Origin: Parvibaculaceae bacterium PLY_AMNH_Bact1
GTDB taxonomy: Bacteria; Pseudomonadota; Alphaproteobacteria; Parvibaculales; Parvibaculaceae
Direction of reading: 5' to 3'
Length of the DNA: 64,000 nt
NCBI GenBank assembly: GCA_032881465.1
Contig: CP126168.1
Coordinates: 1,860,001-1,924,000 of the forward strand
Part shown: in pieces, positions 1 to 64,000 of the stretch
Layout: each line of letters begins with the position of its first letter
Position numbering within the stretch: position 1 is the stretch's first letter
The notes under the pieces: model-generated
Seen by the model: only the letters and a program-made list of their open reading frames with translations
Told to the model about the DNA's origin: nothing
Database searches by the model: none
Made by a program: the position numbers and the translations under genes

Positions 1-421
1 AGGTCGACAGCGTCATGCTATCCAGGCGGTCGAGGTAGATTTTGGACGGAATACCTGTGCTCGCAATGTCAGAGACCGTCTCAAACGCGTAGCGCGTGAC
101 GATCTCAAGATCAGACCTGTGACCGCTTGCGTTCTCAAGCCAGGCTTCAACAGGAAACTGGATGCCATTGCTCGGCATCGCGGCGCCAAGATCATCTTTC
201 AGGGTGTAGACCTGCTTCCCCGCCTCCAGCGTCAGGGAAACTGTCCCTGGAATGAGCCGAAAAATGCGCGTCGTTCCTGCCCGTTCGGCCAGGATCATAT
301 CCAACCAGAACAAAGCTTCGCGCATATATTCGGGCTCGGCGGCGGACTCCGACGTCGGAAATGCTCCGATCAATCGGAGCGCCCGCTCGCACACCTCTCG
401 GCTCAGCAGTTTTCGCGACAT
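1..421 (-). CDS. Head-tail connector / tail accessory-like virion protein, 3' end cut by window
   Basis: An uninterrupted frame runs from ATG at 419-421 to the window edge (140 codons, no stop). It begins MSRKLLSREVCERAL and contains a segment ending IPSKIYLDRL, a pattern seen in podoviral adaptor or packaged-DNA-stabilisation (gp4-like) proteins that follow the capsid genes. The ATG follows the previous stop (TGA 423-425) by one base, so translation is probably coupled. The family assignment is tentative and rests on position and on the SKIYLDRL-type segment. Confidence 0.6.
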   Translation of the reverse strand, partial: MSRKLLSREVCERALRLIGAFPTSESAAEPEYMREALFWLDMILAERAGTTRIFRLIPGTVSLTLEAGKQVYTLKDDLGAAMPSNGIQFPVEAWLENASGHRSDLEIVTRYAFETVSDIASTGIPSKIYLDRLDSMTLST

Positions 422-422
422 C

Positions 423-944
423 TCAGGCGACTAAACCATCGTCGAGAGCAGGAGGCGTAAACTCATCTTCGCCACCTTCAGACCGTGTGTTGGCCGCATT
501 CTGTTCAGTCGTTTTGTCAACAATGAAAGCGATCAAATTGTCTTTGCCAGACCGTTTGTTCAGCTTCTCACCGTCCGGGAGGACGTTCGCTCGAAGAACA
601 AGCGCATCAACGGTCAGCTCATCCAGCTTGGCAACCACTTCATTCGGTTGAAGCTGTAGCTCTTCTCCGGCTTGCAATTCACCCGGTTGCTTTGGAATGC
701 CATCAAACGGGATGGGCGTCCCTTCCTCATCGGTACAGACGAACGAGGGTGTTTTAAGGAACTTGATCGCAAGCGCAAATGGAAGCTCCCTCGGCGTGTC
801 ATATTTGAACGTTATGGGGACAGTGCGGCCCTCAAACGGCATTTCGTGAGTCCGGTTCACGTCCTCCTTACACGTTGTATCGAGGACGAAGAGCGTCTCT
901 TCCTCTTCCTCTGCGTGTGGGGTTTCAATATTTGTCTCTGACAT
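423..944 (-). CDS. Hypothetical virion-associated protein (173 aa)
   Basis: Acidic protein with a glutamate run near residues 12-16 and no recognised domain. It lies between the decoration-like protein and the connector-like gene and is read in the same direction, so a minor virion or assembly role is likely by position only. A terminator-like hairpin at 983-1013 separates it from the upstream capsid genes, so it may need its own promoter or readthrough. Confidence 0.7.
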   Translation of the reverse strand: MSETNIETPHAEEEEETLFVLDTTCKEDVNRTHEMPFEGRTVPITFKYDTPRELPFALAIKFLKTPSFVCTDEEGTPIPFDGIPKQPGELQAGEELQLQPNEVVAKLDELTVDALVLRANVLPDGEKLNKRSGKDNLIAFIVDKTTEQNAANTRSEGGEDEFTPPALDDGLVA

Positions 945-974
945 CGGGGTAATCCTTGTTCGGGGTTAGGTATA

Positions 975-1013
975 GGGAAAAGGGCCAGGACCGGTCCGAA
1001 GACCGCCCTGACC
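975..1013 (-). terminator. UUCG-loop hairpin terminator downstream of the capsid/decoration genes
   Basis: Read on the minus strand, a GC-rich stem of about 12 bp with one bulged G closes on a TTCG tetraloop (997-1000) and is followed by CTTTTCCC. It sits in the 90-bp gap after the decoration-like gene, a sensible place for partial termination after highly expressed capsid genes. Confidence 0.6.
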
Positions 1014-1034
1014 CTCCCCCGTCTGACTGACCGC

Positions 1035-1745
1035 TTACGCAGCCAGCAGATATGGTAGGAAGATGAAACCAGCGGCTGTGTCGCTGCCGGCCGACAATGT
1101 CCAGGTGATTTCCTTGCCAGCCTGAGAGACATCGATCTCCGGTGCATCGTCTCCCGCGTTCGCGCTGTCTTGCACAAAGAGCTTCGTACCTAGCGTGGGT
1201 GCAGCATTATCCAGCGTTGCTTTCACAAGCCCCGCAGTCGCCACAGACGCACCATCAACAAAGCCATCCGCATCACCGCTGTCACCGCTGTCTGTGCCGA
1301 CATCAATGGTCTCGGTGGCATCAAGCGTGACCACTTCGACCAATGGGGATGGCAAGACGCCTGCCTTGGTTGGGATAACGAACCCACTCGCGGTTTCGGT
1401 GTCCGCAGTTGTATCGGCAATGTCAAAGGGGACAACCATGCATTGGCTTCGATTGGAGGTATCGATTGACACCTCGTTCGGACCAGACGCCTCGACATCC
1501 TTCACCACGACGAACTGACCGCCAGGGGCAAGAATGTATAGGTCGACCTTGGATACCGACGCATAGAACTCAATCCCACCCCGCGTGGGGGTCATAGGAT
1601 TGGTGAGCGCCGATCCCTCGGCATCGCTTGTGAGGGTTGTTTTCGAAGACCCTCCATTCGTGGCGACAAACACCTTGCCGCCCGCTGTAATGATGGCCCG
1701 ACCGGTTGTCGCGTCCATCAGTTGAAGTCCAAATCTATAGGACAT
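1035..1745 (-). CDS. Decoration / head-fibre-like protein (236 aa)
   Basis: Starts MSYRFGLQLMDA and is rich in Thr, Ala, Asp and Gly with predicted beta structure throughout. The C-terminal half carries an Asp/Gly-rich stretch (about residues 145-165). Position immediately downstream of the major capsid gene is typical of capsid decoration or stabilising proteins. An RBS-like AGGAG lies upstream of the ATG. Function is inferred from position and composition. Confidence 0.6.
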   Translation of the reverse strand: MSYRFGLQLMDATTGRAIITAGGKVFVATNGGSSKTTLTSDAEGSALTNPMTPTRGGIEFYASVSKVDLYILAPGGQFVVVKDVEASGPNEVSIDTSNRSQCMVVPFDIADTTADTETASGFVIPTKAGVLPSPLVEVVTLDATETIDVGTDSGDSGDADGFVDGASVATAGLVKATLDNAAPTLGTKLFVQDSANAGDDAPEIDVSQAGKEITWTLSAGSDTAAGFIFLPYLLAA

Positions 1746-1773
1746 GCTTGTTCTCCTGATTGAAAATATGATG

Positions 1774-1793
1774 ACCGGGGATGGGTCCCCGGC
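1774..1793 (-). terminator. Hairpin in the capsid-decoration intergenic gap
   Basis: A 6-7 bp stem (CCGGGG / CCCCGG, loop ATGGGT on plus) lies in the 57-bp gap after the capsid gene. No U tract follows directly on the minus strand, so an mRNA-stabilising or attenuating hairpin is as likely as a terminator. Confidence 0.4.
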
Positions 1794-1802
1794 CAGACGC
1801 TG

Positions 1803-2912
1803 TTACGCGGCGGCGGCAGTCTTCACCGCGATCGTCCCGAAGTCTTCCCGCGCGTTGTCGTCGTAGGTCGACTTGAATTGCGGTTTCAGAAAGCCGACCT
1901 TCCGTCCAGCAGCAATACCCGGGCGGTTCCCGTAGTCGGTATTGTCCGACTCATTGAAGCCCATATCGCCAATGGTCGCGATGCCACCCGCCTGTGCGCC
2001 GAGGAGCATGGCCTGCGCGCCATCAATGGCACCACCAGCCCCCCACTTAGAGCCACTCGCGAGACCGCTGGTGTTGAAGACCTTGTTGTGCGCATGAATG
2101 ACAACGCCGTCGATAACCGCAATGGCGCCAGTGAACAGCTTGTTCTTCGCGCCAGGCTTCTCTGCAGTTCGCAGAATGGTCTGATAGGTGGAGTCCAGCA
2201 CAAGGTCACGCCGGTGGCGGGGGTGAATGACCATGCAATAGTATTCCTTGCCACCCTCCCGGATCGGTCTCAGCCGCTTCTCTTGCGCGACAGTGTTGGC
2301 TTTTACAACCGTCGACCAATCCATCTTGTCGGCAGCCGTCACAGAGCCTTCACTTGTCGCTGTGCCTGCATACATCACGCGGTTGGTACTTGGCGCAACC
2401 ACGTCACTCGCAAACGACAGACTGGGAAGCTGGCTTCCAACGCGGGTAGCACCGTTTGTGTGTAAGCCGTAAGATCGACCCGAGAGGGTCAGGAACATCA
2501 GCTCATCAAGCTTGTCAGAAAGCCAGAAAGAGAGTTTTTCCTTACCCGTCGCCCGGAAACGGATGACCGTCGCCTGCTCAGACATAGAGCCCTTGGAGCG
2601 CACACCGTGCCGCAGCTGGTCAATGCGGATGGTCTGGGCATCGTTGACCATCTGCTCTTCATTGTCTTCCAGCTTGTTGTCGCCAACAACACCGTCGCCC
2701 TGAAGGTCCTGGACCAGCTGCATGACACATTCGGTGCCACGTTCGGTTTCTGTGAGTTTCGTCACCCGCTGGATGACCGAGTTCATGTCATTATCGTTCT
2801 TGCCGATAAAGCCATTGGCGAAGAAGAACGATTTATCCCGTCCCGCCTGCCAGATCTCCATTGCCCACACCTTCTTTACAGATGAGGTAAGGGCGCCAAA
2901 GTCAGTTTGCAT
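1803..2912 (-). CDS. Major capsid protein, N4 gp56 / DUF4043-like
   Basis: 369 aa, forming the icosahedral shell. The segment IDQLRHGVRSKGSMSEQ near residues 95-115 followed by KLSFWLSDKLDELMF matches the signature of the DUF4043 / N4-gp56 capsid family, which has the HK97-type fold. Length fits the family. The gene is directly downstream of the scaffold gene and upstream of the decoration-like gene, the usual morphogenesis order. A GGAG-type RBS precedes the ATG at 2912. Confidence 0.85.
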   Translation of the reverse strand: MQTDFGALTSSVKKVWAMEIWQAGRDKSFFFANGFIGKNDNDMNSVIQRVTKLTETERGTECVMQLVQDLQGDGVVGDNKLEDNEEQMVNDAQTIRIDQLRHGVRSKGSMSEQATVIRFRATGKEKLSFWLSDKLDELMFLTLSGRSYGLHTNGATRVGSQLPSLSFASDVVAPSTNRVMYAGTATSEGSVTAADKMDWSTVVKANTVAQEKRLRPIREGGKEYYCMVIHPRHRRDLVLDSTYQTILRTAEKPGAKNKLFTGAIAVIDGVVIHAHNKVFNTSGLASGSKWGAGGAIDGAQAMLLGAQAGGIATIGDMGFNESDNTDYGNRPGIAAGRKVGFLKPQFKSTYDDNAREDFGTIAVKTAAAA

Positions 2913-2921
2913 TGCAATCTC

Positions 2922-3995
2922 CTATGAGGATTCAATGCCGAGGATTTTGTTTACGGTATTTCTTGGCAGCGCTTCATACGCATCTTCACTCAACTCTGCG
3001 GCCTTCTCGGCGGTCATTACACCGTCGTCTGCGCCGCCACCATTCATCCCCTGGACGTCCGGTGGCATTGCTTCAGCAGCTTTGAGCTTGTCTGCACGTG
3101 CCTTTGCCGCTGCCTCTGGACTGATGTCCGGGACCGCGGGTTTTTCTTGACTGGATTTCAGTCCAACCTCTTCCGGAGTCTTGTCCGTGAGAATTGGACC
3201 ATATCGATCTGAGAGTTCGGCTATCCGCGTTCGAACAGCCAGTTGCTGCCCAGGTGTCGCGAACACGCCCGTTTCCGGGAGCACATTCTCCTCCACCAAG
3301 GCCTCGATTGCTTTTTCCTTTAGGAAGTCCCAATCAGCAGTGCTGGTAATCACCTGCAAGTAGGGATGTTGTTGCTCAAGCTCAGCCGTCCTCTGTTCCA
3401 TGTAAAGGTCAGAGGATGGTTCTGGAACAACCGGCTTTGGCTGCTCCGCGGGCTTCAGGCTTTCGCTCCGTATCTCCCACTCCTGGTCATCAAGGTTTGA
3501 TTTCCCTTTTTCCAGCTCCGCTGCGGAGATTTCTCCCGCATCGAACTTTTCGGCAAGGGCAACTTTCTCAGATCGTATTTCGGCGATCCGTTCTTCAGGC
3601 GTCGGCGGTTTATCCGCGTCAGGCTGATCGTTTGCTTTGGCCTCGGCCTTTAGCGCTTCAATCTGCCCCATCAAGAAGGCTTCTCTTTTCTCAGACTCAT
3701 TCTTCTTGTTGTTAACCTCGTCGAACCGTGCTTTTGGGATCATCTCCGGCTTTGGTTCTTCGCCATCGTCATCCTTTGGCTCTTCAGGTTCACTTGGTTC
3801 TTCGCCCTCGTTGGCTGATTTCTCAGCCCCCTCTTCTGGTACTGCGTCTGCATCTTCGTTGGCGGCAGCCTCCTCGGCTTTAACAGCCGCCCTCGCCTCA
3901 GCAAGCGCAATCTCATCAACGTCCTCAATCGGCGCTTCTTCGGCCTCTTGTTTCGGTTCACTTGAGGGATTTGGATCGTCATTCTTTCCAGTCAT
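2922..3995 (-). CDS. Scaffolding protein (357 aa)
   Basis: A highly charged, Glu/Lys/Ala/Pro-rich protein with long predicted coiled coil (about residues 90-180), typical of internal scaffolds that guide procapsid assembly. The longer frame to 4115 is not preferred: AGGAG at 4002-4006 (minus) places the start at ATG 3993-3995 (MTGKNDDPN), with an in-frame ATG six bases earlier. About 165 bp upstream (3996-4161) carries no convincing gene and could hold a promoter. Identification rests on composition plus position between portal and capsid. Confidence 0.75.
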   Translation of the reverse strand: MTGKNDDPNPSSEPKQEAEEAPIEDVDEIALAEARAAVKAEEAAANEDADAVPEEGAEKSANEGEEPSEPEEPKDDDGEEPKPEMIPKARFDEVNNKKNESEKREAFLMGQIEALKAEAKANDQPDADKPPTPEERIAEIRSEKVALAEKFDAGEISAAELEKGKSNLDDQEWEIRSESLKPAEQPKPVVPEPSSDLYMEQRTAELEQQHPYLQVITSTADWDFLKEKAIEALVEENVLPETGVFATPGQQLAVRTRIAELSDRYGPILTDKTPEEVGLKSSQEKPAVPDISPEAAAKARADKLKAAEAMPPDVQGMNGGGADDGVMTAEKAAELSEDAYEALPRNTVNKILGIESS

Positions 3996-4161
3996 TCTCA
4001 TCTCCTGTCGCGTGATGTCGCGGTAACACCCGTATGGCGGGCGGACCCAGCCACGTTCAACGCCCGTGGCAGGCTGATACGCTCGATACCGTCGAACGCA
4101 CGGGAAGTCCGTCACGCCCCTGAGTGAGGCGCGTCGGTGTCTTCAAAAATCTGTCGGTTGG

Positions 4162-4677
4162 TCAGTGGATGGCGCTTGGCGCCTTCTCTCCACGTGCCTT
4201 TTGAAAGGTCTGTCCCTCTGTTGGGTCCAGAACATCCTTCATGAAATGTCTTTGCTGCATGAGCGCCGTGTAACAAAGGCCGCCCCAGGTTTCCATGCCG
4301 GCAAGGAGGACATCTGCAAAGTCCAGCATCTCGCCGTCATTTTCTTCCCATTCAACGGTGAACTGTGGATCCCCATCCTGATCCAGGAAGATGATGCCGA
4401 AGCGTCCGTGTTCGCATTCAACCTCCGGCACGGTAGGCGGCTTGGGATGCGTATGAACAATCACCCACGCCCCGTCATAGGCCAATTCCCGGTGCAGAAA
4501 GCTCAGTAGGTCCTGTGAAAACAGCATTCGAGCCGCTGTAATCGCTGGCCCGATGGTGTGCTCCAGAAAACTGCCATCATTCTTTTGCATCACCGCTGAG
4601 TAGGCCCCGTCTGCCTCTAAATCGAACCGTTCCAACAGGGTTTTCGTGATCAGCGTTTTGTCGTCCAGCTTGTGCAT
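4162..4677 (-). CDS. Hypothetical protein between portal and scaffold (171 aa)
   Basis: Starts MHKLDDKTLITK; its ATG overlaps the portal stop region at 4677. The middle contains IVHTHPKPP, which resembles the HxHP core of JAMM metalloproteases, and some phages carry a protease between portal and scaffold. The downstream Ser and Asp of the full JAMM motif are not obvious, so the protease idea is weak. No other domain recognised. Confidence 0.65.
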   Translation of the reverse strand: MHKLDDKTLITKTLLERFDLEADGAYSAVMQKNDGSFLEHTIGPAITAARMLFSQDLLSFLHRELAYDGAWVIVHTHPKPPTVPEVECEHGRFGIIFLDQDGDPQFTVEWEENDGEMLDFADVLLAGMETWGGLCYTALMQQRHFMKDVLDPTEGQTFQKARGEKAPSAIH

Positions 4678-6566
4678 CAGACCGGTGCTCCTGGGTCTAC
4701 CGGGGGTTGCTCCAGAGGCGCCTGGTTCAATTGCTTGAGACGCTCAATCCACTCAGCTTTGCGCGGCAACGATGACGCATCCACGATCAAGTCAGCAAAC
4801 ATTGGAATGAACTGACCAATTCCTGGCGCGATTTTCTCCATGATGATCATCATCTCGTCGAACTGAGCGTTCGCGAAGGACGCGGCAAGTGGCACTTCAT
4901 CAACGGTTACGGTGTACTTCCCGACCGTCACATCATTCAAAATACGTGTCGTTCCAGTGACGCCGTCGACCTGCTGTTGATTGATCAGGATCTCAGCAAA
5001 CTTGCCATCCTCACCCAGCGCCCGGGCCATCCGAGCCTCTGTGTAATGGTTCTGAATAAGCTCCAGGTGTTTCTTGCCCTGCAGCCTTTTGGACCGGCTG
5101 AAATTGTCGAAATACATCTGGATAGCAACCAGAGCCTGGCGCTGTTTGGCCTCAAGCGCCCGGCCACTCTGAACCGTCTCCACGGTCCCCATGGCAGATT
5201 CACTCAAGCCAGATATCTTGTGAACGTCCTCATCAGCCCGGCTTTCCAGCCTGTCATGCGCTTGAGTAGAAGTGCCAGCCTCAAGCTTTCTCGGCTCCTT
5301 TTCGCCCCGCCATTTCACGCGAACGCCAGGTGCTGACCCAAACCGTTGCAGATTGAGTTCCTGCTCATCGCTCAACGACTTTTCGTGGTAGATCCACCCA
5401 CCATTTGCGTTCTTTGACACCATGTCGATTTCAGAAGACCGCCGCTTGTTCTTCTCTTTCTGCGGGTCGATCAGGTCTGTCACCATTCCCCGTGCAACCC
5501 CCCGTCGGAAGTAAGGGAAGTACGGCGTGATGGTGTAGGACTGATACGGCGAAGGACTGTCATAGAGCGCCAGATCCCCGCAGAGTGTCGTCCATTGTAA
5601 TCGACTGACCCGACGCCGCTGCACCATCACAGGGTTCCCGCGGTGCTCGGCATAGGCCACGACCTTCTGGATGCGTTCTTGTCCCCAATTTTCTGGGAGC
5701 ACCTTCTTGTCACCGGTCTCCAGGTCGATAACGACGTTGCGGTTTTCAGTGACCTTATGCTGGATGTCCATCAGCCGAATGGTTTTTCGTTGGGTATCCA
5801 CGAAGTTCCCAATCAGGCTATGGAACCGATCCCAATAGTCTGACGCTTCCTCTCGCTCGCCGAACCCTCTGATGGGTGTGATTTCATCATTCAGATAGGC
5901 CGTGCTGACTGGTCCTATGGGCGTCTCACCCTTAAGAAACGGGCGCGTGAGGTCTGCGGCAGCCTTCCCATAATTCTGCTCAATCTCATCGATCGACACA
6001 TATTTGGTGCCGATGACGTAAGACGCTGACTCGTTCAGATCATAGGTATCAGCATCGGGATCAAGATAGGTCGCAAATGGGTCACGCGCGCGCGCACGGA
6101 CCTCTCCAAGGTCATTGTTTTCAAAGTCCAGGCGATCATCAAAGAAGCCTCGCCCCGTCACCAGGCCGTCCATGAAGACTTCAGTATCGATGAAGTCCAG
6201 TTCGGTATTCGCAGCGATGTTCTTCTCAAGCTTTGAGAGAATGTCCGCCACCATCTCATTTGCCCGGGCGTCGTCACCGGGCTGAAACGTGATGTCGGTC
6301 TTGCCGTTTCGTTGGTAGCCCAGCACCAGACGAACCAAAGGATAGATGATGTTGAACTGGAGATGCGGGCGCTTATGCCGCACCATCTCTGCAATTTCTT
6401 CTGCCGTCCACTGCCGACCTTCAAGGAAGTCGACTGCTTGCTTGGCAGGAGTAGCCCAGTTGTCATGCGCCTCTGCAGCCCGATGAAACCTCTCAATGAG
6501 CATCTGGGTCTTGACGTAGTCCTGTTCCGGCAATCCTCTAGGTGGCACTGGGCCGTACTTAGTCAT
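4677..6566 (-). CDS. Portal protein, P22-like
   Basis: 629 aa, the size of P22-type portals. The N-terminal region has the pattern ANDNW-like/GRQWTAEE...RPHLQFNII followed by GYQRNGKTDI, characteristic of P22-like portals (Pfam P22_portal family), and a DPDAD-type acidic turn near residue 170. The dodecameric portal forms the DNA entry vertex and docks the terminase. It lies directly downstream of the large terminase gene, with a 34-bp gap, as expected. Confidence 0.88.
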   Translation of the reverse strand: MTKYGPVPPRGLPEQDYVKTQMLIERFHRAAEAHDNWATPAKQAVDFLEGRQWTAEEIAEMVRHKRPHLQFNIIYPLVRLVLGYQRNGKTDITFQPGDDARANEMVADILSKLEKNIAANTELDFIDTEVFMDGLVTGRGFFDDRLDFENNDLGEVRARARDPFATYLDPDADTYDLNESASYVIGTKYVSIDEIEQNYGKAAADLTRPFLKGETPIGPVSTAYLNDEITPIRGFGEREEASDYWDRFHSLIGNFVDTQRKTIRLMDIQHKVTENRNVVIDLETGDKKVLPENWGQERIQKVVAYAEHRGNPVMVQRRRVSRLQWTTLCGDLALYDSPSPYQSYTITPYFPYFRRGVARGMVTDLIDPQKEKNKRRSSEIDMVSKNANGGWIYHEKSLSDEQELNLQRFGSAPGVRVKWRGEKEPRKLEAGTSTQAHDRLESRADEDVHKISGLSESAMGTVETVQSGRALEAKQRQALVAIQMYFDNFSRSKRLQGKKHLELIQNHYTEARMARALGEDGKFAEILINQQQVDGVTGTTRILNDVTVGKYTVTVDEVPLAASFANAQFDEMMIIMEKIAPGIGQFIPMFADLIVDASSLPRKAEWIERLKQLNQAPLEQPPVDPGAPV

Positions 6567-6600
6567 GCAGCCCTCCAGTGTGTACCCAAATCGCCCACCC

Positions 6601-8190
6601 TTACGCCGTCATCCAGGAGCTTGCCTGTCCTTGTTCCATTTCCAAGTCGCGCTGCCATTTAGGTTTGTCGTCCGCAGATTGTTTCGGAAACACCACACCA
6701 AGCTCTTCGTCCAGGATGCGCGCCAGGTCGTCCAACCCGTCATCGTGCGTAACTACGGGAAAAGTCAGGTACTCCTCCTGAACAAACTGCCTCACGACGT
6801 CGACGGTTTTGCCTTCATAGTCGGTCTTGACGATCCCGGCTTCTGGCAAATAGATGCGCCCCGCCTCGAAGACCGGCACAAGCTTCCTGATCCGATCTTC
6901 TTTCTTCAAGGCTCCCCCGAGGGGCGTGATAGTGAACCGGTAATTCATCCTCTCCATCTCTAGTTCCATGTGCTCGATATCTGCTTGAGCTCCATACTGC
7001 TCATACCCAACGGCCAATGGTTCCCAGCGATCATGAAGGGCAAATAGCGTTCTAGTGCGTTGTGCGAGGTTGAGCCGGTCTCTCACTCCATCTAGGAGGT
7101 AATAATTCTTGTCGGCGGCTACACCGATCACCCACATAACCGTGTAGTCGCTGGTCTTCTTCTTCGACGAAGCCGGGTCGACCACGATGTACTTGTTCAA
7201 TCCCGAGTAATTCACTGCCGGCCAATATTTCAGCCACTCCTCTTTGAAGCCCTGAGCATTGTCGTTCGTAGGGTTCAACAGCATTTGGCATCCAAAAATG
7301 TAGGGCCCTTGAAGGCGACGTTTTTTCGCAAGCTCGTCCGGTGAGCGGAGCACCGCCTTCGAGAAATCCTCCGACCCGTCTGATGTGCAGGGGTGCTCTC
7401 TGACGGGTATGCCGCGGTCCTTCATCACCCGGTAGGTGTCAAACATCGCGTAATAGGTGCCGATGATCCGAAACACGCCACCCTCTGTTCCCAGATTGTC
7501 TGAGAGCTCCCAGGCTGCCGTGGTTTTCTTGATCATCTCAGGCGAGGTCACCGACTTATCGGTCACAACGTCATCATAAATCCGATGCGTGTAGTGCTTG
7601 GACGTCGGCATGCCGTCGACCAAACCGTTTGCTTCAACCGTCGCCTCTTTCGGGTTCCCCTTGCGCTTGAAGACAAGCCCTTCGCTCACTGACCAGATCG
7701 GCGCATGCGTTTTGGGGTAGTCCCAAAGGATTTCCGGAAATAGTTCCTTCAACTCCTCATTGTTCTCGCACTCATATTGGATCTGCCTCAGAAACTGGCG
7801 GGCCAACTTCTGATTGAGCGAGAAGATCCCTACCGTGACCTCCCGCCCATTGTACCGCGGCTCTGGATCATCCCCATGGCTCGCGAGGATGTCCTGCAGC
7901 GTCAGACCAAACGTGATGATCGTTGACTTGTAGTGTTCCCGCGCCCAGGCATCCAGAAAGCCGTTTGGGGCATGCTCTACCTCCCTACAGCGGTCAAATA
8001 GCCAAGGGTGGTTCAGGTCCTTTCTCTTACAAACAACCGTGAGAAGAAAAAAGAGATCGTTTCTCGCCAGCCAACGTTTCGCCTTCTTAAGCTTCTCTGG
8101 TGACGTCTTCGCCGCAGCCGTCAGAAACTCACGGTAGAACTCAATTGATCCTTCTCGGTCTCTTGGTATCAACTCTCTTGATAGCTTCAC
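6601..8190 (-). CDS. terL: Terminase large subunit (packaging ATPase-nuclease)
   Basis: 529 aa. A variant Walker A (REHYKST, about residue 85), a Walker B-like HRIYDDV segment and the RNase H-like nuclease acidic residues (VVDPASSKKKTSDY near 335 and HDDGLDDLAR near 490) are visible in the right order. The start is GTG at 8190 with GGAGAG eight bases upstream, overlapping the small terminase gene by 50 bp. It cuts concatemeric DNA and drives it through the portal. Confidence 0.9.
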   Translation of the reverse strand: MKLSRELIPRDREGSIEFYREFLTAAAKTSPEKLKKAKRWLARNDLFFLLTVVCKRKDLNHPWLFDRCREVEHAPNGFLDAWAREHYKSTIITFGLTLQDILASHGDDPEPRYNGREVTVGIFSLNQKLARQFLRQIQYECENNEELKELFPEILWDYPKTHAPIWSVSEGLVFKRKGNPKEATVEANGLVDGMPTSKHYTHRIYDDVVTDKSVTSPEMIKKTTAAWELSDNLGTEGGVFRIIGTYYAMFDTYRVMKDRGIPVREHPCTSDGSEDFSKAVLRSPDELAKKRRLQGPYIFGCQMLLNPTNDNAQGFKEEWLKYWPAVNYSGLNKYIVVDPASSKKKTSDYTVMWVIGVAADKNYYLLDGVRDRLNLAQRTRTLFALHDRWEPLAVGYEQYGAQADIEHMELEMERMNYRFTITPLGGALKKEDRIRKLVPVFEAGRIYLPEAGIVKTDYEGKTVDVVRQFVQEEYLTFPVVTHDDGLDDLARILDEELGVVFPKQSADDKPKWQRDLEMEQGQASSWMTA

Positions 8191-8779
8191 CGAAAATCTC
8201 TCCGAGCTGGTCGTCTACCCCAACGGTCAGGTTTTCGATGTTCACGTTGCCAATCTGTGTTCCTGGCGGATCCGGTGGCGGGGGTGGCACCTTCTCGTGC
8301 TTCTCAAACATGCCGAGAGATCGGGCCAAGCTGTTGAGCGGGCCCGTTTTCTCATGCAACTTGATCGAAATTGTCTGTTTGACCTCAGGTTTGCCGTCGG
8401 CGCCCTCTATGGTCACTTGCTGAATTGTCAGGTCTTTGATCGCTGATCCCAACTCATGCGGGATGTCTTTCAGGTCGACCAGAAGCTGACCTGTCGTTTC
8501 GCAGATCGTTATGTAGTTAAGAATGTTCGAGTGGCCCAACCGCATGAGCTCTGCGGTAACTGCTTCAGCTGCGCCCTCGCGTTCCTGGACAACCGGTGCC
8601 ATCAGGCGCGCGATTTCGTCTTTGACGCACTTCTGAGCCAGCAATCGGGACGCTGACTCCTTGGCAGATCCCTCTGCGTATTTTGCAGCGACAGCAGCGG
8701 CCTTACCGTCTTTGCAGCCGTTCTTCACATACTCAGCGCAGAACTTCTTCTTCTGCTCAGTGAGCTTGTGGTCAGCCAT
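8141..8779 (-). CDS. terS: Terminase small subunit (Terminase_2 type)
   Basis: 212 aa. The N-terminal LTEQKKKFCAEYVKNG...AAVAAKY...SASRLL pattern is the helix-turn-helix of the Terminase_2 family, which recognises phage DNA for packaging. A Pro-rich linker (PPPPPDPP, about residue 168) precedes a C-terminal segment likely to contact the large subunit. It is immediately upstream of and overlaps terL. Confidence 0.88.
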   Translation of the reverse strand: MADHKLTEQKKKFCAEYVKNGCKDGKAAAVAAKYAEGSAKESASRLLAQKCVKDEIARLMAPVVQEREGAAEAVTAELMRLGHSNILNYITICETTGQLLVDLKDIPHELGSAIKDLTIQQVTIEGADGKPEVKQTISIKLHEKTGPLNSLARSLGMFEKHEKVPPPPPDPPGTQIGNVNIENLTVGVDDQLGEIFGEAIKRVDTKRPRRIN

Positions 8780-8785
8780 CAGGCG

Positions 8786-9052
8786 CTACGCAAGCCCGAC
8801 AATGTCTGTCGCCGTTGTCCCCGTACTGTTGATCCGTTTAGCGCGGATGGGCAAAAGAGTGCCAGCCAACACACCGTGAAACACCACGACGGTGTTGTCG
8901 TCCTTCCGAACCGCCGCGAGGTCGCCGCTGCCACCCACGTAAACCCCCCGGGTCACCTGATCAAAATCGGTGCCATCACTTGGTGTGATGTCGAAGTAAT
9001 CAGATGACGGGTCGCTAAGCTCTGGCGACAGATGTTCGAAACGATCAGCCAT
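8786..9052 (-). CDS. Spike-base-like protein, RCAP_Rcc01079 type
   Basis: 88 aa. It has the arrangement of a family found in alphaproteobacterial phages and gene transfer agents: ITPSDGTDFDQ...RGVYVGGSGDL...VVVFHGVLAGTLLPIRAKRI...GTTATDIVGL. The protein is thought to sit at the base of a tail or head spike. Length fits exactly. It lies between the fibre gene and the terminase genes on the same strand. Confidence 0.8.
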   Translation of the reverse strand: MADRFEHLSPELSDPSSDYFDITPSDGTDFDQVTRGVYVGGSGDLAAVRKDDNTVVVFHGVLAGTLLPIRAKRINSTGTTATDIVGLA

Positions 9053-9071
9053 CTACAGGCCTCCTATTAAA

Positions 9072-11324
9072 TTAAGTCCAAGCCTGGTTGCCGTTAGCAG
9101 CCGCGACCTCAAGCAGATAACCGTTGAGCTGATTGGCACCGCCTGAATGGCCAAGGTGTATTTCAGTTAAGTCAGTGGGTAGTGTAAGGCCGGTGCGGGC
9201 GTAAGTGGCTTTCAGGGATACATTGTCCAGGTAAACGGTCTTAAGCCCCTGACCGTAAAAAAGAAGGCTCGTCGTTGCTGTGGTTGACACAAAAACATCA
9301 TTGTTTGCTCCCATGCCGAAGGCCGTCGATTTTGAGACGGTACCGATGATGTAACCCGATGTTGTTGCGCCATCGTCCGTTGATGCCTCCCAATCAATTG
9401 CATATGCGACGTCTGCGAGAATTTGTACGTTATCCTGGTGAGTGGGGGGTGCAATACCGTTGCCTCCAGTCGCGTTAATTTTCAGACGCCCTGTTTCCCA
9501 GGTTTGTGTCGATCTTTCTTCTGCCGGGTTAGACCAGTTGTTGATATCTGTGTCGAATGATCCATTTGCGATCAGCTCAGGCCCTTCGAGCCCCTGACTG
9601 TCAACATTAAGTGACAACGTGCCAGCTACCGTGTCAACGTAGAGAACCGCACTGTGTGAGCCACCATCATCAATACCTGCAACCCCGACATAGCCTTCGC
9701 TAACACCCGCGACAACGCTTTCGAACCGAAGAATGCCATCAATGAAATAGAGGATGAGGTAGTTGTCTGCGTCCTTACGAGCACACCAGAGAACACGTCC
9801 GACCAATTCAATCTTTATGTTGGATACCGCCCCCGCAAATAACGCATCTGCGAACGCTCCATAAGTCAGGGGGTTCTCTGGACAGACAAGATATTCGCTA
9901 TAAGTGCCAACCGCAGTACGGGAAGTGCCTTCAACAGTCGTGTCACCAATAATACGGGGCTTCACCCCACCTGCGGTGCGGGCAGTTACATCGAACGTGA
10001 CGTTGTAGATAGCCTTACCGATCAAGTGTGTGGCGGCTTGCGTAAGGGTGAAATCAGAGCCCGACGCGGTACGCACCGCCTCATTCGTTCCATGAGACCA
10101 CGCTCCGGGGAAGGTCCAATCGTCCGCAGTAGCAAAAGCTCCGTTGGTCACAAGATCAGGGCCGTACGCATCGCCCGTTACATCGTTAGCGTTCCATCTC
10201 ACTTCTACGGTGTGATCGTTGTGGACCTGCTTGACGGAGATATTACTGACCGTCGCGGACAACGGAAGCGAAATGCCCTTGAACGTGACTGCGTTTAGGA
10301 TGGTGCCCGGACCACCACTCGCAGTCGTTACACGCTCGGTATAAGTGCCGTTCGCAGACCGCGTTGTGCCACCTGTAACATCCCCGTCTGCGTCCCTGAA
10401 ATCAGCGCGGATAGTGCCAATAAGGTCCGAAACTGTGTAGGTCAGTTCGAAGGTTCGGCCAACAACAATCTCTGAGCTTGTGAAACCACCAACGTCACCC
10501 CCGAGCGGAGACCCATCAAAAACAATCGTTGATCCGTCAATGGTTACCGTCGCATCGTTGGTGAACATCGTGGCCGCATCAAAGAGTTCTTCGCCCAGCC
10601 GATCTTCGGTACGCCATCCGGGAAGCGGGAGGACTTGGTTGATTGAGAGGCTGCTAATGCGCATTTCGGTGGAGGCCGAGCGTGCCCCTGCTACTTTCAC
10701 GAATACCGTGTGAGATGTGCTAGTCGCCACAAATGAGCCTGTGAACACCCCTGTGTTTGGCGAAGGGCCCGGATCAACGCCAATTGTGTAGGGACCGTTC
10801 ACGCTATCGAAACTTGCTCGCATCCAATTCCCACTGGAGCCAGCGTGGGTGACGTCTAGCGAAACAAAATAGGTAGCTCCAACCACTAGGTCGGACAATG
10901 TTTGTCTTATAAAGGGCTCGCCCGTTGCAACGTCTTGAGTGATTAGAATTAGCTCACCACCGGAAACAGAAATTGATCCCGCCGAACCATCACCGCTTGA
11001 GAACCCGGTTGTAAAATTATCGAGATCACTCGCAGCATCAAAACCGCCGCCGACAATAAGCTCAGGCCCATACCCCTGCACCAGTGTTGGCGCGTCACTT
11101 CCATCCACCAACATCCCTGCGGAGGTCGGCTCGCCAGCGGGGCCATCTGCAATTACATCCGCGAAGGTCTTGATCGAGCTTTCTGAGTAGTAGAGCCCCC
11201 CAGCCCCATACTCATTGTCGAACCAAAGGCCTAGATCTGCTCCCGGCACAGTCGCTAAGGCGCGCTGTAATGGCGTGACACCCCCACCCGATCCGAGACC
11301 TAAACCCACCAATCCAAACCGCAT
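9072..11324 (-). CDS. Modular tail fibre / receptor-binding protein with repeated CBM-like domains
   Basis: 750 aa. Four modules start with the same G-(P/E)-(E/D)-L-(I/V/F)-xxGxF-type strand and end with a S-(I/L)-xV/I-xx-V-type strand: about residues 86-231, 244-367, 388-509 and 581-708. They resemble carbohydrate-binding (CBM 4/9-like) beta sandwiches. Pieces of what looks like one LamG/ConA-like domain (HTVEVRWNAND 371-381, 510-579 and TEIHLGHSGGANQLNGYL 720-737) are interrupted by modules 3 and 4. A Gly-rich N terminus probably attaches to the virion. Likely role is host surface glycan recognition; domain calls are by eye. Confidence 0.75.
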   Translation of the reverse strand: MRFGLVGLGLGSGGGVTPLQRALATVPGADLGLWFDNEYGAGGLYYSESSIKTFADVIADGPAGEPTSAGMLVDGSDAPTLVQGYGPELIVGGGFDAASDLDNFTTGFSSGDGSAGSISVSGGELILITQDVATGEPFIRQTLSDLVVGATYFVSLDVTHAGSSGNWMRASFDSVNGPYTIGVDPGPSPNTGVFTGSFVATSTSHTVFVKVAGARSASTEMRISSLSINQVLPLPGWRTEDRLGEELFDAATMFTNDATVTIDGSTIVFDGSPLGGDVGGFTSSEIVVGRTFELTYTVSDLIGTIRADFRDADGDVTGGTTRSANGTYTERVTTASGGPGTILNAVTFKGISLPLSATVSNISVKQVHNDHTVEVRWNANDVTGDAYGPDLVTNGAFATADDWTFPGAWSHGTNEAVRTASGSDFTLTQAATHLIGKAIYNVTFDVTARTAGGVKPRIIGDTTVEGTSRTAVGTYSEYLVCPENPLTYGAFADALFAGAVSNIKIELVGRVLWCARKDADNYLILYFIDGILRFESVVAGVSEGYVGVAGIDDGGSHSAVLYVDTVAGTLSLNVDSQGLEGPELIANGSFDTDINNWSNPAEERSTQTWETGRLKINATGGNGIAPPTHQDNVQILADVAYAIDWEASTDDGATTSGYIIGTVSKSTAFGMGANNDVFVSTTATTSLLFYGQGLKTVYLDNVSLKATYARTGLTLPTDLTEIHLGHSGGANQLNGYLLEVAAANGNQAWT
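11129..11142. repeat. Degenerate copy of the GCTCGC-NN-GCGAGC palindrome
   Basis: GCTCGCCAGCGGGG matches 12 of 14 positions. It is the only near match in the virion gene block and may be chance. Confidence 0.2.
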
Positions 11325-11398
11325 TCAGTGTCCTTTCTTGAACCGAAACGCCGCGCTACCTGCACAGCCGGGAGGAACCGCACCTGGCGGGATTTCAA

Positions 11399-11968
11399 CT
11401 AATACGTGTTTGAATTACGTCGCTGTTCTTGTCGCAGCACTCTGCGGCATTCGTACTCGGTCTCTCCCAGCTCGTCCGCGACTTGAGGCCAACCGATGCA
11501 GCGATTTCGCAGCTCAGCAATACGATGCGCCTTTGCTGACTCGATAATCTGTGTTTCAGCAGACGGGTTTCGTGTAACCGCCGCAGCTGCGTCCACCCTT
11601 TGTAGAACTGCCTTGCAAGCGTCTGGGCCGATTCCAATATGCTGTGCTATGAACTTCCAAGTGTCGCCAGACCGCCTCATTTGGCGAATAAGACCGGCTC
11701 GGAACTGATCGAGCTCTTCTCGCTCCTTGCGCCGTCTCTTCGAGCCTTTGTTGCTCGGTCGTAGATGTTTTAGTCTGCCCGTTCCCTTGGCCATTCCGTG
11801 TAGGCGCATATGGTCAACGTGCTCTATCAGCACCAAGTTGCCGGGGTCGTTGTTCTCGTGGTCGCCATCCAGATGGTGAACGTCAAACCCATCCTTCAGC
11901 CTCTCGCGGAGCCAACCTTCAGACCTATTAGGATGTTTTGAGAGCCAGGCACGGTGATAAGCCTTCAC
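11399..11968 (-). CDS. HNH endonuclease (189 aa)
   Basis: The HNH core is visible at about residues 30-57: VHHLDGDHENNDPGNL followed by HMRLH, giving the paired His and Asn that bind the metal and scissile phosphate. The rest is basic, with two possible helix-turn-helix segments (about 95-115 and 160-180), as in free-standing phage homing endonucleases. It sits at the edge between early and virion genes, next to the fibre gene, a common insertion place for such enzymes. A packaging-associated role is possible but terminase is 3 kb away. Confidence 0.8.
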   Translation of the reverse strand: MKAYHRAWLSKHPNRSEGWLRERLKDGFDVHHLDGDHENNDPGNLVLIEHVDHMRLHGMAKGTGRLKHLRPSNKGSKRRRKEREELDQFRAGLIRQMRRSGDTWKFIAQHIGIGPDACKAVLQRVDAAAAVTRNPSAETQIIESAKAHRIAELRNRCIGWPQVADELGETEYECRRVLRQEQRRNSNTY

Positions 11969-12004
11969 AGCGCCTCCTTCCCTAACAACCTATGCGTGAA
12001 TTAG

Positions 12005-12020
12005 GTCCCGACGTCGGGAC
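12005..12020. repeat. Perfect 16-bp palindrome GTCCCGACGTCGGGAC
   Basis: Perfect inverted repeat without a spacer; seen once in the window. It is four bases from a GCTCGC-NN-GCGAGC site, so the two could form a composite operator. Confidence 0.6.
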
Positions 12021-12023
12021 TCG

Positions 12024-12037
12024 GCTCGCCAGCGAGC
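12024..12037. repeat. Dispersed palindrome GCTCGC-CA-GCGAGC (copy 1)
   Basis: The only copy of this family that lies outside a coding region; directly beside two other palindromes. Confidence 0.75.
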
Positions 12038-12040
12038 GCT

Positions 12041-12057
12041 TGGTTATTAATAACCGG
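12041..12057. repeat. 17-bp AT-core palindrome TGGTTATTAATAACCGG (copy 1)
   Basis: Contains the perfect 14-bp palindrome GGTTATTAATAACC. The identical 17 bases recur at 21679 and 32283 in the same orientation. Confidence 0.7.
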
Positions 12058-12286
12058 CCAGTGGTGGCCCTTCGCAATTTGACTAGCGGGGGCTCTTTCT
12101 ATCCCAAGCAGCTCAAGGACACGCCCCCGCGTAGCCTCTCTGCCACCGTGCCGTCTGTGACGGTCACCCCGATCATGATCACGGGCAGTTGTGTGTATCT
12201 GGCGGGCCCCGCGCTACTGGGGCTGGTACAACCGAGAGGCAATGCTGATTAACAAGCCCACACTTCGCCGGAACTAGGCCGGTTGT

Positions 12287-12412
12287 TCATATTCCGGTTT
12301 GCGCTTTCAGCTTTCGCGCCTCCGCCAGAATCCAAAACGCCCGCCCCATCTCTGGAACAGGCGCACAAATCAACCACAACACAAATGAATCAAATGTCTC
12401 CGGAAACGTCAA
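12287..12412 (-). CDS. Possible small protein (41 aa)
   Basis: A TTG-started frame directly after the stop of the upstream gene reads MTFPETFDSFVLWLICAPVP and continues to TGA 12287-12289. Composition looks protein-like (acidic/hydrophobic start, basic end), but there is no well-spaced ribosome-binding site and the start codon is rare. Reported as a weak call to account for this stretch. Confidence 0.35.
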   Translation of the reverse strand: MTFPETFDSFVLWLICAPVPEMGRAFWILAEARKLKAQTGI

Positions 12413-12415
12413 CCC

Positions 12416-13078
12416 CTAGTTTTTCGATTTTCGTGATCTACCAGATTTAGTCGCATGCCCCGTGACTTCGGCCAGGCAATGAAGTGCGTTTCTTACAGTG
12501 CTGGGCACGGTATCTTTCATCCATGGACTTGGACGTTCCGGGGGAAACTCTTTGCGACCTTTCTTTGATATGTCACCCAAACCCATATCCAAGGCGCACA
12601 GCCAATCTACAATCGACGCGTCTCGATCGCTCAAGGCGTTGTGAACCCTGTTCAAGAACTCCAGCGCCGTCACCTTCGTGAGCGTAAAAGGGTCTCCCGA
12701 GCCCTGCCCCGCCTGGTCTGGGTCATAGTTCACCTGCAACCCCCCACCAGCGAGCGCAGCCTGATCCCCATAACGGCAACCGGCCTCATACTGGTAAGGT
12801 AGAATGACCTTCCGGTGATAGAGATAGAGCAGCGATGAACTGGCGATATTCTTCTTTGCCCGGAACTGCTGACTATCCAGGTCTGTTTGAACATCCTCGA
12901 CCTCGACAAACCGCCCATCCCTGCCAGAAAACGTATCAGGGGCATTCGCGCGCTGCGCTATCAGATCCGCCTCAAGCTGAGCCTTAGCGCACTTGGAACA
13001 CCGCAAGCGTGTCAGCACACCATGCACACACGTTGGAGCGGTATCGTCTGGCTTTTTAGCTGTTTCAGTCGTTTCCAT
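12416..13078 (-). CDS. Phage protein with CxxC pair, DUF6456-like centre (220 aa)
   Basis: Residues 17-30 carry a Cys-His / CSKC pair suggesting a small zinc site. The middle contains LYHRKVILPYQYEAGCRYGDQA, resembling the core of DUF6456 proteins common in alphaproteobacterial phages, and the C terminus is basic. The start has GAGG seven bases upstream. It is the last gene of the leftward early operon. A DNA-binding or regulatory role is plausible, not shown. Confidence 0.65.
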   Translation of the reverse strand: METTETAKKPDDTAPTCVHGVLTRLRCSKCAKAQLEADLIAQRANAPDTFSGRDGRFVEVEDVQTDLDSQQFRAKKNIASSSLLYLYHRKVILPYQYEAGCRYGDQAALAGGGLQVNYDPDQAGQGSGDPFTLTKVTALEFLNRVHNALSDRDASIVDWLCALDMGLGDISKKGRKEFPPERPSPWMKDTVPSTVRNALHCLAEVTGHATKSGRSRKSKN

Positions 13079-13094
13079 TCACTAGCCTCATAGG

Positions 13095-13271
13095 TTAGCA
13101 GGGGTTAGCAGGACGCTCTTTGGCCTGATCTACCCAACATTGCGTTTTCACCTTGCCCATCATCTTGTCAGGGACGCCGAATGCCGCCCTTATCTCCGCA
13201 CGGGTTTGCTCAATAAGATCGTTCAGGAACTGCGCATCTTCATCTGGCTCAAGAAACTCCATGTCCCCCAT
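13095..13271 (-). CDS. Small acidic phage protein (58 aa)
   Basis: Start chosen at ATG 13269-13271 (MGDMEFLEPDED) because AGGAG lies upstream and the ATG overlaps the stop of the preceding membrane-protein gene (TAATG). An acidic N terminus is followed by an amphipathic helix. No domain recognised. Confidence 0.6.
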   Translation of the reverse strand: MGDMEFLEPDEDAQFLNDLIEQTRAEIRAAFGVPDKMMGKVKTQCWVDQAKERPANPC

Positions 13272-13438
13272 TACCCTTGCTCCTCTGGTGGGCGGGATTG
13301 CTCGATTGCATCGATCAGAAAGTAGAGGGGCACGCAGGGAATAAGTGCGCAAACCAAGACCAAGAACAGGGTCAGATAAGCCAACCCAAGGATTAGCCCA
13401 GCCACCAAACCCAGAAGCGCTTCCAATGCCCTACCCAT
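13271..13438 (-). CDS. Small membrane protein (55 aa)
   Basis: MGRALEALLG is followed by a nearly continuous hydrophobic stretch of about 32 residues, enough for one long or two short membrane spans, and an acidic tail. A GGAGGGAG ribosome site is present. It could be a holin-like or accessory membrane protein, but no endolysin is nearby, so no function is assigned. Confidence 0.65.
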   Translation of the reverse strand: MGRALEALLGLVAGLILGLAYLTLFLVLVCALIPCVPLYFLIDAIEQSRPPEEQG

Positions 13439-13439
13439 G

Positions 13440-13724
13440 CTACTCTCCCTCCACTTCAAGGCCGAGGGCGTGGAGAAAACCAAGCACAGCCTCGTCAAAA
13501 CGGTTGCCATCATGAGCGGCGTCATGAAGAAGATTGACCAAGTCATTGAACTGATCCTTAGTCACCTTTCCCGCATTGGGGGAGGCGGCGAGCATGGCCT
13601 TATAGGCATTGTCTGAGGCCCAATCATTGAAGCTATCGTCACCTCCATAATTGTTAGCCTCGCCTTGTGCCGTCATCTCTTCTGTAGGCTCTGCCGGTAC
13701 TATGTAGTGTGTGGGGTTAGTCAT
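13440..13724 (-). CDS. Hypothetical phage protein (94 aa)
   Basis: Acidic, mostly helical, starting MTNPTHYIVPAEPTEEM, a layout seen in small phage proteins with an N-terminal PTEEM segment. The ATG overlaps the upstream TGA (ATGA), indicating translational coupling within the leftward operon. Confidence 0.65.
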   Translation of the reverse strand: MTNPTHYIVPAEPTEEMTAQGEANNYGGDDSFNDWASDNAYKAMLAASPNAGKVTKDQFNDLVNLLHDAAHDGNRFDEAVLGFLHALGLEVEGE

Positions 13725-14089
13725 GTGCGGGGCTCCCCAAGATCAAACGCACCACTCACCACATATGGAGCGTCAATATTTCTAATCGTGTGTTCCTTTC
13801 GACGATCACGATATATATGGACCAGGCCCTCAAATTCGTCTTGAGGAATGTCGTAGAACTTCACAAAGCCCCTCTTGCGGTAAACGCCGGTCAAAATGAT
13901 GGTGCTTCTGCCTCGGGCCGAAACGTCCCAATCCTCTCTCGTTAGCCTGTCCAGCTCCTTGATCTTCTTATCGAGGACGGTAGAGAGGTGCTCGTACATT
14001 TGACGAGATTGCGCCGCCTCCAACTCAAGCACATGAACACCCAGCCAACCTCTCAACGTTGCCCGTAACCACGCTCTAAGTTTCCCCAT
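13721..14089 (-). CDS. Hypothetical phage protein (122 aa)
   Basis: A basic amphipathic N terminus (LRAWLRATLRGWLG) could associate with membrane, followed by a helical segment and a beta-rich C-terminal half. No family recognised. The start immediately follows the previous stop and the end is ATGA-coupled to the next gene. Confidence 0.65.
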   Translation of the reverse strand: MGKLRAWLRATLRGWLGVHVLELEAAQSRQMYEHLSTVLDKKIKELDRLTREDWDVSARGRSTIILTGVYRKRGFVKFYDIPQDEFEGLVHIYRDRRKEHTIRNIDAPYVVSGAFDLGEPRT

Positions 14090-14620
14090 CTATCCGTTCT
14101 CCTTCTCTGGTTCGGGCTCGCGGGCGAGCGCTGCGCCTTCGTCAAACGCTTTCACAATGCACTGACTGTCAAAGTCCGTAAGCTGCCGAAGACTTGTGAT
14201 GGTCTCAGGCTCAATCGGTGAAAGCACGCCCGCCGCATAAAACATCCTTGCCCTAGCCTCTGGGTCCGCTGTACCACCCACCCCAAAAGCTATCGGAGTT
14301 CTCAGGCGCTCCAACGCATCCCGCAGGGTGGCGATGGTGGCGTCTTTGTTTGAGGGGCGCTCTACAAGCGCCTCTCGCAACAGCGCAATCTCTTCCCTTT
14401 GGCGGGCCAGCAATTCGTTTTGGTCGCGCAAGGTGCTGCGTTGATTGCAAATTCGGTATTCGAGCGAATAACGTTGATGAAACTTCAGCTCCCTCACCTG
14501 CCCCTGTAGGGCTGAGAGGGTGTCGGCAGCTTCAATATGAACCGACGACAGGACTTGGCCCCGGTGGTACGAGCGCAACCGCTCTATCAGCTCTCCTATG
14601 GGGTCTGGGGTGTCAGTCAT
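14090..14620 (-). CDS. Coiled-coil phage protein (176 aa)
   Basis: Start set at MTDTPDPIGELIERL (AAGGA upstream; ATGA overlap with the preceding 55-aa gene). Residues about 8-95 form a coiled coil, and LIERLR near the N terminus is common in small phage proteins. The C-terminal ALAREPEPE segment is encoded over a copy of the dispersed palindrome at 14116. Confidence 0.65.
   Translation of the reverse strand: MTDTPDPIGELIERLRSYHRGQVLSSVHIEAADTLSALQGQVRELKFHQRYSLEYRICNQRSTLRDQNELLARQREEIALLREALVERPSNKDATIATLRDALERLRTPIAFGVGGTADPEARARMFYAAGVLSPIEPETITSLRQLTDFDSQCIVKAFDEGAALAREPEPEKENG
14116..14129. repeat. Dispersed palindrome GCTCGC-GG-GCGAGC (copy 2)
   Basis: Lies inside the coiled-coil protein gene, where it encodes LARE. 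Confidence 0.75.
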
Positions 14621-14784
14621 GGCCCGATCCTTACCCAAAACGATTGGGCCTTACCGGGAGCGGCGAGCCGATGTCTCAGCACAGTCTCTTGCCGCATGCA
14701 CCTCACGCAGCGACGAGTGCTTTCATGGGAGATCCATCTATGGGGGCAGAAAAATTCAATAATTTTTTGCCATATCTCAGTCAT
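14617..14784 (-). CDS. Small Cys-rich phage protein (55 aa)
   Basis: ATG at 14782-14784 has GGAGG ten bases upstream and overlaps the upstream stop (ATGA); its own stop overlaps the next start. Sequence begins MTEIWQKIIEFFCPHRW with CVRC further on: a C-x-H ... C-x-x-C pattern typical of small phage zinc-binding proteins. Too short for a 60-residue ORF list. Confidence 0.65.
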   Translation of the reverse strand: MTEIWQKIIEFFCPHRWISHESTRRCVRCMRQETVLRHRLAAPGKAQSFWVRIGP

Positions 14785-15011
14785 GGGTGGGGGGCCTCCT
14801 CTGGGGGTAAGGATCGTTTTAGGTCTTGCTTGAAACTCAGCTTCCAGTCATGCTGATCAGGCAAACCGAAAGGACGTGTACGCATGAAAGCTCTCAGCAC
14901 TTCGCAAAAAGTCTCGATCTTCATTGTCTGCGCATTTATAGGAGCCGCTGCCGTTGCCTTCGGTCCCACGCTGCACTTGCTGTCAATCAGTCCACTTACG
15001 CAGTAGGTCAT
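14781..15011 (-). CDS. Small phage protein (76 aa)
   Basis: ATGA overlaps at both ends (15008-15011 and 14781-14784) tie it into a coupled chain of tiny genes. An internal start at 14924 (MKIETFCEVLRAF) would give a 47-aa product that looks the more protein-like part. No family recognised. Confidence 0.5.
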   Translation of the reverse strand: MTYCVSGLIDSKCSVGPKATAAAPINAQTMKIETFCEVLRAFMRTRPFGLPDQHDWKLSFKQDLKRSLPPEEAPHP

Positions 15012-15241
15012 TCCGCGCCCCTCCCCGAACCTGAGTAGCCGCGCCGGCCATAAAGGTCGTTGCCGATCGTCATAGCTGCTTTGCGAAGATCGTCGTCTTC
15101 AATGTCAGCAGGGTCGACTTCCAGAACACACTCGTCATGCCACTTGCGAAAGCGATCCTCTGCAACATCCTCTTCGCTCGCCCGCGAGCGCTCACGAGGT
15201 ACAAAGCTGGCTGACGTGGGAAGGCCGTTAGGAGCGCTCAT
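15008..15241 (-). CDS. Small acidic phage protein (77 aa)
   Basis: Starts at ATG 15239-15241 overlapping the helicase stop (ATGA). Centre is acidic (DPADIEDDDLRKAAM) and the tail is Gly-rich. The RSRASEE part is encoded across a dispersed palindrome at 15176. Confidence 0.6.
   Translation of the reverse strand: MSAPNGLPTSASFVPRERSRASEEDVAEDRFRKWHDECVLEVDPADIEDDDLRKAAMTIGNDLYGRRGYSGSGRGAE
15176..15189. repeat. Dispersed palindrome GCTCGC-CC-GCGAGC (copy 3)
   Basis: Inside the 77-aa gene; encodes SRAS, a different reading frame from most other copies. Confidence 0.75.
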
Positions 15242-16698
15242 GCTGCCACCTCCGCAGCGTCTTCGCCGCCGTAATAGCGCTTCTTCGTCCTGTCGAATTT
15301 GACGTTCATGTCGCCCGGGATGCCCATGATCCCGTGCTTCTTCAGCTTTTCGACCCGGATGATGGTTTCCTGGTGCATCCTGTGAACGATCACGATGGCA
15401 TCGGCCTTATTGAACCAATGGGCCGACCCGCTGGCGTCATACGGCGAGGGCATTTGGAATGTACCGTCCTGCAGCTTGTGCATTTTCGTGGGGTGGTGCG
15501 CGACTATGACCAGGACGTTGAAGCGCTTGGCCAGCCGCTTAAGGGCCTTGATTGCCTCGCGGGTGTATTCGGTCTCCGTCATGCCAGAGCCGAAATAGTG
15601 ATCCAGTTCATTCCACGGATCGATCACGATCATCTTGCAGCCGTGCTGCACGATCGCTTGCTCTGCTTTCTCAAGCATCCAGCCAATGTCGCGCTCTTCC
15701 TCGTCGCCACCTTCAATCCAACGGAAACGGTCTTCTATCCACTCATGTGCACGGGCCTTATCTTCGTCTGACAGTCGGTAGATTTCATCACCGGCATACC
15801 ATTGCATCAGATCTGCAAGGTGATCGCTGGTGTATTGCTCAGGGGTAAAAAAAGCGACGTTCCATCCATGAGCCAGCGACATGCTTCCGCAATACTCGTT
15901 CAGTAGGGTCGACTTGCCGAAACCTGGTATGCCCAATAGGACGATCAGGTCACCCATCCGCACTTTCAGATGCTCATCCATCAAGCCGTTGAGCATGCCA
16001 GACGCATAGACAACCCGCGATTGCTCTGGAGGTAGCTCGGAATAGCGGTAGACACCGTCGCTCTTCAGCCACCGGGCTTTCTTCACACACGCCTGAACCC
16101 CCTCAACACCGTACTGTTGAAGCGCGTCAGCAGCGTCTTTGCATCCTTTCGGGTAAGGCACATGTTTGCACCGCGCCCGTCCAAGGATTTGCGCCAGCTC
16201 ATCGCGCAGGATGATTCCGCTATTGTCAGTGTCCGTCGCGAGAATGATCTCCTTGACGTCCCGCAGTTTCTGCTTTGCATCAAAGGCATAGCTGTACTTG
16301 GTAAGCCGATCCCGGTGAACGTCTTCAGCGCGTTCCGACGGTGCCCCGTCTGGTACCGACATGACCCTCTGAAACCCCGCCTGAATGAAAGCTATCGTGT
16401 CTAGCTCCCCTTCGGTGATGATCAGCGGCTCGCTGGCGAGCGTTGTGTCTGCCAGGACATTCTCGTTCCAGAATATCTTTGGGGCACCTGCGTCCTGCCC
16501 CATGCCTTTCTCATAGTTGGTACCAGGCATTCCGATGGTCCGGTACTTGTGGTTCACTACATCATCGCCCTGAACGTAGGGAATGCTGATCCACTCACCA
16601 GCGCCCCTGTCGCATGTTTCGACGCCGATCTTGTCCAGGATTTCGAGATCGAACCCCCGAGCCTCCATGATTGCGCTTGCCTGTTCGCTGAGGCTCAT
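15238..16698 (-). CDS. Primase-helicase, T7 gp4B-like (TOPRIM + DnaB-type ATPase)
   Basis: 486 aa from ATG at 16696-16698, which has AAGGAG seven bases upstream. A TOPRIM domain comes first (EGELDTIAF and ATDTDNSG, about residues 95-165), then a RecA-like helicase with Walker A (GIPGFGKST) and Walker B (KMIVIDPWNELD). This is the layout of T7 gp4 without its zinc-binding domain, which is encoded separately just upstream. It should unwind and prime phage DNA. The TLASEPLI stretch overlaps a dispersed palindrome. Confidence 0.88.
   Translation of the reverse strand: MSLSEQASAIMEARGFDLEILDKIGVETCDRGAGEWISIPYVQGDDVVNHKYRTIGMPGTNYEKGMGQDAGAPKIFWNENVLADTTLASEPLIITEGELDTIAFIQAGFQRVMSVPDGAPSERAEDVHRDRLTKYSYAFDAKQKLRDVKEIILATDTDNSGIILRDELAQILGRARCKHVPYPKGCKDAADALQQYGVEGVQACVKKARWLKSDGVYRYSELPPEQSRVVYASGMLNGLMDEHLKVRMGDLIVLLGIPGFGKSTLLNEYCGSMSLAHGWNVAFFTPEQYTSDHLADLMQWYAGDEIYRLSDEDKARAHEWIEDRFRWIEGGDEEERDIGWMLEKAEQAIVQHGCKMIVIDPWNELDHYFGSGMTETEYTREAIKALKRLAKRFNVLVIVAHHPTKMHKLQDGTFQMPSPYDASGSAHWFNKADAIVIVHRMHQETIIRVEKLKKHGIMGIPGDMNVKFDRTKKRYYGGEDAAEVAA
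16428..16441. repeat. Dispersed palindrome GCTCGC-TG-GCGAGC (copy 4)
   Basis: Inside the TOPRIM part of the primase-helicase gene; encodes LASE. Confidence 0.75.
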
Positions 16699-16927
16699 TG
16701 CTGCGCTCCTTGGTAGATCCGTTCCATCCGCAGTTGTGGCAATGCCAGACAGCCTGCCCGGCCTCCACTTCGCCCTTGGACGTGCGCCCTGGCCCAACCA
16801 GAACGGCCAGACACTTCTGCTTGCGATTGTGAGGTTTTCGAAGGTGTGAGCATTTGGGACATATCGTTTTCTTGTTGCCGGGTGAGTGGTTTTGAAGCTT
16901 GATGCCGTGTTCGCTAAGGGCTGCCAT
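16595..16927 (-). CDS. Stand-alone primase-type zinc ribbon overlapping the helicase gene
   Basis: About 110 aa (ATG 16925-16927 preceded by AGGTG; GTG at 16936 also possible). The pattern ICPKC ... WHCHNCGW is the CxxC-CxxC zinc ribbon that heads T7 gp4-type primases. The frame continues 104 bp past the helicase start in another frame, giving a low-complexity basic tail. Either the zinc ribbon acts as a separate protein or a frameshift joins it to the helicase. Confidence 0.7.
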   Translation of the reverse strand: MAALSEHGIKLQNHSPGNKKTICPKCSHLRKPHNRKQKCLAVLVGPGRTSKGEVEAGQAVWHCHNCGWNGSTKERSNEPQRTGKRNHGGSGVRSRNPGQDRRRNMRQGRW

Positions 16928-17648
16928 GGTCGACACCTAGGGGCACAAATGCTGCCTGGTCTTCCGGCGGTTTACTTGCGGCATTGTTCGCCCGCTTCAG
17001 CCAGTTGGATGCCGCAAAGAACCACTGCCCGTTCTTGGGCGGGGTGTCGCGGTAGTAGGCATCTGCAGCGGTTAGCTCAGCGCGCAAGTCCGGTACGTTT
17101 GGATATGCTGATTGCCACCGGTCGAAGTCCGCCCGGGTCAGACGAATGACATCACCCTGAAAAGCATAGTCTGGCGCGGTAGCGCCCCCACTTTTCTTTC
17201 CTCCTTCCCCTTCATCCTCCCCTCCATCCTCCATCTGATGGTTGGTTTCCGCTTTTCTCGGAATAGTCGCGCCGTTATCGGAGGTTGGTTCGGAACTAGC
17301 TGCCTCCAAACCGACATAGGTTCGGAATTCAGATGGCATTGAATGGATGTCATTGGGTTTCTTGGGGCGCTGATGCTTGCGGAAGTTCCGAATAGCTCCG
17401 TACTTGCAACCCTCCAATTCGTAACTGCGTACCAGGTCGACTGTCGTCAGTTCATCCAGAAACGCCTCCACATCACAGCTATCAGCCGGGAATATTCTCA
17501 TTTTGAGCGTCGTTGGTTTCCACTCAAACACACCCTTGTCGTCCGCCTCATTGCCAAGCCCCAAAAGTAGCAATCGTGCACCGGTGCTGACCTGAACAAA
17601 CCGCTCGTTTGTCCATAACTGAGGGTGGATACTTCTAATCCTCGCCAT
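16914..17648 (-). CDS. Phage replication initiator-like protein (244 aa)
   Basis: Starts MARIRSIHPQLWTNERF and continues with LLLGLGNEADDKGVFEWKP and YGAIRNFRKHQRPKKPN, the signature of a common phage replication protein with an N-terminal winged-helix fold. A charged linker (about 130-170) leads to a C-terminal segment resembling helicase-loader domains. It sits between the HNH protein and the zinc ribbon/helicase, where an O-like initiator is expected. Start chosen to match family start; it overlaps the HNH stop by 14 bp. Confidence 0.75.
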   Translation of the reverse strand: MARIRSIHPQLWTNERFVQVSTGARLLLLGLGNEADDKGVFEWKPTTLKMRIFPADSCDVEAFLDELTTVDLVRSYELEGCKYGAIRNFRKHQRPKKPNDIHSMPSEFRTYVGLEAASSEPTSDNGATIPRKAETNHQMEDGGEDEGEGGKKSGGATAPDYAFQGDVIRLTRADFDRWQSAYPNVPDLRAELTAADAYYRDTPPKNGQWFFAASNWLKRANNAASKPPEDQAAFVPLGVDHGSP

Positions 17649-18435
17649 CGCCGCCTCCTGGTGGATGTTCTTCAATGAATTCTTCAAGCGTTGATCGCCA
17701 TTGGGTCCAGTTCCTGACCTCTTTCGCGAGCTCCTGCATCTTGTCGACATCGGCGCCGGCATCACGGGCATCCCGAAGGAGGGACATGCACACCCTCTCG
17801 TTCACAAAAGCCAGACGGTTTCGGAGAATTCCCCTGATGTAATACAGCTGGGTATCTTCTTCGTTCAGTCCGCCGCGCTGATTAACACCGGCAATGCGAG
17901 GGATGTAGGAAAAGGCCTTCGACCATGAATCAGAACGACCCTGCTCATCAGCGTTTGGTTGGAAGTACTGCTTGAAGGATGTTTCTGCTGCCGTGATCGT
18001 CTCGTCGAGCCCGAACTTTGTTATCCAGCGTTGCAGGTTCTGTCTTCCAGTGTCGCTGACCGTCCACTCGGACGAATAATGCTCGATCGCGGCCGCAACG
18101 GCTGAAACCTCATCTTGCTCGAGAGAACGCAGCTCCTCCCTCCAGTTTATGAGCATTTCTAGCTGCTCGCGGCGTTCCGCAAGCGCCTCCAGTTGATCTC
18201 GCTGCTTTTCAAGCTCTTGATGTTGATCAAGCGGTCGCGCACCTTTTCCGAGATTGCACGACTCGCATGAGGTAATCAGGTTGAGGATGTCATTGTCGCC
18301 ACCTTCGGCCACTGGCTGAACATGATCCACATGCAGCACGACTTCAGGCGCCTTCTCTCCACAGTACTGGCATTGAAACTTGTCACGCTTAAAGACCTCA
18401 AACCGAAGCTTCTTACCGATTGCTTTGCGAGCCAT
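17635..18435 (-). CDS. HNH endonuclease with C-terminal helical domain (266 aa)
   Basis: Residues 15-65 carry CQYCG ... VDHVQPVAEGGDNDILNL ... CESCN, a four-cysteine HNH fold. A long coiled coil follows (about 70-105), then a helical domain resembling that of phage replication-associated proteins (SFKQYF...FSYIPRIAG). It precedes the initiator-like gene, so a role in replication or recombination is plausible. ATG at 18435 is the only good start. Confidence 0.8.
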   Translation of the reverse strand: MARKAIGKKLRFEVFKRDKFQCQYCGEKAPEVVLHVDHVQPVAEGGDNDILNLITSCESCNLGKGARPLDQHQELEKQRDQLEALAERREQLEMLINWREELRSLEQDEVSAVAAAIEHYSSEWTVSDTGRQNLQRWITKFGLDETITAAETSFKQYFQPNADEQGRSDSWSKAFSYIPRIAGVNQRGGLNEEDTQLYYIRGILRNRLAFVNERVCMSLLRDARDAGADVDKMQELAKEVRNWTQWRSTLEEFIEEHPPGGGDGED

Positions 18436-18514
18436 CTAAATCTCCCATTTCATAGTTGAATGGGAAGAATAGACCGCTGAAATTGGGGATGGGAGATTGA
18501 TCAAAGCACGCACG

Positions 18515-18721
18515 TCAAACCCCCGTCATGGGCGATCCGCCCGGCATTTTGTTGAAGTGATGATCGTCAAGGAACAGGTCCAAAAACGCCTTCCAGGCCA
18601 TCCCAGCGGCAATGCCGTCCTGAATGTGGTCCGACCGCTCAGCAATACCGCGTGCTTCAACATACGCCACCCATCGACGGGTCATTTCGTCCGTTACGGG
18701 TTGGATGTTTGACAGGCTCAT
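18515..18721 (-). CDS. Small phage protein (68 aa)
   Basis: Starts MSLSNIQPVTDEMTRRW at an ATG overlapping the GcrA stop (ATGA). Mostly helical with an acidic C-terminal part (FLDLFLDDHHF). No family recognised. Confidence 0.6.
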   Translation of the reverse strand: MSLSNIQPVTDEMTRRWVAYVEARGIAERSDHIQDGIAAGMAWKAFLDLFLDDHHFNKMPGGSPMTGV

Positions 18722-19305
18722 ACCGCGTTCGCCCCCCAGATTTTTTCTTGCTGGGGCGTCCACCTATCTCGTCCGGCTTTTCTCTTGGGTCGCACATACG
18801 GCGCGCTGACCTGATGCTCCTTGCAGTAAGGCCCGTCTTCTTTGGCGATTGGCGCCATGCAGAAATGGAAGTCCTCGTCCCCAACATCACCGGATGGGAA
18901 CCGGCAATGATGATCGTCGCAGGCAAGGACCGCATCAGGAATGCCGCGAGGCTGTGGAGATGAGTGAACCACCACCAATTCAACTGGCGGTGTCTCAGGA
19001 GCCTCTATCGGCTTCTCAGAATGTTCGTCTTTTTTGGGTGCCGCCTTGGTTTTCTGCTCGCCCGCGAGCGTCACTGGCTTCTTTGGGACCCCACGTCGCT
19101 CTTGTTTGATCTTCTTGTCTGGGGCCTTACGACCCTTAAGACCCATCCGATGCGCCTGACCTATGCAGGCATTCCTTGTCTTTCCAGGTATCTGTCGGGC
19201 GATCAGAGCGAAGCTCAGCCCCTCGCCATAGAGCCTCTTCAGCTTAGCCATTTGCTCTTCCGACCAGCCAGCCGCGCGGTAGGGACGTTGTTTTGCTCTG
19301 GTCAT
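18718..19305 (-). CDS. GcrA family cell-cycle regulator, phage-encoded
   Basis: 195 aa. The N terminus (GWSEEQMAKLKRLYGEGLSFALIARQIP...TRNACIGQAHRMGL) is the GcrA helix-turn-helix, and the C terminus (HCRFP ... HFCMAPI ... PYCKEH) keeps the Cys/His cluster of the family. In Caulobacter, GcrA binds RNA polymerase sigma-70 and activates promoters carrying CcrM-methylated GANTC. A phage copy could redirect that network or drive phage promoters. Starts ATGA-coupled to the RuvC gene. Confidence 0.87.
   Translation of the reverse strand: MTRAKQRPYRAAGWSEEQMAKLKRLYGEGLSFALIARQIPGKTRNACIGQAHRMGLKGRKAPDKKIKQERRGVPKKPVTLAGEQKTKAAPKKDEHSEKPIEAPETPPVELVVVHSSPQPRGIPDAVLACDDHHCRFPSGDVGDEDFHFCMAPIAKEDGPYCKEHQVSAPYVRPKRKAGRDRWTPQQEKIWGANAV
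19056..19069. repeat. Dispersed palindrome GCTCGC-CC-GCGAGC (copy 5)
   Basis: Inside the gcrA-like gene in the linker; encodes LAGE. Confidence 0.75.
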
Positions 19306-19853
19306 CCTGCCTCCTGGAATAGATCGGTCACGAGTGTTGGATGGAGAAAGCCTGTCGCTTTCCAGATCACGAAGGATCGGAGCGCCAAGGCATCGCCTTC
19401 ATTGTCATTCTCGGGGTTCCACCCCATGCGCCGGCATTGCTCCATGATTGTCCCCTTCAACCATTTGGTGCGGTCTTTCTTGGGGATGGAGCGTGGCGCT
19501 TGGGTGCGATGAATAAAGTGCGTTCGAATGTCCGTGAGGTCTGCTTCCGCGACCCGCACTTGCGCTTTTAGGCCCGTCGTCTCAGCGTATGCAGTCAAGC
19601 CATAAAGCTTGCGCAAGATCTTCTTCTGGGTGTTGGTGCGGTAGAGAATAGGAGCTTCAAAGACCAACAATTCCGGTTTCAGCGATTGAATGAGGTCACG
19701 CAGTCGGTCTTCAAACTCGGCAAAAAACGAACCCAGATCGTCACCTGTATTCTCCAGCGTTATAGTGCCGTACTCACACTCAGACAGGTTGTCGACGGGG
19801 CCGAATGCCCACCCCGTCGCTGTCGCTGTATCAAGTGTGAGCAAGGTCGACAT
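19302..19853 (-). CDS. RuvC-like Holliday-junction resolvase
   Basis: 183 aa with the RNase H-fold acidic residues in order: LTLDTATATGWA (first Asp), LVFEAP (Glu, about residue 66) and NEGDALALR (last Asp, about 155). Phage RuvC-like enzymes resolve branched DNA before packaging. The ATG overlaps the preceding TGA (TGATG), so it is coupled to the RMF-tailed gene. Confidence 0.85.
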   Translation of the reverse strand: MSTLLTLDTATATGWAFGPVDNLSECEYGTITLENTGDDLGSFFAEFEDRLRDLIQSLKPELLVFEAPILYRTNTQKKILRKLYGLTAYAETTGLKAQVRVAEADLTDIRTHFIHRTQAPRSIPKKDRTKWLKGTIMEQCRRMGWNPENDNEGDALALRSFVIWKATGFLHPTLVTDLFQEAG

Positions 19854-20371
19854 CAGTGAACGGCTTCCTCTTCCTGCTTCATCTCTTCAGCAATCCGCTT
19901 CTGATGCTCATGCCAGCCTTTGAGGTAGGCTTCTCTTTCTTCGCCGGGACCGTAGGGACACTCTTCCGTGCCGATCCCTTGCATGCTGGAGTTGAAGCCT
20001 TTGTCGAAGGCAACGTCGAGAGTCGGACGTTCTTCATCGAACATCTTGAACTGCGTACCGATGGGCGCACGCATCATCTCAGCATACTTGAGCACGCGAC
20101 TGAGGCTCGCAACGCCCTCTTCTTCCTGATCAATAAGCTCAAGAGCCTGGTCAAGCTCGCCAAGCATGATCCCTTCTGCCTTGGCCGCCTGTCGCAGCCG
20201 CTTGCGCGCGTCCTGCTTGCCTTTCAGGATGGATGACTGCTCATCAACCTCCCTATTTGCATCGATGATCTTCTGGACGTGCGAGAGAAAAACACCCTCT
20301 GGCACGTTGTCTCCGGGGCCCGCAGTTGGTGCGCCGTCGCCTTCATTTACGTCAGCCACATTCTTAGCCAT
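19853..20371 (-). CDS. Phage protein with GapR-like helix and RMF-like C terminus (172 aa)
   Basis: Residues about 28-85 form a helical segment reminiscent of the DUF2312/GapR family. The C terminus (AFDKGFNSSMQG...CPYGPGEEREAYLKGWHEH) resembles the ribosome-modulation-factor-like module found on several alphaproteobacterial phage proteins. Both similarities are by eye. Role unknown; it lies at the head of the RuvC-GcrA group. Confidence 0.6.
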   Translation of the reverse strand: MAKNVADVNEGDGAPTAGPGDNVPEGVFLSHVQKIIDANREVDEQSSILKGKQDARKRLRQAAKAEGIMLGELDQALELIDQEEEGVASLSRVLKYAEMMRAPIGTQFKMFDEERPTLDVAFDKGFNSSMQGIGTEECPYGPGEEREAYLKGWHEHQKRIAEEMKQEEEAVH

Positions 20372-20489
20372 GTCATTTCGTCTCCTTGGGGGTTAGGGGC
20401 TGGATACTCACCCAGCCCGGTCTTGGTATCCGGTTGTGTTGCCGTAAACATCGGCGTCCGGGCTATTGAAGGTTGCCGGAGCAATCCAG

Positions 20490-20846
20490 TCACCGACGTG
20501 ACAAAACACTCCGCCCACCCAATACATCGCGTTCGCTAGTTTCGCTCTCAGCCACCGCATCAAATCCCCTTTCGATCCTTGATTTCAGGATCTGTCGTTG
20601 AATGTTGGCTTTGCGCTCTTCGGCCTCACAAAGCGCCTCGTATTTCTGTTGAACCTGCAGATAGACATGCGCCGGCACGCTCGATAAGTCGCCATACCAG
20701 AGCCGTTTGCCTTGGGATCTGGAAACACCAACCAGGCGTGATGCCCTGTCGATGCCGCGTTGAACACTGTCATTCCAATTTCGACCACCCGCCAAGGCCC
20801 GAAACATGGTGCTGCAGTCATTTACTGTTGCTTCAGCCGTACTCAT
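20490..20846 (-). CDS. Phage protein, possible DNA-binding (118 aa)
   Basis: Start at MSTAEATVND (ATGA overlap at 20843-20846). The centre reads GVSRSQGKRLWYGDLSSVPAHVYLQVQQKYEAL, a helix-turn-helix-like segment followed by coiled coil, common among rhizobial-type phage proteins of unknown role. The 118 bp downstream of it (20372-20489) hold no gene I can see. Confidence 0.6.
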   Translation of the reverse strand: MSTAEATVNDCSTMFRALAGGRNWNDSVQRGIDRASRLVGVSRSQGKRLWYGDLSSVPAHVYLQVQQKYEALCEAEERKANIQRQILKSRIERGFDAVAESETSERDVLGGRSVLSRR

Positions 20847-21064
20847 GGCGTCCGCCTCCGTTCCTGTTTTTCCCGCGCGGCGGGACAATCTCGAACACAT
20901 TCGGATAGGTCCTTCTCCATAATCATTGGCGGGAAAACTGACCTATGACGGAAGAAGCGATGAGACACATTGGAGAAGTGGTAAAAGACATCGTTCAAAG
21001 GGTGGGCGGCGACAGAGACAATGTCGTCGCCTTCCCTTCCTTCAAAGAACGTGCTCTCAGGCAT
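20843..21064 (-). CDS. Possible small coupled protein (73 aa)
   Basis: ATG 21062-21064 overlaps the upstream stop by 8 bp and the TGA overlaps the next ATG, which favours translation. A shorter product from the internal ATG (MEKDLSECVRDCPAARE) looks more protein-like. A plus-strand frame at 20945-21166 (MTEEAMRHIGEVV) competes for the same DNA, so the call is uncertain. Confidence 0.35.
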   Translation of the reverse strand: MPESTFFEGREGDDIVSVAAHPLNDVFYHFSNVSHRFFRHRSVFPPMIMEKDLSECVRDCPAAREKQERRRTP

Positions 21065-22091
21065 CGGCAGGCTCCTGTTGAGGGAACCGGCGCAATTGTT
21101 CTGGCATATCCTCTATCTCGTCGAAGTCGTCGAGACCAGGTGCAGGTGGCGGAGAAGGCCGAGTGACCTCCCCCGCCGATGCGTTTGCACTTTCGGTGCC
21201 GCTAACGCCAGCGCCGACCATCCGGTCGGAGGCAGCTGGGATCGACGAAGGTTGCCCCTCTACTCCAGCCTCAGCTGAACCATCTTCATGGCCAACCACA
21301 GGTGAGGTCCTTTCGGATACCTCCTCACATGGCCCATTTGCCAAGGACATCTCAGCGGATTGCACTCGGTCAATCACCGCCTGAGCCAAATCTTTCTGTT
21401 CATGGGAGAGCACGACTTGCAGCCGCTTCAAAGACCACTTGAAGAATGCGATCTGTTCAGCACCCGTCATCTTGTCCCAGCGCTTGTGCATATCAGCAAC
21501 GCGGTCAAACGGCTCTTCTTCGCCCTCTGGCTCAACCTCTTGCGCCTGCCCTTCTACCTGTTCAGGGAGCCGCTTCTCAGGCCTCTCAGCCGAAACCGCC
21601 TCGCCAACAGCCGTGCCATCCATGACAGGCTTGTCTTCATCAGATTCTCTCTCATCTGGCAGGTCCGGTGTCTTTCTCTGGTTATTAATAACCGGGCTCT
21701 TGCGGGTGAGCCGCGCAAGGTCAGTGGTGTTGATTTCACCGCGGGCGGCTTGGTCAAGCAGTTCGTCTTGGCGCGCCGGATCAAGGAACGCGACCTTCTG
21801 GTAGTAGGTGAAAGACAAGTCCCACCGGCGCCTGTCATGAGGGAACTTCTTTGCAACCTGCATGTATTTGCGCAGTGTCTCGTTCTGTCGACGCGTGAAC
21901 TTGAGCGCTTGCTCCCACTGGTCAGGGAAATGTTCCTCGCCATAGGCCAGCACGTCCCCAAGCACCCAAGGTATTTTGCCCCAGACAGTTTGCATCCCAA
22001 GAGCAGTGCGAGACCAATCTTCATAAGACAGGCCATCGGGCAGGATCATGCCCATCTCATCGTCTTGGGGAGAGGGTACGAGGTCGGTCAT
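21057..22091 (-). CDS. Large phage protein, putative DNA-binding N terminus (344 aa)
   Basis: First gene of the leftward early operon. Residues about 20-125 (LSYEDWSRTALGMQTVWGKI...VLGDVLAYGEEHF...LSFTYYQKVAFLDPARQDELL) match a recurring phage domain that looks helical and ParB/KorB HTH-like. The rest is acidic and low complexity (about 130-335). It contains one copy of the AT-core palindrome at 21679. A regulator or replication factor is possible; no function assigned. Confidence 0.7.
   Translation of the reverse strand: MTDLVPSPQDDEMGMILPDGLSYEDWSRTALGMQTVWGKIPWVLGDVLAYGEEHFPDQWEQALKFTRRQNETLRKYMQVAKKFPHDRRRWDLSFTYYQKVAFLDPARQDELLDQAARGEINTTDLARLTRKSPVINNQRKTPDLPDERESDEDKPVMDGTAVGEAVSAERPEKRLPEQVEGQAQEVEPEGEEEPFDRVADMHKRWDKMTGAEQIAFFKWSLKRLQVVLSHEQKDLAQAVIDRVQSAEMSLANGPCEEVSERTSPVVGHEDGSAEAGVEGQPSSIPAASDRMVGAGVSGTESANASAGEVTRPSPPPAPGLDDFDEIEDMPEQLRRFPQQEPADA
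21679..21695. repeat. 17-bp AT-core palindrome TGGTTATTAATAACCGG (copy 2)
   Basis: Inside the 344-aa gene, about 400 bp from its start. Identical to the copies at 12041 and 32283. Confidence 0.7.
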
Positions 22092-22143
22092 GCCCTACCC
22101 CCAATCATCATTGACGGAGCACAACATGCTGGTGAATAGTTGG

Positions 22144-22173
22144 TGCGCGTCGATGCACCACCACCGACGCGCA
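22144..22173. promoter_or_regulatory. 9-bp inverted repeat in the divergent intergenic region
   Basis: TGCGCGTCG (22144-22152) and CGACGCGCA (22165-22173) are a perfect inverted repeat with a 12-base spacer. It lies between the leftward early operon and the plus-strand membrane protein gene, so it may be an operator or a leader hairpin. Confidence 0.5.
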
Positions 22174-22207
22174 ATCCCACCCGGTTCCATTTCAGAGGAA
22201 CAACCGA

Positions 22208-22555
22208 ATGGAAACTCTGTTTGGCAAAGCGCTTGGCGATCTCGCCAGCCTTTTGAAAGAAAGTTGGTTCACCGGTATGGGATTCGTTGGGCTTTTCTTG
22301 GTTGCCTACGTGTTGCTGTTCGGCGCAGCACAAGACGACTTTCTTGTCGCGGCAATTGCTGCTGCGATGATGGGAATTGGTTTTGGAGAAGCAGAAACGC
22401 GCTCTCTGCGCCAGGAACTGAACAGACACGACGGGGTACGGTTCGTCGCCACCACAAAAGTGCGGCACCTCAACAATCGAAGCATCGCACTGTTTGCTTT
22501 CGGGGCAGTCGCCGCTTGCAGCGCTGCAGGTCGAGCTTTCTTTCTGATGCTCTAG
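22208..22555 (+). CDS. Phage membrane protein in the immunity region (115 aa)
   Basis: GAGGA eight bases upstream supports the ATG at 22208. Three hydrophobic segments are visible: about residues 24-40, 45-58 and 92-113, with a charged stretch between the second and third. It is convergent with the Cro-like gene (8 bp between stops). Inner-membrane proteins beside repressors often act in superinfection exclusion, but no family match is recognised. Confidence 0.65.
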   Translation: METLFGKALGDLASLLKESWFTGMGFVGLFLVAYVLLFGAAQDDFLVAAIAAAMMGIGFGEAETRSLRQELNRHDGVRFVATTKVRHLNNRSIALFAFGAVAACSAAGRAFFLML

Positions 22556-22563
22556 CATCCGCC

Positions 22564-22764
22564 CTACCCCTCCGCCGGTTCTGGAAAGAAATCAGCAGCG
22601 GTTACGGCTCCGCCGGTTGTGGCGATGATCTTGTTCATCGCGTCTCGGCGCGGGACACGCTCCCCAGACAACCATTTGCGGACACCGGAGACCGAGGAGC
22701 CCACCGCATCAGCGAATTCGGCGTGATCGATCTTGTTTTCTTCTAGGTACGATTTGAGCTTCAT
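22564..22764 (-). CDS. XRE-type Cro-like regulator (66 aa)
   Basis: A compact helix-turn-helix: HAEFADAVGSSVSGVRKWLSGERVPRRDAMNKI. Size is that of Cro proteins. Its promoter (22771-22799, minus) has an operator in the spacer, and the -10 box ends only six bases before the ATG, so the transcript would be leaderless. It is divergent from the larger XRE gene; which of the two maintains lysogeny cannot be told from sequence. Confidence 0.8.
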   Translation of the reverse strand: MKLKSYLEENKIDHAEFADAVGSSVSGVRKWLSGERVPRRDAMNKIIATTGGAVTAADFFPEPAEG

Positions 22765-22770
22765 GAGCCG

Positions 22771-22799
22771 AACTTACCCATTTCGGGTAACTTCAGCAA
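22771..22799 (-). promoter_or_regulatory. Promoter of the Cro-like gene with internal operator
   Basis: On minus: TTGCTG, a 17-base spacer containing TTACCC, then TAAGTT. The operator TTACCC-N5-GGGTAA (22774-22790) fills the spacer and overlaps the -10. The expected start point is at or next to the ATG. Confidence 0.65.
22774..22790. promoter_or_regulatory. Operator O1 TTACCC-N5-GGGTAA
   Basis: Perfect 6-5-6 palindrome; spacer ATTTC on plus. Confidence 0.75.
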
Positions 22800-22807
22800 G
22801 AAATATC

Positions 22808-22824
22808 TTACCCATTTTGGGGTA
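22808..22824. promoter_or_regulatory. Operator O2, imperfect right half
   Basis: TTACCCATTTTGGGGTA: the left half and spacer match the other sites, the right half carries an extra G. A TATGTA at 22823-22828 could be the -10 of a weak rightward promoter for the XRE repressor. Confidence 0.65.
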
Positions 22825-22859
22825 TGTAGTTTCCGTGCCCAATGTGGAGACTCGCGCCC

Positions 22860-23291
22860 ATGGGTAACAACATCGAAATGTGGCGGAAACAAAAGGGCCT
22901 CACGCGCAAAGCGCTGGCGGAGGCGGTCGGCTGTGGCGAAACGCAAATCGTGAAGCTGGAGCGCGGCGAACGGCGCCTTACAGAAACATGGATGACCAAG
23001 ATTTCCGATGCAATGGAGATCACAGTCGCCGAACTGATTGACCCAGAAGCCAATCCAGTTGCTTCAGACAAGCCACCTTCGCTTCAAGAGAAAGCGACCT
23101 TTATCACTCTTCTGTTGCTTGATAACTGGGAGAAAGAAAACGGCGTCGAGCTTGGCCCACGTGCCCGTGCCGCATCATTCGCTGAGATTTACGAAGTCGC
23201 CGTTGGTAGAGAAGATGAACCCGAAGCGGCAGCGAAAGCCCTACAACCCGTCTTCGATACAGCGTTAAGGCTGGCCGTAAAACTCGGCTAA
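22860..23291 (+). CDS. XRE-type repressor (143 aa)
   Basis: Start MGNNIEMWRKQKGLT chosen because GGAG lies ten bases upstream; ATG 22842 has none. Residues about 5-58 form a classical helix-turn-helix (LTRKALAEAVGCGETQIVKLERGERRL). The C-terminal half (EKATFITLLLLDNWEKENG...) is not a LexA/CI-type peptidase, so SOS cleavage is not expected. Its stop overlaps the stop of the last gene of the opposing quorum-sensing operon (23288-23291). Confidence 0.8.
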   Translation: MGNNIEMWRKQKGLTRKALAEAVGCGETQIVKLERGERRLTETWMTKISDAMEITVAELIDPEANPVASDKPPSLQEKATFITLLLLDNWEKENGVELGPRARAASFAEIYEVAVGREDEPEAAAKALQPVFDTALRLAVKLG

Positions 23292-23467
23292 ATGGATGTT
23301 TTTGGCTTGCTCGGCTCCGCAGCAGCTTTCTTAAAAGCTGGCGTCTGCACCAGTTCGGACTTCGCCTGCCTGACAGCATTAGCAAACTCAAAGTATTCCT
23401 GGCGTTCAGCCTCAGCGATCAGATAGTCGGCGGCCTCTAAAAGGCCTTCTGTCTTTTCGTCAATCAT
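23288..23467 (-). CDS. 59-aa protein coupled to luxI
   Basis: ATG 23465-23467 overlaps the luxI stop (ATGA). Sequence begins MIDEKTEGLLEAADYLIAEA and ends in a Lys/Pro-rich tail: an acidic helical body of about 45 residues. No family recognised. Coupling to luxI suggests a role in the same circuit, perhaps modulating LuxR or LuxI, but that is speculation. Convergent with and overlapping the repressor stop codon. Confidence 0.7.
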   Translation of the reverse strand: MIDEKTEGLLEAADYLIAEAERQEYFEFANAVRQAKSELVQTPAFKKAAAEPSKPKTSI

Positions 23468-24084
23468 GCGGCCTCCCGCACAGTCTGAGGCTCAAGAACA
23501 TCGTCAGGCAGACCAAACAACTCGCGCAAGCCCCTGAGCCCCTCCAGCGTGTTCATGCTTTCAACAGCGACATTCTTCTCGCCAGAGAGGTCAATCTCCG
23601 GCCCGATGGTGCGGAGCTCGACCGGAAGGTAGCTGCTCACAACCGCGAACAGATCCGCTGGGGTGAAGTAGATATAGCTCTCGATCCCATGAGCGAGACC
23701 GAACTCGATACCGGCGGCACAGATCTCCCCCATCACCTTTGCCTGGGCTTCTCTTGAGATGTCCTGGCGGATTGTGAAGCGAGACGCCTCCCAATGCCGA
23801 TCAGTATCTGGCAAAGGCATCTCTGTCACCGAGTCGGGGAAATGGTCCTTCATGAAATAGGGCTGGCTGCACCGCAGAAGGCGCTGACACCCCAGCACTT
23901 CGCCGTTTTCATGGGAAAGCATGTAGACAGCGCTTGGCGTGTCATATTCGTCATATTCCAGGCCATCGAAAGACGGCACGCCCCACCCCTTCTCATCCAC
24001 AAAAACCGCCTTGCGCAGCTCGTGGTGCTTCACCCAGAGATCAGGGTGGCGCGGAAGGGTCCGCCATTGGAGCAAATCAATCAT
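23464..24084 (-). CDS. luxI: LuxI-family acyl-homoserine-lactone synthase, phage-encoded
   Basis: 206 aa from ATG 24084 (MIDLLQW), where family numbering falls exactly into place; upstream in-frame GTG 24105 and ATG 24102 lack a ribosome site. Conserved residues: R24, F28, W34, E43, D45, D48 (LEYDEYD), R68, F82, E99 and R102 (HWEASRF). LuxI enzymes make acyl-homoserine lactones from S-adenosylmethionine and acyl-ACP. The gene follows luxR by 39 bp and is flanked on both sides by phage regulatory genes. An acyl carrier protein homologue lies in the same prophage at 29998. No truncation or missing key residue is seen. Confidence 0.92.
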   Translation of the reverse strand: MIDLLQWRTLPRHPDLWVKHHELRKAVFVDEKGWGVPSFDGLEYDEYDTPSAVYMLSHENGEVLGCQRLLRCSQPYFMKDHFPDSVTEMPLPDTDRHWEASRFTIRQDISREAQAKVMGEICAAGIEFGLAHGIESYIYFTPADLFAVVSSYLPVELRTIGPEIDLSGEKNVAVESMNTLEGLRGLRELFGLPDDVLEPQTVREAA

Positions 24085-24123
24085 GCCCCAAAAATGAACC
24101 ATCACTGTGACGGCTGTATATCC

Positions 24124-24843
24124 CTACTTATAGGGGGTGGATGTCGGATTTTTCACAATGATCTGGTTGATGAGCGCCTTCACAACGGCAGCTGGTCGCC
24201 CTTTGGCACCCAACTTTAGTATTGCATCTCGGATGTAGCCATCCACAGTCTGTTTCTTGATCCCAAGAATTTCTGCAATCATCTCGCTGGTTTTTCCAAC
24301 AGCAACCCATTGCAAACACTCGATTTCGCGGTCCCTGAGATCAAAGTCCTTCTGCACCGCCAAAGGTTTTAGGCGATGAAACAGCGAATTGAAGGTCAGC
24401 GCCAAACCTTCAAGGTCACGAATTTCGTTCGGTGTGGGATTGGTATCACGGCCAGAGAGCGAGACGGCGGCCAGACCATCCTCATCGCCTCGGATCGGAA
24501 TTGTAAGGCCACAGGTCAAACCTGCCGTGCTCGCCTCATCCATAATGAGTTTCCCCCGCCCCTTGCGCGGAACATCGCTCCAGAGAAACGGCTTTCTGGC
24601 GCCCAGAAACTCACGAACGATCGGATCGTCAAAGTAATAATCGTTCGCTTCATAATGAGCGCGCCAACTGTCGGGAGTTGTGGAATGACGGGTTTCAAAA
24701 AACGGCAGACCTGTTTGCCCGGATGCCGCATAGATCATGTGTGGATAGCCCCGTTTGGCGAAGGCTTCTTCAGCCTGGCGGAACAACTCTTTCAGATTGC
24801 CGATTTCGAGCGATAGGCCGCGGAATAAAAGTTCGGTCGACAT
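24124..24843 (-). CDS. luxR: LuxR-family autoinducer receptor, phage-encoded
   Basis: 239 aa. The autoinducer-binding domain has the conserved W60, Y64, D73, P74, W88 and G112 (LuxR W57, Y61, D70, P71, W85, G113), and the C-terminal HTH keeps the E-x3-L-x5-G pattern (LRDREIECLQWVAVGKT). Both halves are complete, so it should bind an acyl-homoserine lactone and DNA. AGGGAG is nine bases upstream of the ATG, within the overlapping HTH-only gene. The natural ligand is probably made by the adjacent LuxI. Confidence 0.93.
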   Translation of the reverse strand: MSTELLFRGLSLEIGNLKELFRQAEEAFAKRGYPHMIYAASGQTGLPFFETRHSTTPDSWRAHYEANDYYFDDPIVREFLGARKPFLWSDVPRKGRGKLIMDEASTAGLTCGLTIPIRGDEDGLAAVSLSGRDTNPTPNEIRDLEGLALTFNSLFHRLKPLAVQKDFDLRDREIECLQWVAVGKTSEMIAEILGIKKQTVDGYIRDAILKLGAKGRPAAVVKALINQIIVKNPTSTPYK

Positions 24844-25063
24844 TTTGTACGATCTCCCTGTTTACGACTGCTCTGGCAATCGCCGCCTCCTTGCTGTTGG
24901 CACCCAACACCTTTCGAGCGCGCGCTACGCGCCCCTGCAAGGAACGAACACTTATTCCTATTTCCTCTGCAGCCTCGAAAGCTGTCAAACCGTTTGCCAA
25001 CGCCGCTAGAGCCTGCCTCTGCCCATGGGTCAAAAATGCACCCTTCAACACGTGGTTTTCCAC
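24770..25063 (-). CDS. HTH-only LuxR-type protein (97 aa)
   Basis: GTG at 25061-25063 has GGGAGG seven bases upstream, better than the TTG at 25195. Residues about 8-70 are a GerE/LuxR-type HTH (LTHGQRQALAALANGLTAFEAAEEIGIS...LQGRVARARKVLGA) without any autoinducer-binding domain. The 3' end overlaps luxR by 74 bp. It may compete with or modulate LuxR, or be a separate regulator; no ligand domain is present. Confidence 0.75.
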   Translation of the reverse strand: MENHVLKGAFLTHGQRQALAALANGLTAFEAAEEIGISVRSLQGRVARARKVLGANSKEAAIARAVVNREIVQNVDRTFIPRPIARNRQSERVVPPG

Positions 25064-25090
25064 GTCTTCACCTCCCAGTGACCACCTTCT

Positions 25091-25122
25091 AAAGTATTGC
25101 CACCATTTCACTGTGAGGCAAC
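25091..25122 (-). promoter_or_regulatory. Candidate promoter of the HTH-luxR-luxI operon
   Basis: On minus: TTGCCT, a 17-base spacer, then AATACT, about 30 bases upstream of the GTG start at 25063. It overlaps one arm of the outer inverted repeat at 25111. Confidence 0.45.
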
Positions 25123-25160
25123 CCCCGGCGCTGTCGAACCCCGACAACTCGTCCTCACAG
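25111..25160. promoter_or_regulatory. Nested inverted repeats between divergent genes (possible LuxR site)
   Basis: An outer pair CTGTGAGG (25111-25118) / CCTCACAG (25153-25160) encloses an inner palindrome TGTCG-AACCC-CGACA (25132-25146). Both lie upstream of the quorum-sensing operon and of the small plus-strand gene. Neither matches the textbook lux box closely, so they are candidates only. Confidence 0.5.
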
Positions 25161-25186
25161 GCGAATGAAAGGGAGGCCAATTGCGT

Positions 25187-25345
25187 ATGTTCCAAGAGCT
25201 ACCCGACGACCAAGTCAAGAGACAGGCAGACCAGCTGCGTTCGCTGCAAGAATCACTGTCCAAAACAGGACCAGATCGGCCTGAAAATCAGCGGCTTTAC
25301 GACCTTTGTTCGAACCACCTGGGTAAAATTACAGAGCCAATTTAG
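25187..25345 (+). CDS. Small protein divergent from the quorum-sensing operon (52 aa)
   Basis: ATG 25187 with GGGAGG ten bases upstream, ending TAG 25343-25345. It begins MFQELPDDQVKRQADQLRSL and is charged and helical. It lies between the nested inverted repeats and the early promoter, so its expression could be under LuxR control. No family recognised. Confidence 0.55.
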   Translation: MFQELPDDQVKRQADQLRSLQESLSKTGPDRPENQRLYDLCSNHLGKITEPI

Positions 25346-25350
25346 AAATG

Positions 25351-25367
25351 TTACCCATTTTGGGTTG
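25351..25367. promoter_or_regulatory. Operator O3 TTACCC-N5-GGGTTG
   Basis: Left half and spacer identical to O4; right half GGGTTG merges with the -35 box of the early promoter. Confidence 0.7.
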
Positions 25368-25393
25368 ACTATGTTACCCATTTTGGGTAACTT
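25365..25393 (+). promoter_or_regulatory. Rightward early promoter with internal operator
   Basis: TTGACT (25365-25370), 17-base spacer, TAACTT (25388-25393). Operator O4 fills the spacer, the same arrangement as at the Cro-like promoter. A repressor bound at O3 and O4 would cover both boxes. The gene start is 27 bases downstream with GGAG seven bases before the ATG. Confidence 0.75.
25374..25390. promoter_or_regulatory. Operator O4 TTACCC-N5-GGGTAA
   Basis: Perfect 6-5-6 palindrome, 23 bp centre-to-centre from O3. Confidence 0.75.
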
Positions 25394-25419
25394 GTTTCCA
25401 TCGCTGATGGAGACGAACA

Positions 25420-25812
25420 ATGCAAACCGCAATCGAAGACAACCTCAAAGCCGCCACCCTATGTGGTCTGCGGGCCCAAGGTTCAAGCGTCCTAGCCGCC
25501 TCTGCCACTTACCGCCCTTCTGATCTTCTGGACCTGAAAGTGCCCGGTGTGACGCCAGCGCTCGCGGGCGAGCTTCTGTCAGTCGAGGCCATTCAAGCGC
25601 GCCGCCGCCTGATCATGAAGAACATCCGGTTTCGCCGGACGAACGTTCTTGCAGCGTCTCAAACCATGCCAATCCAGTTTGTCGCCCTTCTCGGCGCTCT
25701 GCGGAGCGAGACGCTTGAGCTTCAGGTCGCGCGGAAGCTCGACGAAGTCGATGCCTCTATGAAAGCAGCAACAGAGCGCGCCCTTTCCTCCCTACAAGCA
25801 GCAGCGGAGTAG
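25420..25812 (+). CDS. First gene of the rightward early operon, unknown function (130 aa)
   Basis: Directly behind the operator-controlled early promoter, the position of N-like or antirepressor genes in lambdoid phages. Sequence is mostly helical (IEDNLKAATLCGLRAQG...), ends in a coiled coil (VARKLDEVDASMKAATERAL), and has no recognised domain. TPALAGELL is encoded over a dispersed palindrome. Confidence 0.7.
   Translation: MQTAIEDNLKAATLCGLRAQGSSVLAASATYRPSDLLDLKVPGVTPALAGELLSVEAIQARRRLIMKNIRFRRTNVLAASQTMPIQFVALLGALRSETLELQVARKLDEVDASMKAATERALSSLQAAAE
25560..25573. repeat. Dispersed palindrome GCTCGC-GG-GCGAGC (copy 6)
   Basis: Inside the first early gene; encodes LAGE. Confidence 0.75.
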
Positions 25813-25819
25813 AGACGTC

Positions 25820-26110
25820 ATGAGCAGCGTCTCAACCACTGAAGCCGCCTGCTACGAGGACGGTGCTGGACTTCAGTGTCCCGAATGCGGCGGTAACCGC
25901 CTGCGCACCGCCGACACTCGACCGCGACACAGGTCCCGACACCCAGCAACAAAGAAAATGGGTCTTCTGGTGCGGCGCAAGCAGTGCCTCGGCTGTGAAC
26001 ACAAATTCACAACTCTTGAGCTCAGGCAGTCCGACCTGACTGAATTGTTGGACACCAACCAGAAGTTCACGTCGATCAGGAACCTCTTGCTAGAGGAGCT
26101 ACTCTCATGA
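25820..26110 (+). CDS. Zinc-ribbon protein, NrdR-like (96 aa)
   Basis: Residues about 20-70 have LQCPECGG...TADTRPRH...RRKQCLGCEHKFTTLEL, the CxxC-CxxC zinc ribbon of NrdR with its DTR and FTTLE signatures. The ATP-cone domain of NrdR is missing, so it is a ribbon-only phage regulator, perhaps of transcription. Its stop overlaps the next start (ATGA). Confidence 0.75.
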   Translation: MSSVSTTEAACYEDGAGLQCPECGGNRLRTADTRPRHRSRHPATKKMGLLVRRKQCLGCEHKFTTLELRQSDLTELLDTNQKFTSIRNLLLEELLS

Positions 26111-26799
26111 ACACCCCCCGCACCCAAGACTATGGCCCCATGCTTCGCGCTCGCCAGCGAGCCGGATTGCAATGGAAGCTGCGGCGCGCAGCGTCACTGA
26201 CTTTGTGTCTCGCAGTGATGGTTGTGGCGCTGCTCGGCTGCGCAACACCGCAGGCCCAAATTCCGCCCGCTATCGACCGATCGGACACCTTCACTCCGCC
26301 GCTCGGCGGGTATGAGCAACTCTGTCGGGACAATCCGTCATGGTGGCCCTGCACAGCGGCTCCAAAGGCAACGATCAAAGAGAGTGACGACTTCGTAATC
26401 GACCTGCGTGACGCCTCCAAGGAAGCGTGGTTTGACATTCCGCATCGGCCAGATGTGGGAGAGGACTGGCAGCAACCCGTCGCCGATACGCCCGGTGATT
26501 GCGAAGAGCAGACCCTCCACCTCATTCGACTAATGGTGCAACAGGGCTATCCGCAAGGTGCTTTCACGATTGCGCGCGTCATCAATCGCGACGGAGAGGG
26601 CCACCTCATTGCCCTGGTCTTTACCGACCAGCGCATTTGGGCCGCAGAGGCAGCCCGCAGGGGCAGCAGTGCTCCGCTGGATGAGTTCGACTACCAAACA
26701 TTCGACCGCTTCTTAAACGGCACCCAGTGGGCCTCTTGGGACACGCTCTACCCAACCCGCACCAGTCGCATTGCGCACCTAAAGGACAGAACACGATGA
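26107..26799 (+). CDS. Lipoprotein with transglutaminase-like cysteine proteinase (BTLCP-like) domain
   Basis: 230 aa. A hydrophobic segment ends in the lipobox LLGC (about residues 35-43), predicting an anchored lipoprotein after a longish N terminus. The C-terminal domain has GDCEEQTL (Cys about 130) and EGHLIAL (His about 159), the pattern of bacterial transglutaminase-like cysteine proteinases (BTLCP, DUF920). An envelope role for an early phage gene suggests surface modification or superinfection exclusion. ARQRAG is encoded over a dispersed palindrome. Confidence 0.7.
   Translation: MNTPRTQDYGPMLRARQRAGLQWKLRRAASLTLCLAVMVVALLGCATPQAQIPPAIDRSDTFTPPLGGYEQLCRDNPSWWPCTAAPKATIKESDDFVIDLRDASKEAWFDIPHRPDVGEDWQQPVADTPGDCEEQTLHLIRLMVQQGYPQGAFTIARVINRDGEGHLIALVFTDQRIWAAEAARRGSSAPLDEFDYQTFDRFLNGTQWASWDTLYPTRTSRIAHLKDRTR
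26149..26162. repeat. Dispersed palindrome GCTCGC-CA-GCGAGC (copy 7)
   Basis: Near the 5' end of the lipoprotein gene; encodes ARQRA, in the third possible frame. Confidence 0.75.
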
Positions 26800-26963
26800 A
26801 CGAGAAACGAATGAAACGTCTCGAAGACATTCGCCTCAAAGTCTGGCTGGCCGACCAGGCACTGCAGAGAGGCGAGGCTGAGGTAAGTCGCATCCGTTTG
26901 TCGGAAGCGAGCGACATCATCGAAGAAGCCCGCCAAGCTGAGCTTACCGGAGACGACGAATGA
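26796..26963 (+). CDS. Small helical phage protein (55 aa)
   Basis: ATG 26796 overlaps the lipoprotein stop (ATGA). MNEKRMKRLEDIRLKVWLADQAL and a continuing helix; no family recognised. It is followed by an 18-codon frame (26960-27016) that is ATGA-linked on both sides and may serve only to pass ribosomes to the next gene. Confidence 0.6.
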   Translation: MNEKRMKRLEDIRLKVWLADQALQRGEAEVSRIRLSEASDIIEEARQAELTGDDE

Positions 26964-27012
26964 AGCGCCGTCTCATTCACTGCCCAGTGTACCGCTTTTT
27001 TGGGAGGAAGGC

Positions 27013-27408
27013 ATGAGAGAGCCGACCCCACAGAAAGAGCTCTACGCCTACTGGATGCTCAACTTGAAAGCGCGGGGCTCGACCAAGATTACAACGGAGC
27101 CTCAGAGCGGCTTCTATCGCTGCAAGCTCGTCAAAGGCGGGCCGTGGGTACCGGTAGCGATCTGGGTCAATCAGGAAGTGGACGAGGCAGGCGAACTGCT
27201 CTCGGACGAAACCCTGCAATGCTTGGTCGACGGTGAGCCGCGAGAGGCCGAAAGCATCTGGTCTTACTGCGCTGACAAGCCGATCCAAGAAAACGAATAC
27301 AGATTCCGAATTGACTATGGCAGCTGGGCCAGAGAGTGGGCGCCTGAGACACCAGCAGCGCAACCGAAGCAAGCCCTCGACCCCAACACGGCAGCCCCCG
27401 TCTTTTAA
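27013..27408 (+). CDS. Hypothetical phage protein (131 aa)
   Basis: GGGAGG upstream supports ATG 27013. The centre (GFYRCKLVKGGPWVPVAIW...) is a beta-rich fold common among unassigned phage early proteins upstream of recombination genes. A Pro/Ala-rich tail follows. No function assigned. Confidence 0.65.
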   Translation: MREPTPQKELYAYWMLNLKARGSTKITTEPQSGFYRCKLVKGGPWVPVAIWVNQEVDEAGELLSDETLQCLVDGEPREAESIWSYCADKPIQENEYRFRIDYGSWAREWAPETPAAQPKQALDPNTAAPVF

Positions 27409-27419
27409 GGAGAACCCCC

Positions 27420-28205
27420 ATGCAAGCCGCAACAGAAGCAACAGCCGAGATCGGTCACAATCAGCCAGAGCACTCCGAAGAGTTCCAACAGCTCCTTGAT
27501 CGCGCCAAGGCATTGAAAGAGACCGGCAACAAATGGATCAACGAGCGCCCTGAGTTCAACGACGAAACAGCGCCCAAAGCGAACAGCTTCCTTGAACAGC
27601 TGACCAAGTTCTCAAAGATAGTTGAGGCAACGCGCAAAGCGGAGAAAGAACCAATTCTCCAGCAAGGTCGCGAACTTGATGCACGCTTCAAAGCCCTAAC
27701 CGAAGCCTTGTCACCCATCGTGAAGACGATGAAAGAGCGCATGACAGTTTACCTCAAGGAGCAGGATCGCTTGCGTCGGGAGGAAGAGGAACGTGTTCGC
27801 GCTGAGGCTCAAAAGAAAGAAAACGAAGCGAAGGAAGCTGCCCGCATTGCGCGAGAAGCAGAAGAGAACGCCAACGCTGGCGAGAATGTAGGTACTGACA
27901 CTGACGTGGTGGCTCTACAGGCCGAAGCGGATGCGAAGATCGAAGAGGCACAAGCCACCGCAGCACAGGCGGAGCAGCTTGCCCAGACAAAGCCCAAGGT
28001 ACAGGGCGACATGGGCAACGCGCGCGGTCTGAAAACCTACTGGAAGGCCACCATCACTGACCCTGACAAGGCGGTCGATCACTTCAAGGGGCACCCTGAT
28101 TTGATCGCCGTCGTGCAGAAGCTTGCAGACGGTCTGGCCCGCTCGCCCGCGAGCCGACATCAGGAAATCCCCGGCATTGAAATCACCAGCGAAGAAAGGG
28201 TTTGA
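27420..28205 (+). CDS. Coiled-coil recombination-accessory protein (261 aa)
   Basis: A long charged coiled coil (about residues 60-190, rich in Glu/Ala/Lys/Arg) is followed by a C-terminal domain (GLKTYWKATITDPDKAVDHFKGHPDLIAVVQKLAD) found on proteins encoded beside phage annealing genes. It directly precedes recT, so a partner role in recombination is likely. ARSPASR is encoded over a dispersed palindrome. Confidence 0.7.
   Translation: MQAATEATAEIGHNQPEHSEEFQQLLDRAKALKETGNKWINERPEFNDETAPKANSFLEQLTKFSKIVEATRKAEKEPILQQGRELDARFKALTEALSPIVKTMKERMTVYLKEQDRLRREEEERVRAEAQKKENEAKEAARIAREAEENANAGENVGTDTDVVALQAEADAKIEEAQATAAQAEQLAQTKPKVQGDMGNARGLKTYWKATITDPDKAVDHFKGHPDLIAVVQKLADGLARSPASRHQEIPGIEITSEERV
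28141..28154. repeat. Dispersed palindrome GCTCGC-CC-GCGAGC (copy 8)
   Basis: Near the 3' end of the coiled-coil gene; encodes RSPAS. Confidence 0.75.
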
Positions 28206-28207
28206 AG

Positions 28208-29311
28208 ATGGCCACTGTTGAACAAATCGAAGACCGGATCGACAAGAAAAAAAGCCAAGAGATCGCGCTTACCGGTCTCGAAGGCGGCGGCTCTCTCGTT
28301 GCAAAAGATATGAGCCAAGCCATGGAGGTCGCAAAAATGATGTCGATCTCCGGCCCAATGGTGGGCAAGCCATTTAGGGGAAACCCGGGGGCGTGCTTGG
28401 GGATCGCCATGCAGGCCTGGCGCTGGGAGATGGACCCATATGCAGTATCTCAGAAGGCATATGAGGCCAGCGGCACAATCGCCTATGAGGCCCAGCTGGT
28501 CGCGTCGGTGATTAACACACGCGCGCCCATCAAAGGACGTCTCAAGTACGAGTACACTGGCACCGGTTCTGACCTCCAATGTACTGTCACAGGCTGTTTC
28601 ACAGACGATCCCGACACACCGCACTCTGTCACTTCTCCGAAACTCACGGACATCAAGCCTCAGAACTCACCGCTTTGGAAGAACGACCCTGAGCAGCAGA
28701 TAAGCTATTACACCGTGCGCAATTGGGCACGGCGCTACTGCCCGGAAGTGATCCTCGGTGTTTACGACATCGACGAGGTTCAAGACTTCCGAGGGCCAGA
28801 CAACGCGAGAGACATCACACCCAAGGGGGATGCACCAGCCGCACCGAAGATGGAAGACTTCACCAGCGAAGACGTTGTCGAAGTAGATCCACAAGAAACG
28901 CTCGACAAGCTTGAAGCTGCGGAAAGCGTTGAGGAACTGACCGATATCTGGACCCCGATCTATGAAGACGGCACCCTCAACCTCTGGCGCAAGTCAGACC
29001 TCGGTCTGCATAAGAAAATCTGCCAGACCTACAACACCCGCAAGTCAGAGTTTGAGGTAGCTGCCGCAGAGCAGCCCAACGCAGAAGAGTATTTTGAGAC
29101 CGCGCGGGAAGCCATCGACGGTTTTGAAACACTCGACGACCTCAATGAGTGGTGGGACGAAGAGACCGAACCTCGCGCCCTTGCTGGCATCTCGTCTGAA
29201 AGCTCGCAGCATATGGCCCTGGAGGCCTTGTGCATGCGGAAGGCCAAAGACCTGAAGACGGCTGAACCGGAAGCTGAAGAGGAAGCAGCCGAAGGAGAGA
29301 GCACCGAGTAA
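28208..29311 (+). CDS. recT: RecT-family single-strand annealing protein
   Basis: 367 aa from ATG 28208 (TTG 28202 is less likely). Residues about 55-140 (GNPGACLGIAMQAWRWEMDPYAVSQKAY...APIKGRLKYEYTG...CTVTG) are the RecT core. RecT pairs complementary strands during phage recombination and replication. An acidic C-terminal extension (about 215-367) is longer than in Rac RecT. No RecE-type exonuclease is adjacent, although a DnaQ-like exonuclease is encoded at 34930. Confidence 0.88.
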   Translation: MATVEQIEDRIDKKKSQEIALTGLEGGGSLVAKDMSQAMEVAKMMSISGPMVGKPFRGNPGACLGIAMQAWRWEMDPYAVSQKAYEASGTIAYEAQLVASVINTRAPIKGRLKYEYTGTGSDLQCTVTGCFTDDPDTPHSVTSPKLTDIKPQNSPLWKNDPEQQISYYTVRNWARRYCPEVILGVYDIDEVQDFRGPDNARDITPKGDAPAAPKMEDFTSEDVVEVDPQETLDKLEAAESVEELTDIWTPIYEDGTLNLWRKSDLGLHKKICQTYNTRKSEFEVAAAEQPNAEEYFETAREAIDGFETLDDLNEWWDEETEPRALAGISSESSQHMALEALCMRKAKDLKTAEPEAEEEAAEGESTE

Positions 29312-29517
29312 TGCGCCTCTCCTCCTCACATAATCCCCGCCGTCTCCTTAGCGATGATGGCATTCGGCGGGACGGTCGCCCAGTCGGTTTTGAAAGCGTG
29401 CCGATTGGGCGACCAGCTGTTCCCCACCACCTCTCCCCCGAGTGGTGGGCACGTTGCCTCGGCAGGCGCCAGATCCCCCAGCCTGTCGAGGCAACCACTA
29501 TTCAGGTGGCGCCATGA
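29311..29517 (+). CDS. Small Arg/Pro-rich protein (68 aa)
   Basis: Begins TAATG-coupled to recT and ends ATGA-coupled to the DUF968 gene, which favours translation. Sequence is basic, Arg/Pro-rich and has no recognised domain, so it may simply be a coupling frame. Confidence 0.45.
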   Translation: MRLSSSHNPRRLLSDDGIRRDGRPVGFESVPIGRPAVPHHLSPEWWARCLGRRQIPQPVEATTIQVAP

Positions 29518-30014
29518 ACCTCACAGGACAAACAGTGCGTCCCAAGAAGGGGCGCCCAGAAGAGCGCAAGAAAGACAAGACGGCTCGCGCCAAAGGACAA
29601 CGCCAACCCCGGGTCATCGACAAGGCCTACAAGGGCGTCATAGCGACCCTGCCGTCAATCCTATCGGGTGGCGGGCCTTGTGAGGTTGTGCATGTGCGCT
29701 ACGGCTCACCGGCCCACGATAAGCGCCCAACTGGCATGCAAGAGAAGCCGTCAGACATGTGGTGCCTGCCGCTGACATCTGCAGAACATCGCGAAGGCAA
29801 GAACGCCCAGCACAGCACCAATGAACGCATGTGGTGGGCAGCGCAGTGCATCGACCCCCTACAGGCCTGCAAGGACCTGCATGCCGTCTACACCGACCCA
29901 GATTACGACGAAACCCAACGCCACACACGCATGGTCACAGTCATCGCAGCCCATAGGGCGCTTGGGCAGATCAGACGTGAAACACAAGAGGAAACCAATG
30001 GACCCGCTACTTGA
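29514..30014 (+). CDS. DUF968-type phage nuclease-like protein (166 aa)
   Basis: Start at MNLTGQTVRPKKG (ATGA overlap). The core PCEVVHVRYGSPAHDKRPTGMQEKPSDMWCLPL...HREGKNAQH is the DUF968 pattern with HNH-like Cys/His residues, found in phage recombination clusters. Placement after recT fits a nuclease acting in recombination. Confidence 0.75.
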   Translation: MNLTGQTVRPKKGRPEERKKDKTARAKGQRQPRVIDKAYKGVIATLPSILSGGGPCEVVHVRYGSPAHDKRPTGMQEKPSDMWCLPLTSAEHREGKNAQHSTNERMWWAAQCIDPLQACKDLHAVYTDPDYDETQRHTRMVTVIAAHRALGQIRRETQEETNGPAT

Positions 30015-30231
30015 GAAGATCACCAAGACCATATTCGACCACTTCTCGGGCCGGTTTGAGGTCACACCAGACACGTACTGGCAGGACATTCTGGAGGATA
30101 GCCTCGACACGCTTGAACTGTGCTTGGAACTGAACATCGCCACTGATCTTGAAGTGGACGATGAGGACATTGAGAACGCCACAACGGTCCATGACCTGTT
30201 TCTCACCCTCAAAGAGAAGGTACCTGCATGA
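29998..30231 (+). CDS. Acyl carrier protein homologue, phage-encoded
   Basis: 77 aa, the size of ACP. EDSLDTLEL (Ser35) aligns with the E. coli DSLDTVEL site where 4'-phosphopantetheine is attached, and the flanks follow the four-helix ACP pattern (ITKTIFDHF..., LEVDDEDIENATTVHDLF). Acidic, as ACPs are. AGAGGA precedes ATG 29998. In the same prophage as a LuxI synthase, which takes its acyl chain from acyl-ACP, so it might supply or bias the acyl donor; that link is inference. It overlaps the DUF968 gene by 17 bp. Confidence 0.85.
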   Translation: MDPLLEKITKTIFDHFSGRFEVTPDTYWQDILEDSLDTLELCLELNIATDLEVDDEDIENATTVHDLFLTLKEKVPA

Positions 30232-30683
30232 GCATCCCTTATGCCAGAGCCTCAAGCGGCAAAAACGCTCGTGACGAAGTCGTGCGCATTCTCCAGCATT
30301 TCGACTGCGAGAGCGTCGGCTTCATGGACCTCTTCCATGAGAACGCGATCCTCTTGGCCTTCACCTGGCGCGGCCAGAACGTTCAGCTCAAGGCCAGCGC
30401 CCAGGGTTGGGCGAACACCTATCTCAAGGCGAACCCTTGGAACACCAGTAAGAAATCGTCAAAAGCCGAGTGGGAAGACAAGGCATTCAAGCAAGGAATG
30501 ATCGCTGTCAACTCTATCTTGCGTGATTGGGTGAAGGGTCAAGTGACAGCAGTCGAAACCGGCATCCTCACCTTCGAGCACGTCTTCATGCCCTACATGC
30601 TGGCGAGTGACGGTCGCCCCGTGCTTGAGCATATGACCGAACACCTATCAATCACCGACCAGAGCCACGGAGGCGAAGAATGA
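30228..30683 (+). CDS. Hypothetical phage protein (151 aa)
   Basis: ATGA-coupled to the ACP gene. Sequence (DEVVRILQHFDCESVGFMDLFHENAILLAFTWRGQNVQLKAS...) matches an unassigned alphaproteobacterial phage family in the recombination/early block. The middle is helical with WEDKAFKQGMIAVNSILRDW. No catalytic motif recognised. Confidence 0.65.
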   Translation: MSIPYARASSGKNARDEVVRILQHFDCESVGFMDLFHENAILLAFTWRGQNVQLKASAQGWANTYLKANPWNTSKKSSKAEWEDKAFKQGMIAVNSILRDWVKGQVTAVETGILTFEHVFMPYMLASDGRPVLEHMTEHLSITDQSHGGEE

Positions 30684-30892
30684 TCTACGCACAAGAAAAG
30701 TCTGGCCAGAAGCTTCACCTCGTCGCAGAGGCCGGTGAAGAGTTTCAAGGCGAAGTTATTCGCAAGGGTCAGGTATCGCAGCCACTCTGCGGAAAGCGCG
30801 TGAAGGGCTACCGCATGACCTGCAATCTGCCATTGAACCACGCCTGCCAGAACTGTCAGCGCGTCCTGAGATCAAAACGAGGGGCTGCCTGA
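30680..30892 (+). CDS. Small Cys-containing phage protein (70 aa)
   Basis: ATGA-coupled start. C-terminal half has PLCGKRVKGYRMTCNLPLNHACQNCQ, four cysteines plus His that could bind zinc. Its stop overlaps the next start (TGATG). Confidence 0.6.
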   Translation: MIYAQEKSGQKLHLVAEAGEEFQGEVIRKGQVSQPLCGKRVKGYRMTCNLPLNHACQNCQRVLRSKRGAA

Positions 30893-31251
30893 TGACCGAG
30901 ACTCAAGCGGACCAATGGGACCCAGCCACGCGCGGCGAGAAGATGTCGGACGCATCTGGTCGCGTCATCTTCAAGTATCAGATGCCCGTTCAAGAACACT
31001 TCACCATGAAGCTGCCCGAAGGGGCGCAAATCCTCAGAGTGCAGGATATGGATGGAATGTTCTGGATGTGGGCACTCGTGCGCACAGACGTGCCAGACGA
31101 AACCAGGCAGTTCCACGCATTCAAAACCGGCGGCAAGATCCCTGACGATCTGAGACTGCGCTATGTCGGATGCTGCGCCGTCTTCATTCAGATGGAGTTG
31201 ATGCTCTACATCTTCGAAGACCTGGACTTTCTCGAGGTCCGCGATGATTGA
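30892..31251 (+). CDS. DUF7352-like phage protein (119 aa)
   Basis: IFKYQMPVQEHFTMKLPEGAQILRVQDMDGMFWMWALV followed by a FHAFKTGGKIP segment is the pattern of a small beta-rich phage family (DUF7352-like). Function unknown. It overlaps the next gene by 8 bp. Confidence 0.65.
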   Translation: MTETQADQWDPATRGEKMSDASGRVIFKYQMPVQEHFTMKLPEGAQILRVQDMDGMFWMWALVRTDVPDETRQFHAFKTGGKIPDDLRLRYVGCCAVFIQMELMLYIFEDLDFLEVRDD

Positions 31252-31888
31252 AGAACGATCAGGCTGGTACGGCACAGCACCTGAAGACCTCGGGCTGATC
31301 GATCTGTCTCCAACGGAGATGATGTATTGGCTCTATTGCCCCATCAAGCTACCGCGCGGTGACCTGACAGTACCGGCCAACCTCCGACAGTTCAGACCAG
31401 TCGTCGCTCGGGTCCGACAGAACCTCAGTCAATGGGCGTGGGACGAGAGCTATGTCTATCTCACAGCTAAGACACTCTGGGTCTCGCAGACAGAGCCCGG
31501 CAATAGGCCTGGGTGGCATTCAGACGGCTTCATGACCGACGACGTGAATTATGTCTGGTCAGACTCCGAGGGGACACTTTTTTGGGAGCCAGAAGAGCTC
31601 TGCATGTTTTCGCAGGATCACGTCGCTTCACTGCCAGAGATGGAACGGGAAGCCGAAGGCGGGCCACACAAGACCTATCCCGACAAGCACTTGCTGAAGC
31701 TGGACGAGCGCGTCATTCACCGCGTCCCTGACTTCGCGGAACCAAGAATTCGATCGTTCGTGAAGGTCTCGGTCTCACGGCACCGCTATCCACTGATCGG
31801 CAACTCAATCAATCACGAGCTCAACTGCGACTGGGACCAAGTCGAACGAGCCGAAGATCGCAACTGCCCCACAGGAGGAACACAATGA
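31244..31888 (+). CDS. Probable 2OG-Fe(II) oxygenase-like phage protein (214 aa)
   Basis: PGWHSDGF (H and D of an HxD pair, about residue 89), a distal His in DERVIHRVPDF (about 163) and an Arg in EPRIRSF (about 173) are spaced like the double-stranded beta-helix dioxygenases, where HxD...H binds iron and Arg binds 2-oxoglutarate. Substrate unknown; a nucleic acid or protein is possible. Call made from motif spacing only. Confidence 0.55.
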   Translation: MIEERSGWYGTAPEDLGLIDLSPTEMMYWLYCPIKLPRGDLTVPANLRQFRPVVARVRQNLSQWAWDESYVYLTAKTLWVSQTEPGNRPGWHSDGFMTDDVNYVWSDSEGTLFWEPEELCMFSQDHVASLPEMEREAEGGPHKTYPDKHLLKLDERVIHRVPDFAEPRIRSFVKVSVSRHRYPLIGNSINHELNCDWDQVERAEDRNCPTGGTQ

Positions 31889-32256
31889 GCCACGGACTTG
31901 AAGCATACCGCACCCGCGTATCAGAGAGTAAGCGCAAATCAATACTGTCAGCCGCCAGATCAGTGTTCTTACTGAATGGCTTCCAGGATGCCGCCATGGC
32001 AGGGATAGCCAGGAAGGCTGACGTGTCCACGGCGACCCTTTACAAGCACTTCAAGAGCAAGGAGAGGCTTTTTGATGCGGTTGCGAACGCAGAGGAGACA
32101 AGAGGCGGTCAGGTAGCTGTCAACGCCTTTATAGGCCGGATGGCGGTCTTTAGCATCAAGAGCATCGCCTACAACTCGAAGGCGACCCACAAAGCAGTGG
32201 GCGTTCTGGACGGCTTTGTTTCGTCGATGGAAAAAGCATCCAAGGACGCAGCCTAA
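31885..32256 (+). CDS. TetR-type HTH protein lacking a full ligand domain (123 aa)
   Basis: AGGAGG precedes the ATGA-coupled start. Residues about 15-65 (RKSILSAARSVFLLNGFQDAAMAGIARKADVSTATLYKHFKSKERLF) are a canonical TetR DNA-binding domain. Usual TetR proteins are near 200 aa; here only about 55 residues follow, too short for a normal ligand/dimer domain. The frame ends cleanly in an operon, so this looks like a true short regulator rather than a broken gene. Confidence 0.8.
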   Translation: MSHGLEAYRTRVSESKRKSILSAARSVFLLNGFQDAAMAGIARKADVSTATLYKHFKSKERLFDAVANAEETRGGQVAVNAFIGRMAVFSIKSIAYNSKATHKAVGVLDGFVSSMEKASKDAA

Positions 32257-32282
32257 TGGGCGACACCACTGAAATCTCATGG

Positions 32283-32299
32283 TGGTTATTAATAACCGG
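32283..32299. repeat. 17-bp AT-core palindrome TGGTTATTAATAACCGG (copy 3)
   Basis: In the 81-bp gap between the TetR-like and ASCH genes, the longest gap in this otherwise coupled stretch. A 31-codon frame (32254-32349) also spans it and is TAATG-linked to the TetR gene. Confidence 0.7.
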
Positions 32300-32337
32300 C
32301 TCCCTCCTTGATGGTGTCGAGTACAAGGAGTTCCCCA

Positions 32338-32766
32338 ATGCTTCTTAGCTTTAATATCGACGAAATGCGCCCATGGATTGTGAACGGGTTGAAAGAACTC
32401 GCCGGCGAGCCGGTCGAGGGGCGCGTCAAGCGCCAGACGATTAGACGTTTCGGTCCTCTTTACGTGAAGAAATTTGGGACATCACATCACCTTGAAGACC
32501 TTCAGCTCGACCTTTGGTGGAAAAGCCGGACACCGGGAGGCTTCAAGTTTGGGCAGGCCACTGGTAGTGGGACAAGGATCACCATTCTAAATGCTGGTTC
32601 GCGGCTCGCCTTAGAGACAGTGGACTTCCAAGCGTTCAAAGCCGCGAGCACCGTTGAACTGAATGGCTTTTCTCAAGCCGATGGATTCAATTCCGACAAA
32701 GAGTTTCTTGAATACTTCGTCCCCAAAGAGGGCGATGTGTTTGAAGGAGTGCTGTTCCGATGGTGA
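32338..32766 (+). CDS. ASCH-like domain phage protein (142 aa)
   Basis: AAGGAG eight bases before ATG 32338. MLLSFNIDEMRPWIVNG ... KRQTIRR ... LDLWWKSRTP is the layout of phage ASCH-like proteins (PUA-fold), where KRQTIR is the typical basic motif. ASCH proteins act on or bind RNA or modified nucleosides. ELAGEPV is encoded over a one-mismatch dispersed palindrome. Confidence 0.65.
   Translation: MLLSFNIDEMRPWIVNGLKELAGEPVEGRVKRQTIRRFGPLYVKKFGTSHHLEDLQLDLWWKSRTPGGFKFGQATGSGTRITILNAGSRLALETVDFQAFKAASTVELNGFSQADGFNSDKEFLEYFVPKEGDVFEGVLFRW
32397..32410. repeat. Dispersed palindrome, one mismatch: ACTCGC-CG-GCGAGC (copy 9)
   Basis: Near the start of the ASCH gene; encodes LAGE. Confidence 0.65.
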
Positions 32767-33059
32767 CACCACAAGAAGAACGAGACAACCGTGTGCAGCA
32801 GATCAACGACCTGCTTATGCCCTATGTCAAACCATCCCCACATGCGTCAGTCATGCAGAACCAGTACCAACAGGTAGCGGAGATTTCCCGAAAGTGCTGG
32901 TCTCTTGAGATGATCGACGACGTGTGGGTGGCAGCGTTCCGCCCGGGAAGCCACGTAGGCGATTGCTGTGCAACGGCCTACAACCTGCACACGCTGACGA
33001 ATATCCCTGTTGGCCTGCAATTCAACGACATATTCATCACGATTGGAGCCGAGGGATGA
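32760..33059 (+). CDS. Hypothetical phage protein (99 aa)
   Basis: Overlaps the ASCH gene end by 7 bp. N-terminal helix, then EMIDDVWVAAFRPGSHVGDCCATAYNLHTLTNIP. No family recognised. Confidence 0.6.
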   Translation: MVTPQEERDNRVQQINDLLMPYVKPSPHASVMQNQYQQVAEISRKCWSLEMIDDVWVAAFRPGSHVGDCCATAYNLHTLTNIPVGLQFNDIFITIGAEG

Positions 33060-33781
33060 CAAACACCTTCGCTGGCATGGGGTCGCACCAGTCCCGACGA
33101 TCGCTCAAGGATGAATGGCTGACTCCGCCAGAGATTGTCTCTGCGCTTGGTCGGTTCGACCTTGATCCCTGTTCACCGGTAAATCGTCCGTGGGATACCG
33201 CAGACCATCACCTGACCATTGAAGATGACGGACTGACAACCCCTTGGTGGGGCCGGGTCTGGATGAACCCACCCTATGGGCGCATGGTCGAGGAATGGAT
33301 CCGAAAGCTTGCCGCCCACAACCATGGGACCGCGTTGATCTTCGCTCGCACAGAGACAAGCGCTTGGTTTCCCTATATCTGGCATCAGGCAGCCGCTCTG
33401 CATTTCTTTCACGGTCGATTGAACTTCCACCATGTCTCAGGCCAACGCGCTGACAACAACGCCGGCGCACCTTCTGTTCTGATCGCATACGGGCAGGAAG
33501 ACGCTGACCGCCTCTATGACGCGGGGTTTGTAGGAAAGTTCGTGCCGCTTCAGTTGCCTCGGCTCATCGCCATCGCGCTCGCGGGCGAGCCTGCCACCTG
33601 GCGCGAGGTTGTCGCCCAGGCCATGCCGTCACACGGTCCAGTCAAGCTCGATGACCTTTACGGCGCCATCGCCGGGCATCCGAAAACGAGAAGCAACAAA
33701 CACTGGCGGGCAAAGGTTCGGCAGGTCTTGCAGCGAGGCGACTTCCGCCGCTGTGGCAATGGCATCTGGGAGGTCGCATGA
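33056..33781 (+). CDS. Phage N6-adenine DNA methyltransferase
   Basis: 241 aa, ATGA-coupled start MTNTFAGMGSH. DEWLTPPEIVSALGRFDLDPCSP, VWMNPPYG (catalytic NPPY, about residue 82) and FARTETSAWFP are the signature of the phage DNA N-6-adenine methyltransferase family (Dam-like). Likely protects phage DNA from restriction or marks it for regulation. A C-terminal extension of about 70 residues (ALAGEPATWREVV...) follows the usual domain and overlaps a dispersed palindrome. Confidence 0.88.
   Translation: MTNTFAGMGSHQSRRSLKDEWLTPPEIVSALGRFDLDPCSPVNRPWDTADHHLTIEDDGLTTPWWGRVWMNPPYGRMVEEWIRKLAAHNHGTALIFARTETSAWFPYIWHQAAALHFFHGRLNFHHVSGQRADNNAGAPSVLIAYGQEDADRLYDAGFVGKFVPLQLPRLIAIALAGEPATWREVVAQAMPSHGPVKLDDLYGAIAGHPKTRSNKHWRAKVRQVLQRGDFRRCGNGIWEVA
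33577..33590. repeat. Dispersed palindrome GCTCGC-GG-GCGAGC (copy 10)
   Basis: In the C-terminal extension of the adenine methyltransferase gene; encodes LAGE. Confidence 0.75.
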
Positions 33782-34098
33782 CCAAACCTGACCGCATCCC
33801 CTGCGTGGTGCCCTTCTGTGGGAGAACTGCAAAGCGCCTGCCTGATGATGGCCCAGACACAGAGATCATCTGCGGAAAACACTATCGCCTTGCAGACAAA
33901 CGGTTGCGCAAAGCTGCGTCTCTGGCCCGGCGGAGAGGAAACCGGTTCTACGAGAAATACAAAGCCGCCCACGAAACCAAGCAGTTTGAGGTCGCTGACG
34001 AACTGTTTCACCAGTGCAGGAGATACGCGCGCATTCACATGTGGCTGTGGTCTCGCATCAAGAAACAAGCCATTGAAGCAGCCGCGGGGATAGCATGA
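33778..34098 (+). CDS. Basic Cys-containing phage protein (106 aa)
   Basis: ATGA-coupled. IPCVVPFCGR ... IICGKHYR suggests a C-x5-C ... C-x2-H zinc site at residues 9-35, followed by a basic helical region. Common small phage protein; role unknown. Confidence 0.65.
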   Translation: MTKPDRIPCVVPFCGRTAKRLPDDGPDTEIICGKHYRLADKRLRKAASLARRRGNRFYEKYKAAHETKQFEVADELFHQCRRYARIHMWLWSRIKKQAIEAAAGIA

Positions 34099-34265
34099 AC
34101 ATTAGAGAAGACATTGAAGCGCCAGAAGGCACCATTCGCCCCGCCGTGTTTTTACATCTAGGAGACCGCGTGACGGTATTCGGGCACCGCCTGGAAACTA
34201 AAACGCCATACGTCATCACCGGACAATGGCCATTCCCTGTCAAAAACGACGAGGGGATAGCATGA
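34095..34265 (+). CDS. Small phage protein (56 aa)
   Basis: ATGA overlaps at both ends (34095-34098 and 34262-34265). Begins MNIREDIEAPEGTIRPAVFL and looks beta-rich. No family recognised. Confidence 0.6.
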   Translation: MNIREDIEAPEGTIRPAVFLHLGDRVTVFGHRLETKTPYVITGQWPFPVKNDEGIA

Positions 34266-34930
34266 CAGACCTTGGAAACACATCACATGCGGTCAGAGCA
34301 CAGCGTCACGAGGCGCCGGATAGTCTCGATTTCTTCCCCACGCCACCTTGGGCAGTCCGCGCGTTCTGCGAGGAGGCTGAGCTGGATCCACATCTGGAGC
34401 TCGTGGCCTATGATCCATGTTGTGGACAAGGGCATATGGCGGTCGCCCTAGATGATTACTTCGGTGAGGTGGTTGCGTCGGACATCCATCCTTATGGATA
34501 TGGAGAGGTTGGCGATTTTCTGGGCGGTAATTTGGATCCGCCGTGGATTCCCTCAGTGCCCGTCGATTGGGTTTTCATGAACCCACCCTTCAACAAAGCG
34601 CTTGAGTTTGTGGAAACCTCTCGCACTCGCTTCCCAAATGCGGGCGTTGCCGTCCTAATCAGAACCTCGTGGATGGAGAGCAAGGGACGCTACGAAAGGC
34701 TCTTTGGCAATAGAGAAACCCGGCCACACCACGTCTTTGTCAGTGTCGAGCGCATTGCCATGGTCAAAGGGCGGTATGATCACAAGGCGTCAACAGCCAC
34801 CTCATATAGCTGGTTTGTTTGGGACGCCGATGACCCACCTCCAATGCCGTCTATTCGATGGATCAAACCCGGCGGCAAAGAGAAATACTTCCGCGAGGAA
34901 GACACCCTTATCGGCAAGGAGACCGCATAA
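34262..34930 (+). CDS. Class I DNA methyltransferase-like protein (222 aa)
   Basis: DSLDFFPTPPWAV, YDPCCGQGHMAVAL (SAM-binding motif I) and DWVFMNPPFNKALEF (catalytic NPPF) show a second N6-adenine-type methyltransferase. Smaller than host enzymes and without a visible target-recognition domain, as in phage orphan methyltransferases. Start ATG 34262 is ATGA-coupled. Confidence 0.78.
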   Translation: MTDLGNTSHAVRAQRHEAPDSLDFFPTPPWAVRAFCEEAELDPHLELVAYDPCCGQGHMAVALDDYFGEVVASDIHPYGYGEVGDFLGGNLDPPWIPSVPVDWVFMNPPFNKALEFVETSRTRFPNAGVAVLIRTSWMESKGRYERLFGNRETRPHHVFVSVERIAMVKGRYDHKASTATSYSWFVWDADDPPPMPSIRWIKPGGKEKYFREEDTLIGKETA

Positions 34931-35796
34931 TGTCCGACGATCAGAGAATTCTTACCCGGTTCACCGGCTTTGATAACGGCAAGCATTTCTTAGATCCGGA
35001 GTGGGTCCGAGAACCGACACAGATGGGCGTTGCGCTCGATGTCGAGACCACGGGCGTCAATGCTCAGAAAGATGAGATCATTGAACTCGGTCTGTGCTTC
35101 TTTATGTATGACGCCAACGACAGGATAGTCTCTTGTGGACCGGGGAAGAGCTATTACAACCAGCCTGCCATCCCTATCAGCGAGAAGATTACATCGCTTA
35201 CCGGCATTACCAATGAGATGGTCGCGGGGCACGTTCTACCGATTGCCGAGATTGAAGGATTGTTGATGAGCGCTAGTCTGATCGTCGCTCACAACGCCAA
35301 TTTCGACCGACAGTTTGTCGAGCGATACAGCACGGAAGCACAGAAACACCCTTGGGCTTGCTCCATGACGGAGGTCGACTGGACGGCACTCGGCGCGCCC
35401 TCCAAAGCCTTGCAGGCGTGTGCCTGGTGGCATGGTTTCTTCTTTGAAGGGCATAGAGGTGACATTGACTGCGAGGCCCTTGTGAAGCTCCTGGCAGACA
35501 AACCAGCGCTCGCGAGCGAGCCGTTGTTTCCACAGCTGATCAAGAGCGCGCGTGAACCAGGTCAGCGGATATGGGCGACCAATGCACCCTTTGGCAGAAA
35601 AGACGATCTAAGCGCGCGCGGGTACCAGTGGCACAATGGAGACTTCGGACACCAAAAGGCGTGGTACATCGACAAGGCAAGCGCAGAGGAAGCAGCGGAA
35701 GAGATCGCATGGCTCCGCGCTGACATTCTTCCGCAAGGTCCAGATGTGACCGACCTCAACGCCACAAATCGCTATTCAGTACGGAGCTTTGCATGA
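34930..35796 (+). CDS. DnaQ-like 3'-5' exonuclease (DEDD)
   Basis: 288 aa, TAATG-coupled start. VALDVETTGVN (first D and E), IVAHNANFDRQF (third D) and HRGDIDCEAL (His/Asp) give the DEDDh active site across residues 37-185. The C-terminal part (SARGYQWHNGDFGHQKAWY) is a separate small domain found on several phage and bacterial exonucleases. May trim ends for RecT-mediated annealing. ALASEPL is encoded over a dispersed palindrome. Confidence 0.85.
   Translation: MSDDQRILTRFTGFDNGKHFLDPEWVREPTQMGVALDVETTGVNAQKDEIIELGLCFFMYDANDRIVSCGPGKSYYNQPAIPISEKITSLTGITNEMVAGHVLPIAEIEGLLMSASLIVAHNANFDRQFVERYSTEAQKHPWACSMTEVDWTALGAPSKALQACAWWHGFFFEGHRGDIDCEALVKLLADKPALASEPLFPQLIKSAREPGQRIWATNAPFGRKDDLSARGYQWHNGDFGHQKAWYIDKASAEEAAEEIAWLRADILPQGPDVTDLNATNRYSVRSFA
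35508..35521. repeat. Dispersed palindrome GCTCGC-GA-GCGAGC (copy 11)
   Basis: Inside the exonuclease gene; encodes LASE. Rightmost copy in the prophage. Confidence 0.75.
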
Positions 35797-36074
35797 GCAA
35801 CATCAAAGACCTATCGCTGGAAGAGTTGGTGGCGCGCGCCTTGCCCGAGATCACTCACCAGCTGGAAGAGCTGAACGTGAAGCTGGATAACATCGCGCCG
35901 GCATCAGTCCCGCTCTCAAGCCCTGCAGCCCGCATCGCAGCCGAGCAGCTTCTTGTGAAGATCCGAATGGACCCAACGCAGCCCAAGCCCAGGGAAAGCA
36001 CCCTGACCCCCTTGGAGAGCTTCCTATGGGATCTGTTTGTCGCCCTGGCTGAGAACGAGGAAGTAAAGGCCTGA
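35793..36074 (+). CDS. Hypothetical phage protein (93 aa)
   Basis: ATGA-coupled to the exonuclease gene. Two helices (LSLEELVARALPEITHQLEELNVKL and ARIAAEQLLVKIRM) joined by a Pro/Ser-rich linker. No family recognised. Confidence 0.6.
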   Translation: MSNIKDLSLEELVARALPEITHQLEELNVKLDNIAPASVPLSSPAARIAAEQLLVKIRMDPTQPKPRESTLTPLESFLWDLFVALAENEEVKA

Positions 36075-36078
36075 CACC

Positions 36079-36525
36079 ATGGCAGAGCGCACGCATGGCC
36101 CATATGAGCCCCGTCACTCCATCAAGGACGTGATGGAGATGCTGCCAACCGACGCCAACGGTAACAAACCCAGCGAGCGAACAATCCGCGCCAAAATCCG
36201 GTCAGAGGGTTGCTTTGCTCTGATTGGTCGCGCCATGGTGCTGACCGACAATGATCTAAGTGTACTTTGGGAGTCCTTTCGACCATGCCCCTCAAGCTCT
36301 ACCGCCCAGGCACAAGGAAGGGAAATCGCTTCTACATTGTCCGAGGAACCCTCTCCGTCTGGAAGGACGGGCAAAGGATCACCCGGGAAATTGAGCGAAG
36401 CACGAAGACTACTCGAAGAGCGGAAGCTCAAGCGATCCTCGACCAGATCGAAGGCAAGCGCGAAGAGATCACCAAGCAAAACGGGACCGAAAAGACATTC
36501 GGAGAAGTCGCCGCAGAATATCTAG
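36079..36525 (+). CDS. Excisionase-like HTH protein (148 aa), overlapping integrase
   Basis: The first ~70 residues (HSIKDVMEMLP...KPSERTIRAKIRSEGCFALIGRAMVLTDNDLSVLWESF) are a MerR/AlpA-like winged helix, as in phage excisionases. The remaining ~80 residues are Ser/Lys/Arg-rich and lie entirely over the integrase 5' end in another frame (about 240 bp overlap). The tail may be a by-product of the overlap. Position just before the integrase fits Xis. Confidence 0.7.
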   Translation: MAERTHGPYEPRHSIKDVMEMLPTDANGNKPSERTIRAKIRSEGCFALIGRAMVLTDNDLSVLWESFRPCPSSSTAQAQGREIASTLSEEPSPSGRTGKGSPGKLSEARRLLEERKLKRSSTRSKASAKRSPSKTGPKRHSEKSPQNI

Positions 36526-37349
36526 CGCAAGGCGGTAGTGACCGGTTCCTCGAACGCCCACTGGATTTCTTTGAAGACCTACCCCTCTCAGCGGTGACAG
36601 ACGCTCTGATCATGAAATGCGCGGTTGAAGCCTATCCGGATGCCGCAGCAACAACGCAGTGGCGCCAGTTTGTGACGCCTTCTCGTGCCGTGGTGAACTT
36701 CCCGCACCGAAAAGCCAAAGCACCTGAGCAGAATGTGCGGACGGTATGGGTCGCTCCAGCCGATGTCGATCGCATCATCAACGCCACAAGACAGAGTCCG
36801 AAGCACCATCCATGGGCACCGGCACTGACCACGTTTCTGTTCGGTCAGGGAAGCAGGGTCAACGAGACGCTTTCAATCAATGCCAAACGCGATTTGCAGC
36901 TGCCCTACAGACGTTGTGTGCTTCGAGATACCAAGAATGGTCATGAACGCGTCCTGCACCTCCAGGAGCGCACCGTGAGGGAACTAGCGGCCCTTCCCAA
37001 TGTGAACGAAGATGCACCTCTGTTCCGCAAGGCAGACGGCCAGCCCTACTCGGAGAAGGCAAACACCGGTCACAGGCTCCGCTTCTTTGAGAGCGCGGTA
37101 AGGATTGCCGGATTGGATCCGCGAGAGGTCACACCGCACGTCGCTCGCCACTCTTGGGCGACCTGGTTCTATGCCTGCACGACCGATAGCCAAAGGCTCA
37201 AAGATCAGGGCGGATGGATGTCCAACCAGTGGGAGCGATATGCGAAGCTCGGGGGACCGGAACTCGCCGAAGATGTTCAGCGTCACGGGTGGGATTTCTC
37301 TGGGGAAAACACGGGGATGTTCGACGTGTCTCAGGCCAACCTATTGTAA
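36285..37349 (+). CDS. int: Tyrosine-family integrase
   Basis: 354 aa from ATG 36285 (MPLKLYRPGTRKGN). The catalytic residues are in order: R191 (FGQGSRVNET), H285-x-x-R288 (HVARHSWATWF) and the nucleophile Y319 (SNQWERYAKLG). An N-terminal AP2/arm-type DNA-binding region precedes the core. It ends 30 bp from the tRNA-Ser half-gene that marks the attachment site. Confidence 0.92.
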   Translation: MPLKLYRPGTRKGNRFYIVRGTLSVWKDGQRITREIERSTKTTRRAEAQAILDQIEGKREEITKQNGTEKTFGEVAAEYLAQGGSDRFLERPLDFFEDLPLSAVTDALIMKCAVEAYPDAAATTQWRQFVTPSRAVVNFPHRKAKAPEQNVRTVWVAPADVDRIINATRQSPKHHPWAPALTTFLFGQGSRVNETLSINAKRDLQLPYRRCVLRDTKNGHERVLHLQERTVRELAALPNVNEDAPLFRKADGQPYSEKANTGHRLRFFESAVRIAGLDPREVTPHVARHSWATWFYACTTDSQRLKDQGGWMSNQWERYAKLGGPELAEDVQRHGWDFSGENTGMFDVSQANLL

Positions 37350-37378
37350 TCAATAAGGTTCTTTTCTTGTCGCCTGTA

Positions 37379-37419
37379 CCTTAGCAGGGGAGCGCCTTCA
37401 GCCACTCGGCCACCTCTCC
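37379..37419 (-). pseudogene. 5' half of tRNA-Ser(GCU), prophage attachment site (right junction)
   Basis: On minus from 37419: acceptor strand GGAGAGG, the D arm GCCGAGTGGCTGAAGGC and the anticodon stem/loop CTCCC-CTGCTAA, then identity with a tRNA-Ser ends after GG (a complete gene needs GGGAG). No variable arm, T arm or 3' end follows. The gene is therefore split near the anticodon loop by integration, with the 5' half on the host side. The 3' half should be at the left end of the prophage, outside the window. Confidence 0.75.
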
Positions 37420-37576
37420 ACCGCCGTGTATGCCGCACAAGTCCTTACGTTTCAAGAGCATATTTCGCCGGTTTGGCTGCCAAATTCAGACACTCCAGAG
37501 CTGTCCCACCACAATGAAGTTACCCTGGCGGGGGAATCGGGCCAGACTGGCCCCACCAATAAACGGGGGAAAATCT

Positions 37577-37948
37577 ATGCTGGCACGTATTCTGGCCGCC
37601 CTGCCCGGGCTTGCGATGGGCATCAATGCATTCATGTGGGTGACGAACCCGGCCGCTGCCGCCGAAAGTCTTGGCATGCCGCTGCTCGAGGGGCTTGCCC
37701 GCAGCACTCAAGTGGGGGACTTCACAGCGTTCTTCTTCGCCTGCTCCGTCATGGCGTTCCTTGCAGCCTGGAAGCAGAACGCCACTTGGGCCTACGGTGC
37801 CGCATTCATCTTGGGCGGCGCGGCCGTTTTTCGCACCCTCGCCTGGGCAATGCACGGCGCTGAGTTCGCGACCGTCTTCATTGCTGTTGAAGCGGTGTTG
37901 ACCCTGATGCTTATTGCCGCTGCTCAAATGATGAAGAGCAACGCTTAA
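37577..37948 (+). CDS. Small integral membrane protein (123 aa)
   Basis: ATG 37577 has GGGGGA upstream. About four hydrophobic segments are visible: residues 3-23, 49-65, 74-90 and 97-116. The layout resembles small DUF4345-like membrane proteins, but I cannot assign the family firmly. First intact host gene beside the prophage. The 150 bp before it hold the tRNA 5' flank. Confidence 0.7.
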   Translation: MLARILAALPGLAMGINAFMWVTNPAAAAESLGMPLLEGLARSTQVGDFTAFFFACSVMAFLAAWKQNATWAYGAAFILGGAAVFRTLAWAMHGAEFATVFIAVEAVLTLMLIAAAQMMKSNA

Positions 37949-37971
37949 GTCAGAACAACACGCTCAACAAA

Positions 37972-38012
37972 AAACCCGGCCCTGCGGTTCTGCAAGGCCG
38001 GGTTTCTTTTTG
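37972..38012. terminator. Bidirectional intrinsic terminator
   Basis: Stem AAACCCGGCC / GGCCGGGTTT (37972-37981 / 37996-38005), followed by CTTTTTG on plus and by a T-rich run on minus. Sits between two convergent genes. Confidence 0.85.
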
Positions 38013-38024
38013 TCTCAAACGCCT

Positions 38025-39428
38025 CTATCGGGCGATATTGATGATCTTAAGCTGGGTAAATTCTTCCAGGCCTTCTTCGCCAAGCTCGCTACCAAGCCCC
38101 GACATGCCCGCACCACCAAACGGAATGGCAGGGTCGAGTTCCGCGTGCTTGTTCACCCATACAGTGCCAGACTCCATCTTGTCAGCAAGCGCATAAGCCT
38201 TGTCTGCGTCCGCCGACCAGATCGAACCGCCAAGGCCATATTCCGACGCGTTAGCACGATCAATAGCGTCATCCACGTCAGCATATTTGATGACGGGCAG
38301 CACAGGGCCGAATTGCTCTTCATCGACGATCCGGGAGCCCTCAGCGACATCACGGACAATAGTTGGTCGGATGAAATAGCCAGGCTTATCCGGCACCTCA
38401 CCGCCCGCGATGATCTTGCCGTCTTCATCTGCTGCTTTGATGAGTTCCTGAACTTTTTCGAACTGCATCTTGTTCTGAAGTGGCCCAAGCTGGGTGCCCT
38501 GCTCCAGCCCATCACCGATGATGGCATTATCGGCAATGGTCGCAAGCTCATCACACATCTCATCGTAAATCGACTCATGCACATAAAGTCGCTTCATTGC
38601 GATGCAAACCTGACCGCTATTTTGGAAAGCACTGTCGAAGAGCTTCGGCGCTGTTTCTTTCGGGTCAACATCACCAAGTACAATGCCGGCATCATTGCCG
38701 CCAAGTTCCAGTGTAATGCGCTTCAGGAGCCCCGCAGCACCGGCCATAACTTTGGCGCCAGTCGCCGTTGAGCCCGTAAAGGAGATCTTCCGCACGTCCG
38801 GGTGGGCCGTCAGCGGCGCACCGAGATCATTTGCATCTGCAATGATGTTCACAACACCCGCCGGAAGAATATCTTTAATCAGCTCGCCTAGTTTCAAACT
38901 TGTCAGCGGAGTTGTTGGTGCAGGTTTCAGCACGACGGTGTTCCCTGCGAGCAGCGCAGGCGGCAATTTGAAGGCCATGAGGATCATCGGGAAGTTCCAA
39001 GGCACAATGGCCCCAATAACGCCCAGTGGCTTTCTATGAGCTTCTACGCGGCGTCCTTCACTGTCATCAAGCACCTTCACCGGCAGATCGAGAGACGTGA
39101 AGTAGCGAAAGAAGGCCGCAGTCCCATAAACTTCGCCTGTCGCATCTGCAAGGGGCTTACCCTGCTCTTGGGTCAGAAGGCGCGCAAGCTCTTCGCCATT
39201 CGCCTCAATCGCATCAGCAATGGCTGTAATAGCTTTCTTGCGTTCATCAATGCTTGTGGCAGACCAAACTGGAAACGCTGCTTTTGCTGCTGCGACTGCA
39301 CTTTCTAGTTGCGCTTCAGAAGCGCGCGCGCATGTAGCAACAGTTTCCTCTGTCGCCGGGTTCACGACATCCATTTCCATGTCGCCATCGACAAGGTCGC
39401 CGTTGATCAAAAGTTTGAATTCACTCAT
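38025..39428 (-). CDS. NAD(P)-dependent aldehyde dehydrogenase
   Basis: 467 aa, full length for the ALDH superfamily. PWNFPMILMAFKLPPALLAGNTVVLKPA (cofactor-binding start), FTGSTATG, catalytic Glu in LELGGND and catalytic Cys in NSGQVCIA are all present. Closest in style to succinate-semialdehyde/aldehyde dehydrogenases; exact substrate unknown. Divergent from a Baeyer-Villiger monooxygenase, which suggests shared catabolism of ketones or aldehydes. Confidence 0.9.
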   Translation of the reverse strand: MSEFKLLINGDLVDGDMEMDVVNPATEETVATCARASEAQLESAVAAAKAAFPVWSATSIDERKKAITAIADAIEANGEELARLLTQEQGKPLADATGEVYGTAAFFRYFTSLDLPVKVLDDSEGRRVEAHRKPLGVIGAIVPWNFPMILMAFKLPPALLAGNTVVLKPAPTTPLTSLKLGELIKDILPAGVVNIIADANDLGAPLTAHPDVRKISFTGSTATGAKVMAGAAGLLKRITLELGGNDAGIVLGDVDPKETAPKLFDSAFQNSGQVCIAMKRLYVHESIYDEMCDELATIADNAIIGDGLEQGTQLGPLQNKMQFEKVQELIKAADEDGKIIAGGEVPDKPGYFIRPTIVRDVAEGSRIVDEEQFGPVLPVIKYADVDDAIDRANASEYGLGGSIWSADADKAYALADKMESGTVWVNKHAELDPAIPFGGAGMSGLGSELGEEGLEEFTQLKIINIAR

Positions 39429-39664
39429 TTCGCATCTCCCTAAGCCGGACGTTTTTCGGTCTGCTCAAAATGCAGACATGTCCTTTATCCAGAGCTTTCC
39501 ACTTCACTCCTTCCATTTCAACGACATTCGGGCCAAGGCATCCAAGTTGACGTAGCGTGTTCAAGGATGAACACCTGAGTAACGAAGACCCCACAACAGA
39601 ATGGCTGTTCTCCCGCGCGAAGATCGATACACTTTCAAAAAAACATTTCGTTTGGGAGGACAAG

Positions 39665-41140
39665 ATGACAACGAAGATACGGGTAGCTGTAGTTGGCGCA
39701 GGCCTTGGCGGCGTCGCTGCCGCTGTGAAGCTCAAGGAAGCGGGCATTGACGATTTCCTGGTTTTTGACAGAAACCAAAAAGTCGGCGGCGTCTGGCACG
39801 AAAACAAATATCCAGGCTGCTGTTGTGACACACCCGTGGCGCTCTACGAGTTTTCCTTCGCCCCCAATCCTGGCTGGACACACCTCTTTCCTAGAGCCGC
39901 CGAAGTGCAGGCCTATGCAGACAACATTGTCGAGAACCACCAGCTCGCCAGTCATATGAAGCTTGGCGATGGCATGGCGAGTGCCATCTGGAACGAAAAC
40001 AGCAATACGTGGACCCTCAAAACCGAAAATGGCACCGAATACGAAGCCGATGCGGTGATTGCCGGCATGGGCCAACTCAATCGCCCCGCCTATCCCGATA
40101 TTGAGGGGCGCGGCACATTCAAAGGCCCCTCAATGCATTCTGCGCGGTGGGATCAGAATGTTTCGCTCAAGGGTAAAAGGGTCGGCGTCATCGGTTCCGC
40201 CGCAAGCGCTGTGCAGCTCATCCCAGAAGTCGCCAAAGAGGCCGCGCACATGACGGTGTTCCAGCGCACTCCAAATTGGGTGATCCCGCGCAATGACCAA
40301 GAGATCAGCGATGAAACAAAGGCGCTGATGATGACCGACCTTGACCTCGCCATGGACATGGGCAAACGAAATCGCCAACTGCTGTATGATAATGCGGATC
40401 ATTTTTTCTGGAAGGCCTTCGAATGGACACCGGAGGGCCGTGCGGCCTTTACCCGCCAGGCGATAGACCAACTGGAAAAGCAAATCCCGGACCCTGAGCT
40501 TCGTAAAAAGTTGCTTCCTGACTATCCGATCGGCTGCAAACGCATCTTAATCTGTGACGATTTCTATCCGACTCTGATGATGGACCATGTGGAGCTGGAG
40601 ACAAACGCCATCACCAAAATCAACGGGAACGGTGTCGAGACATCAGACGGTGTGCAACATGGCTTTGATGTTCTCATCTATGCAACCGGGTTTGAGACAA
40701 CGGGATGGCGCTGGTCAATGGAAGTGACCGGTCAGAACGGCCAAAACCTCAATGAACTCTGGGAGGAGAGCCCGGAAGCCTATTTGGGTGTCACAGCCAC
40801 CGGCTTCCCCAACTTGTTTGTTCTTTATGGTCCCAACACAAATCTGGGCCACAACACCATCACCTTCATGTTGGAACATCAGGTTGCTTACACCATTAAA
40901 GCGCTGAAAGCCTTGGAAGAGGCTGGCGCAAAGGCCCTAATGCCCAGCCGCGCAGCTCAGGATCGCTTCAATAACGAGATCCAAAAAGACCTGTCCGGAA
41001 CCGTGTGGGCCGACCCGGATTGTGCATCCTGGTATAAAAACGCGGATGGACGCATCACGCAGAACTGGTCAAGCCACACACGCGCATACGCCGCGGCAAC
41101 TGCCAATATTGAGATGGCAGACTACGAACTGATTGGTTGA
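39665..41140 (+). CDS. FAD-dependent Baeyer-Villiger-type monooxygenase
   Basis: 491 aa from MTTKIRVAVVGAG, with GGGAGG five bases upstream (the frame extends further upstream without a ribosome site). GAGLGG near the N terminus binds FAD, VGVIGSAAS binds NADPH, and FKGPSMHSARWD (about residues 150-161) fits the FxGxxxHxxxW fingerprint of these enzymes. Converts ketones to esters or lactones with O2 and NADPH. The 236-bp divergent gap to the ALDH gene probably holds both promoters. Confidence 0.88.
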   Translation: MTTKIRVAVVGAGLGGVAAAVKLKEAGIDDFLVFDRNQKVGGVWHENKYPGCCCDTPVALYEFSFAPNPGWTHLFPRAAEVQAYADNIVENHQLASHMKLGDGMASAIWNENSNTWTLKTENGTEYEADAVIAGMGQLNRPAYPDIEGRGTFKGPSMHSARWDQNVSLKGKRVGVIGSAASAVQLIPEVAKEAAHMTVFQRTPNWVIPRNDQEISDETKALMMTDLDLAMDMGKRNRQLLYDNADHFFWKAFEWTPEGRAAFTRQAIDQLEKQIPDPELRKKLLPDYPIGCKRILICDDFYPTLMMDHVELETNAITKINGNGVETSDGVQHGFDVLIYATGFETTGWRWSMEVTGQNGQNLNELWEESPEAYLGVTATGFPNLFVLYGPNTNLGHNTITFMLEHQVAYTIKALKALEEAGAKALMPSRAAQDRFNNEIQKDLSGTVWADPDCASWYKNADGRITQNWSSHTRAYAAATANIEMADYELIG

Positions 41141-41152
41141 AGAAGACGGGAC

Positions 41153-42013
41153 TTATCCGCGAAAACGGATGAGTCCTTCCTGGGCGACCGATGCAACAAG
41201 CAATCCTTCGCGGGTGTAAATGCTCCCGCGATTAAAACCGCGTGCACCCACAGCATTGGGGCTGTCCTGCTCGTACAGCATCCAGTCATTTGTCTGGAAT
41301 GGATGGTGGAACCACATGGCGTGATCAAGGCTTGCTGACTGCAGCTTGCCTGACATCCAACTGACCCCATGCGGACGAATGCATGTATCGAGCAATGTCA
41401 TGTCTGAGGCATAGGCGAGCACGCATTGCTGCATAGCAATGTCATCGGGCATGGGACTTGTCGCGCGAAACCAGACTTTAAACTCTGGGTCAGCAGGTTC
41501 AGGGTCAATATATTGCTGCGGGTCCACAGCCCGCATCTCAATCGGGCGCGGCCGCGTGAAGTGTGTGCGAACTGCTTCCGGCAGCTGATCGATAACAGCT
41601 TCCCGCCGTTCGCGCTCTGTCGGAAGCTCTTCGGGCGCTGGTACATCCGGCATATTGAGCTGATGCTCAAACCCTTTTTCTTCAACCTGGAATGACGCAG
41701 CTAAGTTGAAAATCTGTTTTCCGTGTTGAATAGCAACCACACGACGGGTCGTGAAACTGCGCCCATCCCGCGCACGGTCAACCTCATAGAGGATCGGCAC
41801 CTTGGGATCGCCCGGACGGATAAAATAGGCATGAAGGGAGTGACAGACCCGACCTTCATCAACAGTCCGGTAGGCGGCCATCAGCGCTTGACCAATCACC
41901 TGTCCGCCGAACACACGCTGCCAACTCGTCTCCGGACTGTGTCCTCGATATAGGTTGAGCTCAATCTGCTCTAGGTCCAGAAGCGAAATAAGATCTTCAA
42001 CGGCGTCAGTCAT
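41153..42013 (-). CDS. tesB: Acyl-CoA thioesterase II
   Basis: 286 aa, the size of TesB. Double hot-dog fold signatures: RVFGGQVIGQALMAAYRTV and HSLHAYFIRPGDP at the N terminus, YASDMTLLDT, SLDHAMWFHHPF and GRGF/GSIYTREGLLVASVAQEG at the C terminus. Hydrolyses medium/long acyl-CoA. Convergent with the monooxygenase, with a 12-bp gap. Confidence 0.92.
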   Translation of the reverse strand: MTDAVEDLISLLDLEQIELNLYRGHSPETSWQRVFGGQVIGQALMAAYRTVDEGRVCHSLHAYFIRPGDPKVPILYEVDRARDGRSFTTRRVVAIQHGKQIFNLAASFQVEEKGFEHQLNMPDVPAPEELPTERERREAVIDQLPEAVRTHFTRPRPIEMRAVDPQQYIDPEPADPEFKVWFRATSPMPDDIAMQQCVLAYASDMTLLDTCIRPHGVSWMSGKLQSASLDHAMWFHHPFQTNDWMLYEQDSPNAVGARGFNRGSIYTREGLLVASVAQEGLIRFRG

Positions 42014-42118
42014 GCGGGGGCATCATCCTCTTAGTCTTAGTTTGCGCTGCAACATAAGCGTTTCGCGGTGCCCTGTCACGTGAGCTTTCTGGCCGAAAGA
42101 ACCCGACTTAGACATGAC

Positions 42119-42153
42119 AAAACCCGCGAGCGAATGAGCATCCGCGCGGGTTT
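42119..42153. terminator. Hairpin between Sel1-like and tesB genes
   Basis: AAAACCCGCG (42119-42128) pairs with CGCGGGTTT (42145-42153). Nearby T tracts are modest, so a weak terminator. Confidence 0.6.
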
Positions 42154-42188
42154 CACACAGTTTTTCAATGACTTATCGTGAAACCGGG

Positions 42189-42458
42189 TTACCGGCTTGA
42201 AAGCCACTCACGAGCCAGACGCTGAGCTTCGGCGATCTGTGAAGAATTCATCTCCAGCGCAACATCAGAGCGACTGTCACGTGCAGCATGACTGCCACGC
42301 ATCGCGGCCAGGTTGAACCACTTATGCGCATTGACAAAGTCCACATCGACGCCTTTGCCGGTCGCATAAATAAGACCAAGGCTATAAAGCGCCTCAGGGG
42401 CACCTGCTTCTGCTGCTAGTTCACATTTTTCCAGCTGATCGATATCCCGACGGGCCAT
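42189..42458 (-). CDS. Sel1-repeat protein (89 aa)
   Basis: Start MARRDIDQLEK chosen by GGAGG eight bases upstream; the longer frame to 42587 is not supported. EALYSLGLIYATGKGVDVDFVNAHKWFNLAAMRGS is one and a half Sel1-like (TPR-type) repeats, a protein-interaction fold. Function unknown. Confidence 0.8.
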   Translation of the reverse strand: MARRDIDQLEKCELAAEAGAPEALYSLGLIYATGKGVDVDFVNAHKWFNLAAMRGSHAARDSRSDVALEMNSSQIAEAQRLAREWLSSR

Positions 42459-42587
42459 CTCGCTGTCCTCCAGTGTGGCGCACGTAAACTCCAACTCACC
42501 GTGTGCGCATCCTCCAACCACAAGGCTCTTCCTTGCATAGGAGTAGGAAATCATCTGGCCACTGAAAATTTGGTTAACGCAAAACAC

Positions 42588-42620
42588 AAAAAAGCGGCGG
42601 GTTTCCGCGCCCGCCGCTTT
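42588..42620 (-). terminator. Intrinsic terminator after the GST-like gene
   Basis: Stem AAAGCGGCGGG (42591-42601) / CCCGCCGCTTT (42610-42620) with flanking A/T runs. On minus it follows the GST-like gene directly and ends in a T-rich stretch. Confidence 0.8.
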
Positions 42621-42650
42621 CGAAACTAGTTCAAATTGGATTTTTTGGCG

Positions 42651-43289
42651 TTAAGACGCCACTTCTGGGACGGCCATGCCTTTTATTACGGCTGGACGCT
42701 CACCGATGGTTTTGATCCAACGAGCGACATTCGCGCCCTCGCCGATCACATCAGGTTTCGCTGACTTAATGAGTTCGAACCCAAGGATCACCCACGGATA
42801 GGTCGCCATGTCGGCGATCGAATAGTCTCCTGCCATGAATTCCGTTTTGCCCAGCTGGGTATCGAGCACTTTGATAAGACGGGCGGATTCAGAAATAAAT
42901 CGGTCAATGGCGTAAGGCACCTGTTCCGGCGCCTGTGTGGTGAAGTGCCCCGCCTGCCCCATAATTGGGCCTATACCGCCCATCTGCCAGAACAGCCATT
43001 CAAGCGTTTTTGCGCGATCAGCTCCGTCTGAGGGAAGAAACTTACCGGACTTTTCAGCAAGGTGAACAAGGATCGCACCAGACTCAAAAACAGAAACCGG
43101 ACCGCCGGGAACATCGTGATCAACAATGGCTGGAATTTTGTTGTTGGGTGCAATCGCCAAAAATTCTGGCTTAAATTGCTCCTCGTTCTGAAGATTCACT
43201 GCATGCGTGGTGTACTCAAGTCCACATTCTTCCAACATCACCGAGATCTTGCGCCCGTTCGGTGTCGTCCACGTATAAAAATCAATCAA
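42651..43289 (-). CDS. Glutathione S-transferase family protein
   Basis: 212 aa if started at TTG 43287-43289 (AGGAGG six bases upstream; GTG at 43316 is the alternative). Thioredoxin-fold residues FYTWTTPNGRKI, PNNKIPAIVD and ESGAILVHLAEK resemble the YfcG/Ure2p type, and SIADMATYPWV in the C-terminal helical domain is the usual GST motif. Probably glutathione-linked disulfide or peroxide chemistry. Confidence 0.88.
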   Translation of the reverse strand: MIDFYTWTTPNGRKISVMLEECGLEYTTHAVNLQNEEQFKPEFLAIAPNNKIPAIVDHDVPGGPVSVFESGAILVHLAEKSGKFLPSDGADRAKTLEWLFWQMGGIGPIMGQAGHFTTQAPEQVPYAIDRFISESARLIKVLDTQLGKTEFMAGDYSIADMATYPWVILGFELIKSAKPDVIGEGANVARWIKTIGERPAVIKGMAVPEVAS

Positions 43290-43378
43290 ACCCAGCCTCC
43301 TATTGGCAGTAGGCACAGCATCACGTGCCGAAAATCAGCACAGCATATAGGGAGGCAGGTGGTGGATTGCGAGCAGAC

Positions 43379-43729
43379 TTAGTACTCGACAGTCACTTCA
43401 ACGTGATGATGAAGATGCGTGCGGCAGGTCAGCGGAAAAATCTTGTAATCACCCGCCTGAAGATCAAATCCAACCGCATCATCAGGAAACAGGAAGTCGC
43501 CAACGACATTGTCATTCTCGTCTCGGATCTGAAAACCGTAAGTTCCGCCCATGACTCGGACGATGGTTCCCTCATCACGGACAGTAAGTGACCGCCCCCA
43601 ATGTTTGACGGAGCCAAAGGTCTGGTTTTCGATAATCGTGCCCGTCCCCGTAACACGATCAGCGGACCAAGCGGTCGTCGAAGCCAAAGTTACAAGCATC
43701 AGCACACCCGCAAATCCACCAAAACGCAT
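43379..43729 (-). CDS. Secreted hypothetical protein (116 aa)
   Basis: MRFGGFAGVLMLVTLASTTAWSA is a signal peptide with cleavage expected after AWSA (about residue 22). The mature part is beta-rich and ends HLHHHVEVTVEY. No family recognised; a periplasmic protein is likely. Confidence 0.65.
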   Translation of the reverse strand: MRFGGFAGVLMLVTLASTTAWSADRVTGTGTIIENQTFGSVKHWGRSLTVRDEGTIVRVMGGTYGFQIRDENDNVVGDFLFPDDAVGFDLQAGDYKIFPLTCRTHLHHHVEVTVEY

Positions 43730-44047
43730 CACTCTTCCCCGTCAAATCACAAAACCACTCTATCGGAGAGGGTATCACGACCGATCAGCCAAGAAAAACC
43801 ACCAAATCCGGCGGTTTGAAGAATTGGTTTATGGGAGCTGACGTCCAGAACCGAGCACTATCCGGTTTCAAAAACAAAAACGGCGGCACGCAGACTGCGG
43901 AAAGGCATATGATCGGCCAAAAAACCAAGATCAATATGCCTCTGGGCTCTTACCGCATCCCCCCGGAAGCGGCAGGTACCCTCAACGCAGTCAGCGTGCG
44001 CACCGTTAGATGCCAATTGGCGGACCAAAGCCCGCCAATTCAGGTTT

Positions 44048-44479
44048 TTACCGTCTCTTGCGAGCTGGTGCTTTCCGCTTAGCGGCTTTGCGCTTAGGAG
44101 CTGCCTTCTTTTTGGCAGTTTTCTTCTTAGCGACTTTCTTCTTGGCAGTTTTCTTCTTAGCTGCCTTGCGCTTAGGAGCTGCCTTCTTCTTGGCAGTTTT
44201 CTTCTTAGCGACTTTCTTCTTGGCAGTTTTCTTCTTAGCTGCCTTGCGCTTAGGAGCTGCCTTCTTCTTGGCAGTTTTCCTCTTAGCCGTTTTTTTCTTA
44301 GCGACTTTCTTCTTAGCAGTTTTCTTCTTCGCGGCTTTCCGCTTAGGAGCTGCTTTTCTCTTAGCGACTTTCTTCTTCGCGGCTTTCCGCTTAGGAGCTG
44401 CCTTCTTCTTAGCAACTTTTTTCTTTGCGGCTTTGCGTTTCGGCGCAGCCTTTTTCTTCGCTTTAGGTCTCGTAGCCAT
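44048..44479 (-). CDS. Histone H1-like lysine-rich DNA-binding protein (143 aa)
   Basis: Almost wholly AKKK, APKRKA and related short repeats after MATRPKAKKK, as in bacterial H1-like (HctB-type) proteins that compact or condense DNA. The gene contains two 78-bp tandem units (44101-44178 and 44179-44256). The same AKKKTAKKK motif forms the tail of topoisomerase I encoded at 54256. Confidence 0.85.
   Translation of the reverse strand: MATRPKAKKKAAPKRKAAKKKVAKKKAAPKRKAAKKKVAKRKAAPKRKAAKKKTAKKKVAKKKTAKRKTAKKKAAPKRKAAKKKTAKKKVAKKKTAKKKAAPKRKAAKKKTAKKKVAKKKTAKKKAAPKRKAAKRKAPARKRR
44101..44256. repeat. Two 78-bp tandem repeats in the H1-like gene
   Basis: Units 44101-44178 and 44179-44256 differ at one base. 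Each encodes 26 residues, so slippage would change protein length without breaking the frame. Confidence 0.85.
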
Positions 44480-44712
44480 ATTCGTCCTCGTTCCTGATGT
44501 GCCGTTTTCTACAACGACGAAACTTGAGTCATAAAACGCACACTAACGCGCCCCCTCGAATGCAGGACGCAAAACACAATTACTATGAGCACTTGAACTC
44601 AAGCAGGCAACACTTTGCTTTATGCAAACAAAGCCTGCCGCACACAACATGTCCGAGAAAGTATTGATAAAAGGTTGATCGCAGCAAACGAATTCAGTCG
44701 TCCGTGCGCGAA

Positions 44713-46173
44713 CTACAGGCCGAGTTTTTTCGCCAATAGTTCGTTCACGGATTTTGGATTTGCCTTACCACCAGTAGACTTCATGACTTGTCCGACAAAC
44801 CAGCCTGCCATTTTCGGCTTCTCTTTTGCTTGTGCAACCTTGTCAGGATTAGCTGCAATAATTTCGTCAATAGCTGCTTCAATCGCACCTAAATCAGTTA
44901 CCTGCTGCAATCCCTTTTCTTCGACGATTTTCGCCGGATCATCACCAGTTTCGAACATTATCTCGAAAACTTCCTTAGCGATTCGCCCGGAGATGGTGTC
45001 GTCGGAGATCAAATTAATCAGATCACCAAGCTGTTTTGCACTCACAGGAGAGCTTTCAATTTGCAAACCGGCTTTGTTAAGCGCACCAAAAAATTCGCCC
45101 GTCACCCAGTTCGCTGCAAGTTTCGGATCACGCCCGTCCGCAACTGCTTCGAAGAAATCACACGATGCTTTTTCCGAAACAAGAACGCCGGCATCGTAGG
45201 GAGACAATCCATATTCACGAACAAAACGCGCTTTCTTTTCGTCTGGAAGCTCCGGCAACTCTTCTCGAAGTTTGTCCACCAGTTCTTGTTTGACCACCAG
45301 CGGCAAAAGATCGGGGTCAGGGAAGTAACGATAATCATGCGCTTCTTCTTTTGAGCGCATTGACCGGGTTTCGCCTGCGCGCGGGTCAAATAGGCGGGTT
45401 TCCTGGTCAATTGATCCACCATCTTCGAGCACATCAATCTGCCTGCGTGCCTCATATTCGATGGCCTGGCCAATAAAACGAATGGAATTGACGTTCTTGA
45501 TCTCGCAACGCGTGCCCAAATCCTCTCCAGGACGTCGAACAGACACATTAACGTCCGCTCGCAGAGATCCTTCTTCCATATTGCCATCGCAAGTGCCCAG
45601 ATACCGCAAGATCGACCGGATCTTCTTCACATAGGCCTGTGCTTCTTCCGCGCAACGCATATCGGGCTTCGACACAATCTCCATTAGCGCCACACCAGAG
45701 CGATTGAGATCGACAAAACTCATCGATGGGTGCTGGTCATGCACACTTTTGCCCGCGTCCTGCTCCAAATGCAGTCGCTCAATGCCCACACGCTTCACAG
45801 AACCGTCTTTGAGGTCGATTTCAATCTCGCCCTCCCCGACAATCGGATCTTTAAACTGCGAAATCTGATAACCCTGTGGCAGATCAGGATAGAAATAGTT
45901 CTTACGGTCAAAAACAGACCGCAAATGAATCTCGGCACCAAGACCAAGACCAGTTCGCACCGCCTGCTGAACACATTCCTCGTTGATGACCGGCAACATG
46001 CCAGGCAGCGCTGCATCAACCAAACTCACCTGGCTGTTCTGCTCTGCCCCAAACTCAGTGGGTGCCCCGGAAAAAAGTTTTGCTTTTGACGCAACCTGCG
46101 CATGGATTTCGAGACCCATGACAATTTCCCAGGACCCGGTTGCCCCTTCAATGAGGTTTTTGTTCTCACTCAT
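44713..46173 (-). CDS. gatB: Asp-tRNA(Asn)/Glu-tRNA(Gln) amidotransferase subunit B
   Basis: 486 aa from MSENKNL, ATGA-coupled to gat[44 protein letters not shown] and [11 protein letters not shown] are GatB signatures, and the C terminus ([24 protein letters not shown]) is the YqeY-like tRNA-contacting end. It phosphorylates and amidates mischarged tRNA in the GatCAB complex. Order gatC-gatA-gatB. The 233 bp downstream hold only the H1-like gene promoter region. Confidence 0.97.
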
Positions 46174-47651
46174 GCTTCTGTCCACCATGTCGAAGGTTCA
46201 GCGCTGAATCCGGCAGCCTCTTCAAGGACACCCGCAGCGCGCAACAGTGTTTCTTCATCAAACGTGCGTCCGACCAGCTGAAGGCCAAGCGGCAATCCAT
46301 TTGAGCTCAAGCCTGCAGGCAGCGAAATACCCGGCAGTCCAGCCAGGTTCACCGGCACAGTGAACACATCGTTCAAGTACATTGAGAGAGGATCGTTGAC
46401 CTTTTCGCCAATAGCGAAAGCTGGCGACGGCGCTGTTGGCGTCAAGAGAAGGTCTACCTTTTCATAAGCCTGTTTAAAGTCCTGCGCGATTAGCGTGCGG
46501 ATCTTCTGCGCCTTGATGTAATAGGCATCGTAATAGCCCGCAGAGAGCACATAGGTGCCAATCAGGACACGGCGGCGCACTTCATCGCCAAACCCTTCAG
46601 CGCGGGTTTTCTCATACATGTCCGTGATGTCTTGACCCGGAACCCGCAGCCCATACCGCACGCCATCATACCGCGCGAGGTTCGACGACGCTTCCGCTGG
46701 CGCGACAATGTAGTACGCAGGAAGCGCATATTTGGTGTGAGGAAGACTGACATCGACAATTTCAGCACCAGCGCTCTTCAGCCAGTCGATACCTTGCGTC
46801 CAGAGCTTCTCAATCTCATCTGACATGCCCTCAACGCGATATTCTTTAGGAATGCCAATCTTGAGGCCCCGAATGTCACCGGTGAGTGCCGCCTCATAGT
46901 CTGGCACCTCGATATCGACACTGGTTGTGTCTTTCTCATCATGCCCCGCCATGCTCTTAAGCATGATTGCCGCATCGCGCACCGAGCGCGTGATAGGCCC
47001 CGCTTGATCAAGCGAAGAAGCAAACGCCACAGTTCCCCACCGCGAACACCGCCCATAGGTTGGTTTCATGCCGACTGTCCCGGTGAAGGAAGCGGGTTGC
47101 CGAATAGAACCACCTGTATCGGTTGCCGTCGCACCAAGCGCAAGGTGAGCTGCTACTGCAGAGGATGACCCCCCAGAAGAACCGCCGGGCACAAGGTCAG
47201 CGTCACTGTCAGATGCCTTCCACGGATTGACACACGGGCCAAAGCGGCTCGTTTCGTTAGACGATCCCATTGCAAACTCATCATTGTTGAGTTTGCCAAG
47301 CATCACTGCTCCATCTGCCCAGAGATTAGCCGTAACTGTAGACTCATAAGTCGGTGTAAAATCATCGAGAATATTGCTGCAGGCAGTTGTTCGCACGCCA
47401 TCAGTACAGAACAGGTCTTTGACGCCTAGCGGAAGACCTTCAAGCCGGCCAGCCTCGCCTTTTGCAATCCGCGCGTCAGAGGCAGCAGCCATCTCGAGCG
47501 CCACATCAGCTGTTAGTGTGACATAGGCATTCAGCTTGTCTGACGCCTTAGCAGCAGCAAGGTGCGCTTCTGTCAGCTCCACGGAGGTAATTTCTTTCGC
47601 CGCAAGCTTGGCACGTGCCTCAGCGAGCGTGAGTTTTGTCAATTCGGTCAT
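46170..47651 (-). CDS. gatA: Asp-tRNA(Asn)/Glu-tRNA(Gln) amidotransferase subunit A
   Basis: 493 aa. The amidase-signature catalytic triad is visible: Lys in GVKDLF, cis-Ser in [10 protein letters not shown] and the [13 protein letters not shown] stretch. Hydrolyses glutamine to supply ammonia to GatB. Nine bases downstream of gatC; its TGA overlaps the gatB ATG. Confidence 0.97.
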
Positions 47652-47660
47652 GTCGGCGCC

Positions 47661-47948
47661 CTACTCGATAACTTTTGGCACAGTGAAGAAGCCATCTTCA
47701 GATTGAGGCGCATTTTGCGTGACCTGCTTCTGAAGATTATCGTGACGCACAATGTCTTCGCGCATCTTGATTTCCATCTCCACGACGCTGGTCATAGGCG
47801 CCACATGATCTGTGTCGACCTCTCCCAACTGCTCCACCCAATCAAGAATGGTGGAGAGATCCTTGGCAAGGGGAGCCAGTTCTTCTTCCGTCACTGCAAT
47901 GCGGGCAAGCTTTGCGATGCGCCGGACTGTATTTTCGTCGACCGACAT
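47661..47948 (-). CDS. gatC: Asp-tRNA(Asn)/Glu-tRNA(Gln) amidotransferase subunit C
   Basis: 95 aa, full length. MSVDENTVRRIAKLARIAVTEEEL and ILDWVEQLGEVDTDHVAPM are typical GatC; it stabilises GatA. First gene of the leftward gatCAB operon, divergent from ruvX. Confidence 0.95.
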   Translation of the reverse strand: MSVDENTVRRIAKLARIAVTEEELAPLAKDLSTILDWVEQLGEVDTDHVAPMTSVVEMEIKMREDIVRHDNLQKQVTQNAPQSEDGFFTVPKVIE

Positions 47949-48019
47949 AGGCCTCTCTTTTCTGAAATTGAGGGGTCAAAAGGCAGAAATTTGCCGCAGG
48001 ACCCTTGTGGAACCCTGTT

Positions 48020-48048
48020 TTGACACCTTGATTTGGCGCGGAAAATAT
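48020..48048 (+). promoter_or_regulatory. Candidate promoter for ruvX
   Basis: TTGACA (48020-48025), 17-base spacer, AAATAT (43-48). It lies about 95 bp upstream of the ruvX ATG in the 197-bp divergent gap. Confidence 0.5.
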
Positions 48049-48145
48049 CAGACCGCCCCCAGCCCCGCAACAAGCGCGCCTCAAGTCCAGGCATTAGTCG
48101 CGCCGGTTTGCCGTGAGCAGTATATTCCACTAGAAACCTCATCCC

Positions 48146-48616
48146 ATGGCAGCCGACATCGTAGAAATAGACGCTCTGAAAGAGCGCGCAGCCGGAAAAG
48201 CCCTAATTGGGCTCGACCTCGGGTCAAAAACCATCGGAATTGCGATCTCAGACCCGCTCTGGACCGTCGCGGCCCCCCGCGAGACCATCAGACGGACCAA
48301 ATTCAAGGCCGACTCCGAACGTCTGGTTGAGATCATCAAGGAAGTAGACGCAGGCGCTATTATTCTGGGCCTACCTCTTAATATGGATGGATCGGAAGGC
48401 CCACGGGTACAATCCACGCGGACCTTCGCGCGCAACCTGTCGCCTAAGATCGATATCCCGATCTTCTTCTGGGACGAGCGCCTGTCGACCGTCGCTGTAA
48501 CACGGACGCTGCTTGATGCCGACACAAGCCGCAAGAAGCGTGCAGAGGTCGTCGACAAGATGGCAGCCTCCTTCATCCTGCAGGGTGTTCTTGAGCGATT
48601 GCGGTCCATGTTATGA
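48146..48616 (+). CDS. ruvX: Putative pre-16S rRNA nuclease / Holliday-junction resolvase-like YqgF
   Basis: 156 aa. LIGLDLGSKTIGIAISDPLW (first Asp), ILGLPLNMDGSEGPR (Asp region) and FWDERLSTVA are the RNase H-fold YqgF signatures. Known role in E. coli is 16S rRNA 5' maturation. Overlaps the next gene by 4 bp (ATGA). Confidence 0.94.
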   Translation: MAADIVEIDALKERAAGKALIGLDLGSKTIGIAISDPLWTVAAPRETIRRTKFKADSERLVEIIKEVDAGAIILGLPLNMDGSEGPRVQSTRTFARNLSPKIDIPIFFWDERLSTVAVTRTLLDADTSRKKRAEVVDKMAASFILQGVLERLRSML

Positions 48617-49527
48617 TCGCCATCCTCAATTCTCTGATTCCGGTCTTTTTGGTGATTGCGCTGGGTGCTGCAATCAAACGGTTCGACTTTCCAGGCGATG
48701 GGCTTTGGCAACCGCTTGACCGCCTCACCTACTACATCTTTTTCCCAGCTCTGCTGCTGCACACACTTGCGATGGCAGACCTGGCAACTTTTGATGTCTG
48801 GCCCATGGCCTACACCCTGTGGGCCGGCCTCTTTTCCATGGTTGGATTGCTGATGGTGTTGCGCGCAGCCTCCAATCTCACCGGCCCTCAATTCGCGAGC
48901 GTGTTTCAGGGGGCAGCCCGCTGGAACGGATTTGTTGCGCTAGCGGCCATCGCGCAGCTCTTTGGCCCAGAAGGTGTCACCCTGGCCGCCGTCGCCTTCG
49001 CAACGCTGGTTCCAACGGTGAACGTGCTTTCAGTAACAATCCTGACACGCTACGCAGGCGATGAACCCGCGGGGCTCGGCACGGTCCTGCGCCTGCTCTC
49101 TAAAAACCCACTCATCCTTGCCTGCGCCGCAGGCATCTTCTTGAACATTACCGGATTGCGCTTGCCAGGACCCTTAGCGCCCACTGCTGACATATTGGGG
49201 CAGGCAGCACTGACACTCGGCCTCCTCGCCATCGGTGCTGGTCTGAGACTGGACCATGCCTATGAGACAAAGGGCATTGTGCTCCTCACCAGCTCGTTAA
49301 AACTCATCGTGATGCCACTTCTCATGCTCGGCTGGTGTTGGGTATTCGACATTGAGGGGCTGGCACGCCTTGTAATTCTGCTTTGCGGAACCGTTCCTGG
49401 TGCAACATCCTCCTACATTCTCGCCAGACAGTTAGGAGGAGACGCCACATTGATGGCCAGTCTCATCACCGGCTCCACGATCCTCGCCATCTTTACAATG
49501 CCTCTCATGCTCTATCTGTTTACCTAA
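48613..49527 (+). CDS. AEC family transporter
   Basis: 304 aa with about ten hydrophobic spans in two groups of five, the auxin-efflux-carrier/bile-acid-type layout; SLIPVFLVIALGAAIKR at the N terminus and a polar loop near the middle are typical. Substrate unknown, possibly organic acids. ATGA-coupled to ruvX. Confidence 0.85.
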   Translation: MIAILNSLIPVFLVIALGAAIKRFDFPGDGLWQPLDRLTYYIFFPALLLHTLAMADLATFDVWPMAYTLWAGLFSMVGLLMVLRAASNLTGPQFASVFQGAARWNGFVALAAIAQLFGPEGVTLAAVAFATLVPTVNVLSVTILTRYAGDEPAGLGTVLRLLSKNPLILACAAGIFLNITGLRLPGPLAPTADILGQAALTLGLLAIGAGLRLDHAYETKGIVLLTSSLKLIVMPLLMLGWCWVFDIEGLARLVILLCGTVPGATSSYILARQLGGDATLMASLITGSTILAIFTMPLMLYLFT

Positions 49528-49601
49528 AGCGCGCATTTCTGCGGCACACCTCATTCATTACTTGCGTGAGACCCTCCCCACTCCTATAAGATGCGGCTTT
49601 A

Positions 49602-50582
49602 ATGACCAGCTCGGACGCAAACCAAAAACCGCTCTTCCCCCACCGGCATTTGATCGGTATCGAAGGCCTTTCCCAAGCTGACATTACGTCCCTTCTCGAT
49701 CTTGCCGATGGGTATGTCGATCAAAATCGGCAGATCAACAAAAAGGGTGACGTGCTACGCGGCCGCACCCAGATCAATCTCTTCTTTGAAGCGTCAACGC
49801 GAACACAAAGCTCTTTCGAACTGGCGGGCAAGCGCCTGGGCGCTGATGTCATGAACATGTCGGTTAGTTCTTCGTCGATCAAGAAGGGCGAAACCCTCAT
49901 CGACACCGCAACAACACTTAATGCCATGCATCCGGATCTGATCGTGGTCCGCCATGGCGACAGTGGAGCCGTAGAGCTGCTTTCCCAGAAAGTCAGCTGT
50001 TCGGTCCTGAATGCCGGCGATGGAAGCCATGAGCATCCAACACAGGCACTGTTGGATGCGCTCACCATCCGTCGCCGCAAAGGTCGCCTTGAAGGGCTGA
50101 CGGTCGCCATATGCGGCGACATCCTTCACAGCCGAGTGGCGCGTTCAAACATTCTTCTGCTGAACATTATGGGCGCGCGGGTGCGCGTAATCGCGCCGAA
50201 AACCCTCTTGCCCATTGGCATCGAGCGCCTGGGTGTCGAAGTCTTCAACGACATGACCGAAGGCTTGAAGGATGTCGACATTGTCATGATGCTCCGTCTT
50301 CAGTTGGAACGCATGCATGGCTCCTTCGTCCCGTCTGTGCGTGAATATTTCCGCTTTTTCGGCCTCGACTATGAAAAACTCAAAGTCGCAAAGCCCGATG
50401 CCCTTATTATGCACCCCGGCCCCATGAACCGTGGTGTCGAGATCGACAGTGCCGTCGCCGACGATATCAACCGCTCCGTCATTCGCGAACAGGTGGAAAT
50501 GGGTGTCGCTGTCCGGATGGCCGCACTCGATGCCCTTGCCCGCAACCTGCCGAACGAGCAACCAGCGGGGAATGGCGCATGA
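49602..50582 (+). CDS. pyrB: Aspartate carbamoyltransferase catalytic subunit
   Basis: 326 aa. [20 protein letters not shown] is the carbamoyl-phosphate site, HPTQALLD the active-site His motif, and HPGPMNRG the aspartate-loop segment. Second step of pyrimidine synthesis. Four-base ATGA overlap with the following dihydroorotase-like gene, the arrangement known from Pseudomonas pyrB-pyrC'. Confidence 0.96.
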
Positions 50583-51874
50583 GCCGCACGGCTTACATCA
50601 ACGCACGGTTGTTCGACCCAGCCAATAACCTGGATGAAGCAGGCGCGCTTCTGGTTGAAGACGGGAAGATTGCAGACGTCGGTGGATCGCTCTTCTCCAG
50701 CGGCATCCCACAAGACGTGGAAACAATCGATTGCGGCGGCAAACTTCTCACCCCTGGTCTCATAGACATGCGCGTCTTCACCGGCGAACCAGGCACCGAA
50801 TATCGCGAGACCCTGGGCAGCGCCAGTCAGTCCGCAGCGGTCGGCGGCGTGACGACCATCATCGTGATGCCCAACACAGACCCTGTCATCGACGACGTCG
50901 CATTGGTTGATTTTGTGGAGCGCCGTGCAAGGGATACAGCCATTGTCAACGTGCACCCCATGGGCGCACTGACAAGAGGCTGCGCAGGCGAACAAATGAC
51001 CGAGATCGGTCTACTGAAAGACGCGGGCGCTGTTGCGTTTACAGATGGTGACCGGCCGCTTGCAGACCCGCTGGTTATGCGGCGCGCGCTCTCTTATGCG
51101 CACTTTTTCGATGCCCTCATCGTTCAACATGCAGAAGACCGCGCGCTCGCAGCCGGTGGCGTCATGAACGAGGGAGAGCTTGCAAGCCGCTTAGGTTTGT
51201 CAGGCAGACCGTCGGCAGCAGAGACCATCATGATCGAGCGGGACCTGCGCCTGGTGGAGCTCACCGGCGCGCGCTACCACGTTGCCCAGGTTACGTGTAG
51301 AGCCTCTGTCGATGTCATCCGGCGTGCAAAACAAAACGGCCTGCCGGTGACCTGCGGTGTCTCTGCGCCCCACCTCACCTTGAACGAGAATGATGTCGCG
51401 AGCTATCGCAGCTTCATGAAACTCTCTCCGCCCCTTCGGCACGAAGATGACCGATTGGCTGTAGTTGAAGGCGTGGCAGACGGAACCATCGATGTCATCG
51501 TCTCTGGCCATGATCCGCAGGACCCGGAAACCAAACGACTCCCCTTCGCCCAAGCCGCCTTTGGGGCTGTAGGCCTCGAAACACTTCTTCCAGCCACGCT
51601 GTCGCTGGTCCACGCAGGAACCCTGTCGCTCTCGCGGGCTGTTGAAGCGCTGACGACCGGCCCCGCATCTCTTCTAGGCCTGAACTCCGGACGTCTTGCA
51701 AAGGGAGCCCCAGCTGATCTCACCTTAATCGACATGAATGTTCCCTGGGTGCTCGACCCGGAAAAACTGAAATCAAAGTCCAAAAACACGCCCTATGATG
51801 AACGCCGCTTGCAAGGGCGCGCCATTCGCACGATCGTAGGCGGAAAAGAAGTGCACGTTTCCGGAGGGAACTGA
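50579..51874 (+). CDS. Dihydroorotase homologue, probably catalytically inactive (PyrC'-type)
   Basis: 431 aa with the overall dihydroorotase sequence ([43 protein letters not shown]). The usual metal-binding DxHxHxR is DMRVFTG here; the later His of HxxHxS is YHVAQVT; and DHAPH is GHDPQD. All three changes remove ligands. Known homologues of this kind act as structural partners of aspartate carbamoyltransferase. An active dihydroorotase should be elsewhere in the genome. Confidence 0.85.
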
Positions 51875-51876
51875 CA

Positions 51877-52497
51877 ATGCCTGATCCCATCAGCTGGTCA
51901 GCAGCAATGCCTTACTATGCTGCCGCTCTTTTCGTCGGATATCTTCTAGGGTCCATCCCTTTTGGTTTGATCATTACCCGTTTTGCCGGTCTTGGCGATA
52001 TTCGCGACATCGGCTCCGGAAATATCGGCGCAACCAACGCTCTGAGGACAGGCAATAAGTGGGTCGCGGGCGCTACATTCCTCGGCGACATGAGCAAAGG
52101 CGCTGCAGCAGTGCTCCTTGCACGCCAATTCGGACCCGATCTTGCTGTCATAGCCGCGTTCGGCGCCCTCGTCGGCCATCTCTTCCCCGTTTGGCTGAGG
52201 TTTAAAGGCGGCAAGGGAATCTCGACCTATATCGGCGTTCTGCTGGCGCTGGCTTGGCCTGTCGGCCTGCTCTTTTGCGCAACCTGGCTCGTTGTCGCGC
52301 TTATCTTTCGGATGTCTTCTTTGTCATCCCTGGTTGCCTCACTGCTATCACCAGTTTACTTTGTCTGGGTCGACCAGTGGCAGATGGTCGAATTGAGCGT
52401 ACTACTGGTGATCCTCGTCTTTTATGCGCACAGAGAGAACATCCGGCGTCTGCTCAGCGGCACAGAGCCGCGTTTTGGACAAAAAGACGACGCCTAA
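51877..52497 (+). CDS. plsY: Acyl-phosphate:glycerol-3-phosphate acyltransferase
   Basis: 206 aa with five to seven membrane spans. GSGNIGATNALR (loop 1), RFKGGKGIST (loop 2) and AHRENIRRLLSGTE (loop 3) are the three conserved PlsY cytoplasmic motifs. First acylation in phospholipid synthesis. Starts two bases after the pyrC-like stop. Confidence 0.95.
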   Translation: MPDPISWSAAMPYYAAALFVGYLLGSIPFGLIITRFAGLGDIRDIGSGNIGATNALRTGNKWVAGATFLGDMSKGAAAVLLARQFGPDLAVIAAFGALVGHLFPVWLRFKGGKGISTYIGVLLALAWPVGLLFCATWLVVALIFRMSSLSSLVASLLSPVYFVWVDQWQMVELSVLLVILVFYAHRENIRRLLSGTEPRFGQKDDA

Positions 52498-52536
52498 CCC
52501 GCTCGCGGTGCCGGGGCGTAGAGCCCTGGAGGCGGG

Positions 52537-53667
52537 ATGCCAGCAACTCTTTCTGATCAGGAACGATTGGATAGGCTCCGGCTGATCCGAAGCGAGAATG
52601 TCGGTCCTGTCACCTTTCGAGATCTTCTGGAACAGTTTGGGTCTGCTGGCGACGCTTTGGCCGCACTCCCCGACCTTGCTAAACGCGGCGGACGAAAGAG
52701 AGCGATTAAAATCGCAAGCGCCACTCAGGCCAAGCAGGAAAGGAACGAAGCCCACAAATTGGGCGCTGAGCTTTTGTTTGTCGGCGAAAAAGCCTATCCC
52801 CCACTTTTGTCTCAAACCGATCCCCCGCCGCCGGTCATCGCGGCTGTCGGCGCTCTACACCTGCTCGAACAACCAAGCCTTGCAATTGTCGGCTCTCGCA
52901 GTGCCTCTGCAGCAGGACTTCGAATGGCTGCAGATCTCTCCCACGACCTGGGAGAAGCGGGCTTCGTCATTACCTCTGGCCTTGCCCGCGGCATTGACGC
53001 AGCAGCGCACAAAGCAACGCTCTCCACCGGCACCATCGCGGTCATCGCGGGCGGCATAGATATTGTGTACCCGAAGGAAAACCGAGGCCTCTACGAACAA
53101 ATCAAAGAACAAGGAGTCCTGGTCAGCGAAATGCCCCCTGGAACCAGGCCTCAGGGACGCCATTTCCCACGCCGCAACAGGATCATCGCCGGCCTGTCTC
53201 GTGGCGTGATCGTTGTTGAGGCAGCGCTGAGATCAGGATCGCTAATCACCGCGCGTTTTGCCCTGGAACAAAACCGGGAGGTAATGGTCGTACCGGGTTC
53301 CCCATTGGACCCGCGGGCAAAAGGTGGCAACAGGCTCATCAAACAAGGTGCTGCCTTGGTAGAAAGCGCCGATGACGTCCTGAACTGGTTGGAACAGTCA
53401 CCACCGCCTCTCTTTTCAGAAGGAGACGAGATGCCCTACGCCAGCCACCCAGCACCGCCGCCAGAGCCAACAAAATCAGAGCGAGAACACCTGTTCTCTC
53501 TCTTAGGTCCAACACCGGTGGAACAAGACGAGCTCATCCGCCTCTCAGGCCTGCCTGCCAGAACAGTTATTGCGCTGCTGCTTGAGATTGACCTTGCAGG
53601 TAGATTGATTAGAGACAATGGCCAGCGGGTGTCACTGCTTCAGCAAGAAACTGAAGAAACTGTGTAA
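52537..53667 (+). CDS. dprA: DNA-processing protein DprA
   Basis: 376 aa. Rossmann-like core with AIVGSRSASAAGLRMA, SGLARGIDAAAH, AVIAGGIDIVYPKEN and FPRRNRIIAGLS, plus a C-terminal winged helix (VEQDELIRLSGLPARTVIALLLEIDLAGRL). Loads RecA on incoming single strands during natural transformation. The ATG is 39 bp after plsY. Confidence 0.95.
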   Translation: MPATLSDQERLDRLRLIRSENVGPVTFRDLLEQFGSAGDALAALPDLAKRGGRKRAIKIASATQAKQERNEAHKLGAELLFVGEKAYPPLLSQTDPPPPVIAAVGALHLLEQPSLAIVGSRSASAAGLRMAADLSHDLGEAGFVITSGLARGIDAAAHKATLSTGTIAVIAGGIDIVYPKENRGLYEQIKEQGVLVSEMPPGTRPQGRHFPRRNRIIAGLSRGVIVVEAALRSGSLITARFALEQNREVMVVPGSPLDPRAKGGNRLIKQGAALVESADDVLNWLEQSPPPLFSEGDEMPYASHPAPPPEPTKSEREHLFSLLGPTPVEQDELIRLSGLPARTVIALLLEIDLAGRLIRDNGQRVSLLQQETEETV

Positions 53668-53679
53668 GACACTTGAAAC

Positions 53680-53940
53680 TCAGTGCTTTTTTGAGACTGA
53701 AACACTCGTAGGTTGTTTCACAAATTGTGCGGCAGCGCTTGGCAAACCTTCTGACAAACGCTGAGCTTCTTCCGCTGCCATGCCGATCAGATAGGACAAA
53801 AATCTGTGCTTGTCGCCGGTACAGGTTTCACGGAGAGATTGCAGCATGTCGAACGCATAAGCTGCCACTTCGTCTCCTTGGACCGAAGACTTTTTGCAGG
53901 CTTGCTTTGTCTTCAATGGTTCGGCTTTGCGCCCGCTCAT
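53680..53940 (-). CDS. Hypothetical protein (86 aa)
   Basis: Start MSGRKAEPLKTKQ chosen by AAGGGAG five bases upstream. Helical; residues 25-60 (VAAYAFDMLQSLRETCTGDKHRFLSYLIGMAAEEAQRL) look like a small all-helical regulator, unassigned. Upstream on minus, TTGCTT-18-TAAATA near 54010-54035 is a possible promoter. Convergent with dprA. Confidence 0.65.
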   Translation of the reverse strand: MSGRKAEPLKTKQACKKSSVQGDEVAAYAFDMLQSLRETCTGDKHRFLSYLIGMAAEEAQRLSEGLPSAAAQFVKQPTSVSVSKKH

Positions 53941-54255
53941 GAGCACTCCCTTATATCTATACAACGGGCGAATCGGACTATGGGTGAAATTCTGATTCTG
54001 GATATATTTACCTATAGTTGCAGATATAAAGCAATGCCTGTTTTACGATATTCCCGAATTCCTCAAACTCCCTGCGCTGGAAGCACACACTCAAGGCTCA
54101 CCGTGGAGCCAAGAACAAGCGCCATTTGACAGGCAGGAACGTTTTCACCATGTTCCAGCCGACGTGAGATCAGGTCCATATCTGCCGCCATTTCAAAAAA
54201 TGGTAGAGAATGGGCGGTTTTTGCACTTTCAACCTGCGGAAATTTGGGACCATCA

Positions 54256-56943
54256 ATGGACGTTGTCATTGTTGAATCGCCTTCAAAGGCGAAAACGATC
54301 AACAAGTATCTGGGTAAAAACTTCACCGTTCTTGCCTCCTATGGCCATGTGCGAGACCTGCCGTCGAAGGACGGATCGGTCAAACCGGATGAAGACTTCT
54401 CAATGGCCTGGGACGCGGACGCCAAATCCCAAAAACGCCTGAATGACATAGCAAAGGCCGTTAAAGGCGCAGACAAACTGATCCTGGCGACTGACCCTGA
54501 CCGCGAGGGGGAAGCGATCTCCTGGCATGTTCTCGAGGTGCTGAAGAAAAAGAAGGCGCTGGGCGACAAACCCGTTGAACGGGTGGTCTTCAACGCCATC
54601 ACAAAGCGCGCCGTGCTTGCTGCCATGGACAGCCCGCGTGAGCTCGATATCCAACTGATTGACGCCTATCTCGCCCGCCGCGCTCTGGACTATCTGGTAG
54701 GTTTCACACTTTCCCCTGTTCTGTGGCGGAAACTGCCGGGCAGCCGTTCCGCTGGCCGCGTGCAATCCGTAGCCCTGCGCCTGATCTGCGATAGAGAGCT
54801 CGAAATCGAAGCCTTCAACCCCCAGGAATACTGGACGGTTGAAGCAGATATGACGACTGGCAAAGGCGATGAGTTCGTCGCCCGTCTTGTGTCACATAAT
54901 GGCGAGCGGTTGGACAAGTTCGACCTGCCAAACGAAAAAGCAGCTGAAGCGGTCCGCGCGCGGGTAGCCGTCGAGCCATTCTCAATCCAGTCGGTCGAGA
55001 GCAAACCGGCAAGGCGCAACCCGCCTGCCCCCTTCACCACGTCAACACTTCAACAGGAAGCATCTCGGAAATTGGGCTTCTCTGCGAGCAGGACCATGAT
55101 GGTCGCCCAGCGCCTCTATGAAGGCATCGAGATTGACAGCGAGACCACAGGGCTCATCACCTATATGCGGACAGACGGCGTGCAGATCGCAGAAGAAGCG
55201 ATTGCCCAATCCCGCACCGTGATCACCAACGAGTTTGGCGAAGCCTACCTGCCTGACAAGGCCCGCGAGTACAAAACCAAGGCAAAGAATGCCCAGGAAG
55301 CGCACGAAGCGATCCGCCCAACGGATTTGTCGCGCCTACCCAGCCATGTCAAAGCACTGCTGAACAATGACGAGAAACGGCTCTATGAGCTTGTCTGGAA
55401 CCGCACACTCGCGAGCCAGATGGAAAGTGTGCGTATGGAACGCACCACCATTGAGATGGCGTCTGAAGACAAGACGCTCGGCCTTCGCGCCAGTGGTTCC
55501 GTCATCGTATTTGATGGCTTCCTGAAACTTTACCAGGAAGGCACTGACGACAAGGACGATAGCGAAGAAGACGGTCGTCTTCCGAAAGTCGCCTCCGGAG
55601 ATCGTCTCGGCACAAAAGAAGCCCGCGCCGACCAGCATTTCACGGAGCCGCCGCCCCGCTTCTCCGAAGCGTCCCTCGTTAAAAGAATGGAAGAGCTCAG
55701 CATTGGGCGCCCATCGACATATGCAAGCATTCTCGGTGTGCTTCAGGATCGCGGCTACGTCCAGCTCGACAAGAAACGCTTCATCCCGGATGACAAAGGT
55801 CGACTGGTTACAGCCTTCTTGGAGAGCTTCTTTACTCAGTATGTGGAGTTTGGTTTCACAGCAGATCTCGAAGAAAAGCTCGACAAGATCTCAGCCGGAG
55901 AACTGAACTGGAAAGATGTCCTGCGTGAGTTCTGGGACGGCTTTACCGCCCATGTGGAGGGCACTTCAGATCTCCGCATCACCCAGGTACTCGATCGCCT
56001 AAACGAAGTTCTCGAGCCTCACGTATTCCCCGAAAAGGAAGATGGCAGTCCGCGTCGCGGATGTCCGTCTTGTGAGGGCGGCGAGCTATCGCTCAAAGTT
56101 GGGCGCTTCGGTGCTTTTGTCGGCTGTTCCAACTATCCAGAATGCAAGTTCACCCGCCAGCTCACCAAGGGCATGGATGGAGACCCTGCCGCCGCAGACC
56201 GTATTCTGGGAACTCACCCAGATACAGGCAAAGACGTGGAACTGAAGAACGGCCGCTTCGGCCCCTACATCCACATGGACCCTGTCGAAGAAGATGAAAA
56301 GCCAAAACGCGCGGGCATTCCCAAGACCTGGGCGTTGGAAGACGTTGACCTTGAAAAAGCATTGCAGCTTTTATCTCTGCCACGCGAGGTCGGTCCCCAT
56401 CCAGAAGATGGGGAAATGATCACCGCGGGCCTTGGCCGCTATGGTCCCTTCGTGCTCCACAACAAGACGTATGCAAATCTGGACACGCCCGACGAAGTCT
56501 TCACTGTCGGGCTGAACCGCGCAGTCGCCGCCATTGCCGAGAAGAAAGCAAATCCCGGTCGGCGTCAGGCCGCTCCACCGCTCAAAGAGCTGGGCGAACA
56601 TCCGGAATTTGGTGGTCCTGTGAATGTTTTGAACGGTCGCTTCGGACCTTATGTGAAGCATGACAAGATCAATGCAACCCTACCCCGTGGCGCAAAGCCT
56701 GAAGACGTAACCATGGAAGAAGCTGTTCGGCTAATCGCTGAACGGGCTGCCAAAGGTCCTGCGAAAAAGAAGGCCAAGAAGAAAGCTGCGAAGAAGAAGA
56801 CGGCCAAGAAAAAGGTCGCCAAAAAGAAAACGGCAAAAAAGAAGACCGCTAAGAAAAAAACCGCCAAGAAGAAAACGGCAGCTAAGAAAAAAGCTGCGCC
56901 CAAAACGGCGGAAACAGATGAGACGGCTGAGGCGACGGATTAA
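54256..56943 (+). CDS. topA: DNA topoisomerase I with lysine-rich tail
   Basis: 895 aa from MDVVIVESPSKAKTIN. TOPRIM motif TDPDREGEAISWH, active-site Tyr in GLITYMRTDGVQ (about residue 300) and one C-terminal zinc site (CPSCEGG ... CSNYPECKF, about 605-640), followed by three GRFGPY-type C-terminal repeats. The last ~50 residues are AKKKTAKKK repeats. Relaxes negative supercoils. Of the ~310 bp upstream, 53941-54255 hold no gene I accept. Confidence 0.97.
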   Translation: MDVVIVESPSKAKTINKYLGKNFTVLASYGHVRDLPSKDGSVKPDEDFSMAWDADAKSQKRLNDIAKAVKGADKLILATDPDREGEAISWHVLEVLKKKKALGDKPVERVVFNAITKRAVLAAMDSPRELDIQLIDAYLARRALDYLVGFTLSPVLWRKLPGSRSAGRVQSVALRLICDRELEIEAFNPQEYWTVEADMTTGKGDEFVARLVSHNGERLDKFDLPNEKAAEAVRARVAVEPFSIQSVESKPARRNPPAPFTTSTLQQEASRKLGFSASRTMMVAQRLYEGIEIDSETTGLITYMRTDGVQIAEEAIAQSRTVITNEFGEAYLPDKAREYKTKAKNAQEAHEAIRPTDLSRLPSHVKALLNNDEKRLYELVWNRTLASQMESVRMERTTIEMASEDKTLGLRASGSVIVFDGFLKLYQEGTDDKDDSEEDGRLPKVASGDRLGTKEARADQHFTEPPPRFSEASLVKRMEELSIGRPSTYASILGVLQDRGYVQLDKKRFIPDDKGRLVTAFLESFFTQYVEFGFTADLEEKLDKISAGELNWKDVLREFWDGFTAHVEGTSDLRITQVLDRLNEVLEPHVFPEKEDGSPRRGCPSCEGGELSLKVGRFGAFVGCSNYPECKFTRQLTKGMDGDPAAADRILGTHPDTGKDVELKNGRFGPYIHMDPVEEDEKPKRAGIPKTWALEDVDLEKALQLLSLPREVGPHPEDGEMITAGLGRYGPFVLHNKTYANLDTPDEVFTVGLNRAVAAIAEKKANPGRRQAAPPLKELGEHPEFGGPVNVLNGRFGPYVKHDKINATLPRGAKPEDVTMEEAVRLIAERAAKGPAKKKAKKKAAKKKTAKKKVAKKKTAKKKTAKKKTAKKKTAAKKKAAPKTAETDETAEATD

Positions 56944-56948
56944 ACGCC

Positions 56949-59285
56949 TTGGCCTCACCCAAAAAGCCACCCACCAAAAAGAAGCGTGACCGCAAGCCCA
57001 AAAAGCCTGATGTAACGCTTCCGACCCGCGACCAGATCATGGCCTTCGTGACAGAATCGCCAGGCAAGGTGGGCAAACGCGAAATTGCCAAGGCCTTCGG
57101 TATTTCAGGCTCCCAACGGATCGGCCTGAAGCGCATTCTGAAAGAGCTCACACAGGAAGGCCTGCTCAAAAAAGAAGAAGGTAAGTCGCTCGCCAAACCA
57201 GGCGAGATGCCCCCTGTCGCTGTGATCGACATCACCAAACGCGATCAGGACGGTGAACTCATTGCGACACCAAACAACTGGTCAGAAGACACGCCCGTCC
57301 CGCAAATAGTCATTGTCCCAGGCGACGCAAATGAGCGACAGCGCGGCGCACCGGCAGGGGTTGGCGATCGCGTCTTAGCGCGCATCACAAAGACGGGTGA
57401 AGAAGGCCCCGCTGACTATGTCTATGAAGCCCGTGTCATTCGCCGCATCGGCAAAGGCAATGAGAACTTCCTCGGCATCTTCCGAAAGACCCCTACCGGC
57501 GGACGCATTGTCCCTGTCGATAAGAAGGCCCGGAACGAATATGAAGTCACCCGACCGCATATCGGTGAGGCAGAAGAAGGTGACCTGGTATTGGTCGAAG
57601 CCATGCCGGGCCCGCGCTACGCACCACGACGTGCGAAGGTCAAAGAGACCTATGGCCGTGGCGATGAGCAACGTTCCATCAGCCTGATCGCTATTCATGC
57701 TCATGGCATTCCGGACGAGTTTCCAGAAACCGTCATCGCTGCCGCAGACGCAGCAAAGTCCGTGCGGATTAGCAAAGCCCGCGATGATCTGCGCGACGTG
57801 CCCCTCATCACCATCGACCCGCCAGACGCGCGCGATCATGACGATGCGGTTGCCGCACTCCCAGACGATGATCCGAAAAACGAAGGGGGCTGGGTTGTCT
57901 ACGTGGCCATTGCCGATGTCTCTCACTATGTGCAGAGCGGCGGACTTCTGGACAAGGAAGCACTGAAACGCGGCAACTCGACCTACTTCCCGGATCGCGT
58001 GGTTCCGATGCTGCCCGAACGCATCTCAAACGATCTCTGTTCACTCCGCGAAGGCGAAGACCGGCCCTGCCTTGCCGTTCGCATGGTGTTCGACAAGAAC
58101 GGGCACAAAAAAAGCCACGAGTTCCTGCGCGGCATCATGCACTCAGCTGCAAAACTCTCCTACGCGGAAGCCCAGGCAGCGTTTGAAGGCAATCCCGACC
58201 CTCGCTTCGCTGATTTGCAAAAGCCAGTTATCGAGCCGCTGTGGCAGGCTTACCAGGCCATGTCCAAAGCAAGGGACAAACGCGGGCCCCTCGCGCTTGA
58301 TCTGCCGGAGCATAAGATCGTCATTGACCGAAAAGTCGGCAAAATCAGCGAAATCAAAATCGCAGACAAGTTTGAGTCTATGCGTGTCATCGAAGAGTGC
58401 ATGATCCAGGCGAATGTCTGTGCAGCTGAATCTCTTGAAGCGAAAAAATCTCCGCTCATCTACCGCATTCACGACGCGCCTAGCCGCGAGAAATTGATGG
58501 CTTTGTCTGAGTTTCTGGAAACACTGGATATGAAGGTTGCTAAAGGCGTGGTGATGAAGCCCGCCCAGTTCAATCAGATCCTGGCAAAGGTAAAAGACAC
58601 AGAACACGCCCAGATGGTGAGCGACGTCGTGCTGCGCAGTCAGGCACAAGCCATCTATTCCCCGGACAATCTGGGGCACTTCGGGTTGAACCTGCGCCGC
58701 TATGCGCACTTCACTTCGCCCATCCGACGGTACGCTGACCTCATTGTTCATCGCAGCCTCATTAGCGCGCTAAAACTCGGGACAGATGGATTGAGCGATG
58801 ATGATGTGAAACTGATGTCGCAAACGGCAGAACACATCTCACAGACCGAGCGGCGTTCCATGGTCGCTGAACGCGACTCCAATGACCGCTATATCGCGTC
58901 CTATCTGGAAAAACAGATTGGCGCGGAGTTCGCCGGCCGCATTTCCGGCGTGACACGCTTTGGCCTCTTCATCCGTTTGAGCGACACAGGCGCCGATGGG
59001 CTCATCCCCATTGCAAGCCTCGACAATGATTTCTATCACCATGACGAAGGCGCCCACGCATTGATTGGTGACAGGACAGGCATCCGTTATCGCATCGGCG
59101 ATCCGGTTCGCGTGCGTTTGGAGGAAGCCACGCCGGTGACCGGCGGTCTGCGCTTCACCATGCTCGAAGGCGGGACAGAGGGAAAAGGCAAGCGCCGCGG
59201 AAAAAACGGCGGACGGCCCAACACTGGACGAAAGCCTTACAAGCGCGGCGGGGGTCGAAATTTGCGGTCCCGCGGGAAAAAGTAG
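56949..59285 (+). CDS. rnr: Ribonuclease R
   Basis: 778 aa beginning at TTG 56949, five bases after the topA stop; no ATG fits better. N-terminal winged helix (about 25-75), cold-shock domains, RNB catalytic domain with DPPDARDHDDAVAA (metal-binding Asp cluster, about 280) and RYAHFTSPIRRYADL, then an S1 domain (GRISGVTRFGLFIRL) and a basic tail. Degrades structured RNA 3'-5'. Confidence 0.95.
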   Translation: MASPKKPPTKKKRDRKPKKPDVTLPTRDQIMAFVTESPGKVGKREIAKAFGISGSQRIGLKRILKELTQEGLLKKEEGKSLAKPGEMPPVAVIDITKRDQDGELIATPNNWSEDTPVPQIVIVPGDANERQRGAPAGVGDRVLARITKTGEEGPADYVYEARVIRRIGKGNENFLGIFRKTPTGGRIVPVDKKARNEYEVTRPHIGEAEEGDLVLVEAMPGPRYAPRRAKVKETYGRGDEQRSISLIAIHAHGIPDEFPETVIAAADAAKSVRISKARDDLRDVPLITIDPPDARDHDDAVAALPDDDPKNEGGWVVYVAIADVSHYVQSGGLLDKEALKRGNSTYFPDRVVPMLPERISNDLCSLREGEDRPCLAVRMVFDKNGHKKSHEFLRGIMHSAAKLSYAEAQAAFEGNPDPRFADLQKPVIEPLWQAYQAMSKARDKRGPLALDLPEHKIVIDRKVGKISEIKIADKFESMRVIEECMIQANVCAAESLEAKKSPLIYRIHDAPSREKLMALSEFLETLDMKVAKGVVMKPAQFNQILAKVKDTEHAQMVSDVVLRSQAQAIYSPDNLGHFGLNLRRYAHFTSPIRRYADLIVHRSLISALKLGTDGLSDDDVKLMSQTAEHISQTERRSMVAERDSNDRYIASYLEKQIGAEFAGRISGVTRFGLFIRLSDTGADGLIPIASLDNDFYHHDEGAHALIGDRTGIRYRIGDPVRVRLEEATPVTGGLRFTMLEGGTEGKGKRRGKNGGRPNTGRKPYKRGGGRNLRSRGKK

Positions 59286-59381
59286 CATCCGATGCAGGCT
59301 TGCCGCGCGTCACCCTGCCACATGTGCAAAATCCTTTAGGAACATCATGTTATGCTCTCCACGGTCGGTCGGAGAGAGCCC

Positions 59382-59777
59382 ATGACAAGTATTGCAGATA
59401 CGGCAGACGAACCTCGTTCGGTCTGGCAATCCATCCGCAGAGGCGCAGCCTTCAAATGCCCGTCTTGTGGCGAGGGCCAGGTTTTCCGGAAATATCTGAA
59501 AGTTGCCGATAATTGTGGTCAATGCGGCGAAGAACTGCATCACCACCGTGCAGACGATGCCCCACCCTATTTTACCATCTTCATCGTTGGTCATATCGTG
59601 GTCCCGGCCATGCTCTGGATTGAAATGGCCTATCGGCCTGATGCCTGGATCCATGCCGCCATCTGGGGGCCACTAACTTTAGCGCTCACCCTCACTGTCC
59701 TCCCCATCACCAAGGGGGCTGTAGTTGGCATGCAATGGGCGGTCAGAATGCACGGCTTTGGCGGTCACGAAGACTAG
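59382..59777 (+). CDS. DUF983 membrane protein
   Basis: 131 aa from MTSIADTADEP, with GGAGAG upstream. CPSCGEG ... CGQCGE (two CxxC pairs) followed by HHHRADDAPPYFTIFIVGHI and two membrane spans is the DUF983 layout, a zinc-ribbon membrane protein widespread in Alphaproteobacteria and often next to rnr. Function not established. Confidence 0.88.
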   Translation: MTSIADTADEPRSVWQSIRRGAAFKCPSCGEGQVFRKYLKVADNCGQCGEELHHHRADDAPPYFTIFIVGHIVVPAMLWIEMAYRPDAWIHAAIWGPLTLALTLTVLPITKGAVVGMQWAVRMHGFGGHED

Positions 59778-59850
59778 CAAACGTAGCGTTCTGCTGGGCT
59801 CTGACACCCATCTGGACAGACTCAGACGCAAAAGGCACATTGATCCTAAG

Positions 59851-59876
59851 GGCGTGACCGCCGGTCGCGCCTTTTT
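59851..59876 (+). terminator. Intrinsic terminator just upstream of the first Nudix gene
   Basis: GGCGTGACC / GGTCGCGCC, nine pairs with one G-U, loop GCC, followed by TTTTT. The run ends 17 bases before the Nudix ATG, so it may end the topA-rnr-DUF983 transcript or attenuate the Nudix operon. Confidence 0.75.
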
Positions 59877-59893
59877 CACGTGTGGAGGGCAAT

Positions 59894-60673
59894 ATGGCGA
59901 CCAACAAAAAAAGCAGCAAAGCAGCAACGGGCGCATTTGACCCCAAAGAGGCACGCAATCAGGAGTACCGGCAGGACAAAGCACCAGCGGTCCGCCCAAA
60001 GGAAGCTGCCACCCTGATCATCGTCCGACGTGACGCAGCGAAGCCACGCATCCTCATGGGGAAGCGGGCCGCGGGACACAAATTCATGCCCAACAAATTT
60101 GTCTTTCCCGGCGGCCGAATGGACGCCGCCGACAGCCGGGTGAAAGCACACAAGGGTCTGCGCGCACCTGTTGAACGCCGCCTCCTGGACCGTATGCGAG
60201 GCACTCCCAGTCCCAACAAAGCGCGTGGGCTTGCAATGGCGGCGATCAGAGAGACATTCGAAGAAACAGGCCTTGTTATCGGCAAAAAGGTGAGTGAGCC
60301 CTTTCAAACCCGCAATCCCGAATGGCAGGCCTATTACAACGAGCATGTTGCGCCCGACCTTTCAGCGGTTGACTTCATCGCCCGCGCGATCACGCCACCG
60401 TATCGAAACCGCCGCTTCGACACCCGCTTCTTTATGATCGACGCAGATCAGATCCGCGGTGATCTCCATGACACTGACCGTGCATCCGGTGAGCTTCTCG
60501 AACTCCACTGGCTAGAGATTAAGGATGCATTTGATCTCGACCTGCCAAACATCACTCGGATGATTTTGGGTGAAATGCAGGAACGGTTGGAGCTGCCAAA
60601 ACCTGTACAAGCGAAGCGACCAGTTCCCTTTGTCCATTTTCGCGGCGCGACCCCCGTCAGAGACACTCTATGA
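59894..60673 (+). CDS. Nudix hydrolase (259 aa)
   Basis: GGAGG five bases upstream of MATNKKSSK. The Nudix box appears as FVFPGGRM ... AAIRETFEETGLVIG with a long insertion between its Gly and REUXEEXGU parts, a form seen in larger nucleotide/CoA-pyrophosphatase-like members. Substrate unknown. ATGA-type 4-bp overlap with the second Nudix gene. Confidence 0.88.
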   Translation: MATNKKSSKAATGAFDPKEARNQEYRQDKAPAVRPKEAATLIIVRRDAAKPRILMGKRAAGHKFMPNKFVFPGGRMDAADSRVKAHKGLRAPVERRLLDRMRGTPSPNKARGLAMAAIRETFEETGLVIGKKVSEPFQTRNPEWQAYYNEHVAPDLSAVDFIARAITPPYRNRRFDTRFFMIDADQIRGDLHDTDRASGELLELHWLEIKDAFDLDLPNITRMILGEMQERLELPKPVQAKRPVPFVHFRGATPVRDTL

Positions 60674-61368
60674 ACATGGCCAAACCAAACACGGCCAAGC
60701 CGGTTAAACCGCGCGACGCAGCCTCTCTCGTGCTTGTTGACCACACAGGCCTGGAGCCCCGCATCCTTATGGGCAAACGCCACGCCAAGATGAGCTTCAT
60801 CCCGGACGCCTTTGTATTTCCAGGTGGCAAGCTAGACCCGCATGACCATGAGGCTCTTCCAGCAACCAGCTTGCCTGGCGACCAGAGCTTTGGACACACC
60901 GGCGCCTCACAGGCCAAAACCCTCGCACTTGCGATGGCCGCTGTCCGGGAAACGTTTGAAGAAACCGGCATGCTGCTCGCGGACAAGGGCGATATTGGTC
61001 CTGCGACAGGCGAAACCTGGGGACAGTTCCGGGACTTAGGGGTAGCACCAGCCCTTCACCACGTTTCTTTCATGGCCCGAGCCATTACCCCCGTGCAGAG
61101 TCCCATTCGCTTTCATGCACGCTTTTTTAAAGCAGACGCTTCAGCCCTCACAGGCACGCTAAAAGGCAGCGGCGAATTGAGTGAAATAGACTGGTACCCG
61201 CTTTCAGAAGCTCTGAAACTGCCAATTATCGATGTCACGGAATTCGTTCTTACAGAACTCAAAAATTCTGCTGAAGGTAATCCCCGGGCGCTTCCTCCAC
61301 TTTATTGTTATCTGAACGAGAAACCCAGAGTCTTGGAACCGAGGGTCCTTGAACGCAAAGTCCGCTAA
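60670..61368 (+). CDS. Nudix hydrolase, paralogue (232 aa)
   Basis: Same layout as its neighbour: RILMGKRHAKMSFIPDAFVFPGGKLDP and MAAVRETFEETGMLL, plus the shared FMARAITP...IRFHARFF segment. The two are tandem duplicates that have diverged, probably with different nucleotide-type substrates. The start overlaps the upstream stop. Confidence 0.88.
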   Translation: MNMAKPNTAKPVKPRDAASLVLVDHTGLEPRILMGKRHAKMSFIPDAFVFPGGKLDPHDHEALPATSLPGDQSFGHTGASQAKTLALAMAAVRETFEETGMLLADKGDIGPATGETWGQFRDLGVAPALHHVSFMARAITPVQSPIRFHARFFKADASALTGTLKGSGELSEIDWYPLSEALKLPIIDVTEFVLTELKNSAEGNPRALPPLYCYLNEKPRVLEPRVLERKVR

Positions 61369-61379
61369 CGGGAAGACGA

Positions 61380-62570
61380 ATGGCTGATATCGCTGAAATG
61401 GCGAAAGATCTGACACCGCGCGAACGGACCATCAGCCTTGCCGCAGTCATCGCCTGCATCACCGCAGTGGGCATCGGCATGGGCGTATCCATCCCCCTGC
61501 TCGCGATCTTATTGGAACGTCAGGGTGTCTCCAGCACGCTCATCGGCCTCAATACGGCCATGCCCTCACTTGCGACCTTGGCTGTGACGCCTTTCATAGC
61601 ACCACTACTCAGACGCATCTCAACCGGCTCCTTTTTGCTGATCTGCCTCGTAACATCAGCGATCTGCATGCCGCTCTACTTCGTGTTCAACAATATTTGG
61701 ATCTGGTTCCCGCTGCGTTTCATCAACGGACTAGCTCTTACTGGCCTCTTCGTTGTAAGTGAGTTCTGGATCAATCAGCTCGCGACCGACAAGAACCGAG
61801 GATTCTTGATTGGGATTTACGGAACCATCTTGTCTGCAGGGTTCGCAGTGGGTCCGATTGTTCTCCTGACGATCGGACCGGACGGGATGTCCCCATTTCT
61901 GATTGTGAGCTCGCTGACGCTCCTATCTGCCATTCCGATCATTTTGGCGCGAAAACTTGCACCTCAAGTTACAGAGAAGCCAAACCATGGCTTGCTCGCT
62001 TTCCTGACGGTGGCACCCGCTGCAACCCTTGCAGGCCTCGTCTATGGCGCGACTGAGACCAACATGTTCAACATGCTGCCGATCTACGCTCTCAGAGTTG
62101 GTCTGACCGAGAACCTGGCAGCTCTTATCCTGACTATTTTTGCGGCGGGCAACGTTCTCTTTCAGATACCGATTGGTTTGGCATCAGACCGGTTCGATAG
62201 GCGGACGGTGCTGCTGATTTGCGCAGGCTTCGGCTTTGCCGGTACGGCCCTTCTCCCAGTCGTCTCCCAGAACATCTGGGTCTTCTTGCCAAGCCTATTC
62301 ATCTTCGGAGGCGTGGTTGTTGGCATGTACACTGTTGGCCTGGCACTGCTGGGAGAGCGTTTTAAAGGTGCCGACCTGGCTGCTGCAAATTCCGCTTTCG
62401 TACTGATGTTTTCAACAGGCGGCCTGCTTGGCCCTCCGATAGCAGGCGCCGCGATGGACATCTGGGACCCTCATGGGCTGGCCATTGCTATGGCTGCCAT
62501 ATGCGGGATCTATCTGCTCATTGTCGGCTGGCGCTGGTCAGGCGGGAAATCCGCAGAAAAGCTGGACTAA
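61380..62570 (+). CDS. MFS transporter (YcaD-like)
   Basis: 396 aa with 12 hydrophobic spans. GMGVSIPLLAILLERQGVSSTLIGLNTAMPSL at the N terminus, FRFINGLALTGLFVVSEFWIN and SDRFDRRTVLLICAGFGF (MFS signature loop between spans 8 and 9) fit the YcaD/TCR1 group. Twelve bases after the second Nudix gene, so probably one operon. Substrate unknown. Confidence 0.87.
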   Translation: MADIAEMAKDLTPRERTISLAAVIACITAVGIGMGVSIPLLAILLERQGVSSTLIGLNTAMPSLATLAVTPFIAPLLRRISTGSFLLICLVTSAICMPLYFVFNNIWIWFPLRFINGLALTGLFVVSEFWINQLATDKNRGFLIGIYGTILSAGFAVGPIVLLTIGPDGMSPFLIVSSLTLLSAIPIILARKLAPQVTEKPNHGLLAFLTVAPAATLAGLVYGATETNMFNMLPIYALRVGLTENLAALILTIFAAGNVLFQIPIGLASDRFDRRTVLLICAGFGFAGTALLPVVSQNIWVFLPSLFIFGGVVVGMYTVGLALLGERFKGADLAAANSAFVLMFSTGGLLGPPIAGAAMDIWDPHGLAIAMAAICGIYLLIVGWRWSGGKSAEKLD

Positions 62571-62690
62571 ATACTCAAAACAGGCCGGTTTTCGGGCCCT
62601 TGACTTCTCCGCTCCGCTGGTTAGTCTGCGGCAACTTTTTCAAGGGCGCGGGAATCTACCCAAGCGCCTGTTTTATTTGAGGATTTGGTG

Positions 62691-62858
62691 ATGGCGAAGC
62701 CAACCACGATCAAGATCAAGCTGGAAAGCACAGCTGGTACAGGCTTCTACTACGTAGCCAAGAAAAACGCGCGGACCATGACTGAAAAGATGGTTGTCAA
62801 AAAATACGACCCGGTTGTCCGCAAGCACGTTGAATTTAAGGAAACCAAAATCAAATGA
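62691..62858 (+). CDS. rpmG: 50S ribosomal protein L33
   Basis: 55 aa, the exact size of L33: [20 protein letters not shown] followed by [20 protein letters not shown] and ending KETKIK. GAGG nine bases upstream of the ATG. The zinc-binding cysteines of some L33 forms are absent, so it is the zinc-free type. Followed by a strong terminator. Confidence 0.97.
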
Positions 62859-62893
62859 TTTTGGCCGACCTTCCAAAGGTCGACACAATGAAC

Positions 62894-62924
62894 AAGGCAG
62901 GCCATCGCGCCTGCCTTTTCTTTT
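62894..62924 (+). terminator. Intrinsic terminator of rpmG
   Basis: AAGGCAGG (62894-62901) / CCTGCCTT (62910-62917) followed by TTCTTTTG. Confidence 0.9.
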
Positions 62925-62956
62925 GTCCAAAATCTGAAAATCAAGGCTTTTAACCG

Positions 62957-63619
62957 ATGCCTATCGCCTCATTCGACGCTGTTTTGTTCGACATGGACGG
63001 GACTCTCATCGACACCGAAAGCGCATACCTGGAGGAATGGGTCCGCGCGGCCGCTCTGCAAGGTTTCGAGATTACGCAGGACCTGTGGCATCAGATGCTG
63101 GGCCTGCCAACCGTAGATTGTCATCGGTTGGTGCAGGATGCCTTTGGTGCAAGTTTCAAACTGGACGAGTTTGCAACCGAATATAGGGCCCGCCTGAACG
63201 AGAAGCTGCAAAGCCATGTGCCGGTCATGCCAGGCGTCTTCGATTTACTGCATGACCTGAAGGCAAAGGGAATGCCCCTTGCCGTTGCGACATCCGCGAC
63301 ACGCAAAAGTGCTGATGCCTATCTGGCGACAGCAGGCCTGAGAGAGTTTTTCAGTCACATTGTTACGAGAGATGATGTGGATCAGGGCAAACCCCACCCG
63401 GAACCGTTCCAGAAGGCAGCAGCCGCGCTCTCAGTCGCTCCTGAACGCTGTATCGCGCTGGAAGACACCGAAGCGGGAATTCGCTCTGCACACCATGCCG
63501 GAACGATCCCTATTATGATCCCCTCACTCAAGCAGCCAGCCAACGAGATCGCAGAACTTTGCCATCTCATCTGCAACGACATGCGCGAGGTTCACGTGCA
63601 CCTTCGCTCAGCGCTTTAG
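62957..63619 (+). CDS. HAD-superfamily phosphatase, beta-phosphoglucomutase-like
   Basis: 220 aa. FDMDGTLIDTES (nucleophile Asp, motif I), VATSATRKS (motif II Ser/Thr), KPHPEPF (Lys, motif III) and EDTEAGIRSAHHAG (motif IV) are all present, with a helical cap between I and II. Acts on a phosphorylated sugar or similar small molecule; substrate not defined by sequence. Confidence 0.9.
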   Translation: MPIASFDAVLFDMDGTLIDTESAYLEEWVRAAALQGFEITQDLWHQMLGLPTVDCHRLVQDAFGASFKLDEFATEYRARLNEKLQSHVPVMPGVFDLLHDLKAKGMPLAVATSATRKSADAYLATAGLREFFSHIVTRDDVDQGKPHPEPFQKAAAALSVAPERCIALEDTEAGIRSAHHAGTIPIMIPSLKQPANEIAELCHLICNDMREVHVHLRSAL

Positions 63620-64000
63620 TTTGCATATACGAGAAAAGGGTGGCCGATCGAACACGTGACGTAACAGAGGAGGCCACTCCTACCACGCCCCGATCGGCCG
63701 GTCCCGCGGACCCAGGAGATGCGGCGGACCCAGGCACACGCGAGAACAAATAAATCGTCAGTGGAAAGCCCCAGCTTGCCTTACGCAAAACATGCCAGAT
63801 ATCGCGGCCCCCAACCGTCACACTATGGTGAAAAGAAACTATAGCACAGCCCCCACCGAACATGAAGAATCGGTGGAGCCCCCAGCCCTAAGGCATTGGA
63901 TTATAATAAAAAATTAAGGTTAACAACGAAGATTTTTGGCGAAGAGCCTGACATAAAACGGTATTTCGTAGGTGTCCCCGCGAAGGAAGGACCTCAAGCC
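63620..64000. other. Non-coding end of window
   Basis: About 380 bp without a convincing gene. It contains a short direct repeat GCGGACCCAGG (two copies near 63704 and 63722) and an AT-rich stretch near 63900-63925 with TTAAGGTTAAC, which resembles CtrA-type half-sites and may be the promoter of a gene beyond the window. No RNA gene recognised. Confidence 0.4.

Follow-up and report, generated by a model that had tools for sequence, protein, structure and literature searches.

In Parvibaculaceae bacterium PLY_AMNH_Bact1, a prophage that appears intact carries in its immunity region an operon that encodes both an acyl-homoserine lactone (AHL) synthase of the LuxI family and a LuxR-type receptor. 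The reading we lean towards is that a temperate phage uses this AHL operon of its own to report lysogen density and to adjust a CI/Cro-like switch, most likely towards lysogeny. The window, that is the whole stretch of DNA analysed, comprises 64,000 nucleotides (contig CP126168.1, positions 1,860,001 to 1,924,000), and feature coordinates refer to it (Table 1). A sequence-only reading had proposed a complete synthase and receptor unit in the immunity region of a prophage, and this part stood. It had also treated a phage that makes as well as senses its own AHL as a separate situation, and that novelty was lost to a precedent, since Phaeobacter inhibens T5 prophages A and B were shown by experiment to do both (Bunsick et al. 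2026, PMC13345283, a preprint of July 2026).

The prophage spans 56.1 kb. Att repeats, a tyrosine integrase and genes for terminase, portal, head and tail were all found, and the attachment site was unoccupied in four congeneric genomes (G001-G004), by which the integrated element appears intact; the sequence-only reading had noted a prophage with integrase and virion genes. The lux unit was searched for mobile-element ends of its own, which would have argued against its being a phage part; it was flanked by operators and short chance repeats, and no such ends were found. In IMG/VR, no close relatives were found of the RecT-like protein or of the protein encoded at 21057-22091, and for relatives of the large terminase (L045-L048) the immunity-region genes were unmatched in the stretches examined. 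As no close relatives of the phage were found that cover the immunity region, conservation of the layout rests on one distant contig (L069, below).

Table 1. Features of the prophage and its immunity region (positions in the window).
Feature	Position	Strand	Basis
Major head protein, portal, terminase large subunit	1803..8190	-	PHROG 334, 156, 38
GcrA-like regulator and RuvC-like resolvase, leftward arm	18718..19853	-	Same order in L069
Small XRE, Cro-like, leads leftward replication arm	22564..22764	-	HTH_3 28.8 bits
Operator A1	22774..22790		Exact palindrome; within spacer of candidate leftward early promoter TTGCTG-N17-TAAGTT
Operator A2	22808..22824		2 mismatches; upstream of XRE gene
XRE repressor-like protein, CI-like position	22842..23291	+	HTH_3 39.9 bits; PHROG transcriptional repressors; alternative start 22860
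orfX, 59 aa	23288..23467	-	Overlaps luxI stop (ATGA)
luxI, predicted AHL synthase	23464..24105	-	Autoind_synth 70.2 bits; all catalytic residues kept
luxR, predicted AHL receptor/regulator	24124..24843	-	Autoind_bind 88.5 and GerE 49.1 bits; signature residues
Small HTH protein, 97 aa, first lux-operon gene	24770..25063	-	GTG start behind GGAGGTG; 74 bp overlap with luxR start
Candidate lux-operon promoter	25093..25146	-	TTGCCT 25121-25116, AATACT 25098-25093; sequence only
54-aa ORF, divergent from lux operon	25181..25345	+	GGGAGG ribosome site; no Pfam family
Operator B1	25351..25367		2 mismatches; sequence
Candidate rightward early promoter	25365-25393	rightward	TTGACT-N17-TAACTT; found by eye
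Operator B2	25374..25390		Exact palindrome; within spacer of candidate rightward early promoter
First gene of rightward (recombination/integrase) arm	25420..25812	+	No family match
Exonuclease and RecT-like annealing protein, rightward arm	27420..29311	+	PHROG 10477, 561
Tyrosine integrase	36267..37349	+	Phage_integrase 49.9 bits
attR, 59-bp direct repeat	37379..37437		Copy of attL in tRNA-Ser(GCT), genome 1841336-1841394

Profile searches for Autoind_synth, Autoind_bind and GerE all matched the pair, and both proteins proved to be full-length as read from the sequence. By its score (Pfam PF00765, cut-off 24 bits) and its residues, the prophage LuxI belongs to the AHL synthase family; R24, F28, W34, E43, D45, D48, R68, E99 and R102 were kept (9 of 9, in the numbering of the sequence-only reading), and translation probably begins at the ATG at 24084, giving 206 aa. 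The 239-aa LuxR fits the quorum-sensing receptor class (PF03472 with PF00196), with both domains above cut-off, the ligand-pocket residues W60, Y64, D73, P74, W88 and G112 kept and the HTH intact. The LuxI is divergent, with a best identity of 30-40% to anything found, and therefore its substrate and activity are not readable from the sequence. In a tree of 120 LuxI proteins it stood on a long branch, weakly placed, and the LuxI proteins from phages formed no single group. The LuxI scan used an alignment smaller than the set of 14 LuxI sequences, which was too diverse, and no close LuxI relatives were found in IMG/VR. Phage-database matches for LuxI, in records of Acinetobacter phages and of Pseudomonas phage Y5 (OQ572407), included no close relatives and were set aside; the Y5 protein is presumably P. 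aeruginosa RhlI, and that record is probably contaminated.

luxR and luxI are neighbours on one strand with 18-39 nt between them, which bears out their assignment to one operon, in the order HTH ORF-luxR-luxI-orfX. The 97-aa HTH protein resembled Sigma70_r4_2 (2e-4) and GerE (0.0035), neither reaching the Pfam cut-off, and matched PHROG 3282 'sigma factor' (1e-8). orfX matched an HMM of the small ORFs that follow luxI in alphaproteobacteria (E 1.5e-5), with phmmer matches to L082 and L080 at about 1e-5. Just upstream of the candidate operon promoter lies an imperfect dyad, GTTGTCGGGGTTCGACAGC, which does not exceed chance; in the search for a lux box several dyads were seen, none beyond chance by our estimate.

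The XRE genes that had been read as flanking the unit were present, with a correction to their arrangement: the repressor-like gene converges on the lux operon, so that the stop codons of this gene and of orfX overlap, and the Cro-sized gene lies beyond the repressor-like gene. The repressor-like protein has HTH_3 alone, without a Peptidase_S24 domain (Pfam), and so does not belong by its domains to the SOS-cleavable LexA/S24 type; the repressor of the P2-like L161, in contrast, carries S24 (58 bits). The early promoter that had been described as operator-controlled was confirmed and is in fact one of two. The cassette is bounded by two operator pairs, each overlapping one candidate early promoter, as in a lambda-type immunity region around its repressor gene; these promoters were identified by eye and were not called by the promoter scan. 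The operator consensus, TTACCCN5GGGTAA, was matched 5 times in the window when ≤2 mismatches were allowed (0.83 expected), and both copies of the exact palindrome in the entire 3.74-Mb genome lie at the immunity region. The XRE protein presumably binds these operators.

In the wider survey the layout was kept in one diverged viral contig. The unrelated viral contig L069, with a LuxI about 30% identical and other operators (CGCATN4ATGCG pairs at 7776/7809 and 11705/11733), has the same layout and orientation: luxR-luxI-orfX converges on a cI-like gene, 246 bp away, with a cro-like gene and a RuvC-GcrA-DnaB-Rep arm. luxR-luxI also stands at the repressor locus of other unrelated phages, namely L161 (S24 repressor-luxR-luxI), the Mu-like L072 (Ner-like | XRE-luxR-luxI) and L071 from Komagataeibacter. 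In alphaproteobacterial chromosomes, luxR-luxI-orfX and xre-luxR-luxI cassettes such as those of L102, L113 and L120 share the gene order and a homologous small ORF after luxI, but have bacterial neighbours, whereas the prophage cassette lies in a phage immunity region.

The closest known system is that of Phaeobacter prophages A and B, the first phages reported both to produce and to detect an AHL of their own; such modules are predicted in 53 Roseobacter prophages and are stated to be confined to the Roseobacter clade (PMC13345283). Shared with that case are adjacent, same-strand luxR and luxI at a prophage regulatory locus, a host that bears its own luxR-luxI-type pair, and low mutual sequence identity. 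The Phaeobacter module, as described there, is hth | xre-luxR-luxI with no recognisable cI/cro-type genes. Here, a GerE/sigma4-like HTH gene takes the place of xre upstream of luxR, the XRE gene is convergent with the operon, and the divergent ORFs (25181-25345, 25420-25812) belong to no HTH family, so a counter-oriented HTH gene is lacking. A cI/Cro-type switch is kept (XRE, Cro-like gene, two operator pairs); the prophage is not Mu-like, having a tyrosine integrase and a tRNA-Ser att site; and the host belongs to the Parvibaculaceae (family of Tepidicaulis), outside the Roseobacter clade. The LuxI was set against that study, which lists LuxI types A-J, by the clade range stated there.

Aeromonas phage ARM81ld and its relatives likewise carry a LuxR receptor (28% identity, tblastn) with an XRE partner; these receptors reportedly respond to signals made by the host (PMC6456758, PMC9894119), and LuxI was not found in the records of this group. 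Arbitrium of the SPbeta-group Bacillus phages is similar in that a diffusible phage-made signal is read by a phage receptor (cited in PMC13345283), but uses a peptide and AimR, with no homology. As in the lambda immunity region (cI/cro, OL/OR, rex), a repressor and a Cro-like gene share one operator pair, a second pair lies at the other early promoter and additional genes stand between. They differ from lambda in being luxR-luxI, transcribed towards the repressor gene, and the repressor has no S24 domain.

Under the favoured reading, the operon (HTH-luxR-luxI-orfX) would be part of the immunity region, where the CI-like repressor would act at the paired operators to silence both of the divergent early promoters. 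We infer AHL production by the prophage LuxI in lysogens and a target promoter for LuxR; LuxR would bind the AHL, whose concentration would report the number of nearby lysogens, and the liganded receptor would adjust the switch. By analogy with Phaeobacter prophages A and B, in which the signal promotes lysogeny (PMC13345283), the effect is probably towards lysogeny: among dense lysogens the signal would reinforce it, and a low or competing signal would allow induction. The XRE gene lies outside the lux operon and converges on it; therefore, the positive feedback onto xre described for Phaeobacter cannot operate here in the same form.

It is unlikely that the AHL-LuxR complex instead tips the decision towards lysis when lysogens or hosts are dense. 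Strong lux transcription would then read antisense through the XRE gene and lower the repressor, because the operon converges on that gene, the stop codons overlap and no terminator lies between: the sole terminator-like hairpin at the junction (23432-23446, plus strand) faces the XRE transcript, and the scan found no minus-strand terminator from the end of the lux operon to operator A2. Receptor-driven induction has precedents in phage VP882 and Aeromonas phage ARM81ld (cited in PMC13345283; PMC6456758). However, signal promoted lysogeny in both phage LuxI/LuxR systems tested (PMC13345283), and the 246 bp between the genes of L069 indicate that the overlap is not conserved.

Still less probable is a lysogenic conversion gene (moron), by which the phage LuxI/LuxR would reprogramme the density behaviour of the host and, rex-like, leave the phage switch untouched. 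The cassette does stand where a lambda-type immunity region has its rex genes (in lambda, between cI and the left operator), and the other LuxR of the host, with its LuxI-like neighbour, could respond. Recurrence of luxR-luxI exactly at the repressor loci of unrelated phages (L069, L161, L072, L071) is nevertheless unexpected for a free moron, and the Phaeobacter pair has control of the phage switch itself (PMC13345283). We regard it as very unlikely that a bacterial cassette was captured recently and has no conserved role, or that the unit is a remnant in decay. The gene order typical of bacterial cassettes is consistent with capture, as is the lack of a single group of phage LuxI proteins in the tree, where the nearest neighbour of this one is a chromosomal LuxI (SH-aLRT 92, both branches long); against this reading stand the intact key residues, the open frames, the long branch, which speaks against a recent event, and the same operator-bounded position in L069.

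An AHL made and sensed by a phage is thus a known concept, and its wiring into a classical repressor switch is not described in PMC13345283. We tentatively raise the possibility of a second, independently evolved wiring, common to unrelated alphaproteobacterial phages (the prophage and L069), in which an AHL operon, rather than taking the place of a cI/cro switch, would be nested in it, running towards the repressor gene and enclosed by the operators of the repressor. The lysis-lysogeny decision would then combine, at a single locus, the dose of repressor with the density of lysogens. If the system works, phage AHL signalling would reach another alphaproteobacterial lineage and a phage that keeps its repressor/Cro switch, and one plan would have arisen or spread in unrelated phages.

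In the host genome, the phage luxI alone scored above the Pfam cut-off. The idea that the host has no AHL synthase of its own was dropped, since a second LuxR gene has a divergent LuxI-like neighbour (19.3 bits against the cut-off of 24) that retains the E/D/D/R/E/R pattern; this host pair lies at genome positions 911159-912574. The prophage signal and this divergent host pair, if functional, would form a natural pair within one genome for tests of cross-talk.

The 56.1-kb prophage was delimited by a 59-bp direct repeat (genome 1841336-1841394, in host chromosome numbering, and window 37379-37437), the former copy falling within the tRNA-Ser(GCT) gene and the second adjoining the integrase. 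As the att core spans the 5' part of this tRNA gene (genome 1841286-1841394), the region upstream of the tRNA is phage DNA once integration has taken place. Virion genes (terminase, portal, major head, head-closure and tail proteins) were present, along with DnaB, a replication initiator, RuvC, RecT, a GcrA-like protein and a methyltransferase. The joined-flank probe matched without interruption in four genomes of the genus (G001-G004), which therefore have an empty site, and a search of 39 other genomes of the family found no terminase relative.

Features of the immunity region and lux operon (window coordinates).
Feature	Coordinates	Strand	Remarks
Cro-sized XRE gene	22764-22564	-	diverges from operator pair 22774/22808
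XRE repressor-like gene	22842-23291	+	diverges from operator pair 22774/22808
59-aa ORF	23467-23288	-	start overlaps luxI stop
luxI	24105/24084-23464	-	Pfam 70 bits
luxR	24843-24124	-	Pfam 88 and 49 bits
HTH gene, 97 aa	25063-24770	-	weak sigma-4/GerE similarity
Second operator pair	25351, 25374		upstream of rightward arm (25420 onward)

Allowing ≤2 mismatches, TTACCCN5GGGTAA occurred at 5 sites in the window (0.83 expected), the fifth of which (37520) lay outside the prophage. Genome-wide (3.74 Mb), the exact form had only two sites, both in the prophage immunity region, and the reversed control pattern had no match. Candidate early promoters (TTGACT-N17-TAACTT and TTGCTG-N17-TAAGTT) were read by eye, each with an operator within the 17-bp spacer; neither was called in a stringent promoter scan. 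The repressor, which presumably binds these operators, lacked an S24 domain in a Pfam search. The lux operon occupied the space between the two operator pairs, and was convergent with the repressor gene, their stop codons sharing two bases.

The operon is transcribed in the order 97-aa HTH gene (likely a real gene), luxR, luxI, 59-aa ORF. The sequence-only reading had reported a complete LuxR-LuxI unit in a prophage immunity region, and this was confirmed: every signature residue listed was found, R68 in addition, Pfam scores of both proteins were far above cut-offs, and the unit was not flanked by mobile-element ends of its own, which that reading had named, together with absence from related intact phages, as counter-evidence. 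The 59-aa ORF fitted (E 1.5e-5) an HMM of small ORFs (roughly 45-110 aa) lying directly 3' of luxI across alphaproteobacteria, at about 45 further loci, often overlapping luxI by 4 bp and with a motif resembling aLxYLxxEAxxxGL. Those from the window and L069 (a viral contig) had no Pfam match.

The nearest LuxI proteins found were 30-40% identical and mostly in bacterial chromosomes. The most telling contig in IMG/VR is L069 (47 kb), where a minus-strand XRE gene is followed by luxR-luxI-small ORF, a convergent cI-like gene and a rightward cro-like gene, beyond which lie RuvC, GcrA, methyltransferase, DnaB and replication initiator genes; the other arm carries exonuclease VIII and Sak4-like genes. 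Its operators (CGCATN4ATGCG; 7776 and 7809, 11705 and 11733) mark the two early-promoter regions, with luxR-luxI between the pairs and oriented as in the window. With about 27-30% identity between the two LuxI proteins, and no relationship between the operators or the repressors, this reflects a common plan and not a recent copy.

Further phages had the pair at the repressor locus, arranged differently. An S24 repressor, luxR and luxI were consecutive in P2-like L161; a Ner-like gene lay beside XRE-luxR-luxI in Mu-like L072, matching what has been described in Phaeobacter phage A; and in Komagataeibacter L071 an XRE gene was divergent from luxR-luxI. In L161 (4486-6843), the interval that separates repressor from luxR contains a perfect 19-bp dyad, GTATAGGATTTTCCTATAC (5282-5300), a candidate lux box. 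A second Komagataeibacter prophage, L070, carried the pair near tail genes and an antirepressor-like gene; given the similarity to L071 (LuxI 87%, LuxR 81% identical) in a different phage context, cassette exchange is suggested. The order xre-luxR-luxI alone is no phage signature, since it also occurred in L102, L113 and L121, Rhodospirillales loci whose surroundings look chromosomal and not phage-like. The luxR-luxI pair in the unverified record of Pseudomonas phage Y5 (OQ572407.1), which we take to be P. aeruginosa rhl genes, was rejected as probable host contamination.

Chemical and genetic experiments have shown that two Phaeobacter inhibens T5 prophages produce and detect AHLs of their own, with LuxR driving expression from the lysogeny promoter; when the circuit is blocked, the prophages are induced (PMC13345283, July 2026 preprint). 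Such systems were reported in 53 Roseobacter prophages and stated to be limited to that clade; the first screen required two or more luxI genes in a genome (PMC13345283). No cI/Cro-type regulators could be recognised in phages A and B (PMC13345283), whereas the present prophage has XRE repressor-like and Cro-sized genes, and its host belongs to the Parvibaculaceae, the family of Tepidicaulis marinus. The idea of a phage making and sensing its own AHL is therefore already known; what is new is the architecture and the lineage. The interpretation of the sequence-only reading was supported in part, and the preprint lessens its novelty.

The best supported reading is an AHL density readout feeding into the repressor/Cro switch. 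In lysogens the operon would make AHL, LuxR would read it as lysogen density, and the output would act on the surrounding switch, favouring lysogeny by analogy with the tested systems. The opposite sign, a signal acting against lysogeny, is possible and is the main rival, as transcription of the convergent operon could read across the repressor gene in antisense. A role in lysogenic conversion alone is less probable, given that the pair recurs at the repressor locus in phages unrelated to one another. The wiring of an AHL operon within a repressor/Cro region is new and testable.

A second LuxR was encoded at genome 912128, beside a LuxI-like gene (911159-911800) preceded by an XRE gene and set among bacterial genes; this divergent trio (L166, genome 911159-913272) lies outside the window. 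The LuxI-like protein scored 19.3 bits (Pfam cut-off 24) and retained the E43-D45-D48-R-E99-R102 pattern; six genomes of the genus lacked a homologue. Given this second pair, host and prophage may each have their own signal, as in P. inhibens T5. In the early arm, a TetR-like HTH protein of just 123 aa (window 31885-32256) had an HTH 47% identical to that of TetR genes which neighbour luxR-luxI in Tepidicaulis and UBA4490.
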